Source: Paraburkholderia sp. D15
Lineage (GTDB): Bacteria; Pseudomonadota; Gammaproteobacteria; Burkholderiales; Burkholderiaceae
Length of the DNA stretch: 64,000 bases
Reading direction: 5' to 3'
NCBI RefSeq assembly: GCF_029910215.1
Contig: NZ_CP110396.1
Span: forward strand, 620,001 to 684,000
Numbering within the stretch: position 1 is the first letter of the stretch; each line of letters starts with the position of its first letter. Below are positions 1 to 64,000 of the stretch, piece after piece. Under the pieces are notes generated by a model. That model was not told the origin of the DNA. It saw nothing but the letters and a program-made list of their open reading frames with translations, and did no database searches. A program made the position numbers and the translations under genes.

Positions 1-62
1 ATAATGCCTAACATATCGGACACACGCCTGCTTCGATCCCCAACCTCCCTAGCACCCTGAAC

Positions 63-109
63 GTCCGATACTTTTGACAAATGAGCCATTTTTGCCTAAT
101 CTATCGGAC
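63..109 (+). promoter_or_regulatory. hipBA promoter with TATCGGAC operator half-sites
   Basis: A perfect -35 box TTGACA lies at 74-79, followed after 17 bases by TAATCT at 97-102 as a -10 candidate. That places transcription start at about 109-110, on the A of the ATG at 110. The octamer GTCCGATA (63-70) and its inverse TATCGGAC (102-109) flank the promoter, and a further TATCGGAC sits at 14-21. HipB proteins are known to repress their own operon through short TATCC-type half-sites, so these are inferred autoregulatory operators. Confidence 0.6.
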
Positions 110-499
110 ATGCCTCGCACCCTTTTCCGCCCTTTTCCATCGGTCGACAAGCAGATGCGCTCGCTCGGCGAACGCCTGAAACTGGCCCGCTTGCGTCGCG
201 CCGTGCCCGCCTCCCTGTTTGCCGAACGCCTGGGCATTTCACGCGACACGCTGCATCGTCTGGAGCGAGGCGACCCCGGCATCTCGCTCGGCACCTATAT
301 GCGGGCGTTACGGGTGTTGGGACTCGACAAGGACATGGACACGGTCGCTCGGGACGATGAACTCGGCCGCAAGCTGCAGGATCTCGAGCTCACCGGCGGG
401 CGTAAGACGCGTGCGCACGCGCGCCCACTGAACTTCATCGACACGGTGGAGGAGCGCCCGGCCCGCAAAACCGCACGGAAACCCGATGGCAAGCCATAA
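110..499 (+). CDS. hipB: HipB-like XRE-family antitoxin/transcriptional regulator
   Basis: This is a small helix-turn-helix protein of about 129 residues. The Cro/C1-type HTH is visible around ERLKLARLRR, AERLGISRDTLHRLERG and the following helix. It is the expected antitoxin partner of HipA: it would bind HipA and repress the shared promoter. The gene overlaps hipA by 14 bases, a translationally coupled arrangement typical of hipBA. I chose the ATG at 110 because the in-frame TTG at 74 falls inside the apparent -35 hexamer, and the predicted transcript starts at about 110 (leaderless). A downstream ATG at 154 is the fallback start, beginning just before the HTH. The C-terminal 35 residues are basic and low in complexity. 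Confidence 0.85.
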   Translation: MPRTLFRPFPSVDKQMRSLGERLKLARLRRAVPASLFAERLGISRDTLHRLERGDPGISLGTYMRALRVLGLDKDMDTVARDDELGRKLQDLELTGGRKTRAHARPLNFIDTVEERPARKTARKPDGKP

Positions 500-1742
500 A
501 CCTCGCGACATCTTCAAGGTTTTTCTCGACGACACCGTATCCGGCGGCATGCAGCAGGTCGGCACGCTGTACCGTCAGACCACGCGCACCGATTTGCCGG
601 CGTCGTTCGCCTATGAGCCGGCGTGGCTCGAAAGCGGCAACGCGTTCATGCTCGACCCGCGCCTCGAATTGTGGACCGACGAGCAATATCCCCCCGCGCG
701 AGCCGCCGCCTTCGGTATCTTCATGGACTCGGCGCCGGACCGCTGGGGCCGCGTGCTGATGGAGCGCCGCGAAGCCGCCGCCGCGGATCGCGAGAACCGT
801 CCCATGCGGCAACTGCAGGAAATCGATTTCCTGCTCGGCGTTCACGATCAGACGCGGGTCGGCGCACTGCGGTTTCAGAACGCAGCAGGCGAGTTTCTCG
901 ACAACAGTCCTAACGCCGCGCCGCCAGTCACGGATCTCGCCACGCTCGCGTATGTCAGCCTGCGCATCGAGGAAGACAACGTCGAAAACCTGCCCGAATA
1001 CGCGCAGTGGCTCGCCATGCTGATCGCGCCCGGCACGTCGCTGGGCGGCGCGCGTCCGAAGGCCAACTTCACGAGCCTCGGCAACGAACTGTGGATCGCC
1101 AAGTTCCCCGCGAAGGACGACCGCTACGACATCGGCGCGTGGGAATACGTCGTTCATCGTCTGGCCGCGAAGGCCGGCATCTGGGTGCCCGCGTCCGAAC
1201 TCAAATACGTGGGCACGCGTTACGGCACCTTCTGCGTCGAGCGTTTCGATCGCGGCGATAACCGCCGCCGCATGTACGCGTCGGCCATGACCCTGCTCGA
1301 GCGGCAGGACGGCGATCCGGACGCGAGCTATCTGGACATTGCCGAATATCTCGCGAGCAACGGCGCGCAAGGGCATATCGACAGCGATCTCGCGCAGCTC
1401 TTCAAACGCGTGGTGTTCAACGTCGTGGTGGGCAATCGCGACGATCATCTGCGCAATCACGGCTTCATTCACGAGGCGTCCGGCTGGCGGCTGTCGCCCG
1501 CGTTCGACATGAATCCGAATCCCGCCAGGCGCGAGCACGCGTTGACATTCGACGGCGCAAGCGCGCTGCCGGATCTCGACGCCGTGGTGGAAACCGCCGA
1601 CTTCTATCGTCTCGACGCGAAAGAAACACAACGGATCGTCGACGAAGTGCGCGACGCGGTCACGACATGGCGGGACGAGGCCGCCGCCCTGAATCTGTCG
1701 CGACCGGAGATACAGCGGATGGAAAACGTCTTCCAGGTTTGA
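486..1742 (+). CDS. hipA: HipA-family serine/threonine kinase toxin
   Basis: A 418-residue HipA-type protein kinase, close to the usual family length of about 440. Family members phosphorylate a translation factor such as glutamyl-tRNA synthetase and cause growth arrest or persistence. The Gly-rich ATP loop TSLGGARPK is at residues 184-192. The catalytic segment NRDDHLRNHGF is at 317-327, and the metal-binding FDMNP at 340-344. All key residues look intact, so the toxin is probably active. Its start overlaps the end of hipB by 14 bases. The actual substrate cannot be told from sequence. It could be a HipA variant with a target other than GltX. Confidence 0.9.
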   Translation: MASHKPRDIFKVFLDDTVSGGMQQVGTLYRQTTRTDLPASFAYEPAWLESGNAFMLDPRLELWTDEQYPPARAAAFGIFMDSAPDRWGRVLMERREAAAADRENRPMRQLQEIDFLLGVHDQTRVGALRFQNAAGEFLDNSPNAAPPVTDLATLAYVSLRIEEDNVENLPEYAQWLAMLIAPGTSLGGARPKANFTSLGNELWIAKFPAKDDRYDIGAWEYVVHRLAAKAGIWVPASELKYVGTRYGTFCVERFDRGDNRRRMYASAMTLLERQDGDPDASYLDIAEYLASNGAQGHIDSDLAQLFKRVVFNVVVGNRDDHLRNHGFIHEASGWRLSPAFDMNPNPARREHALTFDGASALPDLDAVVETADFYRLDAKETQRIVDEVRDAVTTWRDEAAALNLSRPEIQRMENVFQV

Positions 1743-1922
1743 AGACGTTCAGTCAACGCGTGCCTCCGCTTTCGCCGAAGCAGCCCCGATACGTTTGCGG
1801 CGCTTGCACCGGCGGGCGCCACCGTAGCCCTTATAATCCGGCATGATCCGAATCCCGCTTACCATGCCCTCCGCTCCGGCCGTCCAAGACCGGCACGCCG
1901 TCCATCATCCCAAGGCGGCCGC

Positions 1923-2780
1923 ATGAAAACCCCGAAACGTCTGCTCCCGCTCGTCGAAGAAGGCCTGATCGACGAGGTCATCTCGCAGTTGATGAGCGGC
2001 AAGGAAGCCACCGTCTATGTGGTACGCAGCGGCGAGTCGATCCGTTGCGCGAAAGTCTATAAAGACGCCAAACAGCGCAGTTTCCGTCAGGCCGCGTCGT
2101 ATCGCGAAGGCCGCAAGGTCAAGAACAGCCGCGAGCAGCGCGCGATGGAAAAAGGCAGCCGCTACGGCCGCGAAATGCAGGAACAGGCATGGCAGAACGC
2201 CGAAGTCGATGCGCTGTTCCAGCTCGCGAACGCAGGCGTGCGGGTGCCGCAGCCCTATATCTGCACCGACGGCGTGCTGCTGATGGAACTGGTCACGGAC
2301 GCCGACGACAACGTCGCGCCGCGTCTGAACGACGTGGAGATGACTGAAACGCGCGCGCTCGAACTGCATGCGCTGCTGTTGCAGCAGGTAGTGCGCATGC
2401 TGTGTGCCGGCATGATTCACGGCGACCTGTCCGAATACAACATTCTGCTGGCCGCCGACGGCCCGGTCATCATCGATCTGCCGCAAGCGGTGAACGCCGC
2501 CGGCAATCTCGAGGCGCCGGCCATGCTCGAACGCGATGTCGACAACCTCGCGGCGTATTTCGGACGTTTCGCGCCGGCCTTGCTCGAAGCCAGCTACGGC
2601 AAGGAAATCTGGGCGCTGTACGAAGCGGGCGCATTGCACGTCGATGTGCAGCTCACCGGCCGCGTCGAACTCGACACCACGCCGGTCGACCTCGACGCCG
2701 TGTTGCAGGAACTCGAAGACACGCGGCTCGAGGAAGAGGCGCGCCAACGCCACGAGCAGTCGCTGCGCAGCGAAAACTGA
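1923..2780 (+). CDS. RIO-type serine protein kinase (PA4780-like)
   Basis: A 285-residue kinase of the RIO family. The GKEATVYVV nucleotide-binding segment is at residues 26-34 and the ATP-contacting Lys is in AKVYK (about 44). The catalytic loop HGDLSEYN is at 166-173, and the metal-binding IDLPQ at 184-188. Bacterial RIO1-like kinases are soluble and autophosphorylate; their targets are largely unknown. The C-terminus is acidic and helical (ELEDTRLEEEARQ). The gene is monocistronic, between hipA (180 bases upstream) and a convergent LacI gene. The ATG at 1923 follows a weak purine stretch. Function at the family level is secure; the physiological role is not. Confidence 0.88.
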   Translation: MKTPKRLLPLVEEGLIDEVISQLMSGKEATVYVVRSGESIRCAKVYKDAKQRSFRQAASYREGRKVKNSREQRAMEKGSRYGREMQEQAWQNAEVDALFQLANAGVRVPQPYICTDGVLLMELVTDADDNVAPRLNDVEMTETRALELHALLLQQVVRMLCAGMIHGDLSEYNILLAADGPVIIDLPQAVNAAGNLEAPAMLERDVDNLAAYFGRFAPALLEASYGKEIWALYEAGALHVDVQLTGRVELDTTPVDLDAVLQELEDTRLEEEARQRHEQSLRSEN

Positions 2781-2781
2781 A

Positions 2782-2803
2782 CGGGACGACGCGAGCCGTC
2801 CCG
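2782..2803. terminator. Short hairpin between convergent genes
   Basis: CGGGACG (2782-2788) pairs with CGTCCCG (2797-2803) around an 8-base loop, directly after the RIO kinase stop and before the convergent LacI stop. There is no clear T-tract, so this is only a candidate bidirectional terminator. Confidence 0.4.
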
Positions 2804-2811
2804 CGATACCG

Positions 2812-3870
2812 CTACTCGCTACGGCTCAAACTCGCCGAACCTTTGCGCGCCGAAGCACCCGATCCCGGCACCGGCCCCACCGACTTACGCATCGTCACGC
2901 TCACCGGAAACTCGCGGAAGATTTCCGACGTGGTGCGATAGCACTGGTTGAGCAGCCAGCGCACCGCGTTCTGCGTGAGATCCGCCGTGGGAATACATAC
3001 CGACGTGAGTCCCGGCGGCGCATACGCAGCAGAGTAATCGTCGTCGTAACCGATCACCGAGACTTCGTCGGGCACCGCGATTCCCATCTCGTGCAGATGC
3101 GCGAGCGCGCTCACCGCCATCGTGTCGTTCGCGCAGAACAGGCCGGTAAAACGCCGCGTGGTCTTCAGCAGTTTCTGCGCGGCCGCGTAGCCGCCCTCCG
3201 GCGAAAAGTCCGACTCGATCAGCGTGACGTCGTCCCGTGCGATACCCGCGCGCGCCAGCTCCGCGAAAAACCCTTCCAGCCGCGACTGGTTATCCGATGC
3301 GGTGAACGGCCCGGAAATCACCGCGATCTCGCGATGCCCGTGATCGAGCAACGTGCGCGCAGCCAGTTCGCCGCCGTGCCGATGGTCGGCGCAAAACGAC
3401 GCCTCCGGCAGTTGATCGAACGCGCGGTTCAGAAACACCATCTTCGGATGCATGCGGTGCAGCATGATCAGGTCGTCGTCGAGCAGATCGTGGCCGATCA
3501 CCACCACGCCGTCGCAGTCGCGGCCGATCAGGAAACGCACCGCCTCGATCGCCTGCTCGCGCGGCGACAGCTCGCCGCAACCGGTCGCCACCACCACATG
3601 ACGGCGCACCGCGCGCAGTTCCGCGTCGGTCTGTTTAAGAATCGTCCCGTAATAGGAGCCGAAAAAGGTCGGCACGAAAATGCCGACCATGCCGAGCGAC
3701 TGCGTCGCCATCGCGCGGCCGATCGACGACGGCCGGAAGTTCAGCGTTTCGATCGCCGCCTTCACGCGGGCGGCCGCATCGGCCGAGATCGGCCCCTTGC
3801 CGGAAATGGCGCGCGACGCGGTGGACATGCCCACGCCGGCCAGTGCCGCGACATCCTTGAGTGTAGCCAC
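2812..3870 (-). CDS. LacI-family transcriptional regulator of the beta-glucoside cluster
   Basis: A LacI/GalR-type repressor of about 352 residues. The N-terminal HTH begins TLKDVAALAGVGMSTASRAI, with a hinge-like segment near residue 50, followed by a periplasmic-binding-protein-like sugar sensor domain. The GTG at 3870 is chosen because GGAG lies at correct spacing and the HTH starts immediately. An ATG 14 codons upstream (3912) would add a non-conserved tail. It is the last gene of the minus-strand beta-glucosidase/ABC module, 94 bases after the ATPase gene. It very probably controls that module, for which a perfect palindrome at 9906-9921 is the natural operator. Confidence 0.88.
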   Translation of the reverse strand: MATLKDVAALAGVGMSTASRAISGKGPISADAAARVKAAIETLNFRPSSIGRAMATQSLGMVGIFVPTFFGSYYGTILKQTDAELRAVRRHVVVATGCGELSPREQAIEAVRFLIGRDCDGVVVIGHDLLDDDLIMLHRMHPKMVFLNRAFDQLPEASFCADHRHGGELAARTLLDHGHREIAVISGPFTASDNQSRLEGFFAELARAGIARDDVTLIESDFSPEGGYAAAQKLLKTTRRFTGLFCANDTMAVSALAHLHEMGIAVPDEVSVIGYDDDYSAAYAPPGLTSVCIPTADLTQNAVRWLLNQCYRTTSEIFREFPVSVTMRKSVGPVPGSGASARKGSASLSRSE

Positions 3871-3964
3871 GCGGATCTCCGTCAAACCTTGTTGTAGTTG
3901 GTCGCGCCGCACACATCGTCATACGGTTGCGCCGCGGTCGTGCCGCAGTTTCGCCGCAGTTGCG

Positions 3965-5143
3965 TTACAGGCGCTCTCCTCCTGCTTCGTCGAACAGCGA
4001 GACATGGTCCCCGGCGAACGAAAACGCCACGGTATCGCCGGTCTCCACCGGCCTCCTGCCCTGATCGATCGAAGCGACCTGCACTCCATGATAGTCGAGC
4101 CAGATGACGCGGTGGTTGCCCATCGGCTCCACCAGCGAAACTTTCGCCCGCTCGCTCATCCCTTCGCCGATCTTCACGTCTTCGGCGCGCACGCCGAGCA
4201 CGCAGGCGGCGCCCCGCGCCGGCGGTTGCCTGAACGCGTAATGGGACACGTCGAGACGCCATTGCGGCGTGCAGAAATAGACGGCAGCGTCGCGCGTTTC
4301 CAGCGTGCCCTTGAGCAGATTCATCGCCGGCGTGCCGAGGAAGGTCGCGACGAACAGATTGTCCGGTCGCGCATAGACTTCGGCGGGCGTGCCGAACTGC
4401 TGGATCACGCCGCCGCGCATCACCGCCATGCGCGTCGCCAGGGTCATTGCCTCGACCTGGTCGTGGGTCACATAGATCATCGTCGCGCCGAGACGCTGAT
4501 GCAGTTGCTTGAGTTCGCGGCGCAGTTCGGTACGCAGTTTGGCGTCGAGATTGGACAGCGGTTCGTCGAACAGGAACACGTCGGCTTCGCGCACGATCGC
4601 TCGGCCAATCGCCACGCGTTGCCGCTGGCCGCCCGAGAGTTGCGCCGGTTTGCGCTTGAGCAGCGGCCCGAGTTGCAGCATGTCGGACGCACGCGCCACG
4701 CGCCGCGCGATCTCCGCTTTCGGCGTGCCGTTGATCCGCAACGCGAACGACAGATTACGCTCCACGCTCATGGTCGGATACAGCGCATACGACTGGAACA
4801 CCAGTGCGATGCGGCGATCTTTCGGATCGGCCCACGTCATATCCTCGCCGGCAATTTCGATGCTGCCGTCGCTCACGTCGATCAGTCCGGCGATGCTGTG
4901 CAGCAAGGTGGACTTGCCGCAACCCGAGGGCCCGAGCAGCACCACGAATTCGCCGGCGCGCACGTCGAGATCGAGGTTGTCGATCACGGTGTTCGCGCCC
5001 AGACGGATCGTCAGATTGCGTACCGCCACGTTGGCCGGATTCGTCAGACCGGCCGCGCCCGTCCTGTCCGCCGCGCCTTCGTTATCCTCCGCATGCGTCA
5101 TGCCGCCCGCGCTCGCCGTCAGATTCGTCGTTGCCATGCCCAT
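3965..5143 (-). CDS. Sugar ABC transporter ATP-binding protein (MalK/UgpC family)
   Basis: The 392-residue nucleotide-binding subunit of a carbohydrate importer. Walker A is GPSGCGKST, the signature is LSGGQRQRVAIGRA, Walker B is VFLFDEP, and the switch His sits in YVTHDQVEA. The C-terminal extension is the MalK-type OB-fold (TOBE) regulatory domain. A non-conserved N-terminal tail of about 35 residues precedes the ABC domain, so translation might start internally. Its ATG overlaps the stop of the upstream permease by one base (TAATG), indicating coupling. Its permeases and binding protein are encoded upstream in the same operon. The substrate is inferred to be a beta-glucoside from the GH1 gene. 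Confidence 0.92.
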   Translation of the reverse strand: MGMATTNLTASAGGMTHAEDNEGAADRTGAAGLTNPANVAVRNLTIRLGANTVIDNLDLDVRAGEFVVLLGPSGCGKSTLLHSIAGLIDVSDGSIEIAGEDMTWADPKDRRIALVFQSYALYPTMSVERNLSFALRINGTPKAEIARRVARASDMLQLGPLLKRKPAQLSGGQRQRVAIGRAIVREADVFLFDEPLSNLDAKLRTELRRELKQLHQRLGATMIYVTHDQVEAMTLATRMAVMRGGVIQQFGTPAEVYARPDNLFVATFLGTPAMNLLKGTLETRDAAVYFCTPQWRLDVSHYAFRQPPARGAACVLGVRAEDVKIGEGMSERAKVSLVEPMGNHRVIWLDYHGVQVASIDQGRRPVETGDTVAFSFAGDHVSLFDEAGGERL

Positions 5144-6066
5144 TACCCCTTCACCGCGCCGGATGCGATGCCGCGCACGAACCAGCGGCCCGACACGAAG
5201 TACACCGCGAGCGGCACCATCGACGTCAGAATGGTCGCCGCCATGTTGACGTTATAGAGCCGCTCGCCGGTCGTCGTGTTGATGATGTTGTTCAGTTGCA
5301 CCGTCATCGGCAGGTTTTTGGTGCCGGCGAAGACGAGGCCGAGAATGAAGTCGTTCCAGATGCCCGTCACCTGCATGATGACGGCCACCACGATGATCGG
5401 CGTCGACATGGGCAGCATCAGTTGCGCGAAGATGCGCCAGAAACCGCCGCCGTCGATGCGCGCGGCCTTGAACAGCTCCTGCGGAATCGACGCATAGTAG
5501 TTGCGGAACAGCAGCGTCATCACCGGCATGCCGAAGATCGTGTGGATCACCACGATGCCGGGCAGGGAGCTGAACAGATGCACGCTGGCCAGCACCCGCA
5601 CGAGCGGATAGACCATCACCTGCACGGGGATGAACGCGCCCATCAGCAGCACGCCGAACAGTAGCCCCGCGCCGCGCGGACGCCAGAACGACAGCGCGTA
5701 GCCGTTCACCGCGCCGATCGCGATCGACAGCACCGTGCTCGGCACCACGATGCGCACCGAGTTCCAGAAGCCGACGCGGATGCCGTTGCAATCGAGCCCG
5801 GTGCAGGCGGACTGCCATGCGGCGCGCCAGGGCTGCAGCGTGAAATGCGCGGGAAACGCGAGCAGATTGCCGAGCCGGATCTCGCTCATCGGCTTCACCG
5901 AGGTCACCAGCATCACGTACAGCGGCAACAGGAAAAACAGTGCGGCGCTCAGCAGAAACGCGTAGACGCCGAGGCGCGCCGGCGAGAAGACCGCACGACG
6001 CCGGCGCGGCCGCGCGCGGCCAGGCACGGGCGCGCCGCCCTTCAGCGGAGAACTGACCGTATTCAT
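5143..6066 (-). CDS. Sugar ABC transporter permease (MalG type)
   Basis: An inner-membrane permease of about 307 residues with six predicted hydrophobic segments. The cytoplasmic coupling loop (EAA-type) reads PQELFKAARIDGGGFWRIF. It ends VRGIASGAVKG, the usual C-terminus of MalG-like subunits. The ATG at 6066 overlaps the stop of the preceding permease (TGATG). A GTG one codon earlier is also possible. It pairs with the MalF-type permease upstream and the ATPase downstream to form the importer. A Cys-containing periplasmic loop (ACTGLDCNGIRVG) has a counterpart in the second ABC system of this window (ACVGVDCVGLRG), evidence that the two are paralogous. Confidence 0.92.
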   Translation of the reverse strand: MNTVSSPLKGGAPVPGRARPRRRRAVFSPARLGVYAFLLSAALFFLLPLYVMLVTSVKPMSEIRLGNLLAFPAHFTLQPWRAAWQSACTGLDCNGIRVGFWNSVRIVVPSTVLSIAIGAVNGYALSFWRPRGAGLLFGVLLMGAFIPVQVMVYPLVRVLASVHLFSSLPGIVVIHTIFGMPVMTLLFRNYYASIPQELFKAARIDGGGFWRIFAQLMLPMSTPIIVVAVIMQVTGIWNDFILGLVFAGTKNLPMTVQLNNIINTTTGERLYNVNMAATILTSMVPLAVYFVSGRWFVRGIASGAVKG

Positions 6067-7046
6067 CACCTATCCTTGCGTAAGGCCGCGCGGTTGCGGG
6101 CATAGAAGAACGGCGCGAGAATCGCCAGCACGGTGGCGAGCAACACGATCGACGCCGCCGACGCGAGGCCGATGTTCGCGCGCCCGAACAGATAGTCCAT
6201 GATGAACTTGGCCGGCACTTCGCTGGCGGTGCCGGGACCGCCTTGCGTCATCGCGACCACCGCGTCGTAGAGCTTCACGACCATCACGAACAGCAGCACG
6301 AAGGCCGTGGACATCGACGGCCCCAACATCGGCACGACGATGCTCGCATAGACGCGCCAACGCGGAATGCCGTCGATGCGCGCAGCCTTCCACAACTCGT
6401 CGTCGATGCCGCGCAGGCCCGCGAGCAGCAAGGCCATCACCAGCCCCGAGGCCTGCCAGACGGTGGCGATCACGATCGTGTAGATCACCCAGTCCTGATC
6501 GACGATCCAGTCGAAGCGTGCGTGCGCGAAGCCGAGCTTGTGCAGCACGGCCTGCGCGCCGAGTTCGGGATTCAGGATCCACTGCCAGACGAGCCCGGTC
6601 GCCACGAACGACATCGCATACGGATAGAGAAACACCGTGCGCAGCACGCCCTCCGCCACCACCCGCTGATCGATGAAAATCGCCAGCAGCAAACCGATCG
6701 CCATGCACGCGACGATGAAGCACGCGCCGTAGATCACGATGTTCTGCAGCGACAGCAGCCAGCGGTCGTTATTGAAGAGCCGCACGTATTGCGTGAACCC
6801 CGCGAAATCGCCGGACGGAAACGTGCGCGAATTGCTCAACGACACGCGCGCGGTCCAGACCATCGTGCCGAGATACGCGCACACGACGGTCAGGATCATC
6901 GGCAGCAACGCAAGCCAGGCTGCGACGGAAAACCGCTTGCCGAGCGGCTTCCTTTGCGGCCGGCCGTGCTGCCGCCTGCGCGCGGCCGAATCCCGCGCGC
7001 GCGCCGCGTCTTTCGCCGCGCCGCCGGACGCCTTGAGCGCATGCAT
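6066..7046 (-). CDS. Sugar ABC transporter permease (MalF type)
   Basis: A 326-residue permease with a long basic N-terminus (about 40 residues rich in Arg, Ala and Lys) before the first membrane segment near residues 43-65. The coupling loop is visible as DDELWKAARIDGIPRWRVYA. It is the first permease after the binding-protein gene, 9 bases downstream of that stop, and overlaps the next permease. Family members form a heterodimer with the MalG-type subunit. The close similarity in layout and in segments such as FDWIVDQDWVIYTIVIATVW to the permease at 35443-36402 supports a duplicated transporter type. Confidence 0.92.
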   Translation of the reverse strand: MHALKASGGAAKDAARARDSAARRRQHGRPQRKPLGKRFSVAAWLALLPMILTVVCAYLGTMVWTARVSLSNSRTFPSGDFAGFTQYVRLFNNDRWLLSLQNIVIYGACFIVACMAIGLLLAIFIDQRVVAEGVLRTVFLYPYAMSFVATGLVWQWILNPELGAQAVLHKLGFAHARFDWIVDQDWVIYTIVIATVWQASGLVMALLLAGLRGIDDELWKAARIDGIPRWRVYASIVVPMLGPSMSTAFVLLFVMVVKLYDAVVAMTQGGPGTASEVPAKFIMDYLFGRANIGLASAASIVLLATVLAILAPFFYARNRAALRKDR

Positions 7047-7055
7047 CTCGCGCCC

Positions 7056-8294
7056 CTAGCTCTTCAGCGCGCTGGCAAAGGCTTTCTGCGCGTCGTCGAC
7101 CGACTGGTTCTTGTTCCAGAAGTTGGTGATGACGTCGATCAACGCGCCCTGCGTATCCGGCGACAGCAGCATTTCCGGATTCGGCAACTGACGCGATTTG
7201 TCCTTCATGATCGCGATGCCCTCCTTCGCGCAGATGTCGAGACTGCTGGCGTCCACGTCGGGACGAATCGGAATCGAGCCTTTCTTCGCGCTGAACGCGA
7301 CCTGCGCGGACGGCGAGGTCATCACCGTGGCCAGCAGATTCTGCGCCTTGATCGCGGTGGGATTATCCGTCTTCGGAAACACGAAGACGTCGCCTGCTAC
7401 CAGATACGGCGAATGCGGGCCGAAGCCGGGGAAGCAGCCGAAGTCCTTGCCCGCGACCTGGTTGGCCGCCGAGAACTCGCCCTTGGCCCAGTCGCCCATG
7501 ATCTGCACACCCGCCTTGCCGGAAATCACCAGCGCGGTCGCGTCGTTCCAGTTGCGCCCGGGCGAGCCCGCATCGACGAAATCGTGCAGCCGCTTGAACG
7601 CGGCCAGCACCTTTTTGAAGGCGTCGGACTTCACCGCGTTCATGTCGCGGTCGCGATACACCTTCAGATAAAGGTCGGGACCGCCGACGTCGGCGAACAC
7701 CGCGTCGAACGTGATCTTCTCCTGCCATGGCTGGCCGCCCAGCGCGAGCGGAATCACGCCCGCCGACTTGAGCTTCGCGAGATCGGCGAGGAACTCGTCG
7801 TAGTTCTTCGGCTCGGCGGCAATGCCGGCCTTCTGGAACACGGGCTTCGAGTAGAAGAACCAGGCGGGCATGTGAATGTCGACGGGCGCCGCGTAGTAAT
7901 GCCCCTTCACGCGGATGCTGTCGAGAATGGACGGCGGAAACACGCCGTTCCAGTTTTCCTTCGCGGCGACCTCGTCGACATTGTTCAGCAGACCCTGATC
8001 GATCAGGTCGTGAAACTGCTTCGACGTATTGAACTGCGCGGCCGTGGGCGGATCGCCGCCGACGATCCGGTTGATCGCGGTGGAGCGCGCCTGATCGGCG
8101 CCCGCCACCGCGTTGTCGATCCATTGGCCACCGGCCTTGTTATACGCATCGGCGAACTGGCGAATCGCGGCCGACTCGCCGCCCGAGGTCCACCAGTGAA
8201 TCACGTTGGCCTTCAAGGGGTCCGCATGCGCGACGACGCCATACAGCGCCAGTGCCGCCACCACACCTCGCAGGGCCATTTTTCTGCTGTTCAT
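7056..8294 (-). CDS. Sugar ABC transporter substrate-binding protein
   Basis: A periplasmic solute-binding protein of about 412 residues, extracellular solute-binding family 1. A Sec signal peptide ends near VVAHADP, and the mature protein opens NVIHWWTSGGESAAIRQF. The ATG at 8294 is preceded by GGGAG at good spacing; the frame could extend four codons upstream. It sits 95 bases downstream of the beta-glucosidase gene and 9 bases before the permeases, so it should deliver a glucoside to them. It resembles the orphan binding protein at 17372-18649 (same HxWTSxxES opening, a shared RDWN/GRNW region and DWAKGEF), indicating paralogy. Confidence 0.92.
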   Translation of the reverse strand: MNSRKMALRGVVAALALYGVVAHADPLKANVIHWWTSGGESAAIRQFADAYNKAGGQWIDNAVAGADQARSTAINRIVGGDPPTAAQFNTSKQFHDLIDQGLLNNVDEVAAKENWNGVFPPSILDSIRVKGHYYAAPVDIHMPAWFFYSKPVFQKAGIAAEPKNYDEFLADLAKLKSAGVIPLALGGQPWQEKITFDAVFADVGGPDLYLKVYRDRDMNAVKSDAFKKVLAAFKRLHDFVDAGSPGRNWNDATALVISGKAGVQIMGDWAKGEFSAANQVAGKDFGCFPGFGPHSPYLVAGDVFVFPKTDNPTAIKAQNLLATVMTSPSAQVAFSAKKGSIPIRPDVDASSLDICAKEGIAIMKDKSRQLPNPEMLLSPDTQGALIDVITNFWNKNQSVDDAQKAFASALKS

Positions 8295-8389
8295 TCCGTC
8301 TCCCATGTTTCCAAGTCGACATACAAACCAGCGCTGACTGCCTTTCTACCCGCTCGCCATCGTTCTTATCGCCGCGACCGGTGACCCTG

Positions 8390-9805
8390 TCATGAAGAAC
8401 GCGCGTTGCGCTCCTTCAAAAACTTCGCCACCAGTTGCGCGCTGCGTTTGAGCGTGCGTTTCTGCGTCGCATAGTCGACGTGCACGATGCCGAAGCGCCG
8501 CTCGTAACCGAACGCCCACTCGAAGTTGTCCATCAGCGACCACAGGAAGTAGCCGCGCACGTCCACGCCCGCCTTGATCGCCTGATCGACGGCGGCAAGA
8601 TGGCGCTTGAGGAAGGCGATGCGCTGGGTGTCGTCGACCTGGCCGTCGGTCACCTTGTCGTCGGACGCCATGCCGTTTTCGGTGATGTAGATCGGCGGCA
8701 GGTTCGCGTACGTCTGCCTGAAGCCAACTAGCAGATCGCGCAAACCGTCCGGGTGGACCTCCCAGCCCATCTGCGTGCGCTCCACGCCGGCCAACGGCAC
8801 TTCCCTGAAACCCTGCGCGCCGTCGCTCTCGACATTGGTGCGGAAGTAATAGTTGACGCCGAGGAAGTCGAGCGGCGCGCTGATGGTCCGCATGTCGCCG
8901 TCGAGCACCAGCGGCTCGGTCCCCGGCCACAGGTCGAACAGATCGCGCGGATACTCGCCCTTGAGCAGCGGATCGAGTATCCATGCGTTGTGCTGCACTT
9001 CGAACAGATGCGCCGCGCGGCGATCCTCGCGGCTCTCCGTGTTCGGCGTGCCGCGCCCCATGTTGGCGACGATGCCCTTCAACGAAGCGGGATCGTTCGC
9101 GCGCAATACCGGCACCGCGAGACCGTGCGCGAGCAGCAGATGGTGCATCGCCTGCGTCGCGAAGCGGCCGTCGGCGAGACCCGGCGCGTGGTGGCCGTTG
9201 CCGTAGCCGAGATACGCGGAACACCACGGCTCGTTGAGCGTCGCCCAGGCGTCGACGCTGCCGGCCAGCTCGCGGCTCATCAGGTCCGCGTAATCGGCGA
9301 AGCGGTACGCGGTATCGCGATTCAGCCAGCCGCCGCGATCTTCCAGATGCTGCGGCAGATCCCAGTGATACAGCGTGACGGAGGTGGTGATGCCCTGCTC
9401 TTTCAGATGCGCGAGCAGGCGCTTGTAGAAGTCGAGGCCCTTGCGGTTCGGCGCGCCGGCCGCGTCCATCACGCGCGGCCATGCGATCGACAGCCGGTAG
9501 GCTTCCAGACCGAGGCCGGCCAGCATGTCCACGTCTTCGCGCCAGCGGTGATAGTGGTCGCACGCGACAGCGCCGGTGTCGCCGGCGAGCACCTTGCCGG
9601 GCGTTGCCGAAAAGGTGTCCCAGATCGATGGCAGGCGGCCGTCCTCGTGCACGGCGCCTTCGATCTGATACGACGCGGTGGCGGCGCCGAGCAGAAAATC
9701 CTTGCGCCACAGCGACGAGTCCGCGGGCGGCGTGAAGGGATCGGCGGTCGATTGAGCGGCGGATGAGCCGGAGGGAGCGGATACAGCGGATGCGTCGTGT
9801 GCCAC
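8390..9805 (-). CDS. GH1 beta-glucosidase
   Basis: A 471-residue family 1 glycoside hydrolase, the full family length, which cleaves terminal beta-linked glucose from cellobiose or aryl glucosides by a retaining mechanism. The acid/base Glu192 is in TLNEPW and the nucleophile Glu376 in YITENGM. The N-terminal GH1 signature DFLLGAATASYQIEG is at 36-50. No signal peptide is present, so the enzyme is cytoplasmic and acts on imported sugar. The first 30 residues are low in complexity, and a later start is possible. It is the first gene of the ABC/LacI operon and lies about 100 bases downstream of a perfect palindromic operator. Confidence 0.95.
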   Translation of the reverse strand: MAHDASAVSAPSGSSAAQSTADPFTPPADSSLWRKDFLLGAATASYQIEGAVHEDGRLPSIWDTFSATPGKVLAGDTGAVACDHYHRWREDVDMLAGLGLEAYRLSIAWPRVMDAAGAPNRKGLDFYKRLLAHLKEQGITTSVTLYHWDLPQHLEDRGGWLNRDTAYRFADYADLMSRELAGSVDAWATLNEPWCSAYLGYGNGHHAPGLADGRFATQAMHHLLLAHGLAVPVLRANDPASLKGIVANMGRGTPNTESREDRRAAHLFEVQHNAWILDPLLKGEYPRDLFDLWPGTEPLVLDGDMRTISAPLDFLGVNYYFRTNVESDGAQGFREVPLAGVERTQMGWEVHPDGLRDLLVGFRQTYANLPPIYITENGMASDDKVTDGQVDDTQRIAFLKRHLAAVDQAIKAGVDVRGYFLWSLMDNFEWAFGYERRFGIVHVDYATQKRTLKRSAQLVAKFLKERNARSS

Positions 9806-9905
9806 GGATTCTCCTGCGCTGAGGTCGTTGAACCGGGTACGGCGGAAAGCACGGCGCCCGGGCGCCGGGCGGTCGGGCGAGTAGCGAAAGCGTGGTGAAA
9901 ACGCA

Positions 9906-9921
9906 GTGGAAGCGCTTCCAC
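9906..9921 (-). promoter_or_regulatory. Perfect 16-bp palindrome, candidate LacI-family operator
   Basis: GTGGAAGCGCTTCCAC is a perfect dyad with a central CG, the hallmark of LacI-family operators. It resembles the TGGGAGCGCTCCCA-type operators known for cellobiose repressors. It lies 101 bases upstream of the GH1 start. The likely ligand is the LacI protein encoded at the operon end. Confidence 0.75.
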
Positions 9922-9964
9922 ACCGGTCCAGCGAACGATATCAGCGCGGCAATCCGCGCAGCAA

Positions 9965-11215
9965 TCAGGGTTTGTCTGGAGCGCGGCGGGCATGCGCGGC
10001 GCTATGCTGCGCGGCGGCGTCGAACTCGCCGCGATCGTAGGCCTCGCAGTACGCGGCCCAGTCGGCGGCGACCTGGGCCTCGCATTGGGTCGCCAGTTCG
10101 ATCAACGGCAACTGCCAGTCGCGGCGATTGCCGAACGCGATCAGTTCGTCCGCGATCGACGAATGCTGGCGTCCGCCGCTACGCAGATGCGCCCACGCGC
10201 TCAACTCGGCCATGCTGTTGATGACGGCTTCGAGACGCGGCAGGTCGCCGTTCCAGTCACTGAGCGCGACGCGGTCTTCCGAGGGCTGCAGACTGCGCAG
10301 TACATAGGAACGCTGATTGAAATCGACCGCGTGCAGAAACGCTTGCGATACCGCCTGATTGCGCCGCTGCACATCGACGACGCGTTGCGCCTCGCTGTGC
10401 CATGTCGGCTGCGGCGTGCGCACGTGCGGCGTGACCGACGAAGGCAGCGCTTCTTTCAGATCGATCAGGAAATTGCCGTCCGGCGAACCCTTGCCCTCCA
10501 CCAGCATCACGTAACGATCCACGCCGAGACTGCCGGTGCCGGCAATGCGCCGCGCGACATCGAGGATGCGATAGAACGCCGGATTGGGCTGACTCGCCGC
10601 GAACTGGTTCATGAACGCCGTGACCGCCGCACGCTGTTCGTCGCTCACGGGCAGCGCCTTCTTGCCGTCCACCTTGAGCACGCGGGTCTTGCCCTTCAGC
10701 ACGGTGCGCCGGTCCAGGTAAGCGGCACGCGGCCGGCTCGCGAGCGCATCGAACAGATCGCGCACCATGCCGACGGACGTCTGCCCTTCGATCCAGCGCG
10801 CCTTGCCGAATGCGAGCGCCGCGCCGTACGCATCGAGCGCGGTATGACAGAGCGCGAGGGCCTGCGCGCGGCTCAGCTTGAGATCGCTCGCGCCGACCAG
10901 CACGCTGGTCAAAAGACGCGCGAGCTCATAGAGATTGGGTGCGAGGCAGGCTTCGTCGAAATCGTTGTTGTCGAAATAGACGAGGCGATTGTCGCCCTTG
11001 TAGCTGCCGAAATTTTCCAGATGCATGTCGCCGCAAATCCACACTGGCGGCGCCTCGTCGAGCACTTTATCGCGCGGCAGGCGCGCGTAGAAAAGATGAC
11101 AGGTACCGCGCAGAAACACGAACGGCGACGTGCGCATGGCACGGTACTTCATCGCGAGCCGTTCGGGGTCGCGGCCGGCATTGAAGCCGGCGATGATCTT
11201 GACGATGTCGGACAT
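9965..11215 (-). CDS. DUF2252 family protein
   Basis: A 416-residue member of the DUF2252/COG4320 family, with no established function. The segment ICGDMHLENFG (about 81-91), followed by YFDNNDFDEA, resembles the catalytic HGDxHxxN and DxD loops of aminoglycoside-phosphotransferase-like kinases. A kinase-like fold is therefore plausible, but this is inference. There is no signal peptide or membrane segment. The ATG follows AAGAGGAACCCG. It is transcribed in the same direction as the upstream membrane-protein gene (66-base gap) and away from the operator of the GH1 operon, so the two units are probably separate. Confidence 0.85.
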   Translation of the reverse strand: MSDIVKIIAGFNAGRDPERLAMKYRAMRTSPFVFLRGTCHLFYARLPRDKVLDEAPPVWICGDMHLENFGSYKGDNRLVYFDNNDFDEACLAPNLYELARLLTSVLVGASDLKLSRAQALALCHTALDAYGAALAFGKARWIEGQTSVGMVRDLFDALASRPRAAYLDRRTVLKGKTRVLKVDGKKALPVSDEQRAAVTAFMNQFAASQPNPAFYRILDVARRIAGTGSLGVDRYVMLVEGKGSPDGNFLIDLKEALPSSVTPHVRTPQPTWHSEAQRVVDVQRRNQAVSQAFLHAVDFNQRSYVLRSLQPSEDRVALSDWNGDLPRLEAVINSMAELSAWAHLRSGGRQHSSIADELIAFGNRRDWQLPLIELATQCEAQVAADWAAYCEAYDRGEFDAAAQHSAAHARRAPDKP

Positions 11216-11281
11216 CGGGTTCCTCTTGATAACTGCGTTGCTTCTTCAATGTTTCGGTGCGTCAGGATGCCTCGGCGATTC

Positions 11282-12049
11282 TCAACGCGGACGGATCGAA
11301 TCCGCGAGCGCATGCAGGTTCAACGGCTTCACGCGAATCACGCCGCCGCGCGGACTGTCGATATCCGCGATCAGCGTAAACGACAGCGACACCACCAGCG
11401 GCACGATCAGCAGCAACCCGGCGCCGGACTTCAGGCCGCGCGCGCCGTAGCCGACCAGCAGATTCGCGCAGACGGCCATCAGGGCCATCAGCGCCCACGC
11501 GGCGTACGGAATGCGATTCCACCACGCGGCCTGCGTATAGCCCTGCGTGTTCAGCACGTCGTTCATGCCGGCGACCGCCAGCGCGACCACCGGCGTGGGC
11601 TGCGCGCTCGCCGCGTTCTTCACCGCCGACCACATCGCATTCTGCAGGCGTTCGGTCTCGAGATTGACGCGCGCGAGTTGCTGATCGTCGCGCGTCACAT
11701 AGAAATCGATGCGCTCGTCGAGATACGTTTTCAGCAAACCGCGCACGGCGGCGGCATCGGCAGCCGGCAACAGATCCGCGCGCACGTATTCGGTGCCGAT
11801 CGCGTTCGCTTCCTCTTCCTCGTAGTTCTTGCGCTGATCGTAACGCCCCACCGCCATCGAAAACGTAAAGCCGATGATGAGCGCCAGCAGCGTCAGCGTG
11901 GCGGCCTGAATCACGCCGAAATCCTCGCGGGCATCTTCCTCGATCTTTCTGAAGCGCCGCAACAACGCCGCGCCGATGCGCGCCGCCAGCCACATCGCGA
12001 TGAACGACACGATGAACACGAGCACGGGATAGTCGAGGATGTTTTGCAT
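11282..12049 (-). CDS. DUF4239-like (bestrophin-like) integral membrane protein
   Basis: A 255-residue protein with an N-terminal membrane helix (YPVLVFIVSFIAMWLAARIG), a second after residue 45 (AATLTLLALIIGFTFSMAV), and two C-terminal helices near 190-230. The central part is soluble and helical. This four-helix plan, with GFTFSMAVGRYDQRK after helix 2, matches DUF4239 proteins, whose function is unknown. The ATG at 12049 is chosen because the helix begins directly after it. The frame stays open upstream, but the encoded stretch is repetitive and arginine-rich and lies in obvious non-coding DNA. Similarity to a channel is only suggestive. Confidence 0.75.
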   Translation of the reverse strand: MQNILDYPVLVFIVSFIAMWLAARIGAALLRRFRKIEEDAREDFGVIQAATLTLLALIIGFTFSMAVGRYDQRKNYEEEEANAIGTEYVRADLLPAADAAAVRGLLKTYLDERIDFYVTRDDQQLARVNLETERLQNAMWSAVKNAASAQPTPVVALAVAGMNDVLNTQGYTQAAWWNRIPYAAWALMALMAVCANLLVGYGARGLKSGAGLLLIVPLVVSLSFTLIADIDSPRGGVIRVKPLNLHALADSIRPR

Positions 12050-12187
12050 GGTTGGGCGTTCTGCTCGGAGGAGTGGATCGGTAAACGCTGTGCCGACTTC
12101 GATGCCGATACTGACCGATACTGACGACGTGGCACGACATGACACGACACGACGTGGCGCGCACCACGTCACATCACGTCGCTTCGC

Positions 12188-13156
12188 TCAGAAACCGGAA
12201 ACCAGATAGTAGCGCCCGTCGGCAGTCACGTTGACACCGAATCCGCAGGCCGTTACCGATCCATGCGTGAGCACGTCGAGCGTATCCGGCGCGGAGAGCC
12301 GGAATTCGAGCAGGCATCGGTCGTCGTGCCGCTCATAAGGCGTGAGATTGCCGATCTTCGCGGTCGCCTCCAGCGGTGCATCGCTGCCGGTGTCGGGCAC
12401 CGGCACGCGCGCCACGCCGTCGTGGAAACGCACATAGGCCGACACGTTGCCGGTGCTCGCGCCGGGTTGTCCATCGTCGCCGACGGTGGGATGCATGAAA
12501 TCGCCGTCGATCCGGTACACGCCGTGCCGCCCTTTCACCGGCTTCATCGCAATGCTGTTCCATGCGTCGAAGTTCAGGTAGTGGACGAAATGCGCGCCAC
12601 CCGGCGGCACGCCCTGCACCACGTCCTTGCCCGCGATCGCCGCGAGCCGTTCGCGCGCGGCATTCACGGCGCGGCCGAGCAGCACGTCGTTCGGGTAATC
12701 GTCGCCGCGGCTTACCGCCGTGCGATACGACGCGCGCGCGTCGGACAACTGGCCCAGCTTCGCCTGCACGTCGCCCTGATGCACGTACGCCATCGCCACG
12801 CGGGCCCGCGCCGAACTGCTGGCCTTTGGCGAGTTCTCCTCGTCGGCCTGCATCGTGGTCGCCTCGGCGAGTGCGCCTTCCATCGCGACGAGCGTCTGCG
12901 CTTCCTTGACGCGGCCCGCTTCGAGCGCCGCGACGCCCAGCGCCGCGCAGGACGCATTGGTGCGGCACGGCACCTCCTTGCCCGCCAGCAGCGCACGGCG
13001 GTACAGTTCGGCGCGCGTTTCGCCGCGTTGGGCCTGGGTCGGCTGGGCCTGGGTCGGTTGACCAGGTATCTGCGCCGCGACGATGCCCGGCGCGAGCGCG
13101 GTCACCCCGGCTGATGCGACCACGACGACAGCAGCGAAGACGGTTTTGACGTTCAT
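12188..13156 (-). CDS. Exported protein of unknown function with TPR-like middle region
   Basis: I do not recognise this gene. From the ATG at 13156 it encodes about 322 residues. A signal peptide (VKTVFAAVVVVASAG, cleavage near IVAAQ) is followed by a short QPTQAQ duplication. A helical region around AYVHQGDVQAKLGQLSDARASYRTAV resembles a tetratricopeptide unit. The C-terminal half is beta-rich and ends YYLVSGF. Cys pairs occur at CRTNASC and near the C-terminus. Upstream ATGs at 13180 and 13240 are alternatives, but only 13156 gives a clean signal sequence. It probably resides in the periplasm. It is 138 bases downstream in direction from the DUF4239 gene's promoter side, with no operon partner evident. 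Confidence 0.65.
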   Translation of the reverse strand: MNVKTVFAAVVVVASAGVTALAPGIVAAQIPGQPTQAQPTQAQRGETRAELYRRALLAGKEVPCRTNASCAALGVAALEAGRVKEAQTLVAMEGALAEATTMQADEENSPKASSSARARVAMAYVHQGDVQAKLGQLSDARASYRTAVSRGDDYPNDVLLGRAVNAARERLAAIAGKDVVQGVPPGGAHFVHYLNFDAWNSIAMKPVKGRHGVYRIDGDFMHPTVGDDGQPGASTGNVSAYVRFHDGVARVPVPDTGSDAPLEATAKIGNLTPYERHDDRCLLEFRLSAPDTLDVLTHGSVTACGFGVNVTADGRYYLVSGF

Positions 13157-13368
13157 TGGAAGTGACGGGACGGTGGCCATGACGCGTTCAAACGACGCGT
13201 TTCGAAAATCCGTTGCGTTGCGTTGCACGACTGCGTGCAAGCGTCCGCGCTATGCACTGCACATAAACCACGGCTGGCGTAGCGGCGCGAGCACTCGCCA
13301 CGATGCTGACAGAAAAATGTCGATTGCGCGAACCTGTTGCGGATAGGCTCGCGACGCGCCGGTTTGTG

Positions 13369-14325
13369 CTAGGCCGCGCCGAACTTCTTGCGATACGCGG
13401 CGGGACTCGTCAACGCGATGCGCCGGAAATGCCGCCGCAACGACTCCTCGGAGCCGAAGCCCGCCAGCGCCGCGACACGCGACATGGACAACGGTGTCGG
13501 CGCCTCGAGTAGTTCGCGGGCCATCGCGACGCGTTCGCGCACAAGCCATTCGTAAGGCGCCATGCCGGTCGCGTCGTGAAACTGCCGTTGCAGCGTACGC
13601 GGGCTCATGGCCGCCCGCTCGGCCAGCGAGCGCAAGGTATGCGGCAAGGCCGGATGCGCGCGCACCCAGTCCATCAGCCGCGCGACGCGTCCGTCCTCGT
13701 CCGGCGGCATCGGCCGCGGCACGAACTGCGCCTGACCGCCCTCGCGATGCGGCGGCACCACGAGCCGCTGCGCGACCCGGTTGGCGACCGCGCCGCCGTG
13801 ATCGCGCCGCACCAGATGCAGCAGCATGTCCAACCCCGCCGCCGATCCCGCCGACGTGATGATCTGCCCTTCGTCCACATACAGCGCGTCCGCCTGCACA
13901 CGCACGTGCGGATAGCGCTGCTGAAGCTTCTCCGCGTAGCGCCAGTGGGTCGTGACGGTCTTGCCGTCGAGCACGCCCGCGGCGGCCAGCACGAACACGC
14001 CGGAACAGATCGAACAGAGCCGCGCGCCGCGCTCGTAGGCGGCGCGGATTTTTTTCAGCAGCGCGGGCGGCGGCACTTCGTCCGCGTCGCGCCAGCCGGG
14101 AATGACGATGGTGTCCGCGCGCGCCAGCATCCTCGGCGTATAAGGCGCGGCCACGGTGATGCCGCCGGCCGCACGGATCGGACCGGGCTCGATCGCGCAC
14201 ACGGCGAAGCGATACCACTCGACGCCGAGCTCGGGACGTTCGAGCGCGAACAGTTCGGTCACGCAGCCGAATTCGAAGGTGCAGAGCCGGTCGTAAGCCA
14301 GCGCGACGACGAGATGATTGTGCAT
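13369..14325 (-). CDS. ftrA: FtrA-type transcriptional regulator (DJ-1/PfpI plus AraC HTH)
   Basis: A 318-residue regulator with an N-terminal DJ-1/PfpI-like domain (residues 1-190) containing the elbow CSICSGVFVLAAAG, and a C-terminal AraC double HTH (about 215-315). The second HTH shows RVAALAGFGSEESLRRHFRR. The length and order match GlxA/FtrA regulators. In other proteobacteria ftrA is commonly next to a rhodanese-like gene, and here a rhodanese gene lies 840 bases upstream on the same strand with one gene between. The effector is unknown. The start ATG gives MHNHLVVALAYD, directly entering the first beta-strand. Confidence 0.85.
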   Translation of the reverse strand: MHNHLVVALAYDRLCTFEFGCVTELFALERPELGVEWYRFAVCAIEPGPIRAAGGITVAAPYTPRMLARADTIVIPGWRDADEVPPPALLKKIRAAYERGARLCSICSGVFVLAAAGVLDGKTVTTHWRYAEKLQQRYPHVRVQADALYVDEGQIITSAGSAAGLDMLLHLVRRDHGGAVANRVAQRLVVPPHREGGQAQFVPRPMPPDEDGRVARLMDWVRAHPALPHTLRSLAERAAMSPRTLQRQFHDATGMAPYEWLVRERVAMARELLEAPTPLSMSRVAALAGFGSEESLRRHFRRIALTSPAAYRKKFGAA

Positions 14326-14447
14326 GGCGCGATGTTACCGGAGTATCGCGATCGCGCCATGCGTCGTGACAGGTGACTCGTGAATCATGAGCGGGCGTCC
14401 GGGCGGTTCACCCGGCCCGGAATGTAGCGTATTGTTTGCTGATCGGC

Positions 14448-14972
14448 TTAACCGTACGACGGTGGTTCGGCGCCGGTGAGCGCCTTATATTGCCGGTCGG
14501 CATCGTCGTCCGACCAGCGGGTGAACGCACCGTCCGCATGGGCATGCGATGCCAGCTCCCTCGCGCCGATCGTTTCGAAACCGCTGCCCGCGTGCGCATG
14601 GCAAAACAGCGCCAGCGCCTTGGGTTCCCGCGAGGCGCGAAGCCCCGACGGCCCCGCGCAGGCCAATTCAACGCATTGTCTCGTGCGCGGCGATGCGAGA
14701 TACAGCGCGGTCGTCACGTCCACATGCGCGCCTTCGCCGGCGGCTGTCGTATCGACGCTGTAAATCTGCATCACGCCTTGATTGGCAGCCGCCTGCTCGA
14801 GCGAGTTCTGTTGCTGTTGCGACGACACCGCGTTCTGAAACAGGATGCCTGTCGAATGTTGCATGGCCTCGTACGGCGTCTGCTGTGCCGCAGCCGGCAA
14901 TTCGCGCGGCACATGAACATCGGTATGGGTAACGACGCGAGCCTTGTCCGGACCGGACGACGAAGATGTCAT
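14448..14972 (-). CDS. RebB-like (R-body/killing-trait) domain protein
   Basis: A small protein of about 174 residues. Its N-terminal half (YEAMQHSTGILFQNAVSS, then QGVMQIYSVDT at about 60-70) matches the pattern of RebB-family R-body structural proteins: a helical hydrophobic segment, a QQQ-containing turn and a GV..(L/I)YS(L/V)DT ending. The C-terminal 100 residues are not RebB-like and are hydrophilic. True R-body loci carry several reb genes; none was found nearby, so this is an orphan. The ATG at 14972 has GAGGGGGA upstream. Assignment rests on pattern recognition only. Confidence 0.5.
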   Translation of the reverse strand: MTSSSSGPDKARVVTHTDVHVPRELPAAAQQTPYEAMQHSTGILFQNAVSSQQQQNSLEQAAANQGVMQIYSVDTTAAGEGAHVDVTTALYLASPRTRQCVELACAGPSGLRASREPKALALFCHAHAGSGFETIGARELASHAHADGAFTRWSDDDADRQYKALTGAEPPSYG

Positions 14973-15122
14973 GCTGGATTCCCCCTCGGTTGAACGCGCC
15001 ACGGGCGGCAGCCCGGATCGATGCGCGCAAGGCGCTGCCTCTCATTCGCAGCGTGCGGAATTCTGGCATGCGCGCGGGGTTTTATCCATGTCCGATACGT
15101 CGTCGTCCTGGCTCGGCACTTA

Positions 15123-15149
15123 TCTGGCGCTTGTCTGGCGCTTGTCTGG
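15123..15149. repeat. 11-bp tandem repeat, about 2.5 copies
   Basis: TCTGGCGCTTG is repeated at 15123-15133 and 15134-15144 and continues as TCTGG. It lies in the intergenic stretch between the RebB-like gene and the rhodanese stop. It is probably a simple slippage product. Confidence 0.75.
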
Positions 15150-15163
15150 ATACTCCCCCGCTG

Positions 15164-15568
15164 TCACTCACCCGTCACGAGGTCGTAACCCTCGTCGAGC
15201 CAGCCGGTGACGCCACCGATCATCACCTTCACCGGACGGCCGAGCTGCGCGAGCACGATAGCCGCACGCGTCGCGCCGTTGCAGTGCGGACCCGCGCAAT
15301 AGGTGACGAAAAGCGTGTCGGGCGGATAGGCGGCGAGCTTCGACGCGACGATCTTGCCACGCAACAGATTGATGGCGCCCGGCACATGACCGCGCGCGAA
15401 ATGGGCGGGACTGCGCACGTCGAGCAGAACGAAATCGAATGCGTTCGGGTCGTCGCCCGTCATCGCCGCGTGGACGTCGGCGCAATCGGTTTCGAACGCC
15501 AGGGATGCACTGAAGTGAGCGAGCGCGGCAGCGCTGTCGGCGGCGGGCACGGCTGAGACTGGGGACAT
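15164..15568 (-). CDS. Rhodanese-like domain protein
   Basis: A single rhodanese domain of about 134 residues. Rhodaneses carry sulfur as a persulfide on an active-site Cys. The loop CAGPHCNGATRAA holds two candidate cysteines, and the substrate strand FDFVLLDVRSPAHFARGHVPGAINL is well conserved. It is cytoplasmic, with no signal peptide. The ATG at 15568 has GGAG 8 bases upstream; an ATG at 15604 would add 12 poorly conserved residues. It lies on the same strand as ftrA, separated by the RebB-like gene. The association of ftrA with a rhodanese is recurrent in proteobacteria. Confidence 0.88.
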   Translation of the reverse strand: MSPVSAVPAADSAAALAHFSASLAFETDCADVHAAMTGDDPNAFDFVLLDVRSPAHFARGHVPGAINLLRGKIVASKLAAYPPDTLFVTYCAGPHCNGATRAAIVLAQLGRPVKVMIGGVTGWLDEGYDLVTGE

Positions 15569-15739
15569 GCAAGGCTCCGGTTTGAGTGAATCGATGCCAT
15601 GCATTGTCCGGTTCCCGCCTAAGCGCGACCAGCGGCGTAATCGACATAGTTCGGTAACATCGCGCCACAGTTGCGACGGGGCGGGTTGCGTGCGCTGAGC
15701 CCCGACGCCCGGCGCGGCTCACGCGATGAGGCTGAACGT

Positions 15740-16153
15740 CTAGATGGTCACCTCGATCAGATTGCCGTCCGGGTCGCGAATGACGGCTTCGAAATAACCG
15801 TCCCCTGTCCAGCGCGGTGCGGACACCAGGGTGCCTTTGGACGCCATCTGCGTCGCCATGGCGCGCACCGCGTCCTCGTTGCCGAGGGAAATCGCCAGAT
15901 GCGCCCAGCCGATGCGCGGCCGTTTCTCCGAACGCGCTGCAGGAGAGCTTGCCGCCACCTCGGGCGCCGCCAGTTCCGGCAGGTACATCAGTTCGATGGC
16001 TGGACCGTCGGAGAACCGCGCGAAACGCGACATGAAGCCCGGCGTCGTGCTGCTGCGATACGGATCGCCGATCTCGGCCCCGAACGTCTCGCGATAGAAA
16101 CGGCACGCCCGGTCCAGATCCGACGTCCAGAGTGCCACGTGAGCGATTTTCAT
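15740..16153 (-). CDS. VOC-family (glyoxalase/dioxygenase fold) protein
   Basis: A 137-residue vicinal-oxygen-chelate protein with the usual two beta-alpha-beta3 modules, MKIAHVALWTSDLDRACRFY and later WAHLAISLGNEDAVRAMATQM. It ends with the family hallmark IRDPDGNLIEVTI. Candidate metal ligands are His5, His in WAHLAIS, and the final Glu. The reaction cannot be deduced. It overlaps the stop of the TIM-barrel gene by four bases (ATGA), so the two are co-translated and probably act on the same carbohydrate-derived compound. Confidence 0.85.
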   Translation of the reverse strand: MKIAHVALWTSDLDRACRFYRETFGAEIGDPYRSSTTPGFMSRFARFSDGPAIELMYLPELAAPEVAASSPAARSEKRPRIGWAHLAISLGNEDAVRAMATQMASKGTLVSAPRWTGDGYFEAVIRDPDGNLIEVTI

Positions 16154-17049
16154 AGCACGACGTGTCGCGGCGGGATCAGCGACTCCATCAATGCCTTCAA
16201 TTCGCTCGCGACGCGATAGCCGTTCTGTTGCTGTTGCCGCCGGCAGAACAATTCGCAACTCCACCAGCCTTTGTAGCCGGTGGCCTTCACCGCGTCGGTC
16301 CAGTGCTGAAGATCGAGCACGCCCTCGCCGGTCGGCACGTCCCTGAGCACCACCTCGTCCGGAATGCCGCCGTCGAAACGTAGCGAGTCGCACACGTGCA
16401 CGCCGTAGATCAGATTGCGGTCGAGCCTGGCGACGTCGTCAGGTGTCACGCCCGACGTATGACAATGCCAATAGTCGATCACGATCTTGACGTTCTCGCG
16501 CTCCGCACGGTCGATCAAACGAATCGACTTGTCCAGCCCGTTCACCGGCGACCACGAAAGCGTTTCGAGGTACAGCAACAAACCTGCTTCCCGAGCCATA
16601 TCGGCCAGCACGGCGAGATTGCTCGCGGTCAGTGCGATCTGTTCGTCTTCCGTGTAACCGAGCACACCCGCGTAGCGATCCGTGCGGCCCGTCGCGGTCC
16701 ACTCGATGACCGCCCGCACGTCCACCGGACCGGTCAGCACCTGCACGCCCTTTGCACCGGCGGCCGCCGCGAGGCTGAAAATGGTCCGCGCGCGGCGCCA
16801 CAGCGCTTCGGTCTGTTCGCCCTGCCGTTCGATGTCGATCAGAAAGCCCATGCCCGGCACGTAGACGTCCGCGAGCAGTTTCCTCAGATCGTCGTTCGAA
16901 TAGCCCGCGTCGAGATAGCTCTCGATCTTGGTGCAGGACAACTCCACGCCGTCGAAGCCTGCCGTTCGCATGATCTCGATATCGGTCAGCAGGTTCGAAT
17001 ACTTCGCGACGGTGGCGTGGAGAACGAGTGCGTTTTCCTTTTCAGTCAT
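16150..17049 (-). CDS. TIM-barrel sugar-phosphate isomerase/epimerase family protein
   Basis: A 299-residue AP-endonuclease-2-type TIM barrel (xylose isomerase-like). Probable metal ligands are Glu in LLYLETLSW, Asp/His in VIDYWHCHTSG, His in GVHVCD and Glu in WWSCELF. Family members isomerise, epimerise or dehydrate sugars and inositols. The ATG at 17049 is preceded by GAGAGGAACTGGAG. It is the first gene of a two-gene unit with the VOC protein and is divergent from the sugar-binding-protein gene at 17372, which suggests shared regulation and a sugar or polyol substrate. Confidence 0.87.
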   Translation of the reverse strand: MTEKENALVLHATVAKYSNLLTDIEIMRTAGFDGVELSCTKIESYLDAGYSNDDLRKLLADVYVPGMGFLIDIERQGEQTEALWRRARTIFSLAAAAGAKGVQVLTGPVDVRAVIEWTATGRTDRYAGVLGYTEDEQIALTASNLAVLADMAREAGLLLYLETLSWSPVNGLDKSIRLIDRAERENVKIVIDYWHCHTSGVTPDDVARLDRNLIYGVHVCDSLRFDGGIPDEVVLRDVPTGEGVLDLQHWTDAVKATGYKGWWSCELFCRRQQQQNGYRVASELKALMESLIPPRHVVL

Positions 17050-17371
17050 CTCCAGTTCCTCTCGTTTGCAACGAATCATTTGCGTAGCTGATCCGCGCCA
17101 TGCGGGCCGGCCTGCTGGCTGCGATTGTGACCATCCGGAACGCCCATGGCAATTTCGCAGCCGCATCGATCGAAGACGCAAAACGACGCACTTTTTTCGC
17201 CGGTTTACGAGGAAGCACATCGACGCTCGACGCGCGTCAGTTCGCGTCGCAAAACGCCAGATAGCGAAATTGCGCACGTTAATTTGCCCTCGAATACTCG
17301 GAACTGCGCGTGACTCACCCGCAGTCGTGAGAACCGGCGACGAGTATCGAAACCCATGAGGAGAATGTGCT
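17050..17371. promoter_or_regulatory. Divergent promoter region between isomerase and binding-protein genes
   Basis: This 322-base region separates two divergent units. An inverted pair ATACTCG (17294-17300) and CGAGTAT (17341-17347) lies before the ribosome site GAGGAG (17358-17363) of the binding protein. I found no copy of the CTTATACGTATAAG palindrome and no convincing -35/-10 pair. Confidence 0.4.
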
Positions 17372-18649
17372 GTGAAAATGAAATTGAAGCAGGGGCAAGT
17401 GTTGGCGCGTGTCGTCGCATCCGCGATAACGAGCATCGCGATCAGCGGCATCGCGGCCGCGCAAACCCGCCAGGTCGAAGTGGTGCACCAGTGGACGTCG
17501 AGCAGCGAGTCGTATGCATTGCAGGCGCTCAAGGACGGTCTGCAGAAGAAAGGCGTGGGCTGGAAAGACAGCGCGATCGCCGGCGACGACGGCGCGAACC
17601 AGCAGCAGGCGCTTCAGGCGCGACTCGCCGCCGGCAATGCACCGGCCGCCGCGCAGGCGCAGCCCCAACTGCTGTTCTCGTACGCCGAGCAGAACGAACT
17701 CGCGAATCTGGATAGCTACGCGAAGGCGGGCAACTGGGATCATCTCGTCACGCCGGAACTGCTGCCTTATCTGAAGTACAAGGGCACGTGGTACGGCGTA
17801 CCGATGGACGAGCACCGCGAGAACATGTTCTGGATCAACAAGAAGATCCTGCAGAAGTACGGCGGCAAGGTGCCGACCACGTGGGACGAGTTCAACGCAC
17901 TCGCCGAGAAGATGAAGAAGGACGGCATCATTCCGGTGGCGCTCGGCGGTGAAGACTGGCAGGAAGCGGAAATCTTCAGCGATCTCGTGATCGGCATGGG
18001 CGGCCCGGCGTTCTACAAGAAGGCCATCATCGAACACGATCCGGCCGCCGTTCAGAGCCCGACGATGGTGAAGGTCTTCGACGAGCTGCGCAAGATCATC
18101 GGCTATACCGATCCGAACCGTGCGGGCCGCGACTGGAACGTCGCCACGCAGATGGTGATCGACGGCAAGGCCGGCATGCAGATTCACGCGGACTGGGCGA
18201 AGGGCGAGTTCCTGCGCGCGGGCAAGAAGCCCGGCGTCGATTTCGTTTGTTCCGCCACGCCGGGCAGCGGTCACGCCTTCATCTGGGTGCTGGATTCGTT
18301 CGCGTTCTTCAAGCAGCCCTACCCGGCGGCACAGGCGAATCAGGCCTTGCTGGCCAATACGGTGATGGACGTCGACGTGCAGGAGAACTTCAACCTGCGC
18401 AAGGGTTCGCTGCCTCCGCGCGTGGATGTGCCGCAGGATAAATTCGACGACTGCGCGAAGATCAACTTTGCCGACCGCACCGCCGGCAACAAGGCGGGCG
18501 AAGTACTGCCGTCGTTTATCGAAAACGCGGCACTCGAACGCGATATCCGTGCGGCGTACGTCGACGTGGTCACGCAATTCGTCAATACGCCTTCGATGAC
18601 ATCGGCCGATGCCGTCAAGAAGCTGGCCGCGGCCGCGAAGAACAGCTGA
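17372..18649 (+). CDS. Sugar ABC transporter substrate-binding protein (orphan)
   Basis: A 425-residue extracellular solute-binding protein, family 1, with a Sec signal peptide ending near SGIAAAQT. The mature protein starts QVEVVHQWTSSSESYALQAL. A GTG start at 17372 has GAGGAG eight bases upstream; the ATG two codons later is too far from it. No permease or ATPase gene follows: a strong terminator and a convergent gene do. The nearest permease-permease-ATPase operon without a binding protein is at 33454-36402, so the two probably cooperate. Similarity to the binding protein at 7056-8294 extends along the length (GKAGMQIHADWAKGEF against GKAGVQIMGDWAKGEF). Confidence 0.92.
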   Translation: MKMKLKQGQVLARVVASAITSIAISGIAAAQTRQVEVVHQWTSSSESYALQALKDGLQKKGVGWKDSAIAGDDGANQQQALQARLAAGNAPAAAQAQPQLLFSYAEQNELANLDSYAKAGNWDHLVTPELLPYLKYKGTWYGVPMDEHRENMFWINKKILQKYGGKVPTTWDEFNALAEKMKKDGIIPVALGGEDWQEAEIFSDLVIGMGGPAFYKKAIIEHDPAAVQSPTMVKVFDELRKIIGYTDPNRAGRDWNVATQMVIDGKAGMQIHADWAKGEFLRAGKKPGVDFVCSATPGSGHAFIWVLDSFAFFKQPYPAAQANQALLANTVMDVDVQENFNLRKGSLPPRVDVPQDKFDDCAKINFADRTAGNKAGEVLPSFIENAALERDIRAAYVDVVTQFVNTPSMTSADAVKKLAAAAKNS

Positions 18650-18678
18650 TTTCAGTTCTGATTTCAGCGTCTGTGCGA

Positions 18679-18708
18679 AAGCTCTCCGTTCGAAGGAACG
18701 GAGAGCTT
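18679..18708. terminator. Strong bidirectional terminator
   Basis: A perfect 13-bp stem (AAGCTCTCCGTTC, 18679-18691; GAACGGAGAGCTT, 18696-18708) with a GAAG tetraloop lies between the convergent binding-protein and GMC genes. The AA/TT flanks give short U-runs in both directions. Confidence 0.88.
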
Positions 18709-18715
18709 AAGTCGA

Positions 18716-20386
18716 TCAGACCAGGCTGATCACGTTATCGACCACCCCGCCACTCGTTTGTCCGGCGCCCGCTTGTCCTCCCGCTTTTCCTCCCGCCTGA
18801 ATCCCCTTGCCGCGAATCAGATCCGCAGCCTTCTCGCCGATCATGATGCACACCGAGTTCGGATTGCCCGAAATCAGATTCGGCATGATCGACGCATCCG
18901 CCACCCGTAGACCGTCGATGCCGCGCACGCGCAATTGCGCGTCCACGACCGCCGCATCGTCGGTGCCCATCCGGCAGGTACCAGCGGGATGCAGCGCGGC
19001 GTGCGCCTCCTGCTGACAGAAGCGGCGGATTTCGTCGCGATCGAGCACCGGTTGAAACGGCACGAAGCGCCGCTCGATATATTTGCGAATGGCCGGCTGA
19101 TCCATGATGTCCATGGCCTTCGCGCAACCCTCGGCCACTGCGTCGAGATCGTACGGATCGCTGAAATACATCGGCGCGACGCGCGGGACGTCGAGCGGAT
19201 CGCGGCTGTTCAGTGCCACGAAGCCACGCGAGCGTGGCCGGATCTGCCCGAGATTGACGGTGCAGCCGTTACCGCCGGGCACGCCGTCGACGCCCTCCTC
19301 GATCCCCGCGCCGACAACTAGAAAGTACTGGATGTCGGGTGTCAATTCCTCGGCATTGCCCCACCAGAACGCGCCGCCCTCGATCAGATTCGACGCCGCG
19401 GGTCCGCTATTGAACAGCAGGTACTCCAGACCCGCCATCGCCTTCCAGCGCAGCTTCTTGTACTTGTCGTAGCTATGCGGTCCCTTGAGCTGGTACACGA
19501 GCGAGATTTCGATGTGATCCTGCAAATTCTTGCCGACACCGTTCAGTTCGGCGTGAATGTCGATCCCGTGCTTTTCCAGTTCGTCTTTCGGTCCAATGCC
19601 CGACAGCATCAACAGCTTCGGCGAATTGATCGCGCCGGCGCAGAGAATGACTTCCCGTTGCGCGCGCAATTGTTTGAGCTTGCCCTTCTCGACGTACTCC
19701 ACGCCGACCGCGCGGCCCCGTTCGATCAGAATCCTCGTCACGCGTACGCCAGTGCGTACGGTGAGATTGCTTCGGCCTTCGACAGGGTGAAGATAGGCCA
19801 CCGCCGAACTGCTTCGTCTGCCGTCCCGCGCGGTGATCTGATAGAGCCCGCAGCCGGCCGGGTCGCCGGAGTTGAAGTCTTCGTTGTAGGGCAGGCCGGC
19901 CTGCTGACAGGCTTTCAGCCATGCTTTCGTCAACGGATGAATGCGGTCGATATCGGACACGCCCAATGGACCGCCCACCCCGTGCGCATCGTTGCAGAAG
20001 CGTTCGTTGTCTTCCGCCTTCCGGAAATAAGGCAGCACGTCGTCGTAACCCCAGCCTGCCGCGCCTGAATCGCGCCACTGATCGTAATCGGAGGGCACGC
20101 CGCGAATATAGATCATCGCGTTCACCGAACTGCCGCCGCCGAGCACGCTCGCCTGCACCATCGTCGGCGTGCCGGTGCGATGCTGGTCCGCCGTCGGTTC
20201 CCACGGAATGCGCTTCAGCAACGGCCCCTGGGCCGTCTTGTAGTACGCGCCGGGAATATGAATGTAAGGGCTCCGGTCGCGCGGCCCCTCTTCGAGCAGC
20301 GTGACCGTCGCACTGCTGTCTTCGCTCAGGCGGGACGCGATCACGCACCCCGTCGATCCGCCACCCACCACGATATAGTCGACCAT
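18716..20386 (-). CDS. GMC-family FAD oxidoreductase (choline dehydrogenase-like)
   Basis: A 556-residue GMC flavoprotein. The dinucleotide fold VVGGGSTGCVIASRL is at residues 6-20, the GMC signature GGGSSVNAMIYIRG at 83-96, and the catalytic-His region HPAGTCRMG in the C-terminal part, followed by DASIMPNLISGNPN. Family members oxidise alcohols or sugars to aldehydes or ketones. The C-terminus ends in a Gly/Gln-rich tail. There is no signal peptide. It is the last gene of an MFS-Gfo/Idh-GMC operon, 78 bases after the Gfo/Idh gene, so a polyol or sugar alcohol substrate is more likely than choline. Betaine-pathway neighbours are absent. Confidence 0.9.
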   Translation of the reverse strand: MVDYIVVGGGSTGCVIASRLSEDSSATVTLLEEGPRDRSPYIHIPGAYYKTAQGPLLKRIPWEPTADQHRTGTPTMVQASVLGGGSSVNAMIYIRGVPSDYDQWRDSGAAGWGYDDVLPYFRKAEDNERFCNDAHGVGGPLGVSDIDRIHPLTKAWLKACQQAGLPYNEDFNSGDPAGCGLYQITARDGRRSSSAVAYLHPVEGRSNLTVRTGVRVTRILIERGRAVGVEYVEKGKLKQLRAQREVILCAGAINSPKLLMLSGIGPKDELEKHGIDIHAELNGVGKNLQDHIEISLVYQLKGPHSYDKYKKLRWKAMAGLEYLLFNSGPAASNLIEGGAFWWGNAEELTPDIQYFLVVGAGIEEGVDGVPGGNGCTVNLGQIRPRSRGFVALNSRDPLDVPRVAPMYFSDPYDLDAVAEGCAKAMDIMDQPAIRKYIERRFVPFQPVLDRDEIRRFCQQEAHAALHPAGTCRMGTDDAAVVDAQLRVRGIDGLRVADASIMPNLISGNPNSVCIMIGEKAADLIRGKGIQAGGKAGGQAGAGQTSGGVVDNVISLV

Positions 20387-20464
20387 TGCAAAACCCGTCC
20401 GTTTTCTATTTCCGGCTTCCCCCCGTCTCGCGTTGATGAACAGGCGGGAAGCCGATGCTCCGAT

Positions 20465-21556
20465 TTATCCGTGCGTGCGCCGGTCGCGCTCGAACGCCGC
20501 GCGTTCGTCCTGCGTGAGCGCCAGGGTCGTCGTGCGGCCTTCGGCGGCCGACATGGCTGCCGCTTCCAGCAGCGCGATCAGCACGACCGCTTCGGCGGGC
20601 GTGACCGGATTCGGTCCCGCGCCGCGCAGCGCGCTTTCCAGTTGCACGTAAAACTGCGACTGGTCGCCGCGCGTCGCCGGTATCGCACGCCGCTCGCCCG
20701 CATGGCTGCGCGGGTCGTACACGTGGGCCTTATCCGGGTCCACGCCATACGCCGGGTTATCCGGCAGCAGGCCCGCGATCAACTGCTGTTCCTGAATGTC
20801 CTGGGCCTGTTTCAGCAGCGAGCGCTTCGTACCGTGCACGATGAAACGCATGCCGAATCCCGGCACGAGTTGCGCGCCGCGCAGAACGACACGCAGGCGG
20901 CCGTAGCCCAGAACCACCGTGAACCAGTCGTCGGTTCGCGCGCCATCGCGCTGCTGCGCGAACGACGCCGTGACGGACTCCGGCAAACCGAATTGCAGCA
21001 ACGCCTGATCGGCGACATGCGGTCCGAGATCGAACCACGTGCCGCCCGCCGGCACGGGCTCCTCGCGCCAGGCGCGCGGCACCTCCGGCGCATAGCGGTC
21101 GATGTGCGATTCGAAATGGACGATATCGCCGAGATCTTCGTGACGGATCGCATTGCGCACCGTCAGATAGTCGCTGTCCCAGCGGCGGTTCTGGAATACG
21201 GCGAGATGCTTGCCCACGCGCGCGGCCAGGGCCGCCAGCTCTCTCGCCTCGCCGAGCGTCGGCGTAAACGGCTTCTCCACCACCACGTGCTTGCCCGCTT
21301 CGAGCGCAAGCTTCGCGAAGCGGTAGTGGCTTTCGTTCACGCTCGCGACGATCACCAGATCGACGGACTCCGCGACGGCGGCCTGCTCGGGGCTCATGAC
21401 CGCGATGGCGTCGTCGTCGAGATCGACCTGATCGGGGCGTTGCGTGCCGATCGCCACCACTTGCAGACCCGGCACGCTGGATATCAGCGGCAGATGAAAG
21501 TGACGCGTGACGAAGCCATAACCGATGATCGACACCTTGATCCTGCTTTGTTGCAC
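20465..21556 (-). CDS. Gfo/Idh/MocA-family NAD(P)-dependent oxidoreductase
   Basis: A 363-residue sugar or inositol dehydrogenase-like enzyme. A Rossmann fold opens VSIIGYGFVTRHFHLPLI, a slightly unusual GYGFVT loop. The family signature VVVEKPFTPTLGEARELAAL supplies the catalytic Lys, and a second candidate motif is GGTWFDLGPHVADQAL with its His. Such enzymes oxidise or reduce ring hydroxyls of sugars and inositols. It sits between the MFS transporter (18-base gap) and a GMC oxidoreductase. Two oxidoreductases in one operon suggest sequential oxidation of an imported sugar or polyol. Confidence 0.9.
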   Translation of the reverse strand: MQQSRIKVSIIGYGFVTRHFHLPLISSVPGLQVVAIGTQRPDQVDLDDDAIAVMSPEQAAVAESVDLVIVASVNESHYRFAKLALEAGKHVVVEKPFTPTLGEARELAALAARVGKHLAVFQNRRWDSDYLTVRNAIRHEDLGDIVHFESHIDRYAPEVPRAWREEPVPAGGTWFDLGPHVADQALLQFGLPESVTASFAQQRDGARTDDWFTVVLGYGRLRVVLRGAQLVPGFGMRFIVHGTKRSLLKQAQDIQEQQLIAGLLPDNPAYGVDPDKAHVYDPRSHAGERRAIPATRGDQSQFYVQLESALRGAGPNPVTPAEAVVLIALLEAAAMSAAEGRTTTLALTQDERAAFERDRRTHG

Positions 21557-21574
21557 GGCAAATCTCCTGTGAGG

Positions 21575-22741
21575 CTATGAATGATCCGGCGTCGCGCGCG
21601 GCATGCTGCCCGCGCACAGCGCGATGGCAATCAGCATCGCGACGACCGAGAGAAAGGCGGCGGCGAGCGACGTATAGCGTGCAATCGCGCCGATCAGCGC
21701 CGGCCCGACGAAAATGCCGCAATAGCCGACGGTCGTCATCGCCGCGACAGCGGCATTCGTCGGCATGCGCGTCTGCTCGCCGACCGACGAGAACAGCACC
21801 GGCGCGATATTCGAACAACCGGCGCCGACCAGCGCGTAGCCGAACAGATCCACCGGCCACGAAGCCGCAAAAGCCGCCATCGCAAAACCGGCCGCCGCGC
21901 ACAAACTCCCGCCTACGACGATGCGCACCCTGCCCAGCCGTTCGACAATCCTGTCACCCAGCAAGCGGCCGGCGGTCATGGTGGCGGCGAACGCGGCATA
22001 GCCGTAACCGGCGAACGCGTGCGGCATGCCGCGCTCGGCCGTGAGAAACACGCCGCTCCAGTCCAGCACCGCGCTCTCGGTCAGAAACACGATGAACGTG
22101 AACACGCTGAGCACCAGCACGACGCCGCGCGGCACGGCAAACAAGGTGGTCTGACTCCTGCGCGGTTCGGCGATCAGGCCGGGATAGGCGTAGCACGAGG
22201 CCGCGGCGATCAACGCCGCCGCCAGCGTCACCGACGCGCCTTGCGAGCGTCCCAGCGTCAGCAGCAGACTCGCGCCCGCGGCGCCGGCGATACCGCCGAC
22301 GCTATAGAACGCATGGAAGCCCGACATGATCGAGCGGCCACTGTCGCGTTCGACTTCGATCGCCTGGATGTTCATCGCCACGTCGATCACACCTGCCGCC
22401 ATGCCGAAGAGCGTCAGCGCGCACACCGCGGCGGGCACGTCGCCGACCAGGGCCAGCGCCGGCAGCACCGCGCACAGCAGCGCGGCAGATACGGCAATCA
22501 CCGCGCGACAGCCGAAGCGCGCCGCGAGGCCGCCGGTGAACGGCATCGCGATCATCGAACCCGCGCCTAGACACAGCAACAGCAGGCCGAGTTGACCGTC
22601 GTCGAGACCGATACGGGCTTTGACGAACGGCACGAGCGGCGCCCACGATGCGCGCGCGTAACCCGCCACGAGAAAGATCGCGCGCGTCGCGGCGATCCGG
22701 TTACGAAACGCACTCTTGTGCAGCGCTAGATCGGGCGGCAT
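21575..22741 (-). CDS. MFS transporter
   Basis: A 388-residue major facilitator protein with about 12 hydrophobic segments. The family loop GGLAARFGCRAVIAVSA follows segment 2 and a related loop, GDRIVERLGRVRIVVGG, follows segment 8. The sequence style resembles YbjJ/fucose-permease-like sugar MFS proteins. Its substrate is unknown. It is the first gene of a three-gene operon with Gfo/Idh and GMC enzymes, and is expected to import their substrate. Its upstream region carries a perfect 15-bp tandem duplication (22760-22789), and a strong hairpin separates it from the APC permease. Confidence 0.9.
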   Translation of the reverse strand: MPPDLALHKSAFRNRIAATRAIFLVAGYARASWAPLVPFVKARIGLDDGQLGLLLLCLGAGSMIAMPFTGGLAARFGCRAVIAVSAALLCAVLPALALVGDVPAAVCALTLFGMAAGVIDVAMNIQAIEVERDSGRSIMSGFHAFYSVGGIAGAAGASLLLTLGRSQGASVTLAAALIAAASCYAYPGLIAEPRRSQTTLFAVPRGVVLVLSVFTFIVFLTESAVLDWSGVFLTAERGMPHAFAGYGYAAFAATMTAGRLLGDRIVERLGRVRIVVGGSLCAAAGFAMAAFAASWPVDLFGYALVGAGCSNIAPVLFSSVGEQTRMPTNAAVAAMTTVGYCGIFVGPALIGAIARYTSLAAAFLSVVAMLIAIALCAGSMPRATPDHS

Positions 22742-22759
22742 TGAAATGATTCGATTAAG

Positions 22760-22789
22760 GCTTGATGGAATTCAGCTTGATGGAATTCA
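22760..22789. repeat. Perfect 15-bp tandem duplication upstream of the MFS gene
   Basis: GCTTGATGGAATTCA occurs twice without a gap (22760-22774, 22775-22789), 19 bases before the MFS start codon on the minus strand. It covers the likely ribosome-binding or leader region. It may alter expression or be a recent slippage event. Confidence 0.85.
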
Positions 22790-22808
22790 CGCACGCGATG
22801 ACGGAAAC

Positions 22809-22841
22809 AGGCCGGGAACGGGCAAATAAGCCCCCCGGCCT
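22809..22841 (-). terminator. Hairpin after the APC permease gene
   Basis: AGGCCGGG (22809-22816) pairs with CCCGGCCT (22834-22841), with an inner GGGC/GCCC stem (22820-22823/22830-22833) around AAATAA. It starts 15 bases past the permease stop and is followed on the minus strand by a weak T-rich run. It probably separates the permease from the MFS operon. Confidence 0.65.
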
Positions 22842-22855
22842 TGCAGCATTTCCGT

Positions 22856-24379
22856 TTATCGCGCGGTCTCGACCTGCGTGTAACCCGCGTTTGCGACGTC
22901 GCTCTCGCGCGAGGTCGCGTTCATGACCGGCGGCCCAGGGAAGCGCCGCTTCTCCAGCCCGAACCACGCGACCACCAGAATCACGAAGAAACCGATGAAG
23001 TAGTGAACGAGGATGTCCGTCGGCGGCTGCAGTCCCACCCAGATGATGAAAATCCCGCCGATGATCGCCACCGCGCCGTACGGTTTCGACAGCACGCCAA
23101 GGCGATAAGGCCCATACGTACGATTGCGGGCGAACATCGCGGCGCCGATCGCCATCCCGTAAGCGAGTTGATAGAACAGCGCCGTTCCCGCGACGAGCGC
23201 ATTGAACGCCGACGAATACAGCGTGACCGCGACGCCCGCGATGGCGCCCGCCCAGATGCCCGTGACGGGTGTGAGGAAACGCGGCGACACGCGGCTGAAG
23301 TACTTCGGCAATCCCTGATCGCGGGCGAACGAGTAGACCGCGCGCGACAAACCGGTCAATGCACTGGCACCGCACACGTATGCCGAGATCGTCAGCGAAA
23401 TGATGATGGCGTCCTTGAGCAAGGCCGGCGCCTGGATCTGTTCGAACAGCATCGAAAAACCGTCGCCGCCTTTCTTCGCGACGGCGGCCGGATCGCTCAT
23501 CGCCATGTAGAAGAGCACCAGCAACGCGGCACCCATCAGCACGGAGAGGATCACGGAATTGCGCATCGCCCTCGGCACCGCGCGCGCGGCATCGACGGTT
23601 TCCTCCGAGACGTGAGCGGCCGCGTCGTAACTGGTGACGATCCACATCGGCAACAGCAACGCGTAACCGAAGGTCAGCAACACGTTCTCGGTACGCGGCA
23701 CGACGCCACCGCCGGCATCGCCCGTGTTGTTCGTGAAGCTGAACAGATGGGCGAGATTCGCGAGGTGAATGTTGTAGAGCATCACGCCGATCAGCGCGAG
23801 CGCGCCGAGAAACGTCACGTATGCGCCGACATTGACGAACCACGAGAGCGTGCGCACGCCGGCATGATTGAGAATCGCCCAGCTCGCCATGATGATCGCG
23901 ACGCCAGCCACCTGCTGCCCGTAACCCCAATGCGACGTATCGACATGCAGCATGCCGTTCAGGATCAACTGGTTGAACAGCAGGTAAAACGCAACGGACG
24001 TGCCGCCCGCCGAGAACACATAGCCGATCAGGTTGATCCACGCGGTCGCCCATCCCCACGCCCGGCCGCCGAGCACCGACGACCAGTGATACAGCCCGCC
24101 CGCCGTGGGAATCGCCGAGCTGATTTCCCCCAGCGAGGCGGCGGTCGCATACGCGAGGCCGCCGCCGATCAGCCACGTCACCGTGAGGCCGAATGCACCG
24201 GCCGTACCGAGGCCCTGCTGCATGTTGGCGCCCAGCGCCCAGAACAACCCGATCGCCATGAACGACACGGCGAAGTTGCCGAAGCCCGACATGCCACGCG
24301 AAAGCTCCTGCTTGTATCCGAATTTCTCCAACAGGTCGGCGTCCTGCCGGCCAATGTCGAGGGGTGCACGGTCATTCAT
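22856..24379 (-). CDS. APC-superfamily amino acid/amine permease
   Basis: A 507-residue inner-membrane permease with about 12 membrane segments. The opening MSGFGNFAVSFMAIGLFWALGANMQ has the APC unwound-helix region, and ISSAIPTAGGLYHW is the conserved second motif. VSEETVDAARAVPRAM, between segments 6 and 7, is typical of the amino acid/choline (ACT) branch. Such carriers import amino acids, amines or related compounds by proton symport. AGGAG precedes the ATG. The promoter carries the CTTATACGTATAAG palindrome that also occurs before the ThuA operon, so this permease is the best candidate importer for that pathway's substrate. Confidence 0.9.
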   Translation of the reverse strand: MNDRAPLDIGRQDADLLEKFGYKQELSRGMSGFGNFAVSFMAIGLFWALGANMQQGLGTAGAFGLTVTWLIGGGLAYATAASLGEISSAIPTAGGLYHWSSVLGGRAWGWATAWINLIGYVFSAGGTSVAFYLLFNQLILNGMLHVDTSHWGYGQQVAGVAIIMASWAILNHAGVRTLSWFVNVGAYVTFLGALALIGVMLYNIHLANLAHLFSFTNNTGDAGGGVVPRTENVLLTFGYALLLPMWIVTSYDAAAHVSEETVDAARAVPRAMRNSVILSVLMGAALLVLFYMAMSDPAAVAKKGGDGFSMLFEQIQAPALLKDAIIISLTISAYVCGASALTGLSRAVYSFARDQGLPKYFSRVSPRFLTPVTGIWAGAIAGVAVTLYSSAFNALVAGTALFYQLAYGMAIGAAMFARNRTYGPYRLGVLSKPYGAVAIIGGIFIIWVGLQPPTDILVHYFIGFFVILVVAWFGLEKRRFPGPPVMNATSRESDVANAGYTQVETAR

Positions 24380-24486
24380 CTAAGTCTCCTGCGACGTCCG
24401 CCCGGTGAGAGCTGAACGAATCGAACTGCAACTGATATTCCGATGCGCGTCGCGAGCGGTTCGGCACGCGAAATCACATCACGTCA

Positions 24487-24533
24487 CTTATACGTATAAG
24501 CCTTATATTCCACGCTCAAATTTTTGCTGTCAA
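24487..24533 (-). promoter_or_regulatory. APC permease promoter with CTTATACGTATAAG operator
   Basis: On the minus strand a TTGACA (24528-24533) is followed 20 bases later by TATAAG (24502-24507); shifted -10 readings give 17-19 spacing. Directly after it lies the perfect palindrome CTTATACGTATAAG (24487-24500), covering the expected start of transcription. An identical palindrome is at 27873-27886. The position implies repression. The rest of the 408-base gap (24380-24787) holds a GTTTACC direct repeat near 24550 and the porin terminator. Confidence 0.75.
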
Positions 24534-24724
24534 CAACGGCTAAGCCACTGTTTACCCTAGGGTTTACCTGACGCACATCGACCTGCGGCCTGCGTCACTC
24601 CGCGTCATGTCGCTGCACGCGGCTTCGAGACGAGCGACACGTCGAATCGTCTGTGGAAACGAAGCGGCTTTTTGCGCTTTCCTTTTGCGCTTTCTTCTGC
24701 TCTTCGCTACGCACGCATCCGGAC

Positions 24725-24762
24725 AAAAAGGACGCCCAGGACCGGTGCAGGTCGTGGGCGCC
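24725..24762 (-). terminator. Rho-independent terminator of the porin gene
   Basis: GACGCCCAGGACC (24731-24743) pairs with GGTCGTGGGCGCC (24750-24762) at 11 of 13 positions around GGTGCA. On the minus strand it is followed by TTTTT (24725-24729), 25 bases past the porin stop. Confidence 0.8.
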
Positions 24763-24787
24763 AAGATCGCACTGCTTTGCTAACTCA

Positions 24788-25918
24788 TCAAAACTTGTGA
24801 CGCAAGCCGACGATCGCGAGCAACTGCGATTGCTTGCCCGCATCGACGTCATACGAACCCACGACGGCCTGCGCATCGCCCGCGCCGTTCTGTCCGTTGG
24901 CGTGCGTGTAGGCGCCGGTCAGGTAGACGTCGGTCCGCTTGCTCAGCAGATAGTCGACGCCGAGGTTGGCCTGGTGATACGTCGCGGAAGAATTGCCGCC
25001 GGACTTCGTGTAGTTGTAGCCGCCGATCAACTGGAACGCGGGCGTGATCATCCAGCTCGCGAACACCGAACCGTTCTGGAAGTGCTCGTCGCCGGTGAAC
25101 AGCGACGATGCGTCCGCGCTGTAACGCGTGTACGAGTACGCGGCGCCGGCCGTCACCGGACCGATCACGTACTGGCCGCCCACGCGCGCGATGTTGATCG
25201 AGCGCGCCGACGCATACGCCGCGTTCACCGAGCTGTTGAAGAAACTGTCCGACGTGCTGGTGCCGCGCGTCGTCACCGTCGCATTGCCGTTATCGACGTG
25301 CAGGAAACCGCCGGCGACGCTCAGCGCGGCGCCGTTGTACGCGGCAGCCGCCGACCACGTCTGTCCGGAACCGGTCGCGCCGGCGACGCCGCCGAGCGCG
25401 TACATCGCTTCGACGACGACACCGCCCCACGACGGGCTCGTCCACTTGACCGCGTTGTTGAAGCGCGCGCTGTCGTCGTAGTTGTCGACATCGCCGGGCG
25501 TCGCGAACAGACCGCTGTAGCTGTCGGCGGTCAGCGGCTGCAGCAGATCGGTGATCGGATCGTACTGGCGGCCGAGCGTCACCGCACCGAAGGTCGTGCT
25601 GCCCAGTCCGACGAAGGCCAGACGTCCGAACTCGCGGCCGTTGTTCGACAACTGGCCGGACCCGAGATCGAAACCGTTTTCGAGCTGGAAGTTGGCCGTC
25701 AGACCGCCGCCGAGATCTTCCGTGCCTTTGAGGCCCCACTGATCGCCGGACAGATTGCCGGAGGACATCTTCCACTGCGAGCTTTGGCCGCCGCTGTTGT
25801 GGATATACGCGATGCCCGTATCGACGACGCCGTAAAGCGTCACCGAACTCTGGGCATGCGCGCCGGTCATGCAGGCAGCGGCGCCGAGCGCGACGACGGA
25901 GATAATCTGACGTTTCAT
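24788..25918 (-). CDS. OmpC-type general porin
   Basis: A 376-residue outer-membrane porin of the betaproteobacterial trimeric type (Gram-negative porin family). A signal peptide (MKRQIISVVALGAAACMTGAHA) is followed by QSSVTLYGVVDTGIAYIHNSGG, the usual first strand. Inside are GLKGTEDLGGGLTANFQLENGF and LGRQYDP. The C-terminus GLRHKF ends in Phe for BAM recognition. The ATG at 25918 has AGGGTGA upstream. It lies between the APC permease and the HisD-like gene and has its own terminator. The position suggests uptake of the pathway substrate, but such porins are often non-specific and numerous in Burkholderiaceae. Confidence 0.93.
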   Translation of the reverse strand: MKRQIISVVALGAAACMTGAHAQSSVTLYGVVDTGIAYIHNSGGQSSQWKMSSGNLSGDQWGLKGTEDLGGGLTANFQLENGFDLGSGQLSNNGREFGRLAFVGLGSTTFGAVTLGRQYDPITDLLQPLTADSYSGLFATPGDVDNYDDSARFNNAVKWTSPSWGGVVVEAMYALGGVAGATGSGQTWSAAAAYNGAALSVAGGFLHVDNGNATVTTRGTSTSDSFFNSSVNAAYASARSINIARVGGQYVIGPVTAGAAYSYTRYSADASSLFTGDEHFQNGSVFASWMITPAFQLIGGYNYTKSGGNSSATYHQANLGVDYLLSKRTDVYLTGAYTHANGQNGAGDAQAVVGSYDVDAGKQSQLLAIVGLRHKF

Positions 25919-26299
25919 TGATTCACCCTGCTGGATATTTGTATTGAGGACCATTCCGGCGCGCGTGCTCGACGACTTGCGCTTCGCTCTGCCGGACATA
26001 TCGCTTGCCAGCTGCGTGGCTTGCGTGGACTCGCGGGAGAATCGGTACGCTGTGTCTCCTCACTTGCGTCGAAGTATTGAAATCCAATAAACGCGGCTCA
26101 ATTTCGCAATTCATCTATTTGTGGCGCACAGCGACGCACCCGTTGCGTCATGAATGTTGTCCCCGATACGTTCGCCCCACGCGGACGTTTTGCATCGCAA
26201 TTCGCCGTGCGCAATTCACCGTGCACCGTGCACAGCGCACAAAAAAAACGGCACTCTCGCGAGTGCCGAAGATGGAGCCAGCTGAACCGTCGAACCAAT
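25919..26299. other. Intergenic region: porin promoter side and HisD terminator
   Basis: This 381-base non-coding stretch contains the porin promoter region and, at its far end, the HisD-gene terminator (26241-26268). A small dyad GTGCACCGTGCAC sits at about 26221-26233. No CTTATACGTATAAG copy and no convincing small gene were found. Confidence 0.5.
26241..26268 (-). terminator. Rho-independent terminator of the HisD-like gene
   Basis: CGGCACTC and GAGTGCCG form a perfect 8-bp stem around TCGC (26249-26268). On the minus strand it is followed by eight T residues (26241-26248). It begins 32 bases past the HisD-like stop codon. Confidence 0.92.
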
Positions 26300-27583
26300 T
26301 TACGTCGGCTTGCCGAACCGGCGAATGCGGATATCCGCCTGTTCCTTATGTCCGGCAAACCCTTCCATTGCGCAAAGCCGCGAACAGTACTCGCCGACCA
26401 GCACCGAAGCCTCGTCGGTCAGCACGCGCTGATACGTGCAGGTCTTGATGAACTTGCCCACCCACAAGCCGCCGGTGTAACGCGCGGACTTCATGGTCGG
26501 CAGCGTGTGATTGGTGCCGATTACCTTATCGCCATACGACACGTTGGTCCGGTCGCCGAGGAACAGCGCGCCATAGTTCGTCATGTGTTCGAGGAAATAC
26601 AGCGGGTCGCGCGTCATCACCTGAACGTGTTCCGACGCAATGCGATCGGCTTCCTCGATCATCTCGTCGAGCGTGTCGCACAGAATGATCTCGCCGTAGT
26701 CGTTCCACGCGACCGACGCGACGGAAGCGGTCGGCAGCACCGCGAGCTGGCGCTCGATTTCCGCGGGCAACGCCTCGGCCAGTTCGCGCGAATTCGTCAG
26801 GAATACGGCCGGCGAATTGACGCCGTGCTCGGCCTGCCCCAGCAGATCCGCGGCGACGATTTCGGCGTCGCACGACTCGTCGGCGATCACCAGCGTTTCC
26901 GTCGGTCCCGCGATCAGGTCGATCCCGATCTTGCCGAACAACTGACGTTTCGCCTCGGCGACGTACGCGTTGCCCGGTCCGACGATCATGTCGACCGGTG
27001 CGAATTGTTCCGTGCCCAACGCAAGCGCCGCCACCGCCTGCACGCCGCCGACGCAGTAGATTTCGTCGGCGCCCGCGAGATGCATCGCGGTGATGATCGC
27101 CGGATGCGGCTTGCCGTCGAACGGCGGCGCGACCGCGACCACGCGCTTCACGCCGGCCACCTTCGCCGTCAGCACACTCATGTGCGCCGACGCCAGCAGC
27201 GGATATTTGCCGCCGGGGATATAGCAACCCACCGAATTCACCGGCACGTTCTTGTGACCCAGAATCACGCCCGGCAGCGTTTCGACTTCCACGTCCTTCA
27301 GCGCCGATTTCTGCACCTCGGCAAAACGGCGCACCTGCTGCTGCGCAAACTTGATGTCGGCGATCTCGCGCTCGGACAGCGTCGCGACGCAGGCCGCGAT
27401 CTGCTCGTCGGTCAGCCGGAACGACGCGGGGTCCCATTTGTCGAAACGACGCGAGTACTCGCGCACGGCTTCATCGCCGTTCGCCGCGACGTCGGCGATG
27501 ATTTTCTCGACCGTGCCGCGAACTTGCGCGGCGATTTCCGTCTGTACTTCGAGCGGCTTGCTCTTCTTCAGGTACTCGATCAC
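26300..27583 (-). CDS. HisD-family NAD-dependent alcohol dehydrogenase
   Basis: A 427-residue protein of the histidinol-dehydrogenase family. Motifs include [54 protein letters not shown], and [19 protein letters not shown] with the Zn-site Gln/His. It is probably not biosynthetic HisD: it lacks his-operon neighbours and lies among catabolic genes. Paralogues of this type include sulfopropanediol 3-dehydrogenase (HpsN) and related polyol dehydrogenases, to which its N-terminus (IEYLKKSKP) looks similar. The GTG at 27583 has GGAGAT at good spacing. It is divergent from the ThuA operon and has its own terminator. A diol, sulfodiol or amino-alcohol substrate is inferred. Confidence 0.85.
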
Positions 27584-27850
27584 AACTGATCTCCAAAGAC
27601 ATTTCTGGATGCCGTGCCGCGCCGCCGGCATGACCCGGCATGCGCCAAGCGAAACGCGACACAGCGCACATTCCGGCCAATCTTCAACTGGACGAATCCA
27701 TTCTCGTCGCCGCTTCGATCGAAGGCAATTTCGCACCCGCGCTCGAAGTGACGCCCTCTGACGCACTGTTTGCGTCGCTGTGCGTTGAACTTCGACGCCA
27801 ACCCGAAATCGGCTCGAAACCCAGGCGTCAACCCACTTGACACGACGAAT

Positions 27851-27886
27851 TTGAAGTCCCAGCATTGACGAACTTATACGTATAAG
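27851..27886 (+). promoter_or_regulatory. ThuA-operon promoter with CTTATACGTATAAG operator
   Basis: The perfect palindrome CTTATACGTATAAG (27873-27886) lies 28 bases before the ThuA start. It overlaps candidate promoters: TTGAAG (27851-27856) with TATACG 18 bases on, or TTGACG (27865-27870) with TTATTT 17 bases on. The 331-base divergent gap (27584-27914) otherwise shows no second copy. Control of the HisD-like gene from the same site, about 290 bases from its start, is possible but unsupported. Confidence 0.75.
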
Positions 27887-27914
27887 CTTATTTGACCCTC
27901 ACAGGAGTTTTCAC

Positions 27915-28574
27915 ATGACACGCGTGCTGCATCTCTATGGCGGCTGGCCCGGACACTTCCCGTACGAGGTTGCCGCCTGGACGCGCGAACTGTTTTCGGA
28001 GCTCGACTGGGAAGTCGAGCAATCGACGGACATCTTCACGCTGGACCGCGACCTCACCCAGTTCGACCTGATCGTGATCGGCTGGAACAACGCGGTGACG
28101 ACGGAAACGCTGACCACGTCGCAGGAAAACCGTCTGCTCGAAGCGATCGAGAACGGCACGGGGCTTGCCGCATGGCACGGCGCGGGCGCGGCGTTCCGCG
28201 CGAGTCTGCGCTATCACATGGTGCTGGGCGGATCGTTCGTCGAACATCCGGCGGGCGAAGGCTATCCGCATCCGTACCGGGTCAATCTGACGGACCGCAC
28301 GCATCCGGTCGTGCAAGGCGTGGAAGACTTCGAAGTCCGTTCGGAGCAGTACTACATGCAGGTCGATCCGAACAATCACGTGCTCGCCGAAACCACCTTC
28401 GACGGCAATCCGTTCCCATGGCTCAAGGGCAACAAAAGTCCGGTCGCATGGGTCAGGCAGTGGGGCGAAGGCCGTGTGTTCTATCACTCGATCGGCCACG
28501 ACGTCGGCAATCTGTCGGACCCCAACGTGCGGCGGCTGACCTTGCAGGGTCTTCAGTGGGCCGCGCGCCGCTGA
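27915..28574 (+). CDS. ThuA-like (glutamine amidotransferase-fold) protein
   Basis: A 219-residue ThuA-domain protein with a class-I-glutaminase-like fold. The start MTRVLHLYGGWPGHFPYEV, the central GLAAWHGAGAAFRASLRYHMVLGGSFVEHP and the late GRVFYHSIGHDVGNLSDPNVRRL match the family. ThuA was named for trehalose/sucrose use in rhizobia, where it works with keto-sugars made by an oxidoreductase. No nucleophilic Cys is in the elbow, as is usual for ThuA proteins. AGGAG lies 8 bases upstream. It is the first gene of an operon with a TPP enzyme and a GMC oxidoreductase, under the CTTATACGTATAAG operator. A role on a keto-sugar intermediate is inferred. Confidence 0.88.
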   Translation: MTRVLHLYGGWPGHFPYEVAAWTRELFSELDWEVEQSTDIFTLDRDLTQFDLIVIGWNNAVTTETLTTSQENRLLEAIENGTGLAAWHGAGAAFRASLRYHMVLGGSFVEHPAGEGYPHPYRVNLTDRTHPVVQGVEDFEVRSEQYYMQVDPNNHVLAETTFDGNPFPWLKGNKSPVAWVRQWGEGRVFYHSIGHDVGNLSDPNVRRLTLQGLQWAARR

Positions 28575-28683
28575 GCGCGCTTTTCATTCGCTTTATCTCT
28601 CGCCCATTGCGGCGAAAACGCAGAACGCCGCGTGTCGGCAGCACGCCACGCGGCTATTTATCTCACCTTTGCAGGATCCAGTC

Positions 28684-30471
28684 ATGGCAAAGCTCACAGG
28701 CAGTCAAATCGTCGCGCAGACGTTAAAGAACTACGGCGTCGAATACGTGGCCGGTATTCCCGGTCACGGCATCTGGACGCTCACCGACGCATTTCTCGAG
28801 AAGGATTCGGAAATCCGTTTCATTCAGGTGTTCCATGAACAAAGCGCGGTCCACCTCGCGGACGGCTACTACCGCGTAGCCGGCAAACCGATGGCGGCAG
28901 TCACGTCGATCGGCGCGGGCGCGAGCAACACGGTGATCGGCATGGCCACCGCCTTCACCGATTCGACCAGCGTGATGCTGATCACCGGCGGGCCGCCCAC
29001 GCATATGCGCGGCCACGGCCTGCTGCAGGAGCTGGAGCGTTACACCGACAACGACTTCCCCAAGATCGCCGAAGCGGTGTCGAAGCGTCACTGGGTCGTG
29101 CAGCGCGTCGAGGAATTGCCGTTCGTCATGCACCGCGCGTTCAGCGCGATGGTGACGGGCCGCCCCGGTCCGGTGCATGTCGAGATTCCGATGGACACCC
29201 AGGCCGAAGCCGCGGAAGTGACCCTGCACGAACTGGAGGAACGCGTGCCGGTCGGCAAGGTGTTCCCCGATCCGGCCGCGGTGAGCAAGGCAGCCGACGT
29301 GTTGCGCAGCGCGAAGCGACCGGTCATCGTGATCGGCGGCGGCGTGATTACCGGCGAAGCTTCGGCGGAAGTACTCGCGCTCGCCGAAAAATGGCAGATC
29401 CCGGTGGTCACGACGTGGAACGGCAAGAGCGGCTTTCCCGAAGATCACGCGCTGTTCGCGGGCAGTGTCGGCCAGACCGGCACGCTGTGCGGCAACAAGG
29501 TCGCGTCCACCGCCGACGTGATCCTCGCCGTGGGTTGTCGCTTCACCGACTGGTCGTCGTCGAGCTACGCGAAGGGTGTGACCTTCTCGATTCCGCCGGG
29601 CCGCCTGATTCACATCGATATCGACCCGCACGAGATCGGCAAGAACTATCCGGTCGCCGTGGGTATCGTCGCGGACGCGAAACATGCACTCGCGCATATT
29701 GTCGATGCGTTGAAGAACGACACGCCCGAGCGCGCCGAATACCTCGACCAGGTTGCCGGCTACAAGGCGGAGTGGGAAGCGAAGCTCTCCACGCGGCGCG
29801 ACTCGGACCGTTTCCCGTTCACGTCGCAACGTCCGCTCGGTGCGCTGCGCAAGATTTTCCCGCGCGACACGATCGTGGTGGTGGGTTCGGGCAATACCCA
29901 GGGCGCGGTCAAGCAGACCTTCCCCGTCTACGAACCGCGCACGCACCTCACGTCGGGCGGATTCTCGTCGATGGGTTGGGCCGTGCCCGCCGCGATCGGC
30001 GCGAAACTCGCGGCGCCGCATCGGCCGGTGGTCTGCATTCTGGGCGACGGCGACTTCCTGATGACCTCGCAGGAAATCGCCATCTGCGTGACGAACAATA
30101 TTCCGGTGGTGTTCATCGTGCAGAACAACGCAGGCTATATGTCGATTCGCGGCGGTCAACGCAAGCAGACGAGCCGCCATATCGGCACCGAGTTCAATCA
30201 TCCGGACGGCACGCCCTACTCGCCGGATTTCGAAGCACTCGGTAAGGCATTCGGTCTGAAGTCGTTCCGCGTGAACAGCAACGACGAACTCGAACCGATC
30301 CTGCAGGAAGCGCTCGACAGCAACGCGCCGGTACTGATCGAAGTACCGACCGATCGTGACGCGGCGGGTCCGTGGGTACCGGGATGGTGGGATTTCCCGA
30401 TCCCGGCGTACATTACCGACGAACGTCAGGACGAGTACACGCAGTTCCGCCAATCGGAACAACATCTGTAA
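28684..30471 (+). CDS. Thiamine pyrophosphate-dependent enzyme (acetolactate synthase-like)
   Basis: A 595-residue three-domain ThDP enzyme. The PYR domain has the activating Glu52 in VFHEQSAVHLADGYYRVAG. A central Rossmann-like domain (about 200-330) includes RPVIVIGGGVITGEAS. The PP domain has GDGDFLMTSQEIAICVTNNIPVVFIVQNN for Mg-ThDP binding. It is not Xsc, IolD or biosynthetic IlvB by its motifs, and I do not recognise the substrate. Such enzymes cleave or form C-C bonds next to a carbonyl, e.g. in 2-keto acids or diketones. The ATG at 28684 has AGGA upstream. It lies between ThuA (109-base gap) and GMC (14-base gap). It could split a keto-sugar or diketone made by the oxidoreductases. 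Confidence 0.88.
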   Translation: MAKLTGSQIVAQTLKNYGVEYVAGIPGHGIWTLTDAFLEKDSEIRFIQVFHEQSAVHLADGYYRVAGKPMAAVTSIGAGASNTVIGMATAFTDSTSVMLITGGPPTHMRGHGLLQELERYTDNDFPKIAEAVSKRHWVVQRVEELPFVMHRAFSAMVTGRPGPVHVEIPMDTQAEAAEVTLHELEERVPVGKVFPDPAAVSKAADVLRSAKRPVIVIGGGVITGEASAEVLALAEKWQIPVVTTWNGKSGFPEDHALFAGSVGQTGTLCGNKVASTADVILAVGCRFTDWSSSSYAKGVTFSIPPGRLIHIDIDPHEIGKNYPVAVGIVADAKHALAHIVDALKNDTPERAEYLDQVAGYKAEWEAKLSTRRDSDRFPFTSQRPLGALRKIFPRDTIVVVGSGNTQGAVKQTFPVYEPRTHLTSGGFSSMGWAVPAAIGAKLAAPHRPVVCILGDGDFLMTSQEIAICVTNNIPVVFIVQNNAGYMSIRGGQRKQTSRHIGTEFNHPDGTPYSPDFEALGKAFGLKSFRVNSNDELEPILQEALDSNAPVLIEVPTDRDAAGPWVPGWWDFPIPAYITDERQDEYTQFRQSEQHL

Positions 30472-30485
30472 GACGAAGAGGCAGT

Positions 30486-32084
30486 ATGAGCGATGCAACG
30501 ATAGTTCATCGCGCTGCGTCCGACCTCGATGCCTACGCGCCGGTTCTCCGGCGCGAAGTGCACACGGTCGTTCCCGGCGCCGATGGCACGATGACGTGCG
30601 ACGTGGTGATCCTCGGCTCGGGCATGGGCGGCTCCACATTCGCCCATAGTCTTGCCGGCAAGGACCTCGACGTGCTGATCGTCGAGCGAGGCGATTTCCT
30701 GCCGCGGGAAATCCAGAACTGGACGACCCAGTCGGTATTCGGCGACGGCCGCTATCGCAACGCCGAGCACTGGATCGACGATAGCGGCAAGCCGTTTTCG
30801 CCGGGCGTCTTCTACTACGTCGGCGGTAACACGAAGGTGTTCGGCGCGATGCTGCCGCGTTTTCGCGAGGCCGATTTCGGCGCGATCGAACACGCGGAAG
30901 GCGTATCGCCGGCATGGCCGATCACGTATGCGGAGATGGAACCCTTCTACGCCGCCGCCGAGCGTTTGTACAAAGTGCACGGCCAGCGCGGCAGCGATCC
31001 GACCGAGCCCTGGCGCTCGGGCGAGTATCCGTTCCCGCCGCTCGAACACGACCCGGCGCTGCATAAGCTGCATGCGTCGATGCGCGCGCAAGGTTTGCGT
31101 CCATTCGCGATGCCGGCCGCCGTCGACTACGGCGAAGGCCGCCCGTGCGTGCTGTGTTCGACCTGCGACGGTTATCCCTGCATGGTCGATGCGAAAGCGG
31201 ACGCGGAAGTGTCCGCCTTGCGCCCGGCCGTCGGCAGCGGCCGCGCGCGTTTGATGGTGCGCACGAAGATCGATCGACTCGTCATGTCGTCCGACGGCAC
31301 ACGAATCGAGGAAGCGCACGGCACGCGAGACGGCATGCCCGTTCGCATCAAGGCCAACCGCTTCGTGCTCGCCTGCGGGGCAGTCAATTCGTCGGCGCTG
31401 CTGCTGCGCTCGGCGGACCGGCAGCACGCGCAAGGGATTGGCAATAGTTCCGGTCTTCTCGGCCGCAACTATATGGTGCACAACAGTACCTTCATGCTTG
31501 CCGTGGACCCGCGCCGCGTGAACGACGTGTTCTTCCAGAAGACGCTCGCCGTCAACGACTGGTATCTCGCGTCGAAGTGGAGCGGCTTTCCGCTCGGCAA
31601 CGTCCAGATGCTCGGCAAGATTCGCGAGCCGATGGTGACGGGCATGGCGCCGTGGCTACCGAAGGCGGTCTCGCGTTACATCACCGATCACAGCGTCGAT
31701 CTTTATCTGACGAGCGAAGATCTGCCCGATCCGCAGAACCGCGTGACCTTCAACGCCGAACAAGGCCGCATTCAGGTGCGCTGGCGTCCCAACAATCTGC
31801 GGGCGCATGAAGAACTCGTGAAGAAGACCGTCGGCATGATGCGCAAGGCCGGTTATCCGTTCGTCTTCACGAAGCGCATGGGCATTGCGACCAATTCGCA
31901 CCAGTGCGGTACCGCGTTGATGGGCACGGACCCGGCGAAGAGCGTGCTCGACACCAACTGCAAGCTGCACGATGTGGACAACGCGTGGATCGTGGATAGT
32001 TCGTGGTTTCCTTCGTCGGCCGCGGTGAATCCCGCGTTGACGATTGCCGCGAATGCGATGCGGGTCGCGCAGGGTTTGAGTTGA
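30486..32084 (+). CDS. GMC-family oxidoreductase, sugar/pyranose-oxidase-like branch
   Basis: A 532-residue flavoprotein with the FAD fold CDVVILGSGMGGSTFAHSLAG near residues 38-58. There is a Cys-rich segment CVLCSTCDGYPC in the middle, and a C-terminal substrate region NSHQCGTALMGTD, followed by DSSWFPSSAAVNPALTIAANA. It is distant from the choline-dehydrogenase-like GMC protein at 18716-20386. It resembles the branch containing glucoside-3-dehydrogenase and pyranose-oxidase-like enzymes, which turn a sugar ring hydroxyl into a ketone. GAAGAGG precedes the ATG at 30486. It is the third gene of the ThuA operon. Oxidation of the pathway substrate to a keto-sugar would explain the ThuA partner, but this is inference. 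Confidence 0.87.
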   Translation: MSDATIVHRAASDLDAYAPVLRREVHTVVPGADGTMTCDVVILGSGMGGSTFAHSLAGKDLDVLIVERGDFLPREIQNWTTQSVFGDGRYRNAEHWIDDSGKPFSPGVFYYVGGNTKVFGAMLPRFREADFGAIEHAEGVSPAWPITYAEMEPFYAAAERLYKVHGQRGSDPTEPWRSGEYPFPPLEHDPALHKLHASMRAQGLRPFAMPAAVDYGEGRPCVLCSTCDGYPCMVDAKADAEVSALRPAVGSGRARLMVRTKIDRLVMSSDGTRIEEAHGTRDGMPVRIKANRFVLACGAVNSSALLLRSADRQHAQGIGNSSGLLGRNYMVHNSTFMLAVDPRRVNDVFFQKTLAVNDWYLASKWSGFPLGNVQMLGKIREPMVTGMAPWLPKAVSRYITDHSVDLYLTSEDLPDPQNRVTFNAEQGRIQVRWRPNNLRAHEELVKKTVGMMRKAGYPFVFTKRMGIATNSHQCGTALMGTDPAKSVLDTNCKLHDVDNAWIVDSSWFPSSAAVNPALTIAANAMRVAQGLS

Positions 32085-32122
32085 CGACGCATTAACGCCC
32101 CACCGGGTCGGTTCCACCCTCT

Positions 32123-32154
32123 CATGCCGGCGCGAGCGATGCTCCGTCGGCATG
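32123..32154. terminator. Hairpin between convergent GMC and LacI genes
   Basis: CATGCCGGCG (32123-32132) pairs with CGTCGGCATG (32145-32154), with one G-T pair. It lies in the 79-base gap between convergent genes. No T-tract follows, so termination is only probable. Confidence 0.45.
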
Positions 32155-32163
32155 TTCAATTGA

Positions 32164-33288
32164 TCAAGCGCGTTTCTTTCTGCGCGGCTGAATCGCTTGC
32201 GTCGTCGCCCGCACCACGAGTTCCGTGGGCAGTACGACTCGGGGCACCGCGGATTTCCTCGCCGGCGGATTGTTCAGCAACTCGGTCAACACGCGCGCGG
32301 CGTTTCGGCCTTTCTCGATCAACGGTTGCCGGATCGTGGTGAGATTGGCGCCGGCGGCTTCGGGTATATCGTCGAAACCGATCACGGAGAACTGCGCGGG
32401 AACGGCCACCTGCCGTTCGGCGGCGATCTTGAGAAACGACAGCGCCATGACGTCGGAGGTGGCGGCGACCGCCGTCAAACCTTTGTGCGCGAGCATCTGC
32501 GCGGCCGCCCAATCGCCGTGCGCGTAATCGAATCCACCGGCTTCGATGATCACCAGATCCTCGAATTCGACGCCCGCCGCGTGCCCCGCTTTCAGATAAC
32601 CCTCCAGGCGAGCCCGGACCACGTTTTCCGTCGATTGCTGGAAACGCTCGCGCGTCACTTCGCCTCGCAGGCCATCGGGCCGCAGACGGTCGGCAATGAT
32701 GCCGATCTTCCTGTGCCCGAGTTCGAGCAGATGTTCCATCTGCATGACGCCCGAACCGAAGTCGTCGATACCGACGAACGGCGTGCCTTCGATAATCGGC
32801 GCGTCCACCACGACAAAGGGAATGTTCTGCTTGCGCGCCATCTCGATGACCGGATAGTCGTCGGGCAGGTTGTAGATGATCAGACCGTCGACGAACCCGC
32901 GCACGGCGAGACTGACGCTGCCCGGTTCCGCCGGATGATTGGCGAGGTCTTTCTGCAAGGGGAAAAGTGCGAGCGCGACGTTCGCCAGCTCGCCGATTTC
33001 ACCGATACCGCGCAGCAAACCCGTGGTGGACGGGTCGACGAATGCGTACGGCAGCTCGTCGGAAATCATCAGGCCGATCGCGCCGACGCGGCCCGATCGC
33101 AAGCTGCCTCCGCGGACGTTCGGCCCCGGATAGCCGAGCTTTTTGGCGACCTTCAGAATGTGCTCGCGCTGAGCTTCGGAGATCTCGGACGGTTTGTTAT
33201 AAGCGTAGGAGACGGCGGGCTGCGAAACGCCCGCAGCCAGCGCGACGTCCTTCATCGACACGGTTCTTTTCATTTCGAAAGAGGGCAT
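32164..33288 (-). CDS. LacI-family transcriptional regulator
   Basis: A 374-residue LacI/GalR-type repressor. The HTH reads MKDVALAAGVSQPAVSYAYNKPSEISEAQ, followed by a sugar-binding-protein-like effector domain (VGAIGLMISDELPYAF to the end). It has a basic C-terminus. AAGGA lies before the ATG at 33288; an internal ATG at 33273 lacks a ribosome site. It is placed between the ThuA operon (convergent) and the binding-protein-less ABC operon (same strand, upstream). Either could be its target. The CTTATACGTATAAG palindromes have the even length and central CG typical of LacI operators, so this protein is the best candidate to bind them. Confidence 0.9.
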   Translation of the reverse strand: MPSFEMKRTVSMKDVALAAGVSQPAVSYAYNKPSEISEAQREHILKVAKKLGYPGPNVRGGSLRSGRVGAIGLMISDELPYAFVDPSTTGLLRGIGEIGELANVALALFPLQKDLANHPAEPGSVSLAVRGFVDGLIIYNLPDDYPVIEMARKQNIPFVVVDAPIIEGTPFVGIDDFGSGVMQMEHLLELGHRKIGIIADRLRPDGLRGEVTRERFQQSTENVVRARLEGYLKAGHAAGVEFEDLVIIEAGGFDYAHGDWAAAQMLAHKGLTAVAATSDVMALSFLKIAAERQVAVPAQFSVIGFDDIPEAAGANLTTIRQPLIEKGRNAARVLTELLNNPPARKSAVPRVVLPTELVVRATTQAIQPRRKKRA

Positions 33289-33365
33289 CCAATCCTTGTA
33301 CAGCCGACGCGGGTATTGCGCAGTGACTGCGCGATCATTGTACAGGCAGCGTCGGACCGTCCGAC
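33289..33365 (-). promoter_or_regulatory. LacI promoter region with paired TTGTACAG and other dyads
   Basis: Upstream of the LacI gene, TTGTACAG occurs at 33296-33303 and 33338-33345, exactly 42 bp (four helical turns) apart. Between them is the 15-bp dyad GCGCAGTGACTGCGC (33318-33332). GTCGGACCGTCCGAC (33351-33365) follows. An inverted pair GAGGGCATCC (33281-33290) and GGATGCCCTC (near 33370) brackets them all. This suggests an autoregulatory or looped operator region. Confidence 0.5.
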
Positions 33366-33453
33366 ATGGGATGCCCTCCTGGACAGCGTGCTCTCAGGTA
33401 TCGTGGCGGCGTCTTTCGGGTTCTTGTGCTTTTGACGTTCCCGCCGTTGCCGG

Positions 33454-34548
33454 TCAGGGCACGCGCTGTTCGGTCACCGCGTCGAAGATCAAGGCCTTGG
33501 CCGCGTTCGCACTCAGGCGCACGGACTCGCCGGCTCGTCCGACACCCGGCGCGAAGCGGGTCATGATCGACTCGCCCGCTGCCGACACGAGGACGAAGTT
33601 GTCCGCGCCGGTCGGTTCGACGACATCGACGGTCGCATCGAACGCGTCGGCATGTTCGGCGAGCGCGAACCATTCCGGCCGGATGCCGAGCACGATGTCC
33701 CGCCCGATATAACGCTGCTGCCCCGGCGACAACGCGCCGAGCGCGATCTTCAACGGCTGCTTCCGGTCCTGCCCGCCGACGAAGGATGCCGCGGCGCCAT
33801 CGCCCTGCAATCGGCCTCTCAGGCAATTCATCGCGGGCGAGCCGATGAAACGCGCGACGAACAGATTGCTCGGCCGGTCGTAGACATCCTCGGGCGTGCC
33901 GATCTGTTGAACCTCGCCGCCCTTCATCACCACGATTCTCGTGGCGAGCGTCATCGCTTCGATCTGATCGTGGGTCACGTAGACCGTGGTGGTGCCCACG
34001 CGCTGGTGCAGCTTCTTGATTTCCGCGCGCATGTCGGTACGCAGCTTCGCGTCCAGATTCGACAGCGGTTCGTCGAACAGAAAGATCTTCGGCTCGCGGA
34101 CCATCGCCCGACCCATCGCCACGCGTTGCCGTTGACCGCCCGACAGCTGGCTCGGCTTGCGGTCGAGCAGTTGATCCAGTTGCAGGATCGCCGCCACGCG
34201 TTCGACGGCGGCTTCCTGCTCGTGCTTCGGCACGCCGCGCACGCGCATGCCGAACGTCAGGTTCTTGCGCACCGTCATGGTCGGATAGAGCGCGTACGAC
34301 TGAAACACCATCGCGATGTCGCGTTTCGCCGATTCGACGTCGTTCACCACCGTGCCGTCGATCACGATCTCGCCGTCCGACACCGGTTCGAGTCCGGCGA
34401 TCGCATTCAGCAAGGTCGACTTGCCGCAGCCGGACGGCCCGAGCAGCACGAGAAACTCGCCGTCGTCGGCATCGATATTGATGGCCTTCAGACAGGCCAC
34501 GTTGCCATAGTTCTTTCGAACGTCCCGGATATGCAGAGAAGCCATCAT
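33454..34548 (-). CDS. Sugar ABC transporter ATP-binding protein (MalK/UgpC family)
   Basis: A 364-residue ABC ATPase of a carbohydrate importer. Walker A is GPSGCGKST near residue 37, the signature LSGGQRQRVAMGRAMV, Walker B IFLFDEPLSNLD, and YVTHDQIEA has the switch His. The C-terminal TOBE-type domain is present. Its ATG overlaps the permease stop (TAATG). It is the last gene of the permease-permease-ATPase operon. Its closest match in the window is the ATPase at 3965-5143, from which it lacks the N-terminal tail. The binding protein is not in the operon and is probably the orphan at 17372-18649. Confidence 0.92.
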   Translation of the reverse strand: MMASLHIRDVRKNYGNVACLKAINIDADDGEFLVLLGPSGCGKSTLLNAIAGLEPVSDGEIVIDGTVVNDVESAKRDIAMVFQSYALYPTMTVRKNLTFGMRVRGVPKHEQEAAVERVAAILQLDQLLDRKPSQLSGGQRQRVAMGRAMVREPKIFLFDEPLSNLDAKLRTDMRAEIKKLHQRVGTTTVYVTHDQIEAMTLATRIVVMKGGEVQQIGTPEDVYDRPSNLFVARFIGSPAMNCLRGRLQGDGAAASFVGGQDRKQPLKIALGALSPGQQRYIGRDIVLGIRPEWFALAEHADAFDATVDVVEPTGADNFVLVSAAGESIMTRFAPGVGRAGESVRLSANAAKALIFDAVTEQRVP

Positions 34549-35465
34549 TACCCCTTGACCGCGCCGGCCATCAGCCCGCGCACAAAATATTTACCCGCCA
34601 GCACATAAATGACCAGGGTCGGCAGCGCCGCCAGCAGCGCCGCCGCCATGTGCACGTCGTAAGGACGCTCGCCCGCGCTCGCGCTGACCATGTTGTTGAG
34701 CGCGACCATGATCGGCGTGTTCTGTCCGCTCGTGAACGAGACGCCGAACAGGAAGTCGTTCCAGATACCGGTGAATTGCCAGATCACGGTGACCACGATC
34801 ATCGGCACCGAGAGCGGCAGCACGATATGAATGAAGGTGGTCCAGAATCCCGCGCCGTCGACGCGGGCGGCCTTGATCAGATCCTGCGGCACCGTCATGA
34901 AGTAATTGCGGAAGAACATCGTGGTGAACGGCAACCCGTACACGGTATGCACGAGCACGAGTCCCGCGATACTGCCCGACAGCCCCAAGGTGCCCAGCGT
35001 CTTCGCGAGCGGAATCAGCACGGCCTGATACGGCGTGAAGCTGCCGAACAGAATGATCGCGTAGACGAACCGCGAGCCCCTGAAGTTGAATTTGGTCAGC
35101 GCGTAGCCGTTGAGCGCGCCGATCAGCGCCGACAGCACGACCGCCGGCACGACCATCCAGACCGTATTGATGTAGAAGCCGCGCAGCCCGACGCAATCGA
35201 CGCCCACGCAGGCGTTCTGCCACGCATCCACCCAGGGCTGGAAGGTCGGCCGCAGCGGAATGGAGAGAATCGACGTGGAGCGGATGTCCGCCATGTCCTT
35301 CAGCGACGCGAAGATCATCACGACCAGCGGCATGATGAAGAACGCGGCGAAGCCGATCAGCACCGCGTAGAGCACGCAGCGGCCGAGCACCCTGGCAAGA
35401 CGCCGGCGCGCATTGCGCGGACGCGCCGGACGGTGGGCGAGATTAGAGGCTATCGTGGTGCTCAC
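34548..35465 (-). CDS. Sugar ABC transporter permease (MalG type)
   Basis: A 305-residue permease with six hydrophobic segments, an EAA-type loop PQDLIKAARVDGAGFWTTFI, and the C-terminal VRGLMAGAVKG of MalG-like subunits. The GTG at 35465 has GGAG seven bases upstream and overlaps the preceding permease by 23 bases. The periplasmic loop NACVGVDCVGLRGFYINTVW parallels that of the permease at 5143-6066. Together with the neighbouring permease and ATPase it forms a sugar importer lacking a co-encoded binding protein. Confidence 0.92.
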   Translation of the reverse strand: MSTTIASNLAHRPARPRNARRRLARVLGRCVLYAVLIGFAAFFIMPLVVMIFASLKDMADIRSTSILSIPLRPTFQPWVDAWQNACVGVDCVGLRGFYINTVWMVVPAVVLSALIGALNGYALTKFNFRGSRFVYAIILFGSFTPYQAVLIPLAKTLGTLGLSGSIAGLVLVHTVYGLPFTTMFFRNYFMTVPQDLIKAARVDGAGFWTTFIHIVLPLSVPMIVVTVIWQFTGIWNDFLFGVSFTSGQNTPIMVALNNMVSASAGERPYDVHMAAALLAALPTLVIYVLAGKYFVRGLMAGAVKG

Positions 35466-36402
35466 GCTTGAACTCCGAGTAGAGATACGGAACGATCACG
35501 GCCACCACCACTAGCAGAATCATCACGGAACTGGCCGCGCCCTGCGCGAGCTGCCCACGGCTGAAGGTGAGGTTGTACATGAAGGTGGTCGGCAGATCGC
35601 TCGAAAAACCGGGGCCGCCGTTGGTCAGCGCCACGACCAGATCGAACGAACGCACCGCCTGATAGATCAGAATGACGATCACGCTGAACACGGACGACCT
35701 CAGCATCGGAATCACGATCGTCGCGTAGATGCGAAAAGCGCCTGCGCCTTCCATCTGCGCCGCCTTGACGATTTCGCCGTCCACGCCGCGCAGACCCGCC
35801 AGAAAGATCGCCATCACGAAGCCGGCCGTTTGCCATACGGCCGCGATCACCAGCGTGTACACGGCCATCTGCGGATCGATCAGCCAGTTCACGTGCACGC
35901 CGGTCAGGCCGATGTCGTGAAACAGCGCCTCCAGTCCGAGGCCGGGATTCAGAATCCACTTCCACGCGGTACCGGTCACGATCAGCGACACGGCCATCGG
36001 ATACAGATAGATCATTCGCAGCGTGCCTTCGGCGCGCACTTTCTGATCGAGGAAAATCGCCAGCAGCAAACCGATCGCCAGCGAGATCACCATGAACGCC
36101 GCCGAAAAAAGACCGAGGTTCACCACGGCCACGTTCCAGCGGTCGGAGTTCCACAGCCGCACGTACTGCGCGAGTCCGACGAAGTCGTAATTCGGCGCGA
36201 ACTTCGAATTGGTGAACGAGATCAGCACCGACCAGCCGATAAACACATAGACCGCGATCGTCAGCACGACGATGCTCGGCGTCAACGTGACGAGCGCGGG
36301 ATTCATACGCCGTTTTCGCCGGGGCGCCTGCGACTTTGCGCGGCCACTCGCGGCGCCGAAATTCGGCGCCGCATTCAGTCCGCGACTCGTATCCACTTCC
36401 AT
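35443..36402 (-). CDS. Sugar ABC transporter permease (MalF type)
   Basis: A permease of about 319 residues with a basic, unstructured N-terminus (SQAPRRKRRMNPALV) before the first membrane segment. The EAA loop is DGEIVKAAQMEGAGAFRIYA. The ATG at 36402 is preceded by GAGGCAAGG; a weaker ATG lies nine codons upstream at 36429. It is the first gene of the operon. Its promoter would lie in the 36403-36708 gap, divergent from the HTH gene at 36709. Segments such as VNWLIDPQMAVYTLVIAAVW align with the permease at 6066-7046. Confidence 0.92.
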   Translation of the reverse strand: MEVDTSRGLNAAPNFGAASGRAKSQAPRRKRRMNPALVTLTPSIVVLTIAVYVFIGWSVLISFTNSKFAPNYDFVGLAQYVRLWNSDRWNVAVVNLGLFSAAFMVISLAIGLLLAIFLDQKVRAEGTLRMIYLYPMAVSLIVTGTAWKWILNPGLGLEALFHDIGLTGVHVNWLIDPQMAVYTLVIAAVWQTAGFVMAIFLAGLRGVDGEIVKAAQMEGAGAFRIYATIVIPMLRSSVFSVIVILIYQAVRSFDLVVALTNGGPGFSSDLPTTFMYNLTFSRGQLAQGAASSVMILLVVVAVIVPYLYSEFKREHHDSL

Positions 36403-36708
36403 AGCCTTGCCTCGATAGAAACCCGTCATGGGAATGGAGTATTCGCCGCTAAAAAAATGCGCTCAATTTCGCAGATCGCGCAAACGAGACGCACTGTGAC
36501 GCACGGAAAGCAGTACACTGAATCAACGCGAAAAGCATAGGCAGGTAGCGGCTTTTCGTACTTCACGTTGCGGGGTTCCAGCAGGTTTTCACCAGTTGGC
36601 AGCGCGTCGCCGGACGCGTACCATCCGGCGATTTTGCCTGGCCGCTTTGCTCGCGCAACGCCCTGTTCAACGATCGGCATCGACCGACGCTTTTCTTCGC
36701 TTACAGAC
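36403..36708. other. Divergent intergenic region
   Basis: A 306-base gap between the ABC operon and the divergent HTH gene. It includes an A7 run near 36452 and purine-rich stretches, but no clear palindrome, no CTTATACGTATAAG copy and no convincing promoter pair. Confidence 0.4.
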
Positions 36709-37536
36709 ATGGATCGACAGAACGACCTCGCCCATCTCACCGCCAATCTGTCCTTGCTGGTGGCCTCGTTCGATTCGGTCGCGGACTTCTGCCGAAAGCT
36801 CAATGTCAATCGGCAACAGTTCAACAAGTACCTCGCCGGCTATCACGTGCCTTCGCAGAAAGTCCTGTTGAAGATCGCCAAGTTCTTTCTGATGGAACCG
36901 GCCGATCTGTTTCTGCCGCCGGCGGAATTTCGCAGCTTCTATGAAGGACTCGAATACGAGTTGCCGGTGGATCTGAAGTCCGCGCCGCAACTGGTGCGCT
37001 TCCTGCCGCTGATCAAATCGTCCAGCGCGCCGCTGCAGGATTTTCTCGGCGTCTATTACCGCTATCACAACTCGTCGATCTACAAAGGGCGCATCCTGCG
37101 CTCGGTCACCTGCCTCTACGAACACGATTCGACCGTGCGCTACGTGACGGTCGAACGTTTTCCGTTGCAGGACAGCACCAACAAGGTCGCCTATTCGTTC
37201 ACCTATCACGGCTTCTGCTTTCTGCTCGGCGACCGGATCTTCATGATCGACTTCGAGGGCCGGCAGAAGAACGAGATGACGTTCTCCGTGCTCACGCCGC
37301 AACATCGGCGCCCTATCCGCTATCTGTACGGCGTGGTCACCGGTGTCGCGTCGTCGTCGTTCCGGCAGCCGTTTTCCACGCGCCTTGCGCTGGGTTTCGT
37401 CGAGCGCGGGTCGATCCGCAAGAAACATCTGCGCGCGGCGACCGTGCTGCGGCCCGACGATCCGTCGTTGCCGCACGAAATACGCGAGTACATGACCGGC
37501 GACCAGTCGACCATGCTGTGGGGCGGCGAAGGCTGA
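36709..37536 (+). CDS. HTH (XRE-like) regulator with unknown C-terminal domain
   Basis: A 275-residue protein. Residues 15-65 form a Cro/C1-like HTH (VADFCRKLNVNRQQFNKYLAG, then VPSQKVLLKIAKFF). The remaining 200 residues are mixed alpha/beta and match no domain I recognise; they include LGVYYRYHNSSIYKGRILRSV and YSFTYHGFCFLLGDRIFMIDFEG. A cytoplasmic sensor-regulator is plausible. The ATG at 36709 is chosen because upstream codons give no conserved sequence. It is divergent from the ABC operon and 70 bases before a DeoR-type regulator on the same strand, so it may regulate one of these. Confidence 0.75.
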   Translation: MDRQNDLAHLTANLSLLVASFDSVADFCRKLNVNRQQFNKYLAGYHVPSQKVLLKIAKFFLMEPADLFLPPAEFRSFYEGLEYELPVDLKSAPQLVRFLPLIKSSSAPLQDFLGVYYRYHNSSIYKGRILRSVTCLYEHDSTVRYVTVERFPLQDSTNKVAYSFTYHGFCFLLGDRIFMIDFEGRQKNEMTFSVLTPQHRRPIRYLYGVVTGVASSSFRQPFSTRLALGFVERGSIRKKHLRAATVLRPDDPSLPHEIREYMTGDQSTMLWGGEG

Positions 37537-37606
37537 CGTGCTTCCGTACCCCCGTGCTCTAGAATGCGCGGTATCACTCAGTCAGGTTCGTTCACAGGAG
37601 TCGCCC

Positions 37607-38404
37607 ATGCTGACTTACGAGGCCCTGCCCGACGAACGTCAGCAGATCATCCGCTCGCTGCTCGCGTCGAAGGGCAAGGTATTCGCCGCGGAGTTGTCCG
37701 CCCGGTTCGAGGTATCGGAACATACGATTCGCCGCGACCTGACGGATCTCGCGAAGGCCGGGGCATGCCGCAGGGTCTACGGCGGTGCGGTCGCCATCCC
37801 GCCCGACGGCGGCAGTCTGCAGCATCGAACGGAACTTGCGCCGGAACGCAAGGACGCGCTCGCCACCGCTGCGGTGACGCTGCTCGGCGACGGACAGTGC
37901 GTGTTTCTGGACACCGGCAGCACCAACCTGGCCATCGCGCGCGCCATTCCCGCGCAACGCAAGCTGACGGTCGTGACCAACTCGCCGGTCATCGCGGCCG
38001 CGCTGCTCGATAAAGACAACGTGAGCCTGATCGCACTCGGCGGGCAGATCGATAAGACGCTCGGCGGGACGGTCGGCGTGCTGGCGGTCGAGGCCATTCA
38101 ACGGCTGTCGTTCGACCTCGCCTTTCTCGGCGCCTGCGCGATCGACGCGCAGGAAGGATTGACGGCCTTCAGTCTCGAAGACGCGTCGTTCAAGCGCGCG
38201 GTGCTCGCACGCAGCGGCGCCGTCGCGGTCGCCGTGGTCAATGAAAAGTTGCTGAGCGTCGCCACGCACGGCGTCGCGAGCGTGGAGGCGATCTCGACGC
38301 TCGTCGTGGAGAACGACGCGCCGGCGCAGCAGGTCGATGCGTTTGCCGCGCAAGGCGTGCAGGTGCTTGTCGCCTCGCCTCGCCTTGCCTCGCCGCGCCA
38401 GTGA
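37607..38404 (+). CDS. DeoR-family transcriptional regulator
   Basis: A 265-residue regulator with an N-terminal winged HTH (ERQQIIRSLLASKGKVFAAEL, then VSEHTIRRDLTDLAKAG) and a DeoR C-terminal sugar-phosphate sensor domain (LDTGSTNLAIARAI, VTNSPVIAAALL, CAIDAQEGLTAFSLEDASFK). Such proteins usually repress sugar-catabolic genes and are released by a phosphosugar. CACAGGAG precedes the ATG. It is convergent with two GH3 glycosidase genes, which are probable targets through repeated GCTC(A/G)TT(A/T)(A/T)-type sites upstream of them (about 40641-40670). Confidence 0.9.
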   Translation: MLTYEALPDERQQIIRSLLASKGKVFAAELSARFEVSEHTIRRDLTDLAKAGACRRVYGGAVAIPPDGGSLQHRTELAPERKDALATAAVTLLGDGQCVFLDTGSTNLAIARAIPAQRKLTVVTNSPVIAAALLDKDNVSLIALGGQIDKTLGGTVGVLAVEAIQRLSFDLAFLGACAIDAQEGLTAFSLEDASFKRAVLARSGAVAVAVVNEKLLSVATHGVASVEAISTLVVENDAPAQQVDAFAAQGVQVLVASPRLASPRQ

Positions 38405-38468
38405 TTGAAGGCCGGCACGCCGCTTGATTCGACAACGAGCGCGACTGCCGGCGTCCTCCCCCGCTCGC

Positions 38469-39470
38469 TTATCCGGCCAGTTTCCGCACCGCGTGCGTAG
38501 CCGCATCGAGACGCGCGCGATCCAACACCCCGCTCTCGACCGCCGCCACGATCGCCCTCGCCACCTCGGCTAGATGCGGCACCGCCTTCGGCGACAGCAA
38601 TAGCAGATCGGCGCCCGCTACGAGTGCCGCGATAGCGGTGTCAGCAAGCGAGCGATCGCCGAGCGTCGACCTGTGATCGAGATCGCAGGTCATCACGAGG
38701 CCGCCGAACTTCAAGTCGCCGCGCAGTATCCCGATCAACTCGCGCGATAACGACCCCGCCGTTGCCGGCACCAACGCGTCGAAGCGCGCCGGTCCCATCA
38801 TCACCGCACTGACGCCTTCGTCGATGCCGGCCTCGAACGCGGCCCACTGCGCCCGTAATTCATCCAGCGATAAGGCGACCGTCGCGTCGTCCTGCGATAG
38901 GTGACCTTGCAGAACGGGATGCTCAGGGAAATGCTTCAGCGTAGTCCGGAGACCCGCGCGATGCGCGGCGCGCACGTACGAGCGAACCATCCGCGCGGCG
39001 GTCTGCGCATCGTCGGCCAGCGTGCGGCCTTCGAGCCATGCGTTGCGGCCCGTCAGCACATCGGCGGTGGGCGACAGCACCAGGTTGATCCCGGCGGCAA
39101 CCACGCCCCGCGCCGCCTCGAAGCAGACCTGCTCCAGCTCCGCCGGCGACAGGCGTTGCGCGGCCTCGCGAGCGGGCAACGGCGCGGCCACGCCTTGCAA
39201 ACGATGCACGGCGGCGATGTCGGCATCGGCCGCCAGGATCAGCTTGCCCGCGCGCGCAGTCGCCGATTCGATCGCGCGATGCCAGGCGTCGGGCGTCTCG
39301 CGTGCGAGCCGCGCATCGCTCATGCGTCCCGTCACGTACTCCTCGCCCGTCTCGCCGAACAGCAGACTCTTGCCGCCGTGGTCGAGAAAGCGGCGGATGG
39401 GGTCGTTGAACTCCAGCGTTTCAAGAACAGGGAACAGCACCGCGTGCGCATCGCGCAGAAGTTCGCTCAT
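38469..39470 (-). CDS. Glycoside hydrolase family 3 protein
   Basis: A 333-residue single-domain GH3 protein. The TIM-barrel motif KHFPEHPVL (a variant of KHFPGH) and the nucleophile region LVMTCDLDHRS are visible. The Glu in place of Gly in KHFPEH and CDLD in place of SDD are unusual, so substrate or activity may differ from NagZ-type beta-N-acetylhexosaminidases. No signal peptide. Its ATG overlaps the stop of the upstream GH3 gene by four bases. The two are paralogues with similar openings (LLRDAHAVLFPVLETLEFND against LIQDAYAVLLPAFGGLELDD), a tandem duplication. Confidence 0.82.
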   Translation of the reverse strand: MSELLRDAHAVLFPVLETLEFNDPIRRFLDHGGKSLLFGETGEEYVTGRMSDARLARETPDAWHRAIESATARAGKLILAADADIAAVHRLQGVAAPLPAREAAQRLSPAELEQVCFEAARGVVAAGINLVLSPTADVLTGRNAWLEGRTLADDAQTAARMVRSYVRAAHRAGLRTTLKHFPEHPVLQGHLSQDDATVALSLDELRAQWAAFEAGIDEGVSAVMMGPARFDALVPATAGSLSRELIGILRGDLKFGGLVMTCDLDHRSTLGDRSLADTAIAALVAGADLLLLSPKAVPHLAEVARAIVAAVESGVLDRARLDAATHAVRKLAG

Positions 39471-40546
39471 GACGATTGCTCGCCAGGGTTGCGGTTGGCG
39501 TGGACATGCGTGCCGGCGTCAACCCCGGTCTCATGCCCACCCTCCAGTTCGCGCGCCAAGGTCCGCACCCGGCGCGCCGCCTCCGCGAGTCGATCGGCGG
39601 CAAGCGCGCCGCGCTCCACGGCTTCGACCACGGTACGCGCGATCGTGTCGAGCCCCGCCTGGCTCGACACGAGCAGAAGATCGCAGCCCGCCGCGAGCGA
39701 TGCCACCGCCACCGCCTCGACCGTGCGCCCGCGCAGGATACCTGGCGCGTCGAGATCGTCGGAGATCACGAGGCCGTCGAAGCCCAGATGCTCGCGCAGG
39801 AACGCGACCGTGCCGCGCGACGTGCTCGACGGCGCTTCGCTGTCGAATGCCGGCACCAGCGCGGGGCCGGTCATCACGGCCTTGACGCCCGCGCCGATCA
39901 CCTCGCGAAACACGCCGAGGCCCGGCTGCAACTCGTCCAGCGTCGCGCTCACGATCGCTTCGTGCAGCGCCGGGTCGAGCCCGGTCACCGGATGGCCGGG
40001 GAAATGCTTGGCCGTCGCGGCCACGCCCGCCGACTGCACGCCACGCACGAACGCGCTCGCGATCCGGCTCACCTCGTGCGGATCGACGCCCAGGTTACGC
40101 CGTTCGAGCCACGGGTTGATGCCGCTCACCACGTCGACGATCGGCGCGAGAAACAGATTGACGCCGAGACCGCGCGCCGCCCGCGCGACTTCGGCGCAAC
40201 GTTGCGCGATGTCGTCCGCGGACAGGCCGCGCGCGGTATCGAAGCCGGGCAGCGCGGGCGCGAGCCGATGCAGCCGCTGGATGCCGGCCAGTTCCTGATC
40301 GATCGCGACGATCACGCCGCCGCCGGCTTGCCGGCGCGCACGCTCGACGACATCGTTGAATTGCGCGGCCGACTCGTTCGCGCGCCGTTCGTCGCTCATT
40401 GCGCGCGCAACGTACTCGTCGCGGCTTTCGCCGAGCAGCACGGACACGCCGCCGCGATCGAGATGGCGCAGCACGGCGTCGTCGAGTTCGAGTCCGCCGA
40501 ACGCGGGGAGAAGGACCGCGTAGGCGTCCTGGATGAGATCGTTCAA
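39467..40546 (-). CDS. Glycoside hydrolase family 3 protein (beta-N-acetylhexosaminidase-like)
   Basis: A GH3 hydrolase of about 359 residues with the classical KHFPGHPVTGLDPALHE motif and nucleophile Asp in GLVISDDLDAPGI. This pattern is that of NagZ-like single-domain GH3 enzymes, which remove N-acetylhexosamine or related residues. It is cytoplasmic. The TTG at 40546 is chosen because AGGAG lies seven bases upstream and homology to its downstream paralogue starts at once. An ATG-started reading from about 40650-40684 would add a non-conserved tail running through probable regulatory DNA. It is the first gene of a two-gene operon near a DeoR regulator. Confidence 0.85.
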   Translation of the reverse strand: MNDLIQDAYAVLLPAFGGLELDDAVLRHLDRGGVSVLLGESRDEYVARAMSDERRANESAAQFNDVVERARRQAGGGVIVAIDQELAGIQRLHRLAPALPGFDTARGLSADDIAQRCAEVARAARGLGVNLFLAPIVDVVSGINPWLERRNLGVDPHEVSRIASAFVRGVQSAGVAATAKHFPGHPVTGLDPALHEAIVSATLDELQPGLGVFREVIGAGVKAVMTGPALVPAFDSEAPSSTSRGTVAFLREHLGFDGLVISDDLDAPGILRGRTVEAVAVASLAAGCDLLLVSSQAGLDTIARTVVEAVERGALAADRLAEAARRVRTLARELEGGHETGVDAGTHVHANRNPGEQSS

Positions 40547-40890
40547 GGAAATATCTCCTGATTCCGGTAAATGGTCAGTGGCGCGCCGCGAACCCGCCGG
40601 TTGGCCGGACAATGTCCGCTCGATTGAGCTATATCGCGCGTTGTTGCTCATTATAGCTCGTTTATGTCGAGACACAACGCACAACCGAGCACTAAACGCG
40701 CATCAAACGAGCACCAGCCACTGCGCGTTCATGCTCGATCCAAACCAACCCAGTTCACCATGACTCGCCTGCTTGACACGCTTGCACCATCGCCGTTTCC
40801 AATCCCTAACATATTGAAAATCAATTAAATAAACGCCGTGAACTGTCGATAACTAGTTCAGCCGCTTCCTTCGCAGCGGTTGGACTTAAC
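40547..40890. promoter_or_regulatory. Divergent control region with GH3-operon dyad and direct repeats
   Basis: In this 344-base gap GAGCTATA (40626-40633) faces TATAGCTC (40652-40659). The stretch GCTCATTATA-GCTCGTTTAT (about 40646-40665) is a 10-bp-period direct repeat of the sort DeoR proteins bind. The part near 40800-40850 is AT-rich and probably holds the promoter of the MHYT protein gene. Confidence 0.45.
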
Positions 40891-42960
40891 ATGCAGAGCT
40901 CATACAATTTTTGGCTGGTCGGCATTTCGTTCGTGGTCGCGACGCTCGCGTCGTACACCGCGCTCGATCTGACCGGCCGCATCTTCCTGCTGGCGTCGAC
41001 GCGTCTGCGCCACGCATGGCGCCTGGGCGGCGCCGCCGCACTCGGCGTCGGCATCTGGTCGATGCACTTCGTCGCGATGCTGGCTTTCTCGCTGCCGATT
41101 CCGCTCGGCTACGACCTCGCCACCACCGCCTGCTCGCTCGGCCTCGCGATCGGCGCGTCGTATCTGGCGCTCTACCTGACCACGCTCGAACGCCTCACGG
41201 CGACCCGCCTGCTGGCCGGCGGCAGCGTGATGGGCTGCGGCATCGCCGGCATGCACTACACCGGCATGGCCGCGATGCAGATGTCGCCGGAGATCCACTA
41301 TCAGCCGGCCTGGTTCGCGGGCTCGCTGGTGATCGCGGTCGGCGCATCGACCGCCGCGCTGTGGATGGCGCGCGCGCTCAGCGACGAAGGCGCGAGCCAC
41401 GTGGTGCACAAGCGCGTCGGCGCGGCGCTGGTGATGGGCGTCGCGATCAGCGGCATGCACTACACCGGCATGGCAGCCGCCGATATCCTGCCCGGCGCGA
41501 TCTGCGGCGCGGCCAACGGCGTGAACGCCGCATGGCTCGCCACCTCGGTGATCCTGCTTACGTTCGCGATCCTGATCGTCACGCTGATCCTGTCGCGCTT
41601 CGATGCACGCACCACCTTTCTGGCCGGCGCGGTCTCGAAGCTGAACGGCCAGATCGTGCGGCTCGCCACCATCGATACGCTGACCGGTCTGCCGAACCGC
41701 AGCACGCTGACCGAGCGCATCGAACGGACCATTCAGGTTTCGCGCCGGCAACGCTCGCTGTTCGCGATCCTCTTCATGGACCTCGACGGCTTCAAGACCA
41801 TCAACGATTCGCTCGGCCACTCGGCGGGCGATCAGGTGCTGACCGCATTCGCCGAACGTCTGCAGCAATGCGTGCGTTCGAGCGATACCGTCGCGCGGCT
41901 GGGCGGCGACGAATTCGTGGTGCTGGCGGAAAACCTCGCTTCGCGCGAAGACGCCGGCAAGCTGGCCGAGAGCGTACTGGAGCGCATGCGTCACGGCGAA
42001 TGGCGCGACGAGCAGCCGTTGCAGGTGATGCCGAGCATCGGCATCGCGATCTATCCGTTCGATGGCGACAGCGTCGACGAACTGCTGAAGCATGCGGACG
42101 CGGCCATGTACGAAGCCAAGCGCGCGGGCCGCAGTACGTACCGCTTCTTCGAGCAGAGCATGAACGAAGCCGTCACGCGCACGCTGCAGATCCAGAATGC
42201 GCTGCACGACGCGCTCGCCGCCGGTCACTTTTCGCTGCACTTCCAGCCGAAGTTTCATGGCGGCGACGACAGGCTGGTGGGCGCCGAAGCGCTGATCCGT
42301 CTGAATCATCCGCAACTCGGTTCGCTCGCGCCGCTCGAATTCATCCCGATCGCCGAGCGCTCGGGGCAGATCGTGCAGATCGGCTACTGGGTCGTGCGCG
42401 AGGCGTGCCGCCAGATTCGCGAGTGGGTCTCGCAAGGCTTGCCGTCGATGAAGGTGGCGATCAACCTCTCGCCGCGCCAACTCACGCAGCCGAACCTCGT
42501 CGCGACCGTGCTGGAGATCGTCAAGTCCGAAGGCGTGGCCTGCGACCAGATCATGTTCGAGATCACCGAAACGGTCGCGATGCAGGACGCGCCGAAAACC
42601 ATCGAGATGATCCGCGAGTTCCAGGCGAGCGGCTTCGAGATCGCGATCGACGATTTCGGCACCGGCTATTCGAGCCTCGCGTACCTGCAGCGTTTTCGCG
42701 TCAAGCAGTTGAAGATCGACCGCTTCTTCACCAATGGCCTCGACGAGCACGGGCCGGAAGGCAGCGCGATCGTGTCGGCGATCATCGCGCTCGCGCATTC
42801 GCTGGAGATGGACGTGGTCGCCGAGGGCGTCGAAACGGAATCGCAACTCGACATGCTCAAGGGCATGATGTGCGACGAGATGCAAGGCTTCCTGCTCGGC
42901 AAACCGCTTAGCGCCGACGATTTCGGCGACCTGCTCAAGAACCGGATGGTGACCGCGTGA
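40891..42960 (+). CDS. MHYT-GGDEF-EAL cyclic-di-GMP signalling protein
   Basis: A 689-residue membrane protein. Residues 1-235 form an MHYT sensor with the conserved Met-His pairs at MHFVAM (58), MHYTGM (121) and MHYTGM (189), thought to bind a metal and sense a small gas. The GGDEF domain (about 255-425) has an intact GGDEF at 338-342 and an RSSD inhibition site five residues before it. The EAL domain (430-689) has intact EAL at 466-468, DDFGTGYSSL and the ETVAMQD region. Both synthesis and hydrolysis of c-di-GMP look possible. The ATG at 40891 is used because the first helix starts at once. A sensor-like membrane protein follows 68 bases later. Confidence 0.93.
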   Translation: MQSSYNFWLVGISFVVATLASYTALDLTGRIFLLASTRLRHAWRLGGAAALGVGIWSMHFVAMLAFSLPIPLGYDLATTACSLGLAIGASYLALYLTTLERLTATRLLAGGSVMGCGIAGMHYTGMAAMQMSPEIHYQPAWFAGSLVIAVGASTAALWMARALSDEGASHVVHKRVGAALVMGVAISGMHYTGMAAADILPGAICGAANGVNAAWLATSVILLTFAILIVTLILSRFDARTTFLAGAVSKLNGQIVRLATIDTLTGLPNRSTLTERIERTIQVSRRQRSLFAILFMDLDGFKTINDSLGHSAGDQVLTAFAERLQQCVRSSDTVARLGGDEFVVLAENLASREDAGKLAESVLERMRHGEWRDEQPLQVMPSIGIAIYPFDGDSVDELLKHADAAMYEAKRAGRSTYRFFEQSMNEAVTRTLQIQNALHDALAAGHFSLHFQPKFHGGDDRLVGAEALIRLNHPQLGSLAPLEFIPIAERSGQIVQIGYWVVREACRQIREWVSQGLPSMKVAINLSPRQLTQPNLVATVLEIVKSEGVACDQIMFEITETVAMQDAPKTIEMIREFQASGFEIAIDDFGTGYSSLAYLQRFRVKQLKIDRFFTNGLDEHGPEGSAIVSAIIALAHSLEMDVVAEGVETESQLDMLKGMMCDEMQGFLLGKPLSADDFGDLLKNRMVTA

Positions 42961-43028
42961 TGCCGCTCCCGCACGGGACGTCGTTGTACGAATGAAGCAC
43001 AACAAGCAGTTCAGGGGCTGGAGATTTC

Positions 43029-43838
43029 ATGAAATTCGACGTAGCGACGTTCACTTCACTGTGGTTGATCACGTTTCTTTGCTGCGCCCTCATTACCACC
43101 GCTTTATCACGCATGTTCGCGCGGGTCGCCGCGTTCCGCTTCTGGGCTATCGGTTTCTATCTGCTGGCCGCGTCGTCCGCCTGTTTCGCACTGCACCTCA
43201 GCTGGCGCACTGACTGGCTGCTGCTCGCCACCGCGACGCTCGCGTTGCAAAGCCGTCTGCTGATCTGGAGCGGCACGCGCGACCTGTTCGGCGAATCCAC
43301 GCACTGGCGCACCGGGCTGGCGATCTCGGCGATGTTCTGCGCGCTGTACGGCGGCGCGCTGCTGTTCCGCGTGCCGATGCTGTTGCGCGCGGTCCTGCTC
43401 ACGCTGTTCTTTCTGCCGTGCCGCGCCGCGACGCTGTATGAAGTGTGCCGCCGGCAGCGGCCGGAACTCGGTCCCGCGCGGCTGATCGTGGTGATCGGCA
43501 GCGTGATCGCGATGCTCAACGCGATCGTGCCGGTCATGCTGGTGCTGCTCGACCGCACCAATCTATCGCTGCTGCTGGGCAATCCGCAAACCACCTCGGC
43601 GCTGTACGCGGTGGTGTTCGCGGGCGATCTGCTGCTGGCGTGCGGACTGATCGCGCTGGCCTTCAAACTGCTGGTCGTCGAACGCGACATGCTGGCCACG
43701 CTCGACCGTGGTGCGATCGACCGGCTTGCTCATGCACGGCTCGCGCGCGTCGAGCGCGAAGCGCTGGAGACGGCGCGCAACGAAGTGCTCGGGCACGATG
43801 GAACGACGCAGCGGCAGACCTTGCCGGGAGCAATCTGA
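43029..43838 (+). CDS. Multi-pass membrane protein resembling a GGDEF-protein sensor module
   Basis: A 269-residue protein with about seven hydrophobic segments up to residue 230 and a short cytoplasmic tail (VERDMLATLDRGAIDRLAHARLARVER). The architecture looks like the membrane sensor half of diguanylate cyclases, with the coiled linker present but no GGDEF domain. The frame ends in TLPGAI. It follows the MHYT-GGDEF-EAL gene on the same strand. It may be a stand-alone sensor or accessory subunit, or a cyclase that has lost its catalytic half. I saw no GGDEF remnants downstream, where a hairpin and a convergent gene follow. Confidence 0.7.
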   Translation: MKFDVATFTSLWLITFLCCALITTALSRMFARVAAFRFWAIGFYLLAASSACFALHLSWRTDWLLLATATLALQSRLLIWSGTRDLFGESTHWRTGLAISAMFCALYGGALLFRVPMLLRAVLLTLFFLPCRAATLYEVCRRQRPELGPARLIVVIGSVIAMLNAIVPVMLVLLDRTNLSLLLGNPQTTSALYAVVFAGDLLLACGLIALAFKLLVVERDMLATLDRGAIDRLAHARLARVEREALETARNEVLGHDGTTQRQTLPGAI

Positions 43839-43846
43839 TCAAGTGA

Positions 43847-43870
43847 CGAGGCGCGGGGGTGGGCGCCTCG
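43847..43870. terminator. Hairpin between convergent genes
   Basis: CGAGGCGC (43847-43854) and GCGCCTCG (43863-43870) form a perfect 8-bp stem around GGGGGTGG, in the 51-base gap between convergent genes. No U-run follows. Confidence 0.6.
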
Positions 43871-43889
43871 CCCGTCGCACCATCGACTT

Positions 43890-44852
43890 TCAGGCCGGCT
43901 GCCCAGCCTCCCGCTGCTCGGGCAACGCCACTTCGTCAAACGCCGCATCCAGCTTCACCAGACGCTCGACCAGCGATGCACTGGCGCGCGTCATCGGCAT
44001 GCGCAACTCGTCGCGCAGCACACCTTGCGCGGCCAGCAGCGCCTTCACCGGCGCCGGATTCGGTTCGGCGAACAAGGCCTGAATCAACGGCGCGAGCGCA
44101 TGAAACAGACGGCGCCCCTCGTCCAGCCGCCCTGCCTTCAACGCCCGGTACAGCGCAACGAAACGCTCCGGCCTCACGTGCGCGGACGCCGCGATCGCCC
44201 CGCTTCCCCCCAGGCACAAGGTGTTGAAAATCTGCACGTCCTCACCGGTCAGCACCTGCAAACGGCCATCGCGAATCAGCGCGAGCGTGGTGTCGAGCGA
44301 GCCGGCGCAATCCTTCACCGCCTGGATCCGCGGATGCGCGGCGAGCGTCAGCAGCGTGTCCAGTTCGAGCCGCACGCCGGTGCGGTACGGAATGTCGTAC
44401 AGCACGACCGGCTTGTCGCTGGCGTCGGCCAGCGCGGTGAAATGCCCGACGATGCCTGCCTGCGACGGCCGGATGTAGTACGGCGCGGCCATCAGCACAC
44501 CGGCGATCGGCAGCCGGTTCAGCGCCGCGATTCGCGTCAGCATGCTCGCGGTGTGATTGCCCGATACGCCGACGAGTACCGGCAACGGGCCGCCCTGCGT
44601 TGCGGCGGACTGCGTCTGAGAATGGGCCCGAACCTCCGCCAGCGCCCGAGTCTCGTCGAGGATCGTCGCCAGCACGGCGTCCTGTTCAGCGTCGTCGAGC
44701 GCGGCCGGCTCGCCGGTGGTGCCGAGCGCGACCAGCCCGGCGACGCCCGCGCCCGCATAGCGGCGCACCAGCGCGCGCAACGCGGCGTGATCGACCGCGC
44801 CATCGGCGAACGGCGTGATCAATGGAATCCAGATACCCGAAAAAATAGACAT
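43890..44852 (-). CDS. DapA-family aldolase (dihydrodipicolinate synthase-like)
   Basis: A 320-residue class I aldolase of the DapA/NanA family. GTTGEP is at residues 44-49, the catalytic Tyr152 in LYDIPYRTG, and the Schiff-base Lys180 in QAVKDCAGS. An inserted loop at about 74-90 (RAHSQTQSAATQGGP) is longer than in standard DapA. The usual substrates in this family are pyruvate plus an aldehyde. Without lysine-pathway neighbours the true reaction is uncertain: biosynthetic DapA or a catabolic lyase. The ATG at 44852 has AGGTAGAG upstream; the long in-frame extension upstream is arginine-rich and non-conserved. It is divergent from pyrB. Confidence 0.88.
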   Translation of the reverse strand: MSIFSGIWIPLITPFADGAVDHAALRALVRRYAGAGVAGLVALGTTGEPAALDDAEQDAVLATILDETRALAEVRAHSQTQSAATQGGPLPVLVGVSGNHTASMLTRIAALNRLPIAGVLMAAPYYIRPSQAGIVGHFTALADASDKPVVLYDIPYRTGVRLELDTLLTLAAHPRIQAVKDCAGSLDTTLALIRDGRLQVLTGEDVQIFNTLCLGGSGAIAASAHVRPERFVALYRALKAGRLDEGRRLFHALAPLIQALFAEPNPAPVKALLAAQGVLRDELRMPMTRASASLVERLVKLDAAFDEVALPEQREAGQPA

Positions 44853-45257
44853 GTCTCTACCTCGATGACGACCGTATCGATTCCGTGCAGCGGTGCGAGG
44901 GAGAAAACAGGAGGGGCCGGGAGGACTGACCGCTGTTCCGTCGCACATCTGACGACGGAACAACGCGCTCCGGTCAGATGAGCGGTTGTTTTTTGGCTTT
45001 GGCGCCCACGAAGCGCGCCGGCGAACGCGTCCACACGCAGGTCTGCGAGTGACTGGACGAGCAGTTCGACGAACGGGGTCGGAGCGTGGGGCCGGTAAGC
45101 ATGAAGCGCAGTGTAACCGCGCGGGGCGCGGCGTGGCAAAGCGCATCGCAAAATTGCTTGACTTCCGCCGCAGGGAAACTAATATACGCACCGCGTACAT
45201 TCGAGATCCGGGTTAGTTCCACTTTCGCCCGCTTCTCTTTCCCCGACAGGTGCCCTC
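44853..45257 (+). promoter_or_regulatory. Divergent region with pyrB promoter
   Basis: A TTGACT (45158-45163) is followed after 16 bases by TAATAT (45180-45185), giving a predicted start near 45192 and a leader of about 65 bases before pyrB. The rest of the 405-base region is GC-rich with no evident gene or palindrome. Confidence 0.55.
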
Positions 45258-46550
45258 ATGAGCGTCCCGCAACAAGCCTTCCTCCGCGACGCGATGCGTC
45301 GTCTGAACATGACCCGCGACACGTTCGCAAGCCGTATCGGCGTGTCGAAACGGGCGCTGGACACCTGGCTGCTGCCGGACGACTCGCAGGAATCGCGCGC
45401 CATGCCGGAGATCGTCGAGCGCTTCGTGTCGGAAATCGTCGTGCACGGCGAACCCGGCGACAAGCATACGCAAAGCGTAGATTCGCAGTCGCTGGCCAGC
45501 CAGATGCTGTTCGAGGGCAAGCCGCAGCTGTTGTCGGTGGATCAGTTCTCGCGCGATTCGGTGGAAGCGCTGTTCCGGGTGGCCGACATCATGCAGCCCA
45601 TCGCGCGCCGCCGCAAAATCTCGCGCGTGCTCGAGGGCGCGGTGCTCGGCAATCTGTTCTTCGAAGCCAGCACGCGGACCCGCGTGAGCTTCGGCGCGGC
45701 GTTCTGCCGGCTCGGCGGCTCGGTGTGCGACACGACCGGCTTCACGTTTTCGTCGATGGCCAAGGGCGAATCGATCTACGACACCAGCCGCGTGATGAGC
45801 GGCTACGTGGACGCCCTCGTGATCCGCCACCCCGAGCAGGGCTCGGTGGCCGAATTCGCGCGCGCCACCAACGTGCCGGTGATCAACGGCGGCGACGGTC
45901 CCGGCGAGCACCCGAGCCAGGCGCTGCTCGACCTGTACACGATCCAGCGCGAGTTCTCGCGGCTGGGCAAGATCGTCGACGGCGCGCACATCGCGCTGGT
46001 CGGCGACCTCAAGTACGGCCGCACGGTGCACTCGCTGGTCAAGCTGCTGGCGCTGTACCGCGGCATCAAGTTCACGCTGGTCTCGCCGCCGATGCTGGAA
46101 ATGCCGGCGTACATCATCGAACAGATTTCGCGCAACGGTCATGTGATCGAGCAGACCCACGACCTGCGCAACGGCCTGCGCGGCGCGGACGTGGTGTACG
46201 CCACGCGTATCCAGAAAGAGCGCTTCACCGACGAATCGTTCGAAGGCTATACGCCCGACTTCCAGATCAATCAGGCGTTGATGGACAGCGTCTGCGGCCC
46301 CGACACGCTGATCATGCACCCGTTGCCGCGCGACAGCCGGCCGGGCGCGAACGATCTGAGCGTGGATCTGAATCACGATTCGCGGCTGGCGATTTTCCGC
46401 CAGACGGACAACGGCATTCCGGTGCGGATGGCGATTTTCGCGGTCCTGCTGGGCGTCGAGAAGCTGGTCCAGCATTCGATGCGCGATGCCGCATGGCGTC
46501 CGCCCGTGTATCTCGGCCCGGACGATGCGGTGTTTCACGGCATCGATTGA
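45258..46550 (+). CDS. pyrB: Aspartate carbamoyltransferase, long form with N-terminal HTH-like extension
   Basis: A 430-residue transcarbamoylase that makes carbamoyl-aspartate for pyrimidine synthesis. Carbamoyl-phosphate motif STRTR is at 138-142, HPSQ at 218-221, and HPLPR at 354-358, the last typical of aspartate rather than ornithine enzymes. The usual catalytic subunit is about 310 residues; here some 85-100 extra residues lie at the N-terminus. Residues 8-60 (AMRRLNMTRDTFASRIGVSKRALDTWL) look like an XRE-type helix-turn-helix, so DNA binding or oligomerisation is possible. No pyrI or dihydroorotase gene is adjacent. It may be the main enzyme or a second copy. Confidence 0.87.
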   Translation: MSVPQQAFLRDAMRRLNMTRDTFASRIGVSKRALDTWLLPDDSQESRAMPEIVERFVSEIVVHGEPGDKHTQSVDSQSLASQMLFEGKPQLLSVDQFSRDSVEALFRVADIMQPIARRRKISRVLEGAVLGNLFFEASTRTRVSFGAAFCRLGGSVCDTTGFTFSSMAKGESIYDTSRVMSGYVDALVIRHPEQGSVAEFARATNVPVINGGDGPGEHPSQALLDLYTIQREFSRLGKIVDGAHIALVGDLKYGRTVHSLVKLLALYRGIKFTLVSPPMLEMPAYIIEQISRNGHVIEQTHDLRNGLRGADVVYATRIQKERFTDESFEGYTPDFQINQALMDSVCGPDTLIMHPLPRDSRPGANDLSVDLNHDSRLAIFRQTDNGIPVRMAIFAVLLGVEKLVQHSMRDAAWRPPVYLGPDDAVFHGID

Positions 46551-46584
46551 ACGCCGTTCGAGGTCGCGCCGGAATGAGAAACGC

Positions 46585-46647
46585 CGCGGCTTGAAGTCGG
46601 GCCGCCATGCTGGCGAGCTCCCACCATGCTGGCGAGCTCAAGCCGCG
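46585..46647. repeat. Inverted repeat enclosing a 16-bp direct repeat
   Basis: CGCGGCTTGA (46585-46594) and TCAAGCCGCG (46638-46647) form a perfect 10-bp inverted pair. Between them CCATGCTGGCGAGCTC occurs twice (46605-46620, 46624-46639). The block covers the gap between pyrB and the convergent esterase and reaches the esterase stop. Confidence 0.75.
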
Positions 46648-47477
46648 ACGCTGCCGCTGCGGCGGAAGCCGCCGGCAAAAAACAGCACCTGGTATTTCAC
46701 GGCATTGGACCAGTAAGTCCACGTATGGCCGCCGGGCCGCTCCGCGTAGTCGTGCGGCACGCCGAGTTCGACCAGGCGCGCGTGCAGCGTCCGGTTCGAT
46801 TGCACGAGCGAGTCGTTCACCCCGCAATCGATCGTCAACGCGATATGCGCATTGCCGAAGGTGCGGGCGTTCGCCACGATCGCCTCGTTGTTCCAGAAGT
46901 CCGCGTGCCGGGCCGGGTCGCCGAATACGTCGTCGATGCCCGGCTCGTCCTCGCAGCCGCGCGGGTCCACCGCGCCGCTGATGCTGCCCGCCGCGCCGAA
47001 TTCGTCGGGCCGGTCCAGGGCGATATGCAGCGCGCCGAAACCGCCCATGCTCAAGCCGGTGATCGCGCGGCCTTCGCGCGTGGCGATGGTGCGGAAATGC
47101 GCGTCGATATAGCCGACCACTTCCGTTCCCACATAGGTTTCATAGCGGCTGCGCGGATCGACCGGACTGTCGATATACCAGCTCTCGTGACCGCCGTCCG
47201 GCATCACCAGAATCACGTGATAACGGTCGGCGAGTTTGCCGATATGCGAATTCGCGGTCCAGTCGGTGTAGTCGCCGCCCGAGCCGTGCAGGAGATAGAC
47301 GACCGGAAAACGGTCGCTTGCCTTGCCGCGCCGGTATTGATCGGGCAGCACCACCGTCGCTTCGAGCGTCTTGTGCATCGCCGCGCTCGGAATGGCGACG
47401 ACCCGCGCCTGGAACGCCCACGCGGGAGTCGTAACGAACAGCATCAGAACGAGCCACAACGCACGCGCATGATTCAT
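46638..47477 (-). CDS. Exported esterase of the alpha/beta hydrolase fold (esterase D-like)
   Basis: A 279-residue protein with a signal peptide (MNHARALWLVLMLFVTTPAWA) followed by an alpha/beta hydrolase domain. The nucleophile elbow is GLSMGGFGALH, the oxyanion region YLLHGSGGDYTDW, and the late His sits in GGHTWTYW. It is similar to the tributyrin esterase, S-formylglutathione hydrolase and mycolyltransferase group (Esterase_D), here periplasmic or secreted. The substrate is unknown, possibly short acyl esters or feruloyl-type esters. It is convergent with pyrB and separated from the next gene by 140 bases. Confidence 0.88.
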   Translation of the reverse strand: MNHARALWLVLMLFVTTPAWAFQARVVAIPSAAMHKTLEATVVLPDQYRRGKASDRFPVVYLLHGSGGDYTDWTANSHIGKLADRYHVILVMPDGGHESWYIDSPVDPRSRYETYVGTEVVGYIDAHFRTIATREGRAITGLSMGGFGALHIALDRPDEFGAAGSISGAVDPRGCEDEPGIDDVFGDPARHADFWNNEAIVANARTFGNAHIALTIDCGVNDSLVQSNRTLHARLVELGVPHDYAERPGGHTWTYWSNAVKYQVLFFAGGFRRSGSVAA

Positions 47478-47616
47478 GGTTTGCCGCTCTCCGTTGGCGC
47501 ATTGACGCTAACGCTAGCAAGGAGGACTTACAACCATATTTCAGCGAAACCTACGATCCGTCAGCTTGAAACGGCGCCCGCGGGAGACCATTGCGACGGC
47601 GGCGTGAGGTGGTTCT

Positions 47617-48627
47617 TCAAACCACGCGCCGTCCCTCGACGGGATAGCCCGGGTCCGTATAGCCCGGCGTCGATGCATGCCCAGGCGCAACGAGACCATC
47701 CACCAGCGCCTCGTCGTCGGCGTTCAGTTGCAGCGTCAGTGCATCCCGATACCCATCCCATTGCGCTTCGGTGCGCGGACCGGCAATCGTGCTGCTGATC
47801 AAGCGGTTTTTCAGCACCCAGGCGAGCGCGAACGCAATCGAGGTCGTGCCGCGCCGTGCCGCGTGATCGGCGATGGTCCGCGCGATATGCAACGACTCGG
47901 GCCGCCACTCGGTCTGCGCGATCCGCTTGTCGCCACGGCCCGCGCGCGAGTCGGCGGGCGGCGGCGCGTCGAGCGCGTACTTGCCGCTCAGCACGCCTCG
48001 CGCGAGCGGACTGTAGGGCACCACGCCAAGACCGTAATGATGCGCGGCGGGCAACTGCTCGACTTCCGCCGTACGGTCCACGAGGTTGTACAGCGGCTCG
48101 CTCGCCACCGGCCGGTCGATACCCAGTTGATCCGCGAGACGCACGATTTCGGCGATACGCCAGCCGCGAAAATTCGACACGCCGTAGTAGCGGATCTTGC
48201 CTTGCCGGAGCAGATCGCCGATCGCGCGCACGCCCTCTTCGAGCGGCGCATCGGTCAACGCCCGATGAAAATACAGCACGTCGATATAGTCGGTGCCGAG
48301 CCGCTTCAGGCTCGCTTCGACGGACTGCATGATCCACTTGCGCGACTGCCCCTGCCGGTTGGGGCCGGCATCGGCGCTGGCGGGGTAGCCGAACTTGGTG
48401 GCCACGACCCAATCGTCGCGACGCGACGCAATCGCCCGGCCGACGATCTCCTCCGAACGGCCGGCGTGATACACGTCCGCCGTATCGATGAAATTGATGC
48501 CCTGGTCGTACGCCTTGTCGATGATGCGCGTCGACGTCGCTTCGTCGGTCTCGCCGCCGAACATCATCGCGCCGAGACACAGCGGCGACACTTTGAGGGC
48601 GCTGCGGCCCAGATACCGGTAATCCAT
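47617..48627 (-). CDS. Aldo/keto reductase
   Basis: A 336-residue NADPH-dependent aldo-keto reductase of the YghZ/IolS-like type. The catalytic Tyr/Asp are in FIDTADVYHAGRSEE, the Lys in VVATKFG, and the His in DVLYFHRA. The cofactor region near the C-terminus includes TIAGPRTEAQWDGY. GGGAGAAC precedes the ATG. It is upstream-adjacent to a carboxymuconolactone-decarboxylase-like gene and a LysR regulator that diverges from it. It could therefore be controlled by that LysR. The substrate is unknown. Confidence 0.9.
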   Translation of the reverse strand: MDYRYLGRSALKVSPLCLGAMMFGGETDEATSTRIIDKAYDQGINFIDTADVYHAGRSEEIVGRAIASRRDDWVVATKFGYPASADAGPNRQGQSRKWIMQSVEASLKRLGTDYIDVLYFHRALTDAPLEEGVRAIGDLLRQGKIRYYGVSNFRGWRIAEIVRLADQLGIDRPVASEPLYNLVDRTAEVEQLPAAHHYGLGVVPYSPLARGVLSGKYALDAPPPADSRAGRGDKRIAQTEWRPESLHIARTIADHAARRGTTSIAFALAWVLKNRLISSTIAGPRTEAQWDGYRDALTLQLNADDEALVDGLVAPGHASTPGYTDPGYPVEGRRVV

Positions 48628-48685
48628 TCGTCGTTCTCCCTGACTCGAATTTTGCGTGCGACATCACGCAACGCGGTGCGTCCGC

Positions 48686-49012
48686 TTAAGCGTCCCGTGC
48701 CGCGAAGACCTGACGCGCGACGCCGAGCGCCGTGCTGGCCGTCGGCCAACCCGAGTAGAACGCCAGATGCGTGATCAACTCGATCAGCTCGTCGCGCGAT
48801 ACGCCGTTATCGAGCGCCTTGCCCAGATGAAACGGCAATTCGTTCTGGCGATACAGCGCGACGAGACTGGCCACCGTCACGAGACTGCGCTCGCGTGGAG
48901 ACAACCCCGGACGCTGCCAGACCTCGCCGAACAGCACCTTGTCGGTGTAGTCCGCGAGTGCCGGCGCGATATCGCCGAACGCCTTGCGTGCGGTGTCGGA
49001 TACGTTCGTCAT
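48686..49012 (-). CDS. Carboxymuconolactone decarboxylase-family protein
   Basis: A 108-residue CMD-domain protein. The family core is visible as FGEVWQRPGLSPRERSLVTVASL, then ITHLAFYSGWPTASTALGVA. The CxxC pair of the AhpD-type peroxidase branch is missing, so a peroxidase role is unlikely. It is close to the 4-carboxymuconolactone-decarboxylase-like group, whose many members are uncharacterised. GGGAG precedes the ATG at 49012. It is divergent from a LysR gene and 58 bases before the aldo-keto reductase, probably one operon. Confidence 0.87.
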   Translation of the reverse strand: MTNVSDTARKAFGDIAPALADYTDKVLFGEVWQRPGLSPRERSLVTVASLVALYRQNELPFHLGKALDNGVSRDELIELITHLAFYSGWPTASTALGVARQVFAARDA

Positions 49013-49164
49013 GCGCTGTTCTCCCTTTTTTCCCGTTCGTTTCGCGAGCGCGGTCGTCACGACCGGGACGGCGCCACCCGTGCGCCATGTCCGCTTGCTC
49101 GCGGGAAGTGCCCAATTTAAGCGCTGCGCGCGGTCGCGACTAGACGGTAGAATCGGCAAACACC

Positions 49165-49181
49165 CATGAGCGGGATTCATG
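49165..49181. promoter_or_regulatory. Candidate LysR operator at the lysR start
   Basis: CATGA (49165-49169) and TCATG (49177-49181) form a 17-base dyad with a T-N11-A-type core. It is in the divergent gap and abuts the lysR start codon, as expected of an autoregulated LysR gene. Confidence 0.45.
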
Positions 49182-49182
49182 A

Positions 49183-50076
49183 ATGGCACGCGACAATCTG
49201 AACGACCTGCTGGCTTTTCTCGCGGTGGCGCGCGAGCGCAGTTTCACGAAAGCGGCCGCGCAACTGGGCGTGTCGCAATCGGCACTGAGTCACACGATCC
49301 GCGGACTCGAAACGCGGCTCGGCCTGCGCCTGCTCACCCGCACGACGCGCAGCGTCGCCCCGACGCCGGCCGGCGAGCGGCTGCTGACGACCGTCGGACC
49401 GCGCTTCGATGAAATCGACGAAGAACTCGCCGCATTGCGCGAGTTGCGCGACAAGCCGGCCGGCACGATCCGCATCACGAGCGACGAATATGCGGCCACC
49501 AGCCTGCTGCAACCGAAGCTGGCGCAACTGCTGCCCGGCTATCCGGACATCCGGATCGAACTGGTGGTGGATTACGGTCTGACCGATATCGTCGCGCAAC
49601 GCTACGACGTCGGCATCCGCCTCGGCGATCAAGTGGCGAAAGACATGATCGCGGTACGCATCGCGCCCGATATGCGCATGGCGGTGGTCGGCGCGCCCAC
49701 GTACTTCGTAAAGCGCAAACGGCCCAAAACGCCGCAGGATCTGACGGAGCACAACTGCATCAACTTGCGGCTACCGACCTACGGCGGTCTGTACGCGTGG
49801 GAATTCGAAAAGGCCGGGCGCGAACTGCAGGTGCGGGTCGATGGACAACTCGTGTGCAACGGCACGCAGCAGATGCTCGACGCCGCCCTGTCCGGCTGCG
49901 GCCTCGCCTACGTGCCCGAAGCGCTGGCACTGCCGCATGTCGCCGCGGGGCGGCTGAAGGCGCTGCTCAACGACTGGTGCCCGACGTTCCCCGGCTACCA
50001 CCTGTACTACCCGAGCCGCCGCCAATCTTCGCGCGCGCTCGCGGTGCTGATCGACGCGTTGCGTTACCGGCCCTAG
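49183..50076 (+). CDS. LysR-family transcriptional regulator
   Basis: A 297-residue LTTR. The N-terminal HTH reads LNDLLAFLAVARERSFTKAAAQLGVSQSALSHTIRGLE, followed by the two-lobed effector domain (GTIRITSDEYAATSLLQPKLA to the end). It belongs to the large AaeR/DsdC-like group common in Burkholderia. It diverges from the CMD-family and aldo-keto reductase genes, its likely targets. Its stop overlaps the stop of the next, convergent aldo-keto reductase by four bases. The effector is unknown. Confidence 0.9.
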   Translation: MARDNLNDLLAFLAVARERSFTKAAAQLGVSQSALSHTIRGLETRLGLRLLTRTTRSVAPTPAGERLLTTVGPRFDEIDEELAALRELRDKPAGTIRITSDEYAATSLLQPKLAQLLPGYPDIRIELVVDYGLTDIVAQRYDVGIRLGDQVAKDMIAVRIAPDMRMAVVGAPTYFVKRKRPKTPQDLTEHNCINLRLPTYGGLYAWEFEKAGRELQVRVDGQLVCNGTQQMLDAALSGCGLAYVPEALALPHVAAGRLKALLNDWCPTFPGYHLYYPSRRQSSRALAVLIDALRYRP

Positions 50077-50945
50077 CGCGCGCCGCCGATCGCGTCCAGT
50101 TCGGCGCGAACCTCGTCGCCAAGCGTCAACTGCGCGGCCTGCAGGTTTTCGCGCAGATGCTGAACGCTCGACGTGCCCGGAATCAGCAGGATATTCGGCG
50201 CGCGTTGCAGCAGCCACGCGAGCGCGACCTGCATCGGCGTGGCCTTCAGCCGCGCGGCGATGTCGGACAGCGAGCTCGACTGGATCGGCGTGAAGCCCCC
50301 GAGCGGAAAGAACGGCACGTACGCAATACCCTGGCGCGCGAGGTCGTCGATCAACGCGTCGTCGTCGCGATGCACGAGGTTGTAGTGGTTCTGCACGCAG
50401 ACCACGTCGGTCACGCGCTGGGCTTCGGCGATCTGCGCGGCCGTCACGTTGCTCAACCCGATATGGCGGATCAGACCGCGCTGCTGCAGTCCGGCGAGCA
50501 CTTCGACATCCTTGCCGATCGATCCTTCCGACGGTTCGTGAATACTGCCCATGACCCGCAGGTTGACGACGTCGAGCACATCGAGGCCGAGATTGCGCAG
50601 ATTGTCGTGCACGCCGCGCTCGATCTGCGCCGGCTCGAAGGCCGGCAGCCAGCCGCCTTTATCGTCGCGGATCGCGCCGATCTTGGTGACGATCGTGAGG
50701 TCGTCCGGATATGGATGCAGCGCCTCGCGGATGATCTGGTTGGTCACGTGCGGCCCGTAAAAGTCGCTCGTGTCGATATGGTCGACGCCCGCGGCCAGCG
50801 CCTCGCGCAGCACCGCGACCGCCGCCGCGCGATCCTTCGGCGGCCCGAATACGCCCGGGCCGGCCAGTTGCATCGCGCCATAGCCCATGCGGCGCACGCT
50901 GCGGCCGGCCAGCGCGAACGTCTCGGCGAAAGTGGAATTCGACAT
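50073..50945 (-). CDS. Aldo/keto reductase
   Basis: A 290-residue aldo-keto reductase. The active-site Tyr/Asp are in HIDTSDFYGPHVTN, the Lys in TIVTKIGAI, and the late NADP region is LLIPGTSSVQHLRENLQAA. The equivalent of the catalytic His is in DVVNLRVMG, where Asn replaces His, as in some AKR subfamilies. An excellent ribosome site (AAGGAGAG) precedes the ATG at 50945. It diverges from a second LysR regulator, repeating the arrangement seen at 47.6-50.1 kb. The substrate is unknown. Confidence 0.9.
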   Translation of the reverse strand: MSNSTFAETFALAGRSVRRMGYGAMQLAGPGVFGPPKDRAAAVAVLREALAAGVDHIDTSDFYGPHVTNQIIREALHPYPDDLTIVTKIGAIRDDKGGWLPAFEPAQIERGVHDNLRNLGLDVLDVVNLRVMGSIHEPSEGSIGKDVEVLAGLQQRGLIRHIGLSNVTAAQIAEAQRVTDVVCVQNHYNLVHRDDDALIDDLARQGIAYVPFFPLGGFTPIQSSSLSDIAARLKATPMQVALAWLLQRAPNILLIPGTSSVQHLRENLQAAQLTLGDEVRAELDAIGGAR

Positions 50946-50995
50946 GCTGCTCTCCTTGAATGTGTGAGGTCTGAGCGCAGTATGGTCGCGTTGCG

Positions 50996-51037
50996 TTGTT
51001 GAATAAACCGGTCTAACGTGTACGGGTTGTTCAACAA
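50996..51037. promoter_or_regulatory. Candidate LysR operator in divergent gap
   Basis: TTGTTGAA (50996-51003) faces TTCAACAA (51030-51037); the second arm is itself an 11-base dyad TTGTTCAACAA (51027-51037). Its place between lysR and the aldo-keto reductase gene fits LysR control. Confidence 0.5.
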
Positions 51038-51051
51038 TGTGCACAGTGACC

Positions 51052-51963
51052 ATGGAATTGAACGATCTCGCCGCCTTCGTTTCGGTGGCCCGTGCCGGCG
51101 GCTTTCGCGATGCGGCGCGCAGCAGCGGCGTGTCCGCGTCGAGTCTGAGTATCGCCGTGCGCCGTCTCGAAGCGAAGCTCGAACTGCGCCTGCTCAATCG
51201 CACCACGCGCAGCGTCGCGCCGACCGAGGCCGGCCTGCGTCTGCTGGAAAAACTCACGCCGCTATTCGGCGAAATGGAAGCCGCGCTGGACGTGCTCAAC
51301 GGCTTTCGCGACAAACCGACCGGCACGCTCCGGCTCAACGTGCCGTCGAGCGCCGCGCGCATCGTGCTGCCCACGGTGATCGCGCCGTTCCTGAAGACGT
51401 ATCCCGACATCCGCATCGAGATCGTCGTGGAAGACGGTTTCGTCGACGTGCTGTCGATCGGTTGCGACGCCGGTATCCGCTACGACGAACGGCTCGAACA
51501 GGACATGATCGCGGTGCCGATCGGCCCGCGCGTGCAGCGTTTCGCGACCGCCGCGTCGCCCGCCTATCTGGACGCGCGCGGCCGTCCGCGACATCCGCGT
51601 GAATTGCTGGAGCACGCGTGTCTGCGCGGTCAGTTTTCCGGCGGGGCGTCGCCCACGTGGTATTTCGAGCGCGCCGGCGAGCTGCTGCAACTGAACCCGT
51701 CCGGGCCGCTGCTGGTGCGGCCCGGCGCGGCGATCGACCTCGCGGTCAGCGCCGCGGTCGCCGGGCTGGGCGTGATTCATCTGTTCGAGGAGATGTTGCG
51801 CCCGCATCTGGACAGCGGTGCGTTGGAGCCGATTCTGGAACCGTGGTGGCAGACGTTTTCCGGGCCGTTTCTCTACTATCCGGGGCGCCGTCACCTGCCC
51901 GCGCCGCTCAGGGCGTTCGTCGATTTTCTGAAGGCCAGCCACGAGGCGGGGGAAAACGGCTGA
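51052..51963 (+). CDS. LysR-family transcriptional regulator
   Basis: An LTTR of about 303 residues. The HTH is MELNDLAAFVSVARAGGFRDAARSSGVSASSLSIAVRRLE, and the effector domain starts at GTLRLNVPSSAARIVLPTVI. The ATG at 51052 gives the typical start; an ATG 15 bases upstream (51037) lies inside the candidate operator. It is divergent from the aldo-keto reductase at 50073-50945, which it probably controls. It is clearly related in design to the LysR at 49183-50076, so the two regulator/reductase pairs may be ancient duplicates. Confidence 0.9.
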   Translation: MELNDLAAFVSVARAGGFRDAARSSGVSASSLSIAVRRLEAKLELRLLNRTTRSVAPTEAGLRLLEKLTPLFGEMEAALDVLNGFRDKPTGTLRLNVPSSAARIVLPTVIAPFLKTYPDIRIEIVVEDGFVDVLSIGCDAGIRYDERLEQDMIAVPIGPRVQRFATAASPAYLDARGRPRHPRELLEHACLRGQFSGGASPTWYFERAGELLQLNPSGPLLVRPGAAIDLAVSAAVAGLGVIHLFEEMLRPHLDSGALEPILEPWWQTFSGPFLYYPGRRHLPAPLRAFVDFLKASHEAGENG

Positions 51964-51977
51964 GCGAACCCGCTGCC

Positions 51978-52346
51978 TCAGTGCCCCTGGCGGCACAGCT
52001 GCTCGACGGTGGTCAAAAACAGTTCCGCGCCCACCGGCTTGCGCAAGCAGGCATCCCAATGCTTGCCCTTGCCGTCGGGCGGCGGCACGGCGGTATGGAT
52101 CAGGATCGGCACTTTGGCCAGTTCCGGCATCGCCCGCAGGCGCCGGCACAATTCCGCGCCGTCCATGAGCGGCATCATCCAGTCGGTGACGATCAGGTCG
52201 GGAATCGCGGGCATCGCGGCCGCGACCCGCGCGACCGCGTCCACACCGTTGCTCGCGCAACCGACTTCGTAACCTTCGTTTTCGAGTATGAGCCGCCAGG
52301 CCGTCAAAATTTCCGGCTCGTCGTCCACTAACAGGATTGAATGCAT
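51978..52346 (-). CDS. Single-domain response regulator (receiver)
   Basis: A 122-residue CheY-like receiver without an output domain. The acidic pair is in LLVDDEPEI, the phosphorylated Asp in LIVTDWMMPLMDG (about 55), the Thr in ILIHTAVPP and the Lys in CLRKPVG. All key residues are intact. It is encoded 233 bases from, and divergent to, a histidine kinase at 52580, its likely partner. Such stand-alone receivers act through protein contacts or phosphorelay. Confidence 0.9.
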   Translation of the reverse strand: MHSILLVDDEPEILTAWRLILENEGYEVGCASNGVDAVARVAAAMPAIPDLIVTDWMMPLMDGAELCRRLRAMPELAKVPILIHTAVPPPDGKGKHWDACLRKPVGAELFLTTVEQLCRQGH

Positions 52347-52579
52347 CAGGGTCGCCGGTAAAGATCTTTATCGTCTGCTTACGTTCCCGCAAGCGGTGTT
52401 CCACAATCCAGAACGACGGCGATATGATGCAATTTGCCGGCCGCCGGGGCTTGCCCGGGCGGCAAATCCGGGCACCGTGCCCGCCGGCCAACCCTCGCGT
52501 TGTTTCCAGTCGCCTCGTCGTTCGATCGCGGATCGCGTTCATCGCCCCCGGTCGCGAGCGTCCAGAATGATTCGAGCCG

Positions 52580-53839
52580 ATGCAGGTTGTAGAAACTTCA
52601 ACGCAACGCACCATCATGGCCGAGACCCTTGTCAGCCCGCTGCGCAATTTCGCCGAATTCGTCCGCAGCGAACGGACCCGCTTCACCGAACAATGGATGA
52701 AAGCCGTTTTCGGCGACGACGAACTCGTCGAAGCGGACAAACTGACCTACCAGCAACTCGCCGACCATCTGCCGGAAATTCTCGAAGGGTTGTGCAGCGC
52801 ACTCGATCTCGAAGACCTCGAACGGGTCGAGCCGGTCATCGAACGCGATGCGAGAAAACACGGCAACGTGCGCTGGCGCCAGGGCTACCGGATCGAGGAG
52901 CTGGTGCGCGAACTCGATCTGTTTCACCAGGTGCTCGCCGACGCACTGGACGAATTTGCCGAACGCGACCGCGCATTCACCCGGCGTCACGAGCGGCGCG
53001 CGCGCCGTCTGATCGCCGAGGCGCTCAGCGTGGTCACGCTCACGTCGATCAAGGAAGTGGTCAGCGAACGCGACCGCAAGATCGACGAATACACCGGCCG
53101 GCTCGAACGCGCGAATCACGAACTGACGCTGAAACAGCGGCTCGTCGGCGAACTCTACGAATCGCGCATGCAGATTACCCGTAGCGTGGTCCACGATCTG
53201 CGCAATTTTCTGAACGCGTTTTCCATCGCGTTGCAACTGATCGGCCGCGCACCCGCGAAAGCGGACAGCGCGTTGGCGCTCGCGAACCGGCAAGCGGTCG
53301 ACATGAAACAGCTCGTCGATCAGATGGTCGAGTACTCGGTCGTGCTCGGCGACGGCGCGCCGCTCGTCGCCGAACCGGTGGACCCGCGCGAGCTTTTCGA
53401 CGAGCTCGTGGCGTCGTCGCGTCCGTCGATCGAGGCCAAGGGTTTGAAGCTGCGCACGGTGTTCGATCCGGCCGTGCCCACCGTGATATCCAACCGGCTG
53501 AAGCTCAAACAGATCGCGGTGAATCTGCTGTCCAACGCGACCAAATACACCCGCTCCGGCGAGATCGAATTCGGCTTCGCGATGGCCGGCGCAGACCACT
53601 GGTCGATCCGCGTCGCGGACACCGGCGAAGGCATCGCCCTCGCGGATGCCGACCGCGTGTTCGACGAATTCGAACGCGCGGCGGGCGAGGATATTCCGGG
53701 CACCGGTCTCGGCCTCGCGATCGTCAAGGAACTGTGCCGCGTGCTGAATGGCCAGATCGATTTTGTTTCGCGTCCCGGCGTGGGCACCACCTTCGACATC
53801 CGCTTTCCGCTCGTATTGCAAATCGACGAAACGCAATAG
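52580..53839 (+). CDS. Soluble sensor histidine kinase with RsbRD-like N-terminal domain
   Basis: A 419-residue kinase with no membrane segment. Residues 15-155 resemble the RsbRD N-terminal helical domain (RWRQGYRIEELVRELDLFHQVL). A coiled linker leads to an H-box VVHDLRNFLN (His near 208), then N-box NLLSNATKYT, G1 VADTGEGIAL and G2 GTGLGLAIVKEL. It is catalytically complete. The ATG at 52580 is used; a second at 52616 is possible, as neither has a strong ribosome site. It is divergent from a single-domain response regulator, suggesting a stress- or light-linked phosphorelay. Confidence 0.88.
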   Translation: MQVVETSTQRTIMAETLVSPLRNFAEFVRSERTRFTEQWMKAVFGDDELVEADKLTYQQLADHLPEILEGLCSALDLEDLERVEPVIERDARKHGNVRWRQGYRIEELVRELDLFHQVLADALDEFAERDRAFTRRHERRARRLIAEALSVVTLTSIKEVVSERDRKIDEYTGRLERANHELTLKQRLVGELYESRMQITRSVVHDLRNFLNAFSIALQLIGRAPAKADSALALANRQAVDMKQLVDQMVEYSVVLGDGAPLVAEPVDPRELFDELVASSRPSIEAKGLKLRTVFDPAVPTVISNRLKLKQIAVNLLSNATKYTRSGEIEFGFAMAGADHWSIRVADTGEGIALADADRVFDEFERAAGEDIPGTGLGLAIVKELCRVLNGQIDFVSRPGVGTTFDIRFPLVLQIDETQ

Positions 53840-54359
53840 CGAAGTCGTCCGGGATATTTTCCGGTTGATTGCGCAAACCTTCTTTATCAATGCAATCTGA
53901 TGCAGTGCGGCAATTAATTATTACATTTAACAAACTATTATATTTACAGAATGTAATTATTAAACCGCATGCGTCCGGATAGCGCGCATAGCCGCTCAGG
54001 CCTTTAGATTCAAGCTTCCGATATTCAAATTACGTAATTTCGATAAACGCTTGACAAGGTCATGGCAGGTCGCCTATTTTTCTCCTGCCGCAGATATTAC
54101 GAATTCTTACCCAGCGAACTTCACGGAAATTTTTTCCGGGAAACGTCGTTTTATTCAATTCGTATATTTCGTTATTTCACGTATTAAGCATGGCATTTTT
54201 TAATGCCGTTGCATCAGTACGTCTGTCGCTTTTCAAGTCGTTTGCTGTCCACTAAAAACACGCCGGCGATGCATCGAAAATAATTCCAGGCCCGATGCAA
54301 ATTCATCCGCGAAGAGACCCTTTGTGAAACGGTAGCTGAACCCTCCACCAAGGAATGAG
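53840..54359 (+). promoter_or_regulatory. AT-rich regulatory island upstream of the S10 peptidase
   Basis: This 520-base non-coding stretch is far AT-richer than its surroundings. An imperfect inverted repeat has arms at 53907-53927 and 53950-53968: TTAATTATTACATT facing AATGTAATTATTAA, with GCGG/CCGC at the base. The perfect palindrome AAATTACGTAATTT is at 54027-54040, ten bases before TTGACA (54051-54056), with TATTTT (54075-54080) as a -10. The leader to the peptidase ATG would be about 270 bases and contains the hairpin GGCATT-TTTT-AATGCC (54192-54207). Confidence 0.55.
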
Positions 54360-56201
54360 ATGAAACGACACGAGCGTCTTAGAGGCAAGAACCCTCTGCG
54401 CCAGCGTAAGCTGCCGGCCCTGGGGACTGTAGCGGTCGCGGCCCTGCTGCTCGCCGGTTGCGGCGGCGGCGACGGCAGTTCGTCCAGCGGCGCCGCGGCG
54501 AGCATGAAGCAGACTCCGGCGGGCCAGCAGCTCAATGCCCAGGCCAATGCGCAGTCGCAGGCGCCGGGCGCCAACCAGACTTACATCGACCCGGTCGCCT
54601 ACTCGCTGAACGCCGGCGACGGCCTCTCGCCCTCCCAGGTCTCGGAGAAGGCGGCGGTCATGCATTACCAGTGGACCCAGGGCAAGACCCCGATCAACTA
54701 CACGACCACCACCGGTCACCTGACCGCGACGGACGCGAGCGGCAATCCGGAAGCGTCGATGTCGTACGTCGCGTACACGGTGCCGAGCACGAACGGCGCG
54801 CCGCGTCCCGTCACCTTCGTCTATAACGGCGGCCCGGGTTCGTCGTCGATCTGGCTGCGGCTCGGCTCGTTCGCGCCGACCCGCGTGGCCACGCCCGATC
54901 CGGTGTTCGGCAACTGGCCGAACTATCCGCTGGTCGACAACAAGGACAGCCTGATCGACACCACCGACATGGTCTTCATCGACCCGCCGGGCACGGGCCT
55001 GTCCGAAGCGGTGCTGCCGAATACGAACCAGAAGTACTGGACCACCGACACCGACGTCGACATCATGCGCGACTTCATCCAGCGCTATCTGACGGTCAAC
55101 AATCGCGCCAGCTCGCCGATCTATCTGTACGGCGAGTCGTACGGCACGCCGCGTACCGACATGCTGGCGCTCGCGCTCGAATCGGCCGGCGTGCATCTGA
55201 CGGGCATCGTGCTGCAGTCCGCGATCCTCAACTATTTCGCGGATGCGATCGAGGCCGTCGCGATCACCAACTCGACAAGCGCGCTCGCGCTGGACACGGA
55301 CACGCTGGCCGGCTACTTCCCGGGCTATGCGGCGGTTGCCGCGTACTACAACCAGGCATCGCCCGCGCCGCTCAGCCAGGGCCTCTACGCGTTACAGACG
55401 AGCCTGTTCGTGACCGCCGAGTACAGCCGTCTGAAGCGCTACTCGCAGGCCTGGGTGCTGAGCCAGCTCGGCGCGCCGAATGCGCTCGGCAAGCCGGTGT
55501 TGCCGAACGACAAGACGCTGCAGGCATGGACCATTCCGTCCGGTCTGACGATGCAGGCGCTGCAAGGCTACTTCAACGTCAACGGCTTCTCGACGAGCCT
55601 GCTGCCCGGCACGACGATCGGCCGCTACGACGGACGCGTGTCGCTGCCGAATTCGGACCCGCGTCTGCAGAGCGACGGCGATCCGTCCGACATCCTGATC
55701 TCGCAGCCGTTCACCAACGCGCTCGCGACGCAGATGCCGGATTACCTCGGCTACACCGCGCCGAACGCGACCTACATGCCGCTGAACGACAACATCATCG
55801 AGGTGTGGAATTTCTCGCACGACGGCCAGCCGATGCCTGACACGATCCCCGATCTGCTGGGTGCGCTGACGCTGAATCCGAAGCTGAAGGTGTTGTCGGA
55901 AAACGGCTTCCACGATCTGGCCACGCCGTTCTTCAATACGGAGAAGCAACTCGCGCGTCTGCAGACGGTGCCGGGCATCAATCCGGATCTGCAGGTCAAC
56001 TTCTTCCCGGGCGGCCACATGATCTATCTGGACGACACCGCCCGTCCGGCGATGAAGCGCGATCTGGTGCGCTTCTATCGCGGCACGCCGATGCCCGATG
56101 CGCTCTCGCTGTGGACACTGCCGACCCCGTGGCGCGACGAAAGTCCCGCCAGCGAGCCGACCGCCACGGCCAGCGCGGGCACGCAACTGCCGTCGCAATG
56201 A
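54360..56201 (+). CDS. S10-family serine carboxypeptidase lipoprotein
   Basis: A 613-residue exported peptidase. An N-terminal signal with lipobox LLAGC (Cys34) is followed by a Ser/Gly-rich linker and an alpha/beta-hydrolase domain of the S10 type. The hallmark YNGGPGSSS is at 155-163. The catalytic Ser260 is in GESYGTPR, Asp519 in FHDLATP and His553 in GGHMIY. All three are intact. It would remove C-terminal residues from peptides at the cell envelope. S10 enzymes are well known in eukaryotes and in some acid-tolerant bacteria. It precedes a small EF-hand-like gene by 60 bases and is preceded by a long AT-rich control region. Confidence 0.9.
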   Translation: MKRHERLRGKNPLRQRKLPALGTVAVAALLLAGCGGGDGSSSSGAAASMKQTPAGQQLNAQANAQSQAPGANQTYIDPVAYSLNAGDGLSPSQVSEKAAVMHYQWTQGKTPINYTTTTGHLTATDASGNPEASMSYVAYTVPSTNGAPRPVTFVYNGGPGSSSIWLRLGSFAPTRVATPDPVFGNWPNYPLVDNKDSLIDTTDMVFIDPPGTGLSEAVLPNTNQKYWTTDTDVDIMRDFIQRYLTVNNRASSPIYLYGESYGTPRTDMLALALESAGVHLTGIVLQSAILNYFADAIEAVAITNSTSALALDTDTLAGYFPGYAAVAAYYNQASPAPLSQGLYALQTSLFVTAEYSRLKRYSQAWVLSQLGAPNALGKPVLPNDKTLQAWTIPSGLTMQALQGYFNVNGFSTSLLPGTTIGRYDGRVSLPNSDPRLQSDGDPSDILISQPFTNALATQMPDYLGYTAPNATYMPLNDNIIEVWNFSHDGQPMPDTIPDLLGALTLNPKLKVLSENGFHDLATPFFNTEKQLARLQTVPGINPDLQVNFFPGGHMIYLDDTARPAMKRDLVRFYRGTPMPDALSLWTLPTPWRDESPASEPTATASAGTQLPSQ

Positions 56202-56261
56202 GCGGCCCGGCGGATGGGCGTGAATCGCGATACCCTAATCAATCAAATCCTGTGAGCCATC

Positions 56262-56654
56262 ATGTCTCTTATCAATAGATTGCGGCGTCTTTCCCCGTTG
56301 CTGGCCGTCGTCGGCCTGATCGGCAGCGCGCATGCGTTGCCGCCGCAGGCGGTGGCGCCGGCCACGCCGCCGAGCGGCGCGCATGGCGTCGACGGTCCGT
56401 TCTTCCCGCAGAACCGGGCGGTGCCGGTTGCGCCGTCCACCGGCACCGCGTTGCAGCAGCAGGCGCAGCAACGGCTGGAGGCGCGCCTGGGCGCCAATGC
56501 CGCGCTGAGCAACGGCGCGGCGGTCACGAAGACGCAGGCGCAAAGCGAAGGGCTCGGCTATGTCGCGAAGCACTTCGATCAGATCGACAGCAGCCATAAA
56601 GGCAGCGTGACGTTGAGCGACGTGAAGCAGTATCTGCAGCAGCAGGGACGTTGA
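56262..56654 (+). CDS. Small exported protein with EF-hand-like motif
   Basis: A 130-residue protein with a signal peptide (MSLINRLRRLSPLLAVVGLIGSAHA), a Pro/Ala-rich spacer, a Gln-rich helix (ALQQQAQQRLEARL), and one C-terminal EF-hand-like unit, FDQIDSSHKGSVTLSDVKQYL. The loop DSSHKGSVTLSD keeps Asp1, Gly6, hydrophobic 8 and an acidic position 12, so weak calcium binding is possible. Similar small EF-hand proteins are common in Burkholderiaceae. It probably shares the transcript of the S10 peptidase, and a strong terminator follows at 56811. Confidence 0.75.
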   Translation: MSLINRLRRLSPLLAVVGLIGSAHALPPQAVAPATPPSGAHGVDGPFFPQNRAVPVAPSTGTALQQQAQQRLEARLGANAALSNGAAVTKTQAQSEGLGYVAKHFDQIDSSHKGSVTLSDVKQYLQQQGR

Positions 56655-56810
56655 TTGCATCGCTCACGGCTCGTTGGTTCGTTGCTCGCTGGTTCGATCG
56701 ATGAAGCGCTCGCTCAGTCGCTGACCGCGTCGCTAGCTGAATCGCCGGCGAAGTCGCCGGCCTGGTGGCGAAGTTAGCAACGGTACGGACACAGCGTGAC
56801 TGCTACCTCC

Positions 56811-56844
56811 AACGCTCCCGGTTCCGTCAGGAATCGGGAGCGTT
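56811..56844 (+). terminator. Rho-independent terminator
   Basis: AACGCTCCCGGTTCC and GGAATCGGGAGCGTT form a 15-bp stem with one G-T pair and a GTCA loop (56811-56844), followed by TTTTC. It ends the S10/EF-hand transcript and overlaps the last codons of the convergent gene at 56827. Confidence 0.85.
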
Positions 56845-57246
56845 TTCATTGGCGAGGCCCGCGCCAACCTCATCCCCTGTTCCTTTGACGCGCGACAGAC
56901 ACGCGCTCATCGCACCGCCCGGTTCGTTCAAACCGCGCATCATGACCTCGGACGCCTTGCCGTCGCGTCGCGCCAGTTCGGCGAGATCGAGCAGCGCGGC
57001 GTAACGCGCCGCACAATCCTGCGACGTCTGAAACTCGCGCAGCACCCGGCGCGGTTCAGCGCGAGCCGCCATGAAACGGCTCGCCGCGATCGCCAGGCCC
57101 GCCGCGACGACGATGGTCGCGAACGCGCCGGTTTTGCGCCAGGCGCTGGTTGCGGATACGTCGAGCGGCAGTTCAGGCATGTGATGGGACGCGTCGATCG
57201 ATGCGCGACGCCGGCGCATGGCGTTCAGCCAGTTCTTGACTTGCAT
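56827..57246 (-). CDS. Small single-pass membrane protein of unknown function
   Basis: A protein of about 139 residues with a basic N-terminus (NAMRRRRASID), one membrane helix (GAFATIVVAAGLAIAASRFMAA) and a C-terminal soluble region with Cys residues (TSQDCAARYAALLDLAELARRDG). I do not recognise a family. The ATG at 57246 has TGAGG upstream. An ATG at 57258 overlaps the stop of the preceding repeat-protein gene (TGATG), so the two are translationally coupled. It may anchor or assist that exported protein. Confidence 0.6.
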   Translation of the reverse strand: MQVKNWLNAMRRRRASIDASHHMPELPLDVSATSAWRKTGAFATIVVAAGLAIAASRFMAARAEPRRVLREFQTSQDCAARYAALLDLAELARRDGKASEVMMRGLNEPGGAMSACLSRVKGTGDEVGAGLANENAPDS

Positions 57247-57257
57247 GGCGTACCTCA

Positions 57258-58463
57258 TCAGGACCAGTGCGCCGGCACCCAGACATTGCCGACCCAGTGC
57301 CCAGGCACCCACACGACCGGACGCGGCGCCGGGGCGACATAGACCGCGCGCGGAGCGACGTACACGGCACGCGGTACGGGCGGCGGCGCGTAGACGACCA
57401 CCGGTTTCGGCGGAACGTAGACGACCGGCGGCGCGACCACGATCGGCTTCGGCGGCACATAGGCCACGGGTGGCGGCACGACGATTACCGGCTTGGGTGG
57501 CGGCACGACGACAACCGGCTTGGGCGGCACATAGGCGACCGGCGGTGGAGGCGGCACGACTACGACGGGCGGCGGCACGTAGGCGACAGGCGGCGGCGGA
57601 GCGACGACCACGGGCGGAGGCACCACGGCCACGACCGGAGGCAGAGGCGGCGGGGGCACCACCACCGGCGGCGCCACGACCACCGCGCCACCCGTCGCGA
57701 CCACGGTCCCGCTCGACGTCACCGTATTGCCGTGCACGCCGGTGACGCTGGTCGACGTCGTCACGACGCCGGGCGCGACCCGTGTCGCCGTACCCGCATG
57801 CTCGACGGTGCCGCCGTTCGCGCCCGTGACGGTACCGGAACGCGAACACGTCGAACCCGCGCAGTTCGTCGATGCCGAATGGTCGACCGTGTTGCCGTTC
57901 GCCCCCGTGATCGAACCGGACGACGAGTATTGCCCCGGCCCGTTTCTCGTCACCTCGCCGGAAGTCGTCGCGGTCTTGCCGTCCGGTCCGGTCAGCGTGC
58001 CGGTATGCGAGCACGTGCCGCCCGCGCAACTGGTATCGCCTGCGTGCTGGACCGAATTGCCATAGCGTCCAGTCGCGGTGCCCGAGTTCGAGAATTGCCC
58101 AGGCGCGGTACGCGTGACAGTCCCGGTGTTGGTCGCGAGACCGCCGTAGGGACCGACCACGCCGCCCGCATGCGAGCAGCTACCGCCGCCGCACGAGCCG
58201 AACCGCGCGCCGTTGTATGTACCGCGCGATGTATAGGCGGTGCCGTGCTGCGACCACGCGAAGGCCGACGCGCTGCCGAACGCGCATGCGGTGACGGTCG
58301 CGCCGAGCACTAACTTGCGCAGCGCGTCACGCAGCGACGAAGCCAGCGAAACCTGGGAAACCTGGAAAGCCGAGGAATGCGAAGCAGGCAAAACAGCCGC
58401 AACAGGCGACGTTTGCGCAACCGCCTGAGCGCCGACAGATATGAGGAATGAGCGTTTTTTCAC
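57258..58463 (-). CDS. Exported protein with three 55-residue Cys repeats and a Pro-Val tract
   Basis: A protein of about 401 residues from a GTG at 58463 with AAGGA upstream. A hydrophobic export segment (LVLGATVTACAFGSASAFAW, about 51-70) precedes three exact-length 55-residue repeats (90-144, 145-199, 200-254). Each opens with a C-x4-C pair and contains T-G-x-x-G and TR-x-x-PG segments. Then comes a Pro/Val-rich tract (260-370) of PPPVAYVPP-type units, and a Trp-rich end, WVPGHWVGNVWVPAHWS. It is probably envelope-located or secreted. Function is unknown; the repeats may form a beta-helix or adhesin-like stalk. It is coupled to the small membrane protein downstream. Confidence 0.75.
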   Translation of the reverse strand: MKKRSFLISVGAQAVAQTSPVAAVLPASHSSAFQVSQVSLASSLRDALRKLVLGATVTACAFGSASAFAWSQHGTAYTSRGTYNGARFGSCGGGSCSHAGGVVGPYGGLATNTGTVTRTAPGQFSNSGTATGRYGNSVQHAGDTSCAGGTCSHTGTLTGPDGKTATTSGEVTRNGPGQYSSSGSITGANGNTVDHSASTNCAGSTCSRSGTVTGANGGTVEHAGTATRVAPGVVTTSTSVTGVHGNTVTSSGTVVATGGAVVVAPPVVVPPPPLPPVVAVVPPPVVVAPPPPVAYVPPPVVVVPPPPPVAYVPPKPVVVVPPPKPVIVVPPPVAYVPPKPIVVAPPVVYVPPKPVVVYAPPPVPRAVYVAPRAVYVAPAPRPVVWVPGHWVGNVWVPAHWS

Positions 58464-58917
58464 GGGATGTCCTTCGTGGATTCGGGCCACGGCGGACAGT
58501 GCGGCGTGGCGACGAACGGACTATAGAAGGATGCCTCGGTGTTATCAGCAACGAAGATATGTCGCCCTGTTTCACCGCGAAGCCGCCCCGCGCGACAAGG
58601 GTTTGCGGGCGTTTTTCGGCGACCGTGACATCTCCCGACATGGATTGGCAGCGGCAGGAGACCGGCGGTATCGCCTTCGCTTGCCGCGTCTAGCATTCGT
58701 TCGTGCCAGCCCCGGCTAGCCCGGCGCGCTTTCTACCGACGCCTGGTCAACCGCCTACCGCGCACCGCCCGCTATGCGCGCACCAAGCTGATGAAAACAC
58801 CCCACTTCGCTTGCAAGCCGCCTACGTTTTTCCGAAAACGCGGGCTTATGCGAAATCCGCTGTTTTTACCGCTGTAAAACCATGTAATCTCTCGGTTTTC
58901 TTCAAGCCGCAGAACCG
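58464..58917. promoter_or_regulatory. Divergent intergenic region
   Basis: A 454-base gap between the repeat protein and the patatin autotransporter. The dyads CGTTTT-TCCG-AAAACG (58825-58840) and GTTTTTAC-CGCT-GTAAAAC (58862-58880) lie just upstream of the autotransporter. TAATCT near 58885 may be a -10. Short open frames in the gap have no coding character I trust. Confidence 0.45.
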
Positions 58918-61275
58918 ATGAACCGCGTGTTGGCCCGTCCTTTACGACAACAAAAACAGAACGCGCCCCGCACGCGCCGCCGGTCACTCGCTCATCAACT
59001 GCGCAGCACCGCGGTACTGCTGGCGGGCGGCTTCGCTGCAATCGCCATATTCGCGCGTCCCGCGCACGCCGTCGACCTTGCCTGCCAGACCGTGGGCGGC
59101 CCATCCGGCCGCCCGGCGGTCGGCCTCGTGCTGTCCGGCGGCGGCGCGCGCGGCTACGCGCACCTGGGCGTCCTGAAGGTTCTCGAGGAAAACCGCATTC
59201 CGGTGGACTGTATCGCCGCGACCAGCATGGGCGCGGTGGTCGGCGGTCTGTACGCGAGCGGGATGACCGCGCAGGACATGCAGAACCGCCTGTCGGGCGT
59301 CAACCTGGCCGACATCGCGTTCGACGTCACCGAGCGCGCGGATCTCCCGCAATCGCGCCGCGAGGACGAGCGCCTGTACGTGAACAGTCTCGCCCTCGGG
59401 TACGGCGCCAACGGTTTCCGCCTGCCGGTCGGCCTCGTGCAGGGCAACCGTCTGCAGGCGCTGTTGCAGGACTGGACCGCGGCGGTGCCGGGCAACGTGC
59501 GCTTCGACCGCTTGCCGATTCCGTACCGCGCGATCGCCACCGACTTGCGCACCGGCGAGAAGGTCGTGCTCGACCACGGTTCGTTACCGCAGGCGATTCG
59601 CGCGAGCATGGCGCTGCCCGGTCTGTTCGCGCCGGCGGACATCGACGGGCGCACGCTGGTGGACGGCGGCATCGTCAGCAATCTGCCGATCGAAACGGCG
59701 CGCGATATGGGCGCCGGCGTCGTGATCGCGGTCGACATCGGCTCGCCGCTGCGTCCGCTCGACGCGCTCGCCTCGCCCGCCGACGTGATGCAGCAGATGA
59801 TCGGCATTCTGATTCACCAGAACGTCGCGCGGCAGCGCGAGCAGTTGCAGTCCGGCGATGTGCTGATCCAGCCCGCGCTCGGTTCGCTGAGCTTCACCGA
59901 TTTCGCCAACGCGAGCCAGGCGATCGCGGCGGGCGCGGCCGCCACGCGCGCGATGCTGCCGCAACTCCAGCACCTCGCCCTTTCGCCGGCCGACTACGCC
60001 GCCTGGCGCGCGCGGCACAGCGCATCCATCGCGCGGCCGGTCCGCATCACGCAGATCGATATCGAGTCGCACGGCGCGGTGCCCGAATCGCGCATTCGCT
60101 CCGCGCTGCACGTGAAACCCGGCGACGTCTACGATCCCGTCGCGCTGAACAAGGACCTGCTGGCGCTCACCACCGCGGGCGACTTCGACAGCGTGAACCA
60201 GCAACTCGTCGACGATGGCGACCAGCACAAGCTCGTGATCAACGCCCATGAAAAAACGTGGGGTCCGAATTTCCTGCTGTTCGGTCTGGGCCTGTCGAGC
60301 AGTTCGACGGATGAAGGCGGCTACCGCCTGCACCTCGGATATCGCCGCCCGTGGCTGACCGAATCCGGTCTCGAAGGACGGGTGGACAGCACGGTCGGTA
60401 GCGACCTGATCGACCTGCATGCCGAGCTGCGTCAGCCGCTGTCCAGCTCGTTCGGCTACTACGTCGCGCCGTACGTGGATTTTCAGCGCCGCTACGCGAA
60501 CATCTACAACGATTCGGGCGACGTCAAGTACACCCAATATCTGTTGCAGACCGAACGCGTGGGTCTCGACTTCGGCCTGCCGCTCGCGCGGCTCGGCGAT
60601 TTCCGGATCGGCGTCGCGTATGCGCACGGTTACGGTTCGCCGCGCTACAACCTGCCGATCGACGACGGCGACGACGGCGGCCCGAATTCGCCGCTGCTGT
60701 TCCCAGACATCTCCGGCCGGCAGCTCAGCGCCCGCGCGCGGCTCGTGATCGATCAGCTCGACGATCCGCTGTTTGCACGCAAGGGGTATTTCGGCGAGCT
60801 GCGCGCCGAGCGTTCGCTGTTCGCCGGCGACGACAGCTTCACCGAGGTCTACGGCAAGGCGCTGGTCGCCGCGAGTTACGGACGGCACAGCATCAACGCG
60901 AGCATCGAGGGCGGCAACGACTTTGGCGGCACCAATCTGACCAATCCGTTCGGCTTCACACTCGGCGGCTTCCAGCATCTGTCCGCGTATGCCGCCGATC
61001 AACTGTCGGGCAACTCGATGGTGTTCGGCCAGGTCACCTATATGAATCAGCTCGCCACCTTCAACGCGTCGCCGATTCGCGGCTTGTTCGCGGGCCTGAG
61101 TCTCGAAGCCGGCAACGTGTGGAACCGCGATTCCGATTTCGGCAGCGGACCGTTAAAGCGCAGCGTGACGATTTTCACCGCGGTGACCAGCTCGTTCGGA
61201 CCGATGTATCTGGGTGTCGCGTTCGCACCGGGCGGCCGCAGCAACTTCTATTTCCAGCTCGGCCATACCTATTGA
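58918..61275 (+). CDS. Patatin-like phospholipase, type Vd autotransporter (PlpD-like)
   Basis: A 785-residue outer-membrane protein. A signal region ends near ARPAHAVD (51). The patatin lipase domain (about 65-340) has the oxyanion loop GGGARGYAHLG, nucleophile Ser103 in ATSMGA and Asp249 in VDGG, so the dyad is intact. A POTRA-like segment follows (about 375-440, ITQIDIESHGAVPESRIRSAL), then a 16-strand BamA/TamA-type barrel ending in FYFQLGHTY. This domain order matches PlpD-type autotransporters, which expose or release a lipase. The N-terminal signal is unusually long and basic. It is a single-gene unit, convergent with the downstream kinase. Confidence 0.92.
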   Translation: MNRVLARPLRQQKQNAPRTRRRSLAHQLRSTAVLLAGGFAAIAIFARPAHAVDLACQTVGGPSGRPAVGLVLSGGGARGYAHLGVLKVLEENRIPVDCIAATSMGAVVGGLYASGMTAQDMQNRLSGVNLADIAFDVTERADLPQSRREDERLYVNSLALGYGANGFRLPVGLVQGNRLQALLQDWTAAVPGNVRFDRLPIPYRAIATDLRTGEKVVLDHGSLPQAIRASMALPGLFAPADIDGRTLVDGGIVSNLPIETARDMGAGVVIAVDIGSPLRPLDALASPADVMQQMIGILIHQNVARQREQLQSGDVLIQPALGSLSFTDFANASQAIAAGAAATRAMLPQLQHLALSPADYAAWRARHSASIARPVRITQIDIESHGAVPESRIRSALHVKPGDVYDPVALNKDLLALTTAGDFDSVNQQLVDDGDQHKLVINAHEKTWGPNFLLFGLGLSSSSTDEGGYRLHLGYRRPWLTESGLEGRVDSTVGSDLIDLHAELRQPLSSSFGYYVAPYVDFQRRYANIYNDSGDVKYTQYLLQTERVGLDFGLPLARLGDFRIGVAYAHGYGSPRYNLPIDDGDDGGPNSPLLFPDISGRQLSARARLVIDQLDDPLFARKGYFGELRAERSLFAGDDSFTEVYGKALVAASYGRHSINASIEGGNDFGGTNLTNPFGFTLGGFQHLSAYAADQLSGNSMVFGQVTYMNQLATFNASPIRGLFAGLSLEAGNVWNRDSDFGSGPLKRSVTIFTAVTSSFGPMYLGVAFAPGGRSNFYFQLGHTY

Positions 61276-61322
61276 GCGTGACGGGCGCGGCGTAAAGCGT
61301 GGCGGCACACCCGCGCCGCGAA

Positions 61323-62450
61323 TCACGTCGTGCCGACCGGCCAGCTGATTTCGAAGCGCGCGCCGCCGAGCACCACCGGGTCCGTCACGCCGATGCGGCC
61401 GCGATGCGCACGCAGCACCTGCTGCGTGATCGCGAGCCCAAGACCGTAGCCGCCGGTCTGCCGGTCGAGCCGCACGAAGGCATCGAAGATGCGTTCGCGC
61501 TGTTCGGGCGGAATGCCCGCACCGTCGTCTTCCACGTAGATTTCCACATTGCCGTGCCGCACGCTCAGCCCGACCATGATGCGCGAGGCGGCGTATTTGC
61601 TGGCATTGCGCAACAGATTGCGCATGGCGTACGACATCAAGCGCTTGTCCATCACCACGCGCATCGCGGCGTCGACCTCGTTGCTCGGGACGATCTGGCG
61701 GTCGGCGTAAAGCAGCGTCGCATCGGTGATCTGGCTGTCGAACCATGCGGCGAGCGAGGTCGCTTCGAGATTCGATTGCAGCGAACTGTATTCGAGCCGC
61801 GCATAGGTCAGGCTCATGTCGATCAGTTCGTCGAGTTCGGTCACGTCCTGATCGATGCTCGCCAGCGCGCTTTCGTATTCGGCGGCCGAGGCCGGCTCGC
61901 GCAGACTCTCCAGCGCGAAACGCACGCGCGCGAGCGGCGTGCGCAACTCGTGGGAGATACCGTTGGTGAGTTCGCGCTGCGCGGCGATCAGACGTTCCAT
62001 GCGCTGGGCCAGCGCGTTCAGCGTGCGCGCGAGCGGACCGATGATCGTGCTGTACGATTCGCGCGCTCTTGTATTGAAGCGCCCGCCGGTGAAATCGATC
62101 GCGCGTTCGCGGACCATCACCAGATCGAGCCAGACGGGCCGCATCCAGCGATACGCGACGACAGCGGGCAACAGCAGCGTCACGATCGCGATCGGCAATG
62201 CGACGCGCAACGTGACGAATGTTTGCCAGAGCGAAGGGGTAGCGCGCGCGGTGAACCCGAGCACGAGGAGCGCGGCGCCGAGCACGAGCGCGGTGAGCGT
62301 CAGCAGCCGCGTGTAGACCCGCAGATAAAGCCGTGACCAGCTCGGAATACGGTCCGCGCGCGTGTCGGTCCACGAGCGGCGGAAATGCAGCCAGCGCCAT
62401 TTGCAATAGCGGTACGGGTTGAGTTTTTTTGGCGCCTCGGCGTGTGGCAT
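61323..62450 (-). CDS. Sensor histidine kinase, RstB-like
   Basis: A 375-residue membrane kinase with two adjacent hydrophobic segments (LTLTALVLGAALLVLGF; ALPIAIVTLLLPAVVAY), so little periplasmic sensing domain. A HAMP-like region is followed by H-box NGISHELRTPLARVRF, N-box NLLRNASKYA, G1 EDDGAGIPP and G2 GGYGLGLAITQQV. It is catalytically complete. The ATG at 62450 has GAGAG upstream, 13 bases after the hydrolase stop. The cognate regulator is probably the one at the right window edge, with the hydrolase gene between. Similar to RstB/RstA systems by the regulator's sequence. Confidence 0.9.
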   Translation of the reverse strand: MPHAEAPKKLNPYRYCKWRWLHFRRSWTDTRADRIPSWSRLYLRVYTRLLTLTALVLGAALLVLGFTARATPSLWQTFVTLRVALPIAIVTLLLPAVVAYRWMRPVWLDLVMVRERAIDFTGGRFNTRARESYSTIIGPLARTLNALAQRMERLIAAQRELTNGISHELRTPLARVRFALESLREPASAAEYESALASIDQDVTELDELIDMSLTYARLEYSSLQSNLEATSLAAWFDSQITDATLLYADRQIVPSNEVDAAMRVVMDKRLMSYAMRNLLRNASKYAASRIMVGLSVRHGNVEIYVEDDGAGIPPEQRERIFDAFVRLDRQTGGYGLGLAITQQVLRAHRGRIGVTDPVVLGGARFEISWPVGTT

Positions 62451-62463
62451 CGTTCTCTCTTTG

Positions 62464-63264
62464 CTACGACGCCGCAATCGACGCCCCTTGAACGAACGCC
62501 ATGGTTCGTTCCGCGACCGTGTCGCGCTCGTTGTCCAGTGTGATCATGTGGTAGCTGTCGGTCAAGCGCACCAGCGTCACCGAACGGCTGGCGAGATTGT
62601 CGCAGACGAACTCCGCCGAGCGAATACTCGTCACTTCATCTTCTTCCGAATGCATGACGAGCGTGTCGCAGGTGACGCGCGAAAGCGCACGCTTCGCCTC
62701 GAAGCGCATCCAGTCCACCTGCTCGATCGCGGCGAGCGGCACATACGGGTAATGCACGCCGCTGCCCTTCTGCAGATGCCGGCGGATCAGATTGCGGATA
62801 CGCGCGTTCTTGATGCCGAACGGCTCGCCTTCCGGCACGCGGATCAACCGGCGCAGCCCCGGCACGCAGTACAGCAGATAACGCAGCGGACGCAACCGCG
62901 AGCCGCCCCAACCGTCGAGGAACAACGGCGGCGACAGCAGGATCAGGCGGCCGTGGGTCATCTTTTCGCGCGCGCTCAGCATCACCGCGAGCAACGCGCC
63001 CATCGAGATGCCGGCCACGTCGACGCGCTCGTAACGGGTCGACAACTCGCGATAGGTGCGGCTCAGCAGCTTCATGTAGTCACTCAGCGTCACGCCGCTC
63101 AACGCGCCGGGATTCGAACCGTGTCCCGGCAGCGACGGCAGATGCACGTCGCAGCCGATCTGCTCGAACTTGCGGTCGAGCGTGCCGAAATCATGGCGTG
63201 TGCCGCCCAGCCCGTGGATCATCAGCACGGCATGGCGGGAGAGAGGAGAAACGCAGGCGGACAT
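62464..63264 (-). CDS. Alpha/beta hydrolase, carboxylesterase-like
   Basis: A 266-residue cytoplasmic hydrolase similar to bacterial carboxylesterases and monoacylglycerol lipases. The oxyanion region is LMIHGLGGTRHDF, the nucleophile Ser is in VAGISMGALLAVML, the acid in HSEEDEVTS and the His in DSYHMITLD. All triad residues are present. It lies between a response regulator (155 bases upstream) and a histidine kinase (13 bases downstream) on one strand. It may therefore be part of the same regulon, for example acting on lipid or ester signals. Confidence 0.87.
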   Translation of the reverse strand: MSACVSPLSRHAVLMIHGLGGTRHDFGTLDRKFEQIGCDVHLPSLPGHGSNPGALSGVTLSDYMKLLSRTYRELSTRYERVDVAGISMGALLAVMLSAREKMTHGRLILLSPPLFLDGWGGSRLRPLRYLLYCVPGLRRLIRVPEGEPFGIKNARIRNLIRRHLQKGSGVHYPYVPLAAIEQVDWMRFEAKRALSRVTCDTLVMHSEEDEVTSIRSAEFVCDNLASRSVTLVRLTDSYHMITLDNERDTVAERTMAFVQGASIAAS

Positions 63265-63419
63265 CGCAAGACCAGTCGAAGGACAAGGCTGCGATACTAG
63301 TCGCGCGAGGCGCGCGCGACTGTCGATTTGCTGGTGCGATTGTGGAGTTTTGTCGCGCCGGATTTCCGGCGGTTACGCGATTGCGGGGTGACGGAGCGGC
63401 TGAGTGACGCGGCGCCGGG

Positions 63420-64000
63420 TCAATCCCACGCCAGTTTGCTGAACTGATAGCCCTTGCCGCGCACGGTCTTGATCCGCTGCGGCGTGCTTGCGTCGTCGTG
63501 CAGCTTGCGGCGCAGCTTGGAGATGCCGCCGTCGATCGTCCGGTCGAGACCGTCGAACTCGATGCCGCGTAGCTGCCGCATCAGATCGTCGCGGCTCACC
63601 ACTTCTCCCGCGCAACTGACGAGCGCCCACAACAGGTCGAATTCCGCCGAGGTCAGCTCGGGCAGACTGCCGTCCGGCAGCCTGACCGAGCGGCTGGCCC
63701 GATTGATCTCGAACTTGCCGAACACGTAGCGCTCCGGCTGCGCCGCCTCCGGCGCGCGCGCGCCGACGCGGCGCAACTGCGCCTTGATGCGCGCGAGCAG
63801 CACGCGCGGTTCGACCGGCTTGTGCACGTAGTCGTCGGCGCCGAATTCGAGGCCCAGCACTTCGTCGAACTGCTCGTCGCGCGCGGTCACCATGATGATC
63901 ACGCCGTCGTACTGTTCGCGCGCCTCGCGGCAGATCTGGAAGCCGTCCTTGCCCGGCAGATTGACGTCGAGAATCACCAGGTCCGGGCGACGCTTGAGAA
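63420..64000 (-). CDS. OmpR/PhoB-type response regulator, RstA-like (cut by window end)
   Basis: The coding region continues past the right edge; the visible C-terminal part is about 193 residues. The receiver has the phospho-acceptor Asp in VILDVNLPGKDGFQ, Thr in IMVTARDEQ and Lys in YVHKPVEP. It is followed by a winged-helix DNA-binding domain (LPELTSAEFDLLWALVSCAGEVVSR, then RTIDGGISKLRRKLHDD, with RIKTVRGKGYQFSK). The domain order and motifs match RstA-like regulators. It is the first of three same-strand genes, with a hydrolase and the RstB-like kinase, so the pair is interrupted by one gene. The start is outside the window. Confidence 0.92.
   Translation of the reverse strand, partial: LKRRPDLVILDVNLPGKDGFQICREAREQYDGVIIMVTARDEQFDEVLGLEFGADDYVHKPVEPRVLLARIKAQLRRVGARAPEAAQPERYVFGKFEINRASRSVRLPDGSLPELTSAEFDLLWALVSCAGEVVSRDDLMRQLRGIEFDGLDRTIDGGISKLRRKLHDDASTPQRIKTVRGKGYQFSKLAWD

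Follow-up and report, generated by a model that had tools for sequence, protein, structure and literature searches.

Two putative operators of a LacI-family protein were identified in the window, the 64-kb stretch of DNA analysed here. The sequence CTTATACGTATAAG, a perfect palindrome of 14 bp, occurs there in two exact copies, one before the gene of an APC-superfamily permease and the other before that of a ThuA-family protein. We consider it very probable (roughly 87%), as judged from sequence comparison, that the LacI-family protein encoded near the second copy binds both palindromes and represses the two operons behind them until an inducer releases it. The features discussed are given in Table 1.

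Table 1. Features around the two palindromes, in window coordinates.
Feature	Position	Strand	Remarks
GMC oxidoreductase 1	18716..20386	-	PF00732 + PF05199; 78 bp after GFO/IDH/MocA gene
GFO/IDH/MocA oxidoreductase	20465..21556	-	PF01408 + PF02894; 18 bp after MFS gene
MFS transporter	21575..22741	-	PF07690; 114 bp after permease gene
APC-superfamily permease	22856..24379	-	PF13520, E 2e-47; first gene after operator 1
Putative operator 1, CTTATACGTATAAG	24487..24500		before APC permease; exact palindrome; equivalent site in 4/4 relatives
Putative APC promoter	24501..24533	-	TTGACA, 17 nt, GAATAT, 4 nt, palindrome
Putative ThuA promoter	27837..27872	+	TTGACA, 17 nt, CAGCAT, 7 nt, palindrome
Putative operator 2, CTTATACGTATAAG	27873..27886		before ThuA; exact palindrome; ThuA site in 5/5 genomes
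ThuA-family protein	27915..28574	+	PF06283, E 4e-42
Thiamine-pyrophosphate (TPP) enzyme, acetolactate synthase / glyoxylate carboligase superfamily	28684..30471	+	PF02775, PF00205, PF02776
GMC oxidoreductase 2	30486..32084	+	PF05199 + PF00732
LacI-family protein, candidate repressor for operators 1 and 2	32164..33288	-	PF00356 + PF13377
reg	36715..37536		weak Cro/C1-type HTH; remainder without Pfam or NCBIfam match

Copy number and uniqueness of the palindrome

An earlier note on this DNA had reported both positions, a perfect dyad and the lack of a third copy in the 64 kb. All of this was confirmed, as a search of the window with up to 3 mismatches returned the two exact copies and none further; the same search gave a mean of 0.19 matches in shuffled versions of the window. 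In its own genome (G000; 8,325,170 bases, 3 contigs) the exact palindrome also occurs only twice, both times in the cluster. When weaker extra operators were searched for in G000 at up to 2 mismatches, 4 places were found vs. 7 for a reversed control pattern, so that only the exact palindrome stands out in this genome.

A LacI orthologue was found in five genomes, and each of them contains exactly two exact palindromes, all within the cluster. Frequent occurrence outside this gene set, which the earlier note had named as an argument against its proposal, was not seen: the five genomes hold no additional exact copy, and in the family sample any exact palindrome was present in 3/3 genomes with the LacI gene vs. 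1/395 others. The control pattern gave one exact match in this sample (in G065). That chance or a non-regulatory repeat accounts for the two copies is vanishingly unlikely. Although 4 of 100 window shuffles gave at least two matches if 3 mismatches were permitted, from base composition one would expect 0.003 exact copies in a genome, against two at equivalent promoters in each of the five genomes, and a chance origin was rejected on these numbers.

Conservation across genomes

At all ten sites of the five genomes the palindrome reads CTTATAC followed by GTATAAG, with an even length and CG in the centre. A scan of related genomes, as the note had proposed, placed every one of these sites at orthologous or equivalent genes. 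One copy precedes ThuA in 5/5 genomes, and the second precedes a transporter in 5/5, namely the same APC permease (three genomes), an MFS transporter (one) or a different APC-type permease (one). In G342 the first gene after the transporter-side site is the orthologue of the MFS transporter. Co-occurrence alone does not point to the LacI protein, because the whole cluster is passed on as one unit, and the TPP enzyme shows the same distribution as LacI (3/398 family genomes).

The sole stray exact copy lies in G188, an unrelated genome without a LacI orthologue, where it adjoins a GntR-like gene (labelled by eye); other regulators may therefore use such a sequence. Short AT-rich palindromes also serve other regulator families. 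A GntR-family protein or another regulator whose gene lies outside the cluster would agree with both points, but we regard it as very improbable: apart from G188 the palindrome is confined to genomes with the cluster and occurs nowhere else in them, so that an outside regulator would need to have been inherited together with the cluster, and the central CG and the T at position -6 suit the LacI protein of the window.

Position relative to promoters and start codons

In all ten cases the palindrome lies downstream of TTGACA or TTGACT, a spacer of 17 nt and a weak -10 element, and since all ten follow this arrangement the palindromes would be expected to cover the transcription start. The note had placed one copy at the start of transcription of the APC permease and the other within the ThuA promoter; both placements are consistent with the putative TTGACA-N17-(-10) elements found just upstream of each copy. 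Operator 1 is 107 bp from the permease ATG, and the end of operator 2 is 28 bp from the ThuA ATG. The spacing of the APC-type promoter is shared by all five transporter sites. The ThuA sites carry TTGACA and CAGCAT in 5/5 genomes, with a gap to the palindrome of 7 nt in four and 8 nt in one. When the ThuA-HisD intergenic regions were aligned (590 columns), the longest invariant run, 16 nt, was the palindrome plus two bases, and the second longest, 7 nt, was the -35 element.

These promoters were identified by reading and not by a promoter scan. A strict sigma-70 consensus scan of positions 24380-27920 reported no promoter, because CAGCAT and GAATAT, the -10 hexamers, each agree with TATAAT in no more than 3/6 positions; we nevertheless infer promoters here, since all ten sites share this pattern of hexamers and spacing. 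The same positions bear on the direction of control. CcpA, a member of the LacI family, activates from sites upstream of -35 (PMC2329647), and the window protein might likewise bind the palindromes yet work as an activator. This is extremely unlikely, as at every one of the ten sites the palindrome comes after the -10 element, and repression is reported from centres near +9 (PMC2329647).

Genes under the two putative operators

The note had linked the permease with the ThuA, TPP and GMC enzymes under one control. This link was supported, except that operator 1 heads more than the permease alone: in the window it is followed by the gene series APC-MFS-GFO/IDH-GMC1. The MFS transporter is probably in one operon with the permease, to which the GFO/IDH/MocA oxidoreductase possibly belongs, and possibly also GMC oxidoreductase 1. 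In the relatives, the transporter-side site is directly followed only by APC-MFS, by MFS or by another permease. If both operons, that of the permease and that of ThuA, TPP and GMC, are induced as one unit, work on their products can treat them as a single pathway.

The host is a soil bacterium. The nearest solved relatives of GMC oxidoreductase 2 are the large subunits of FAD glucose and fructose dehydrogenases. The TPP enzyme stays under the cut-off of each NCBIfam model among the matches listed; against the model for sulfoacetaldehyde acetyltransferase it reaches 309 (cut-off 620). Because of this score no substrate was assigned, even though the HisD-like protein of the cluster matches sulfopropanediol 3-dehydrogenase better (400 bits) than it does the solved histidinol dehydrogenase with the highest score (288 bits).

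The LacI-family protein as proposed repressor

The protein combines an N-terminal HTH (PF00356, 44 bits, cut-off 27) with a periplasmic-binding-protein-like sensor domain (PF13377, 92 bits, cut-off 26.5). Its gene, said in the note to close the cluster, is indeed present at 32164-33288, but it follows the sugar-ABC transporter genes at their 3' end and shares their strand. The palindrome was found neither before the LacI gene, where the best match (33289-33453) has 6 mismatches, nor before the ABC genes (36430-36714; 7 mismatches).

The recognition helix is identical in 5/5 orthologues. The hinge reads GGSLRSG in the window protein and GRSLRSG in G308, and its leucine is invariant in all five (register set by hand). 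Tyr28 of the window protein we take to be the equivalent of LacI position 22, in a register of our own against the lac sequence; the protein thus carries Tyr where LacI has Arg22, and position -6 of the operator, counted from the centre, is T. An even palindrome with a central CG is a hallmark of LacI-family operators (PMC4052901), and the corresponding claim of the note fits this rule. The hinge leucine of the family intercalates at the central CG, and G at -6 is paired with Arg22, or T at -6 with its absence (both in PMC2329647). Tyr at the Arg22 place together with T at -6 fits this published residue-base pairing, and the Tyr case would extend the rule.

In the mechanism that we propose, a LacI dimer would, without inducer, sit on each palindrome a few bases past the -10 element and over the transcription start, where it would block RNA polymerase at both APC-MFS-GFO-GMC1 (uptake and oxidation) and ThuA-TPP-GMC2. 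The inducer, probably a pathway substrate or intermediate resembling a sugar or a polyol, would release the dimer on binding to the sensor domain, and both operons would be switched on together.

A second regulator and its putative motif

The genes of the HisD-like protein, the porin, the ABC transporter and the solute-binding protein bear a different motif. This motif 2 spans 39-40 bp with the direct repeats TTTCGCA, TGACGCA and TGACGCA, at spacings of about two helical turns and one, and it was found in exactly 6/40 genomes, the six that have reg. A direct-repeat search of 17000-37600 gave families that, among the matches listed, were mostly coding-sequence similarities; the one stretch retained from it, GACGC-N5-GACGC before the permease (24570-24606), is related to motif 2. 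Judged by titles, no report related to the motif 2 pieces was seen among the literature matches listed.

Since each of the five genomes with the palindrome also has reg, and a Cro/C1-type HTH can bind palindromes, this other conserved regulator of the cluster could be the binder of the palindrome. We consider this distinctly improbable. The sixth genome, G305, keeps reg (67% identical), a related cluster and the three-repeat motif but has neither a LacI orthologue nor the palindrome, and a distinct motif tracks reg in the 6/40 genomes. Reg was disfavoured as binder on G305, the one genome on which this exclusion rests, with its 67% identical reg. The DeoR-type gene (37538-38404) was dropped as a candidate binder, with no match in the parts of G308 and G342 that were read.

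With LacI retained as the proposed binder of the palindrome, the cluster may carry two stacked codes, a tentative reading to which we give slightly less than even odds: palindrome and LacI would govern the ThuA and permease operons, and reg and motif 2 the solute-binding protein, ABC-LacI, HisD-like and porin genes, with G305 relying on reg without LacI. If so, reg would determine how much is made of a repressor whose own gene lacks the palindrome. Motif 2 makes this unnamed type of regulator testable.

Comparison with known systems

In the open-licence papers searched no match was found to the 14-mer, and its 12-mer core appeared only in plant chloroplast genome and yeast contexts. Neither a Burkholderia LacI-family regulator tied to ThuA nor the target set ThuA, TPP, GMC, GFO/IDH, APC and MFS as one regulon was found there. 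The closest solved sequence is the LacI-family protein PDB 3h5t (aligned residues 12-340, 161 bits), which shares Gly-Pro before the hinge with the window protein; its recognition helix reads SRTTVSNAYN vs. SQPAVSYAYN in the window. Like the window protein, MalI of E. coli and RbsR of Lactobacillus lack Arg at the LacI-22 place and pair with T at -6, but they have other targets, and RbsR has Gln/Leu instead of Tyr (PMC2329647).

The local repressor of the LacI family is a principle long known, to which the window probably adds an example. In the local LacI sugar-catabolic regulons (RegPrecise; PMC4052901), a LacI-type gene likewise lies beside few target operons, which encode transporters and catabolic enzymes, and the operator is an even palindrome with a central CG. 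Autoregulation, described in the same paper for 72% of the studied members and thus common but not universal, sets them apart from the window gene, which lacks an operator of its own. The motifs catalogued there are 16-22 nt long, whereas the invariant core common to the ten sites is 14 bp; the perfect dyad measures 14 bp in the window and extends to 16 bp at the ThuA site of G342 and to 18 bp at that of G308.

Rarity of the Palindrome and Distribution of LacI

As the earlier note had stated, the perfect 14-bp inverted repeat CTTATACGTATAAG lies at 24487-24500 (putative operator 1) and 27873-27886 (putative operator 2) of the window; a search found no further match in the 64 kb even with 3 mismatches allowed. 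In the own genome (8,325,170 bases), where 0.003 exact copies are predicted from composition, these two are the only exact copies, and the palindrome is thus not frequent outside this gene set. At up to 2 mismatches, 4 places in total were found versus 7 for the reversed control; therefore, only the exact sequence is special.

Genes of the cluster and matches to a three-repeat motif (motif 2) in the window
Feature	Position	Strand	Remark
Motif 2, exact	17150	plus	upstream of solute-binding protein
Motif 2, exact	17272	minus	upstream of solute-binding protein
Solute-binding protein	17372-18649	plus	
GMC oxidoreductase 1 (GMC1)	18716-20386	minus	78-bp gap from GFO/IDH
GFO/IDH/MocA oxidoreductase (GFO/IDH)	20465-21556	minus	18-bp gap from MFS
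MFS	21575-22741	minus	114-bp gap from APC permease
APC permease	22856-24379	minus	
Porin	24788-25918	minus	
Motif 2, variant with GGCGC	26099	plus	upstream of porin
HisD-like protein	26300-27583	minus	
Motif 2, exact	27726	plus	HisD-ThuA region
ThuA	27915-28574	plus	
Thiamine-pyrophosphate (TPP) enzyme	28684-30471	plus	
GMC oxidoreductase 2 (GMC2)	30486-32084	plus	
LacI-family regulator (LacI)	32164-33288	minus	3' end of sugar-ABC-type genes
Three sugar-ABC-type genes	33454-36429	minus	ABC labels by eye
Motif 2, exact	36464	plus	between ABC genes and reg
Second regulator (reg)	36715-37536	plus	

Orthologues of LacI (E <= 1e-60; overlapping samples, one genome per species) were rare: 3/398 genomes of the family, 3/144 of the own genus, 1/58 and 1/65 in the genera of the relatives G342 and G308, respectively, 0/60 in another genus of the family and 1/369 of the class, the own genome. 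Across all samples, five genomes carry the gene (the own genome, G308, G342, Paraburkholderia fungorum and P. lacunae). Each contains two exact palindromes, all ten inside the cluster; P. fungorum has an additional copy with one mismatch. In the family, exact copies occur in 4/398 genomes, namely the three with LacI (2 copies each) and G188. The G188 genome (1.8 Mb) belongs to another genus, and its single copy is flanked by two genes unlike those of the window, near a GntR-like gene (gene labels by eye). The TPP enzyme shares the distribution of LacI (3/398, E <= 1e-200), and the cluster therefore travels as a block.

Between the ABC ATPase and LacI, four relatives carry an inositol-monophosphatase-family gene (L013 9712-10548, L014 3645-4460, L015 9141-9947, L016 8925-9947), to which window positions 33289-33453 gave no match. 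In three relatives (L015 4287-6113, L016 4377-6113, L038 6222-8009), the space between reg and the ABC genes holds an additional TPP enzyme gene with about 38% identity to the first, which is the only one in the window. In G342 (L014 13881-16001; TIGR02455, 1214 bits) and P. lacunae (L036 4793-6870, match divided over two frames), a gene for a trehalose-synthase-type enzyme separates the porin from the second operator. Near-copies of the palindrome lie between reg and a DeoR-type gene in P. fungorum (L016 3199-3212, one mismatch) and P. lacunae (L015 3111-3124, two), without an equivalent in the window. The HisD-like protein scored 400 bits with solved sulfopropanediol 3-dehydrogenases versus at best 288 bits with true histidinol dehydrogenases.

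Putative Promoters and Downstream Genes

Upstream of all ten sites, which are not all independent as the five ThuA promoters represent one ancestor and three APC promoters another, we found TTGACA (8) or TTGACT (2), followed after 17 nt by a -10-like hexamer. This agrees with the earlier placement of the copies at a transcription start and in a promoter, although the hexamers are mostly weak and a strict promoter scan of 24380-27920 reported none. The hexamer is CAGCAT at the five ThuA sites, 7 nt before the palindrome (8 in G308), while at the transporter sites it is GAATAT, GAGCAT, GATAAT, CACCAT or CACCAT, always at 4 nt (5/5). Transcription would start inside the palindrome or next to it, the classical place of a repressor. 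When the ThuA-HisD intergenic regions of the five genomes were aligned (590 columns, 21% invariant), the longest invariant run was the 16-nt AACTTATACGTATAAG, and the second the 7-nt CTTGACA.

The palindrome also stands beside orthologous or equivalent genes in the relatives. One copy precedes ThuA in 5/5 genomes, and the other a transporter in 5/5: the APC permease in the window, its orthologue in P. fungorum and P. lacunae (90-92% identical) and the orthologue of the window's MFS in G342 (75%), whereas G308 has another permease of the APC superfamily at this place. The operator is constant while the downstream transporter changes. In the window, APC is followed in the same direction by MFS, GFO/IDH and GMC1; in P. 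fungorum and P. lacunae, MFS and GFO are separated by a second MFS-like gene of opposite direction, and the operator series there is therefore APC-MFS only.

LacI and reg as Candidate Binding Proteins

Of the regulators encoded in the window, LacI and reg alone turned up in each of the five clusters; a search of the stretches read of G308 and G342 gave no DeoR-type gene. The protein reg has a weak Cro/C1-type HTH below the Pfam cut-offs and no NCBIfam match. It occurs in 6/64 genomes searched, the five with LacI and G305; G342 has a second copy (63% identical). The related cluster of G305 (L034, G305:C75:98000-117000) encodes porin (68%), MFS (45%), GMC2 (46%), TPP enzyme (45%), GMC1 (59%) and reg (67%), with no LacI match in the 19 kb read and neither palindrome nor LacI orthologue genome-wide. 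A GFO-like gene is also present there.

Moreover, reg seems to have its own putative site, motif 2 (CAATTTCGC-N15/16-GACGC-N5-GACGC), three direct repeats of regulatory appearance. Among 40 genomes, 27 matches fell in 6, exactly those with reg and always on the cluster's contig, while the reversed control gave zero. Since these loci served to build the pattern, matches there are expected; informative is their absence from the 34 genomes without reg and from other contigs of the six. The palindrome would thus be left to LacI, an assignment by exclusion resting on one discordant genome (G305). Motif 2 was also seen at loci L013-L016 and L034-L038 of relatives. A GACGC-N5-GACGC pair lies at 24570-24606 (minus) upstream of the permease promoter, and the permease may therefore also answer to the regulator of motif 2.

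Proposed Mechanism and Comparison With Known LacI-Family Regulators

Most likely, LacI acts as a repressor at putative sites over the transcription start, and an inducer would release it. The cluster is a putative new local LacI regulon, which we did not find in print in the open-licence literature searched. Since the best palindrome match upstream of LacI has 6 mismatches and the best one upstream of the ABC genes has 7, LacI seems not to regulate itself, whereas 72% of studied family members do (PMC4052901). Motif 2 lies upstream of the ABC genes, and the LacI gene may be expressed together with them.

Even length and a central CG, which the earlier note had called typical of LacI-family operators, are described as the family's hallmark in PMC4052901 (motifs even in 1251/1303 regulators, central CG in 1173). 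The DNA-binding part of LacI is more conserved among the orthologues than the sensor part (44/50 vs 183/302 invariant positions), and all five proteins carry the hinge leucine. With the residues aligned by hand and operator positions counted as in the lac operator, and presuming Arg22 of LacI to be position 24 of the study cited below, we found Tyr28 of the window LacI at the Arg22 place, within VSQPAVSYAYN (identical in 5/5 orthologues), and T at -6 from the putative operator's centre. In PMC2329647, the conserved Arg (position 24) contacts G at -6, and all studied members deviating at this residue have T at -6; the window LacI, with Tyr28 and T at -6, would follow this pattern.
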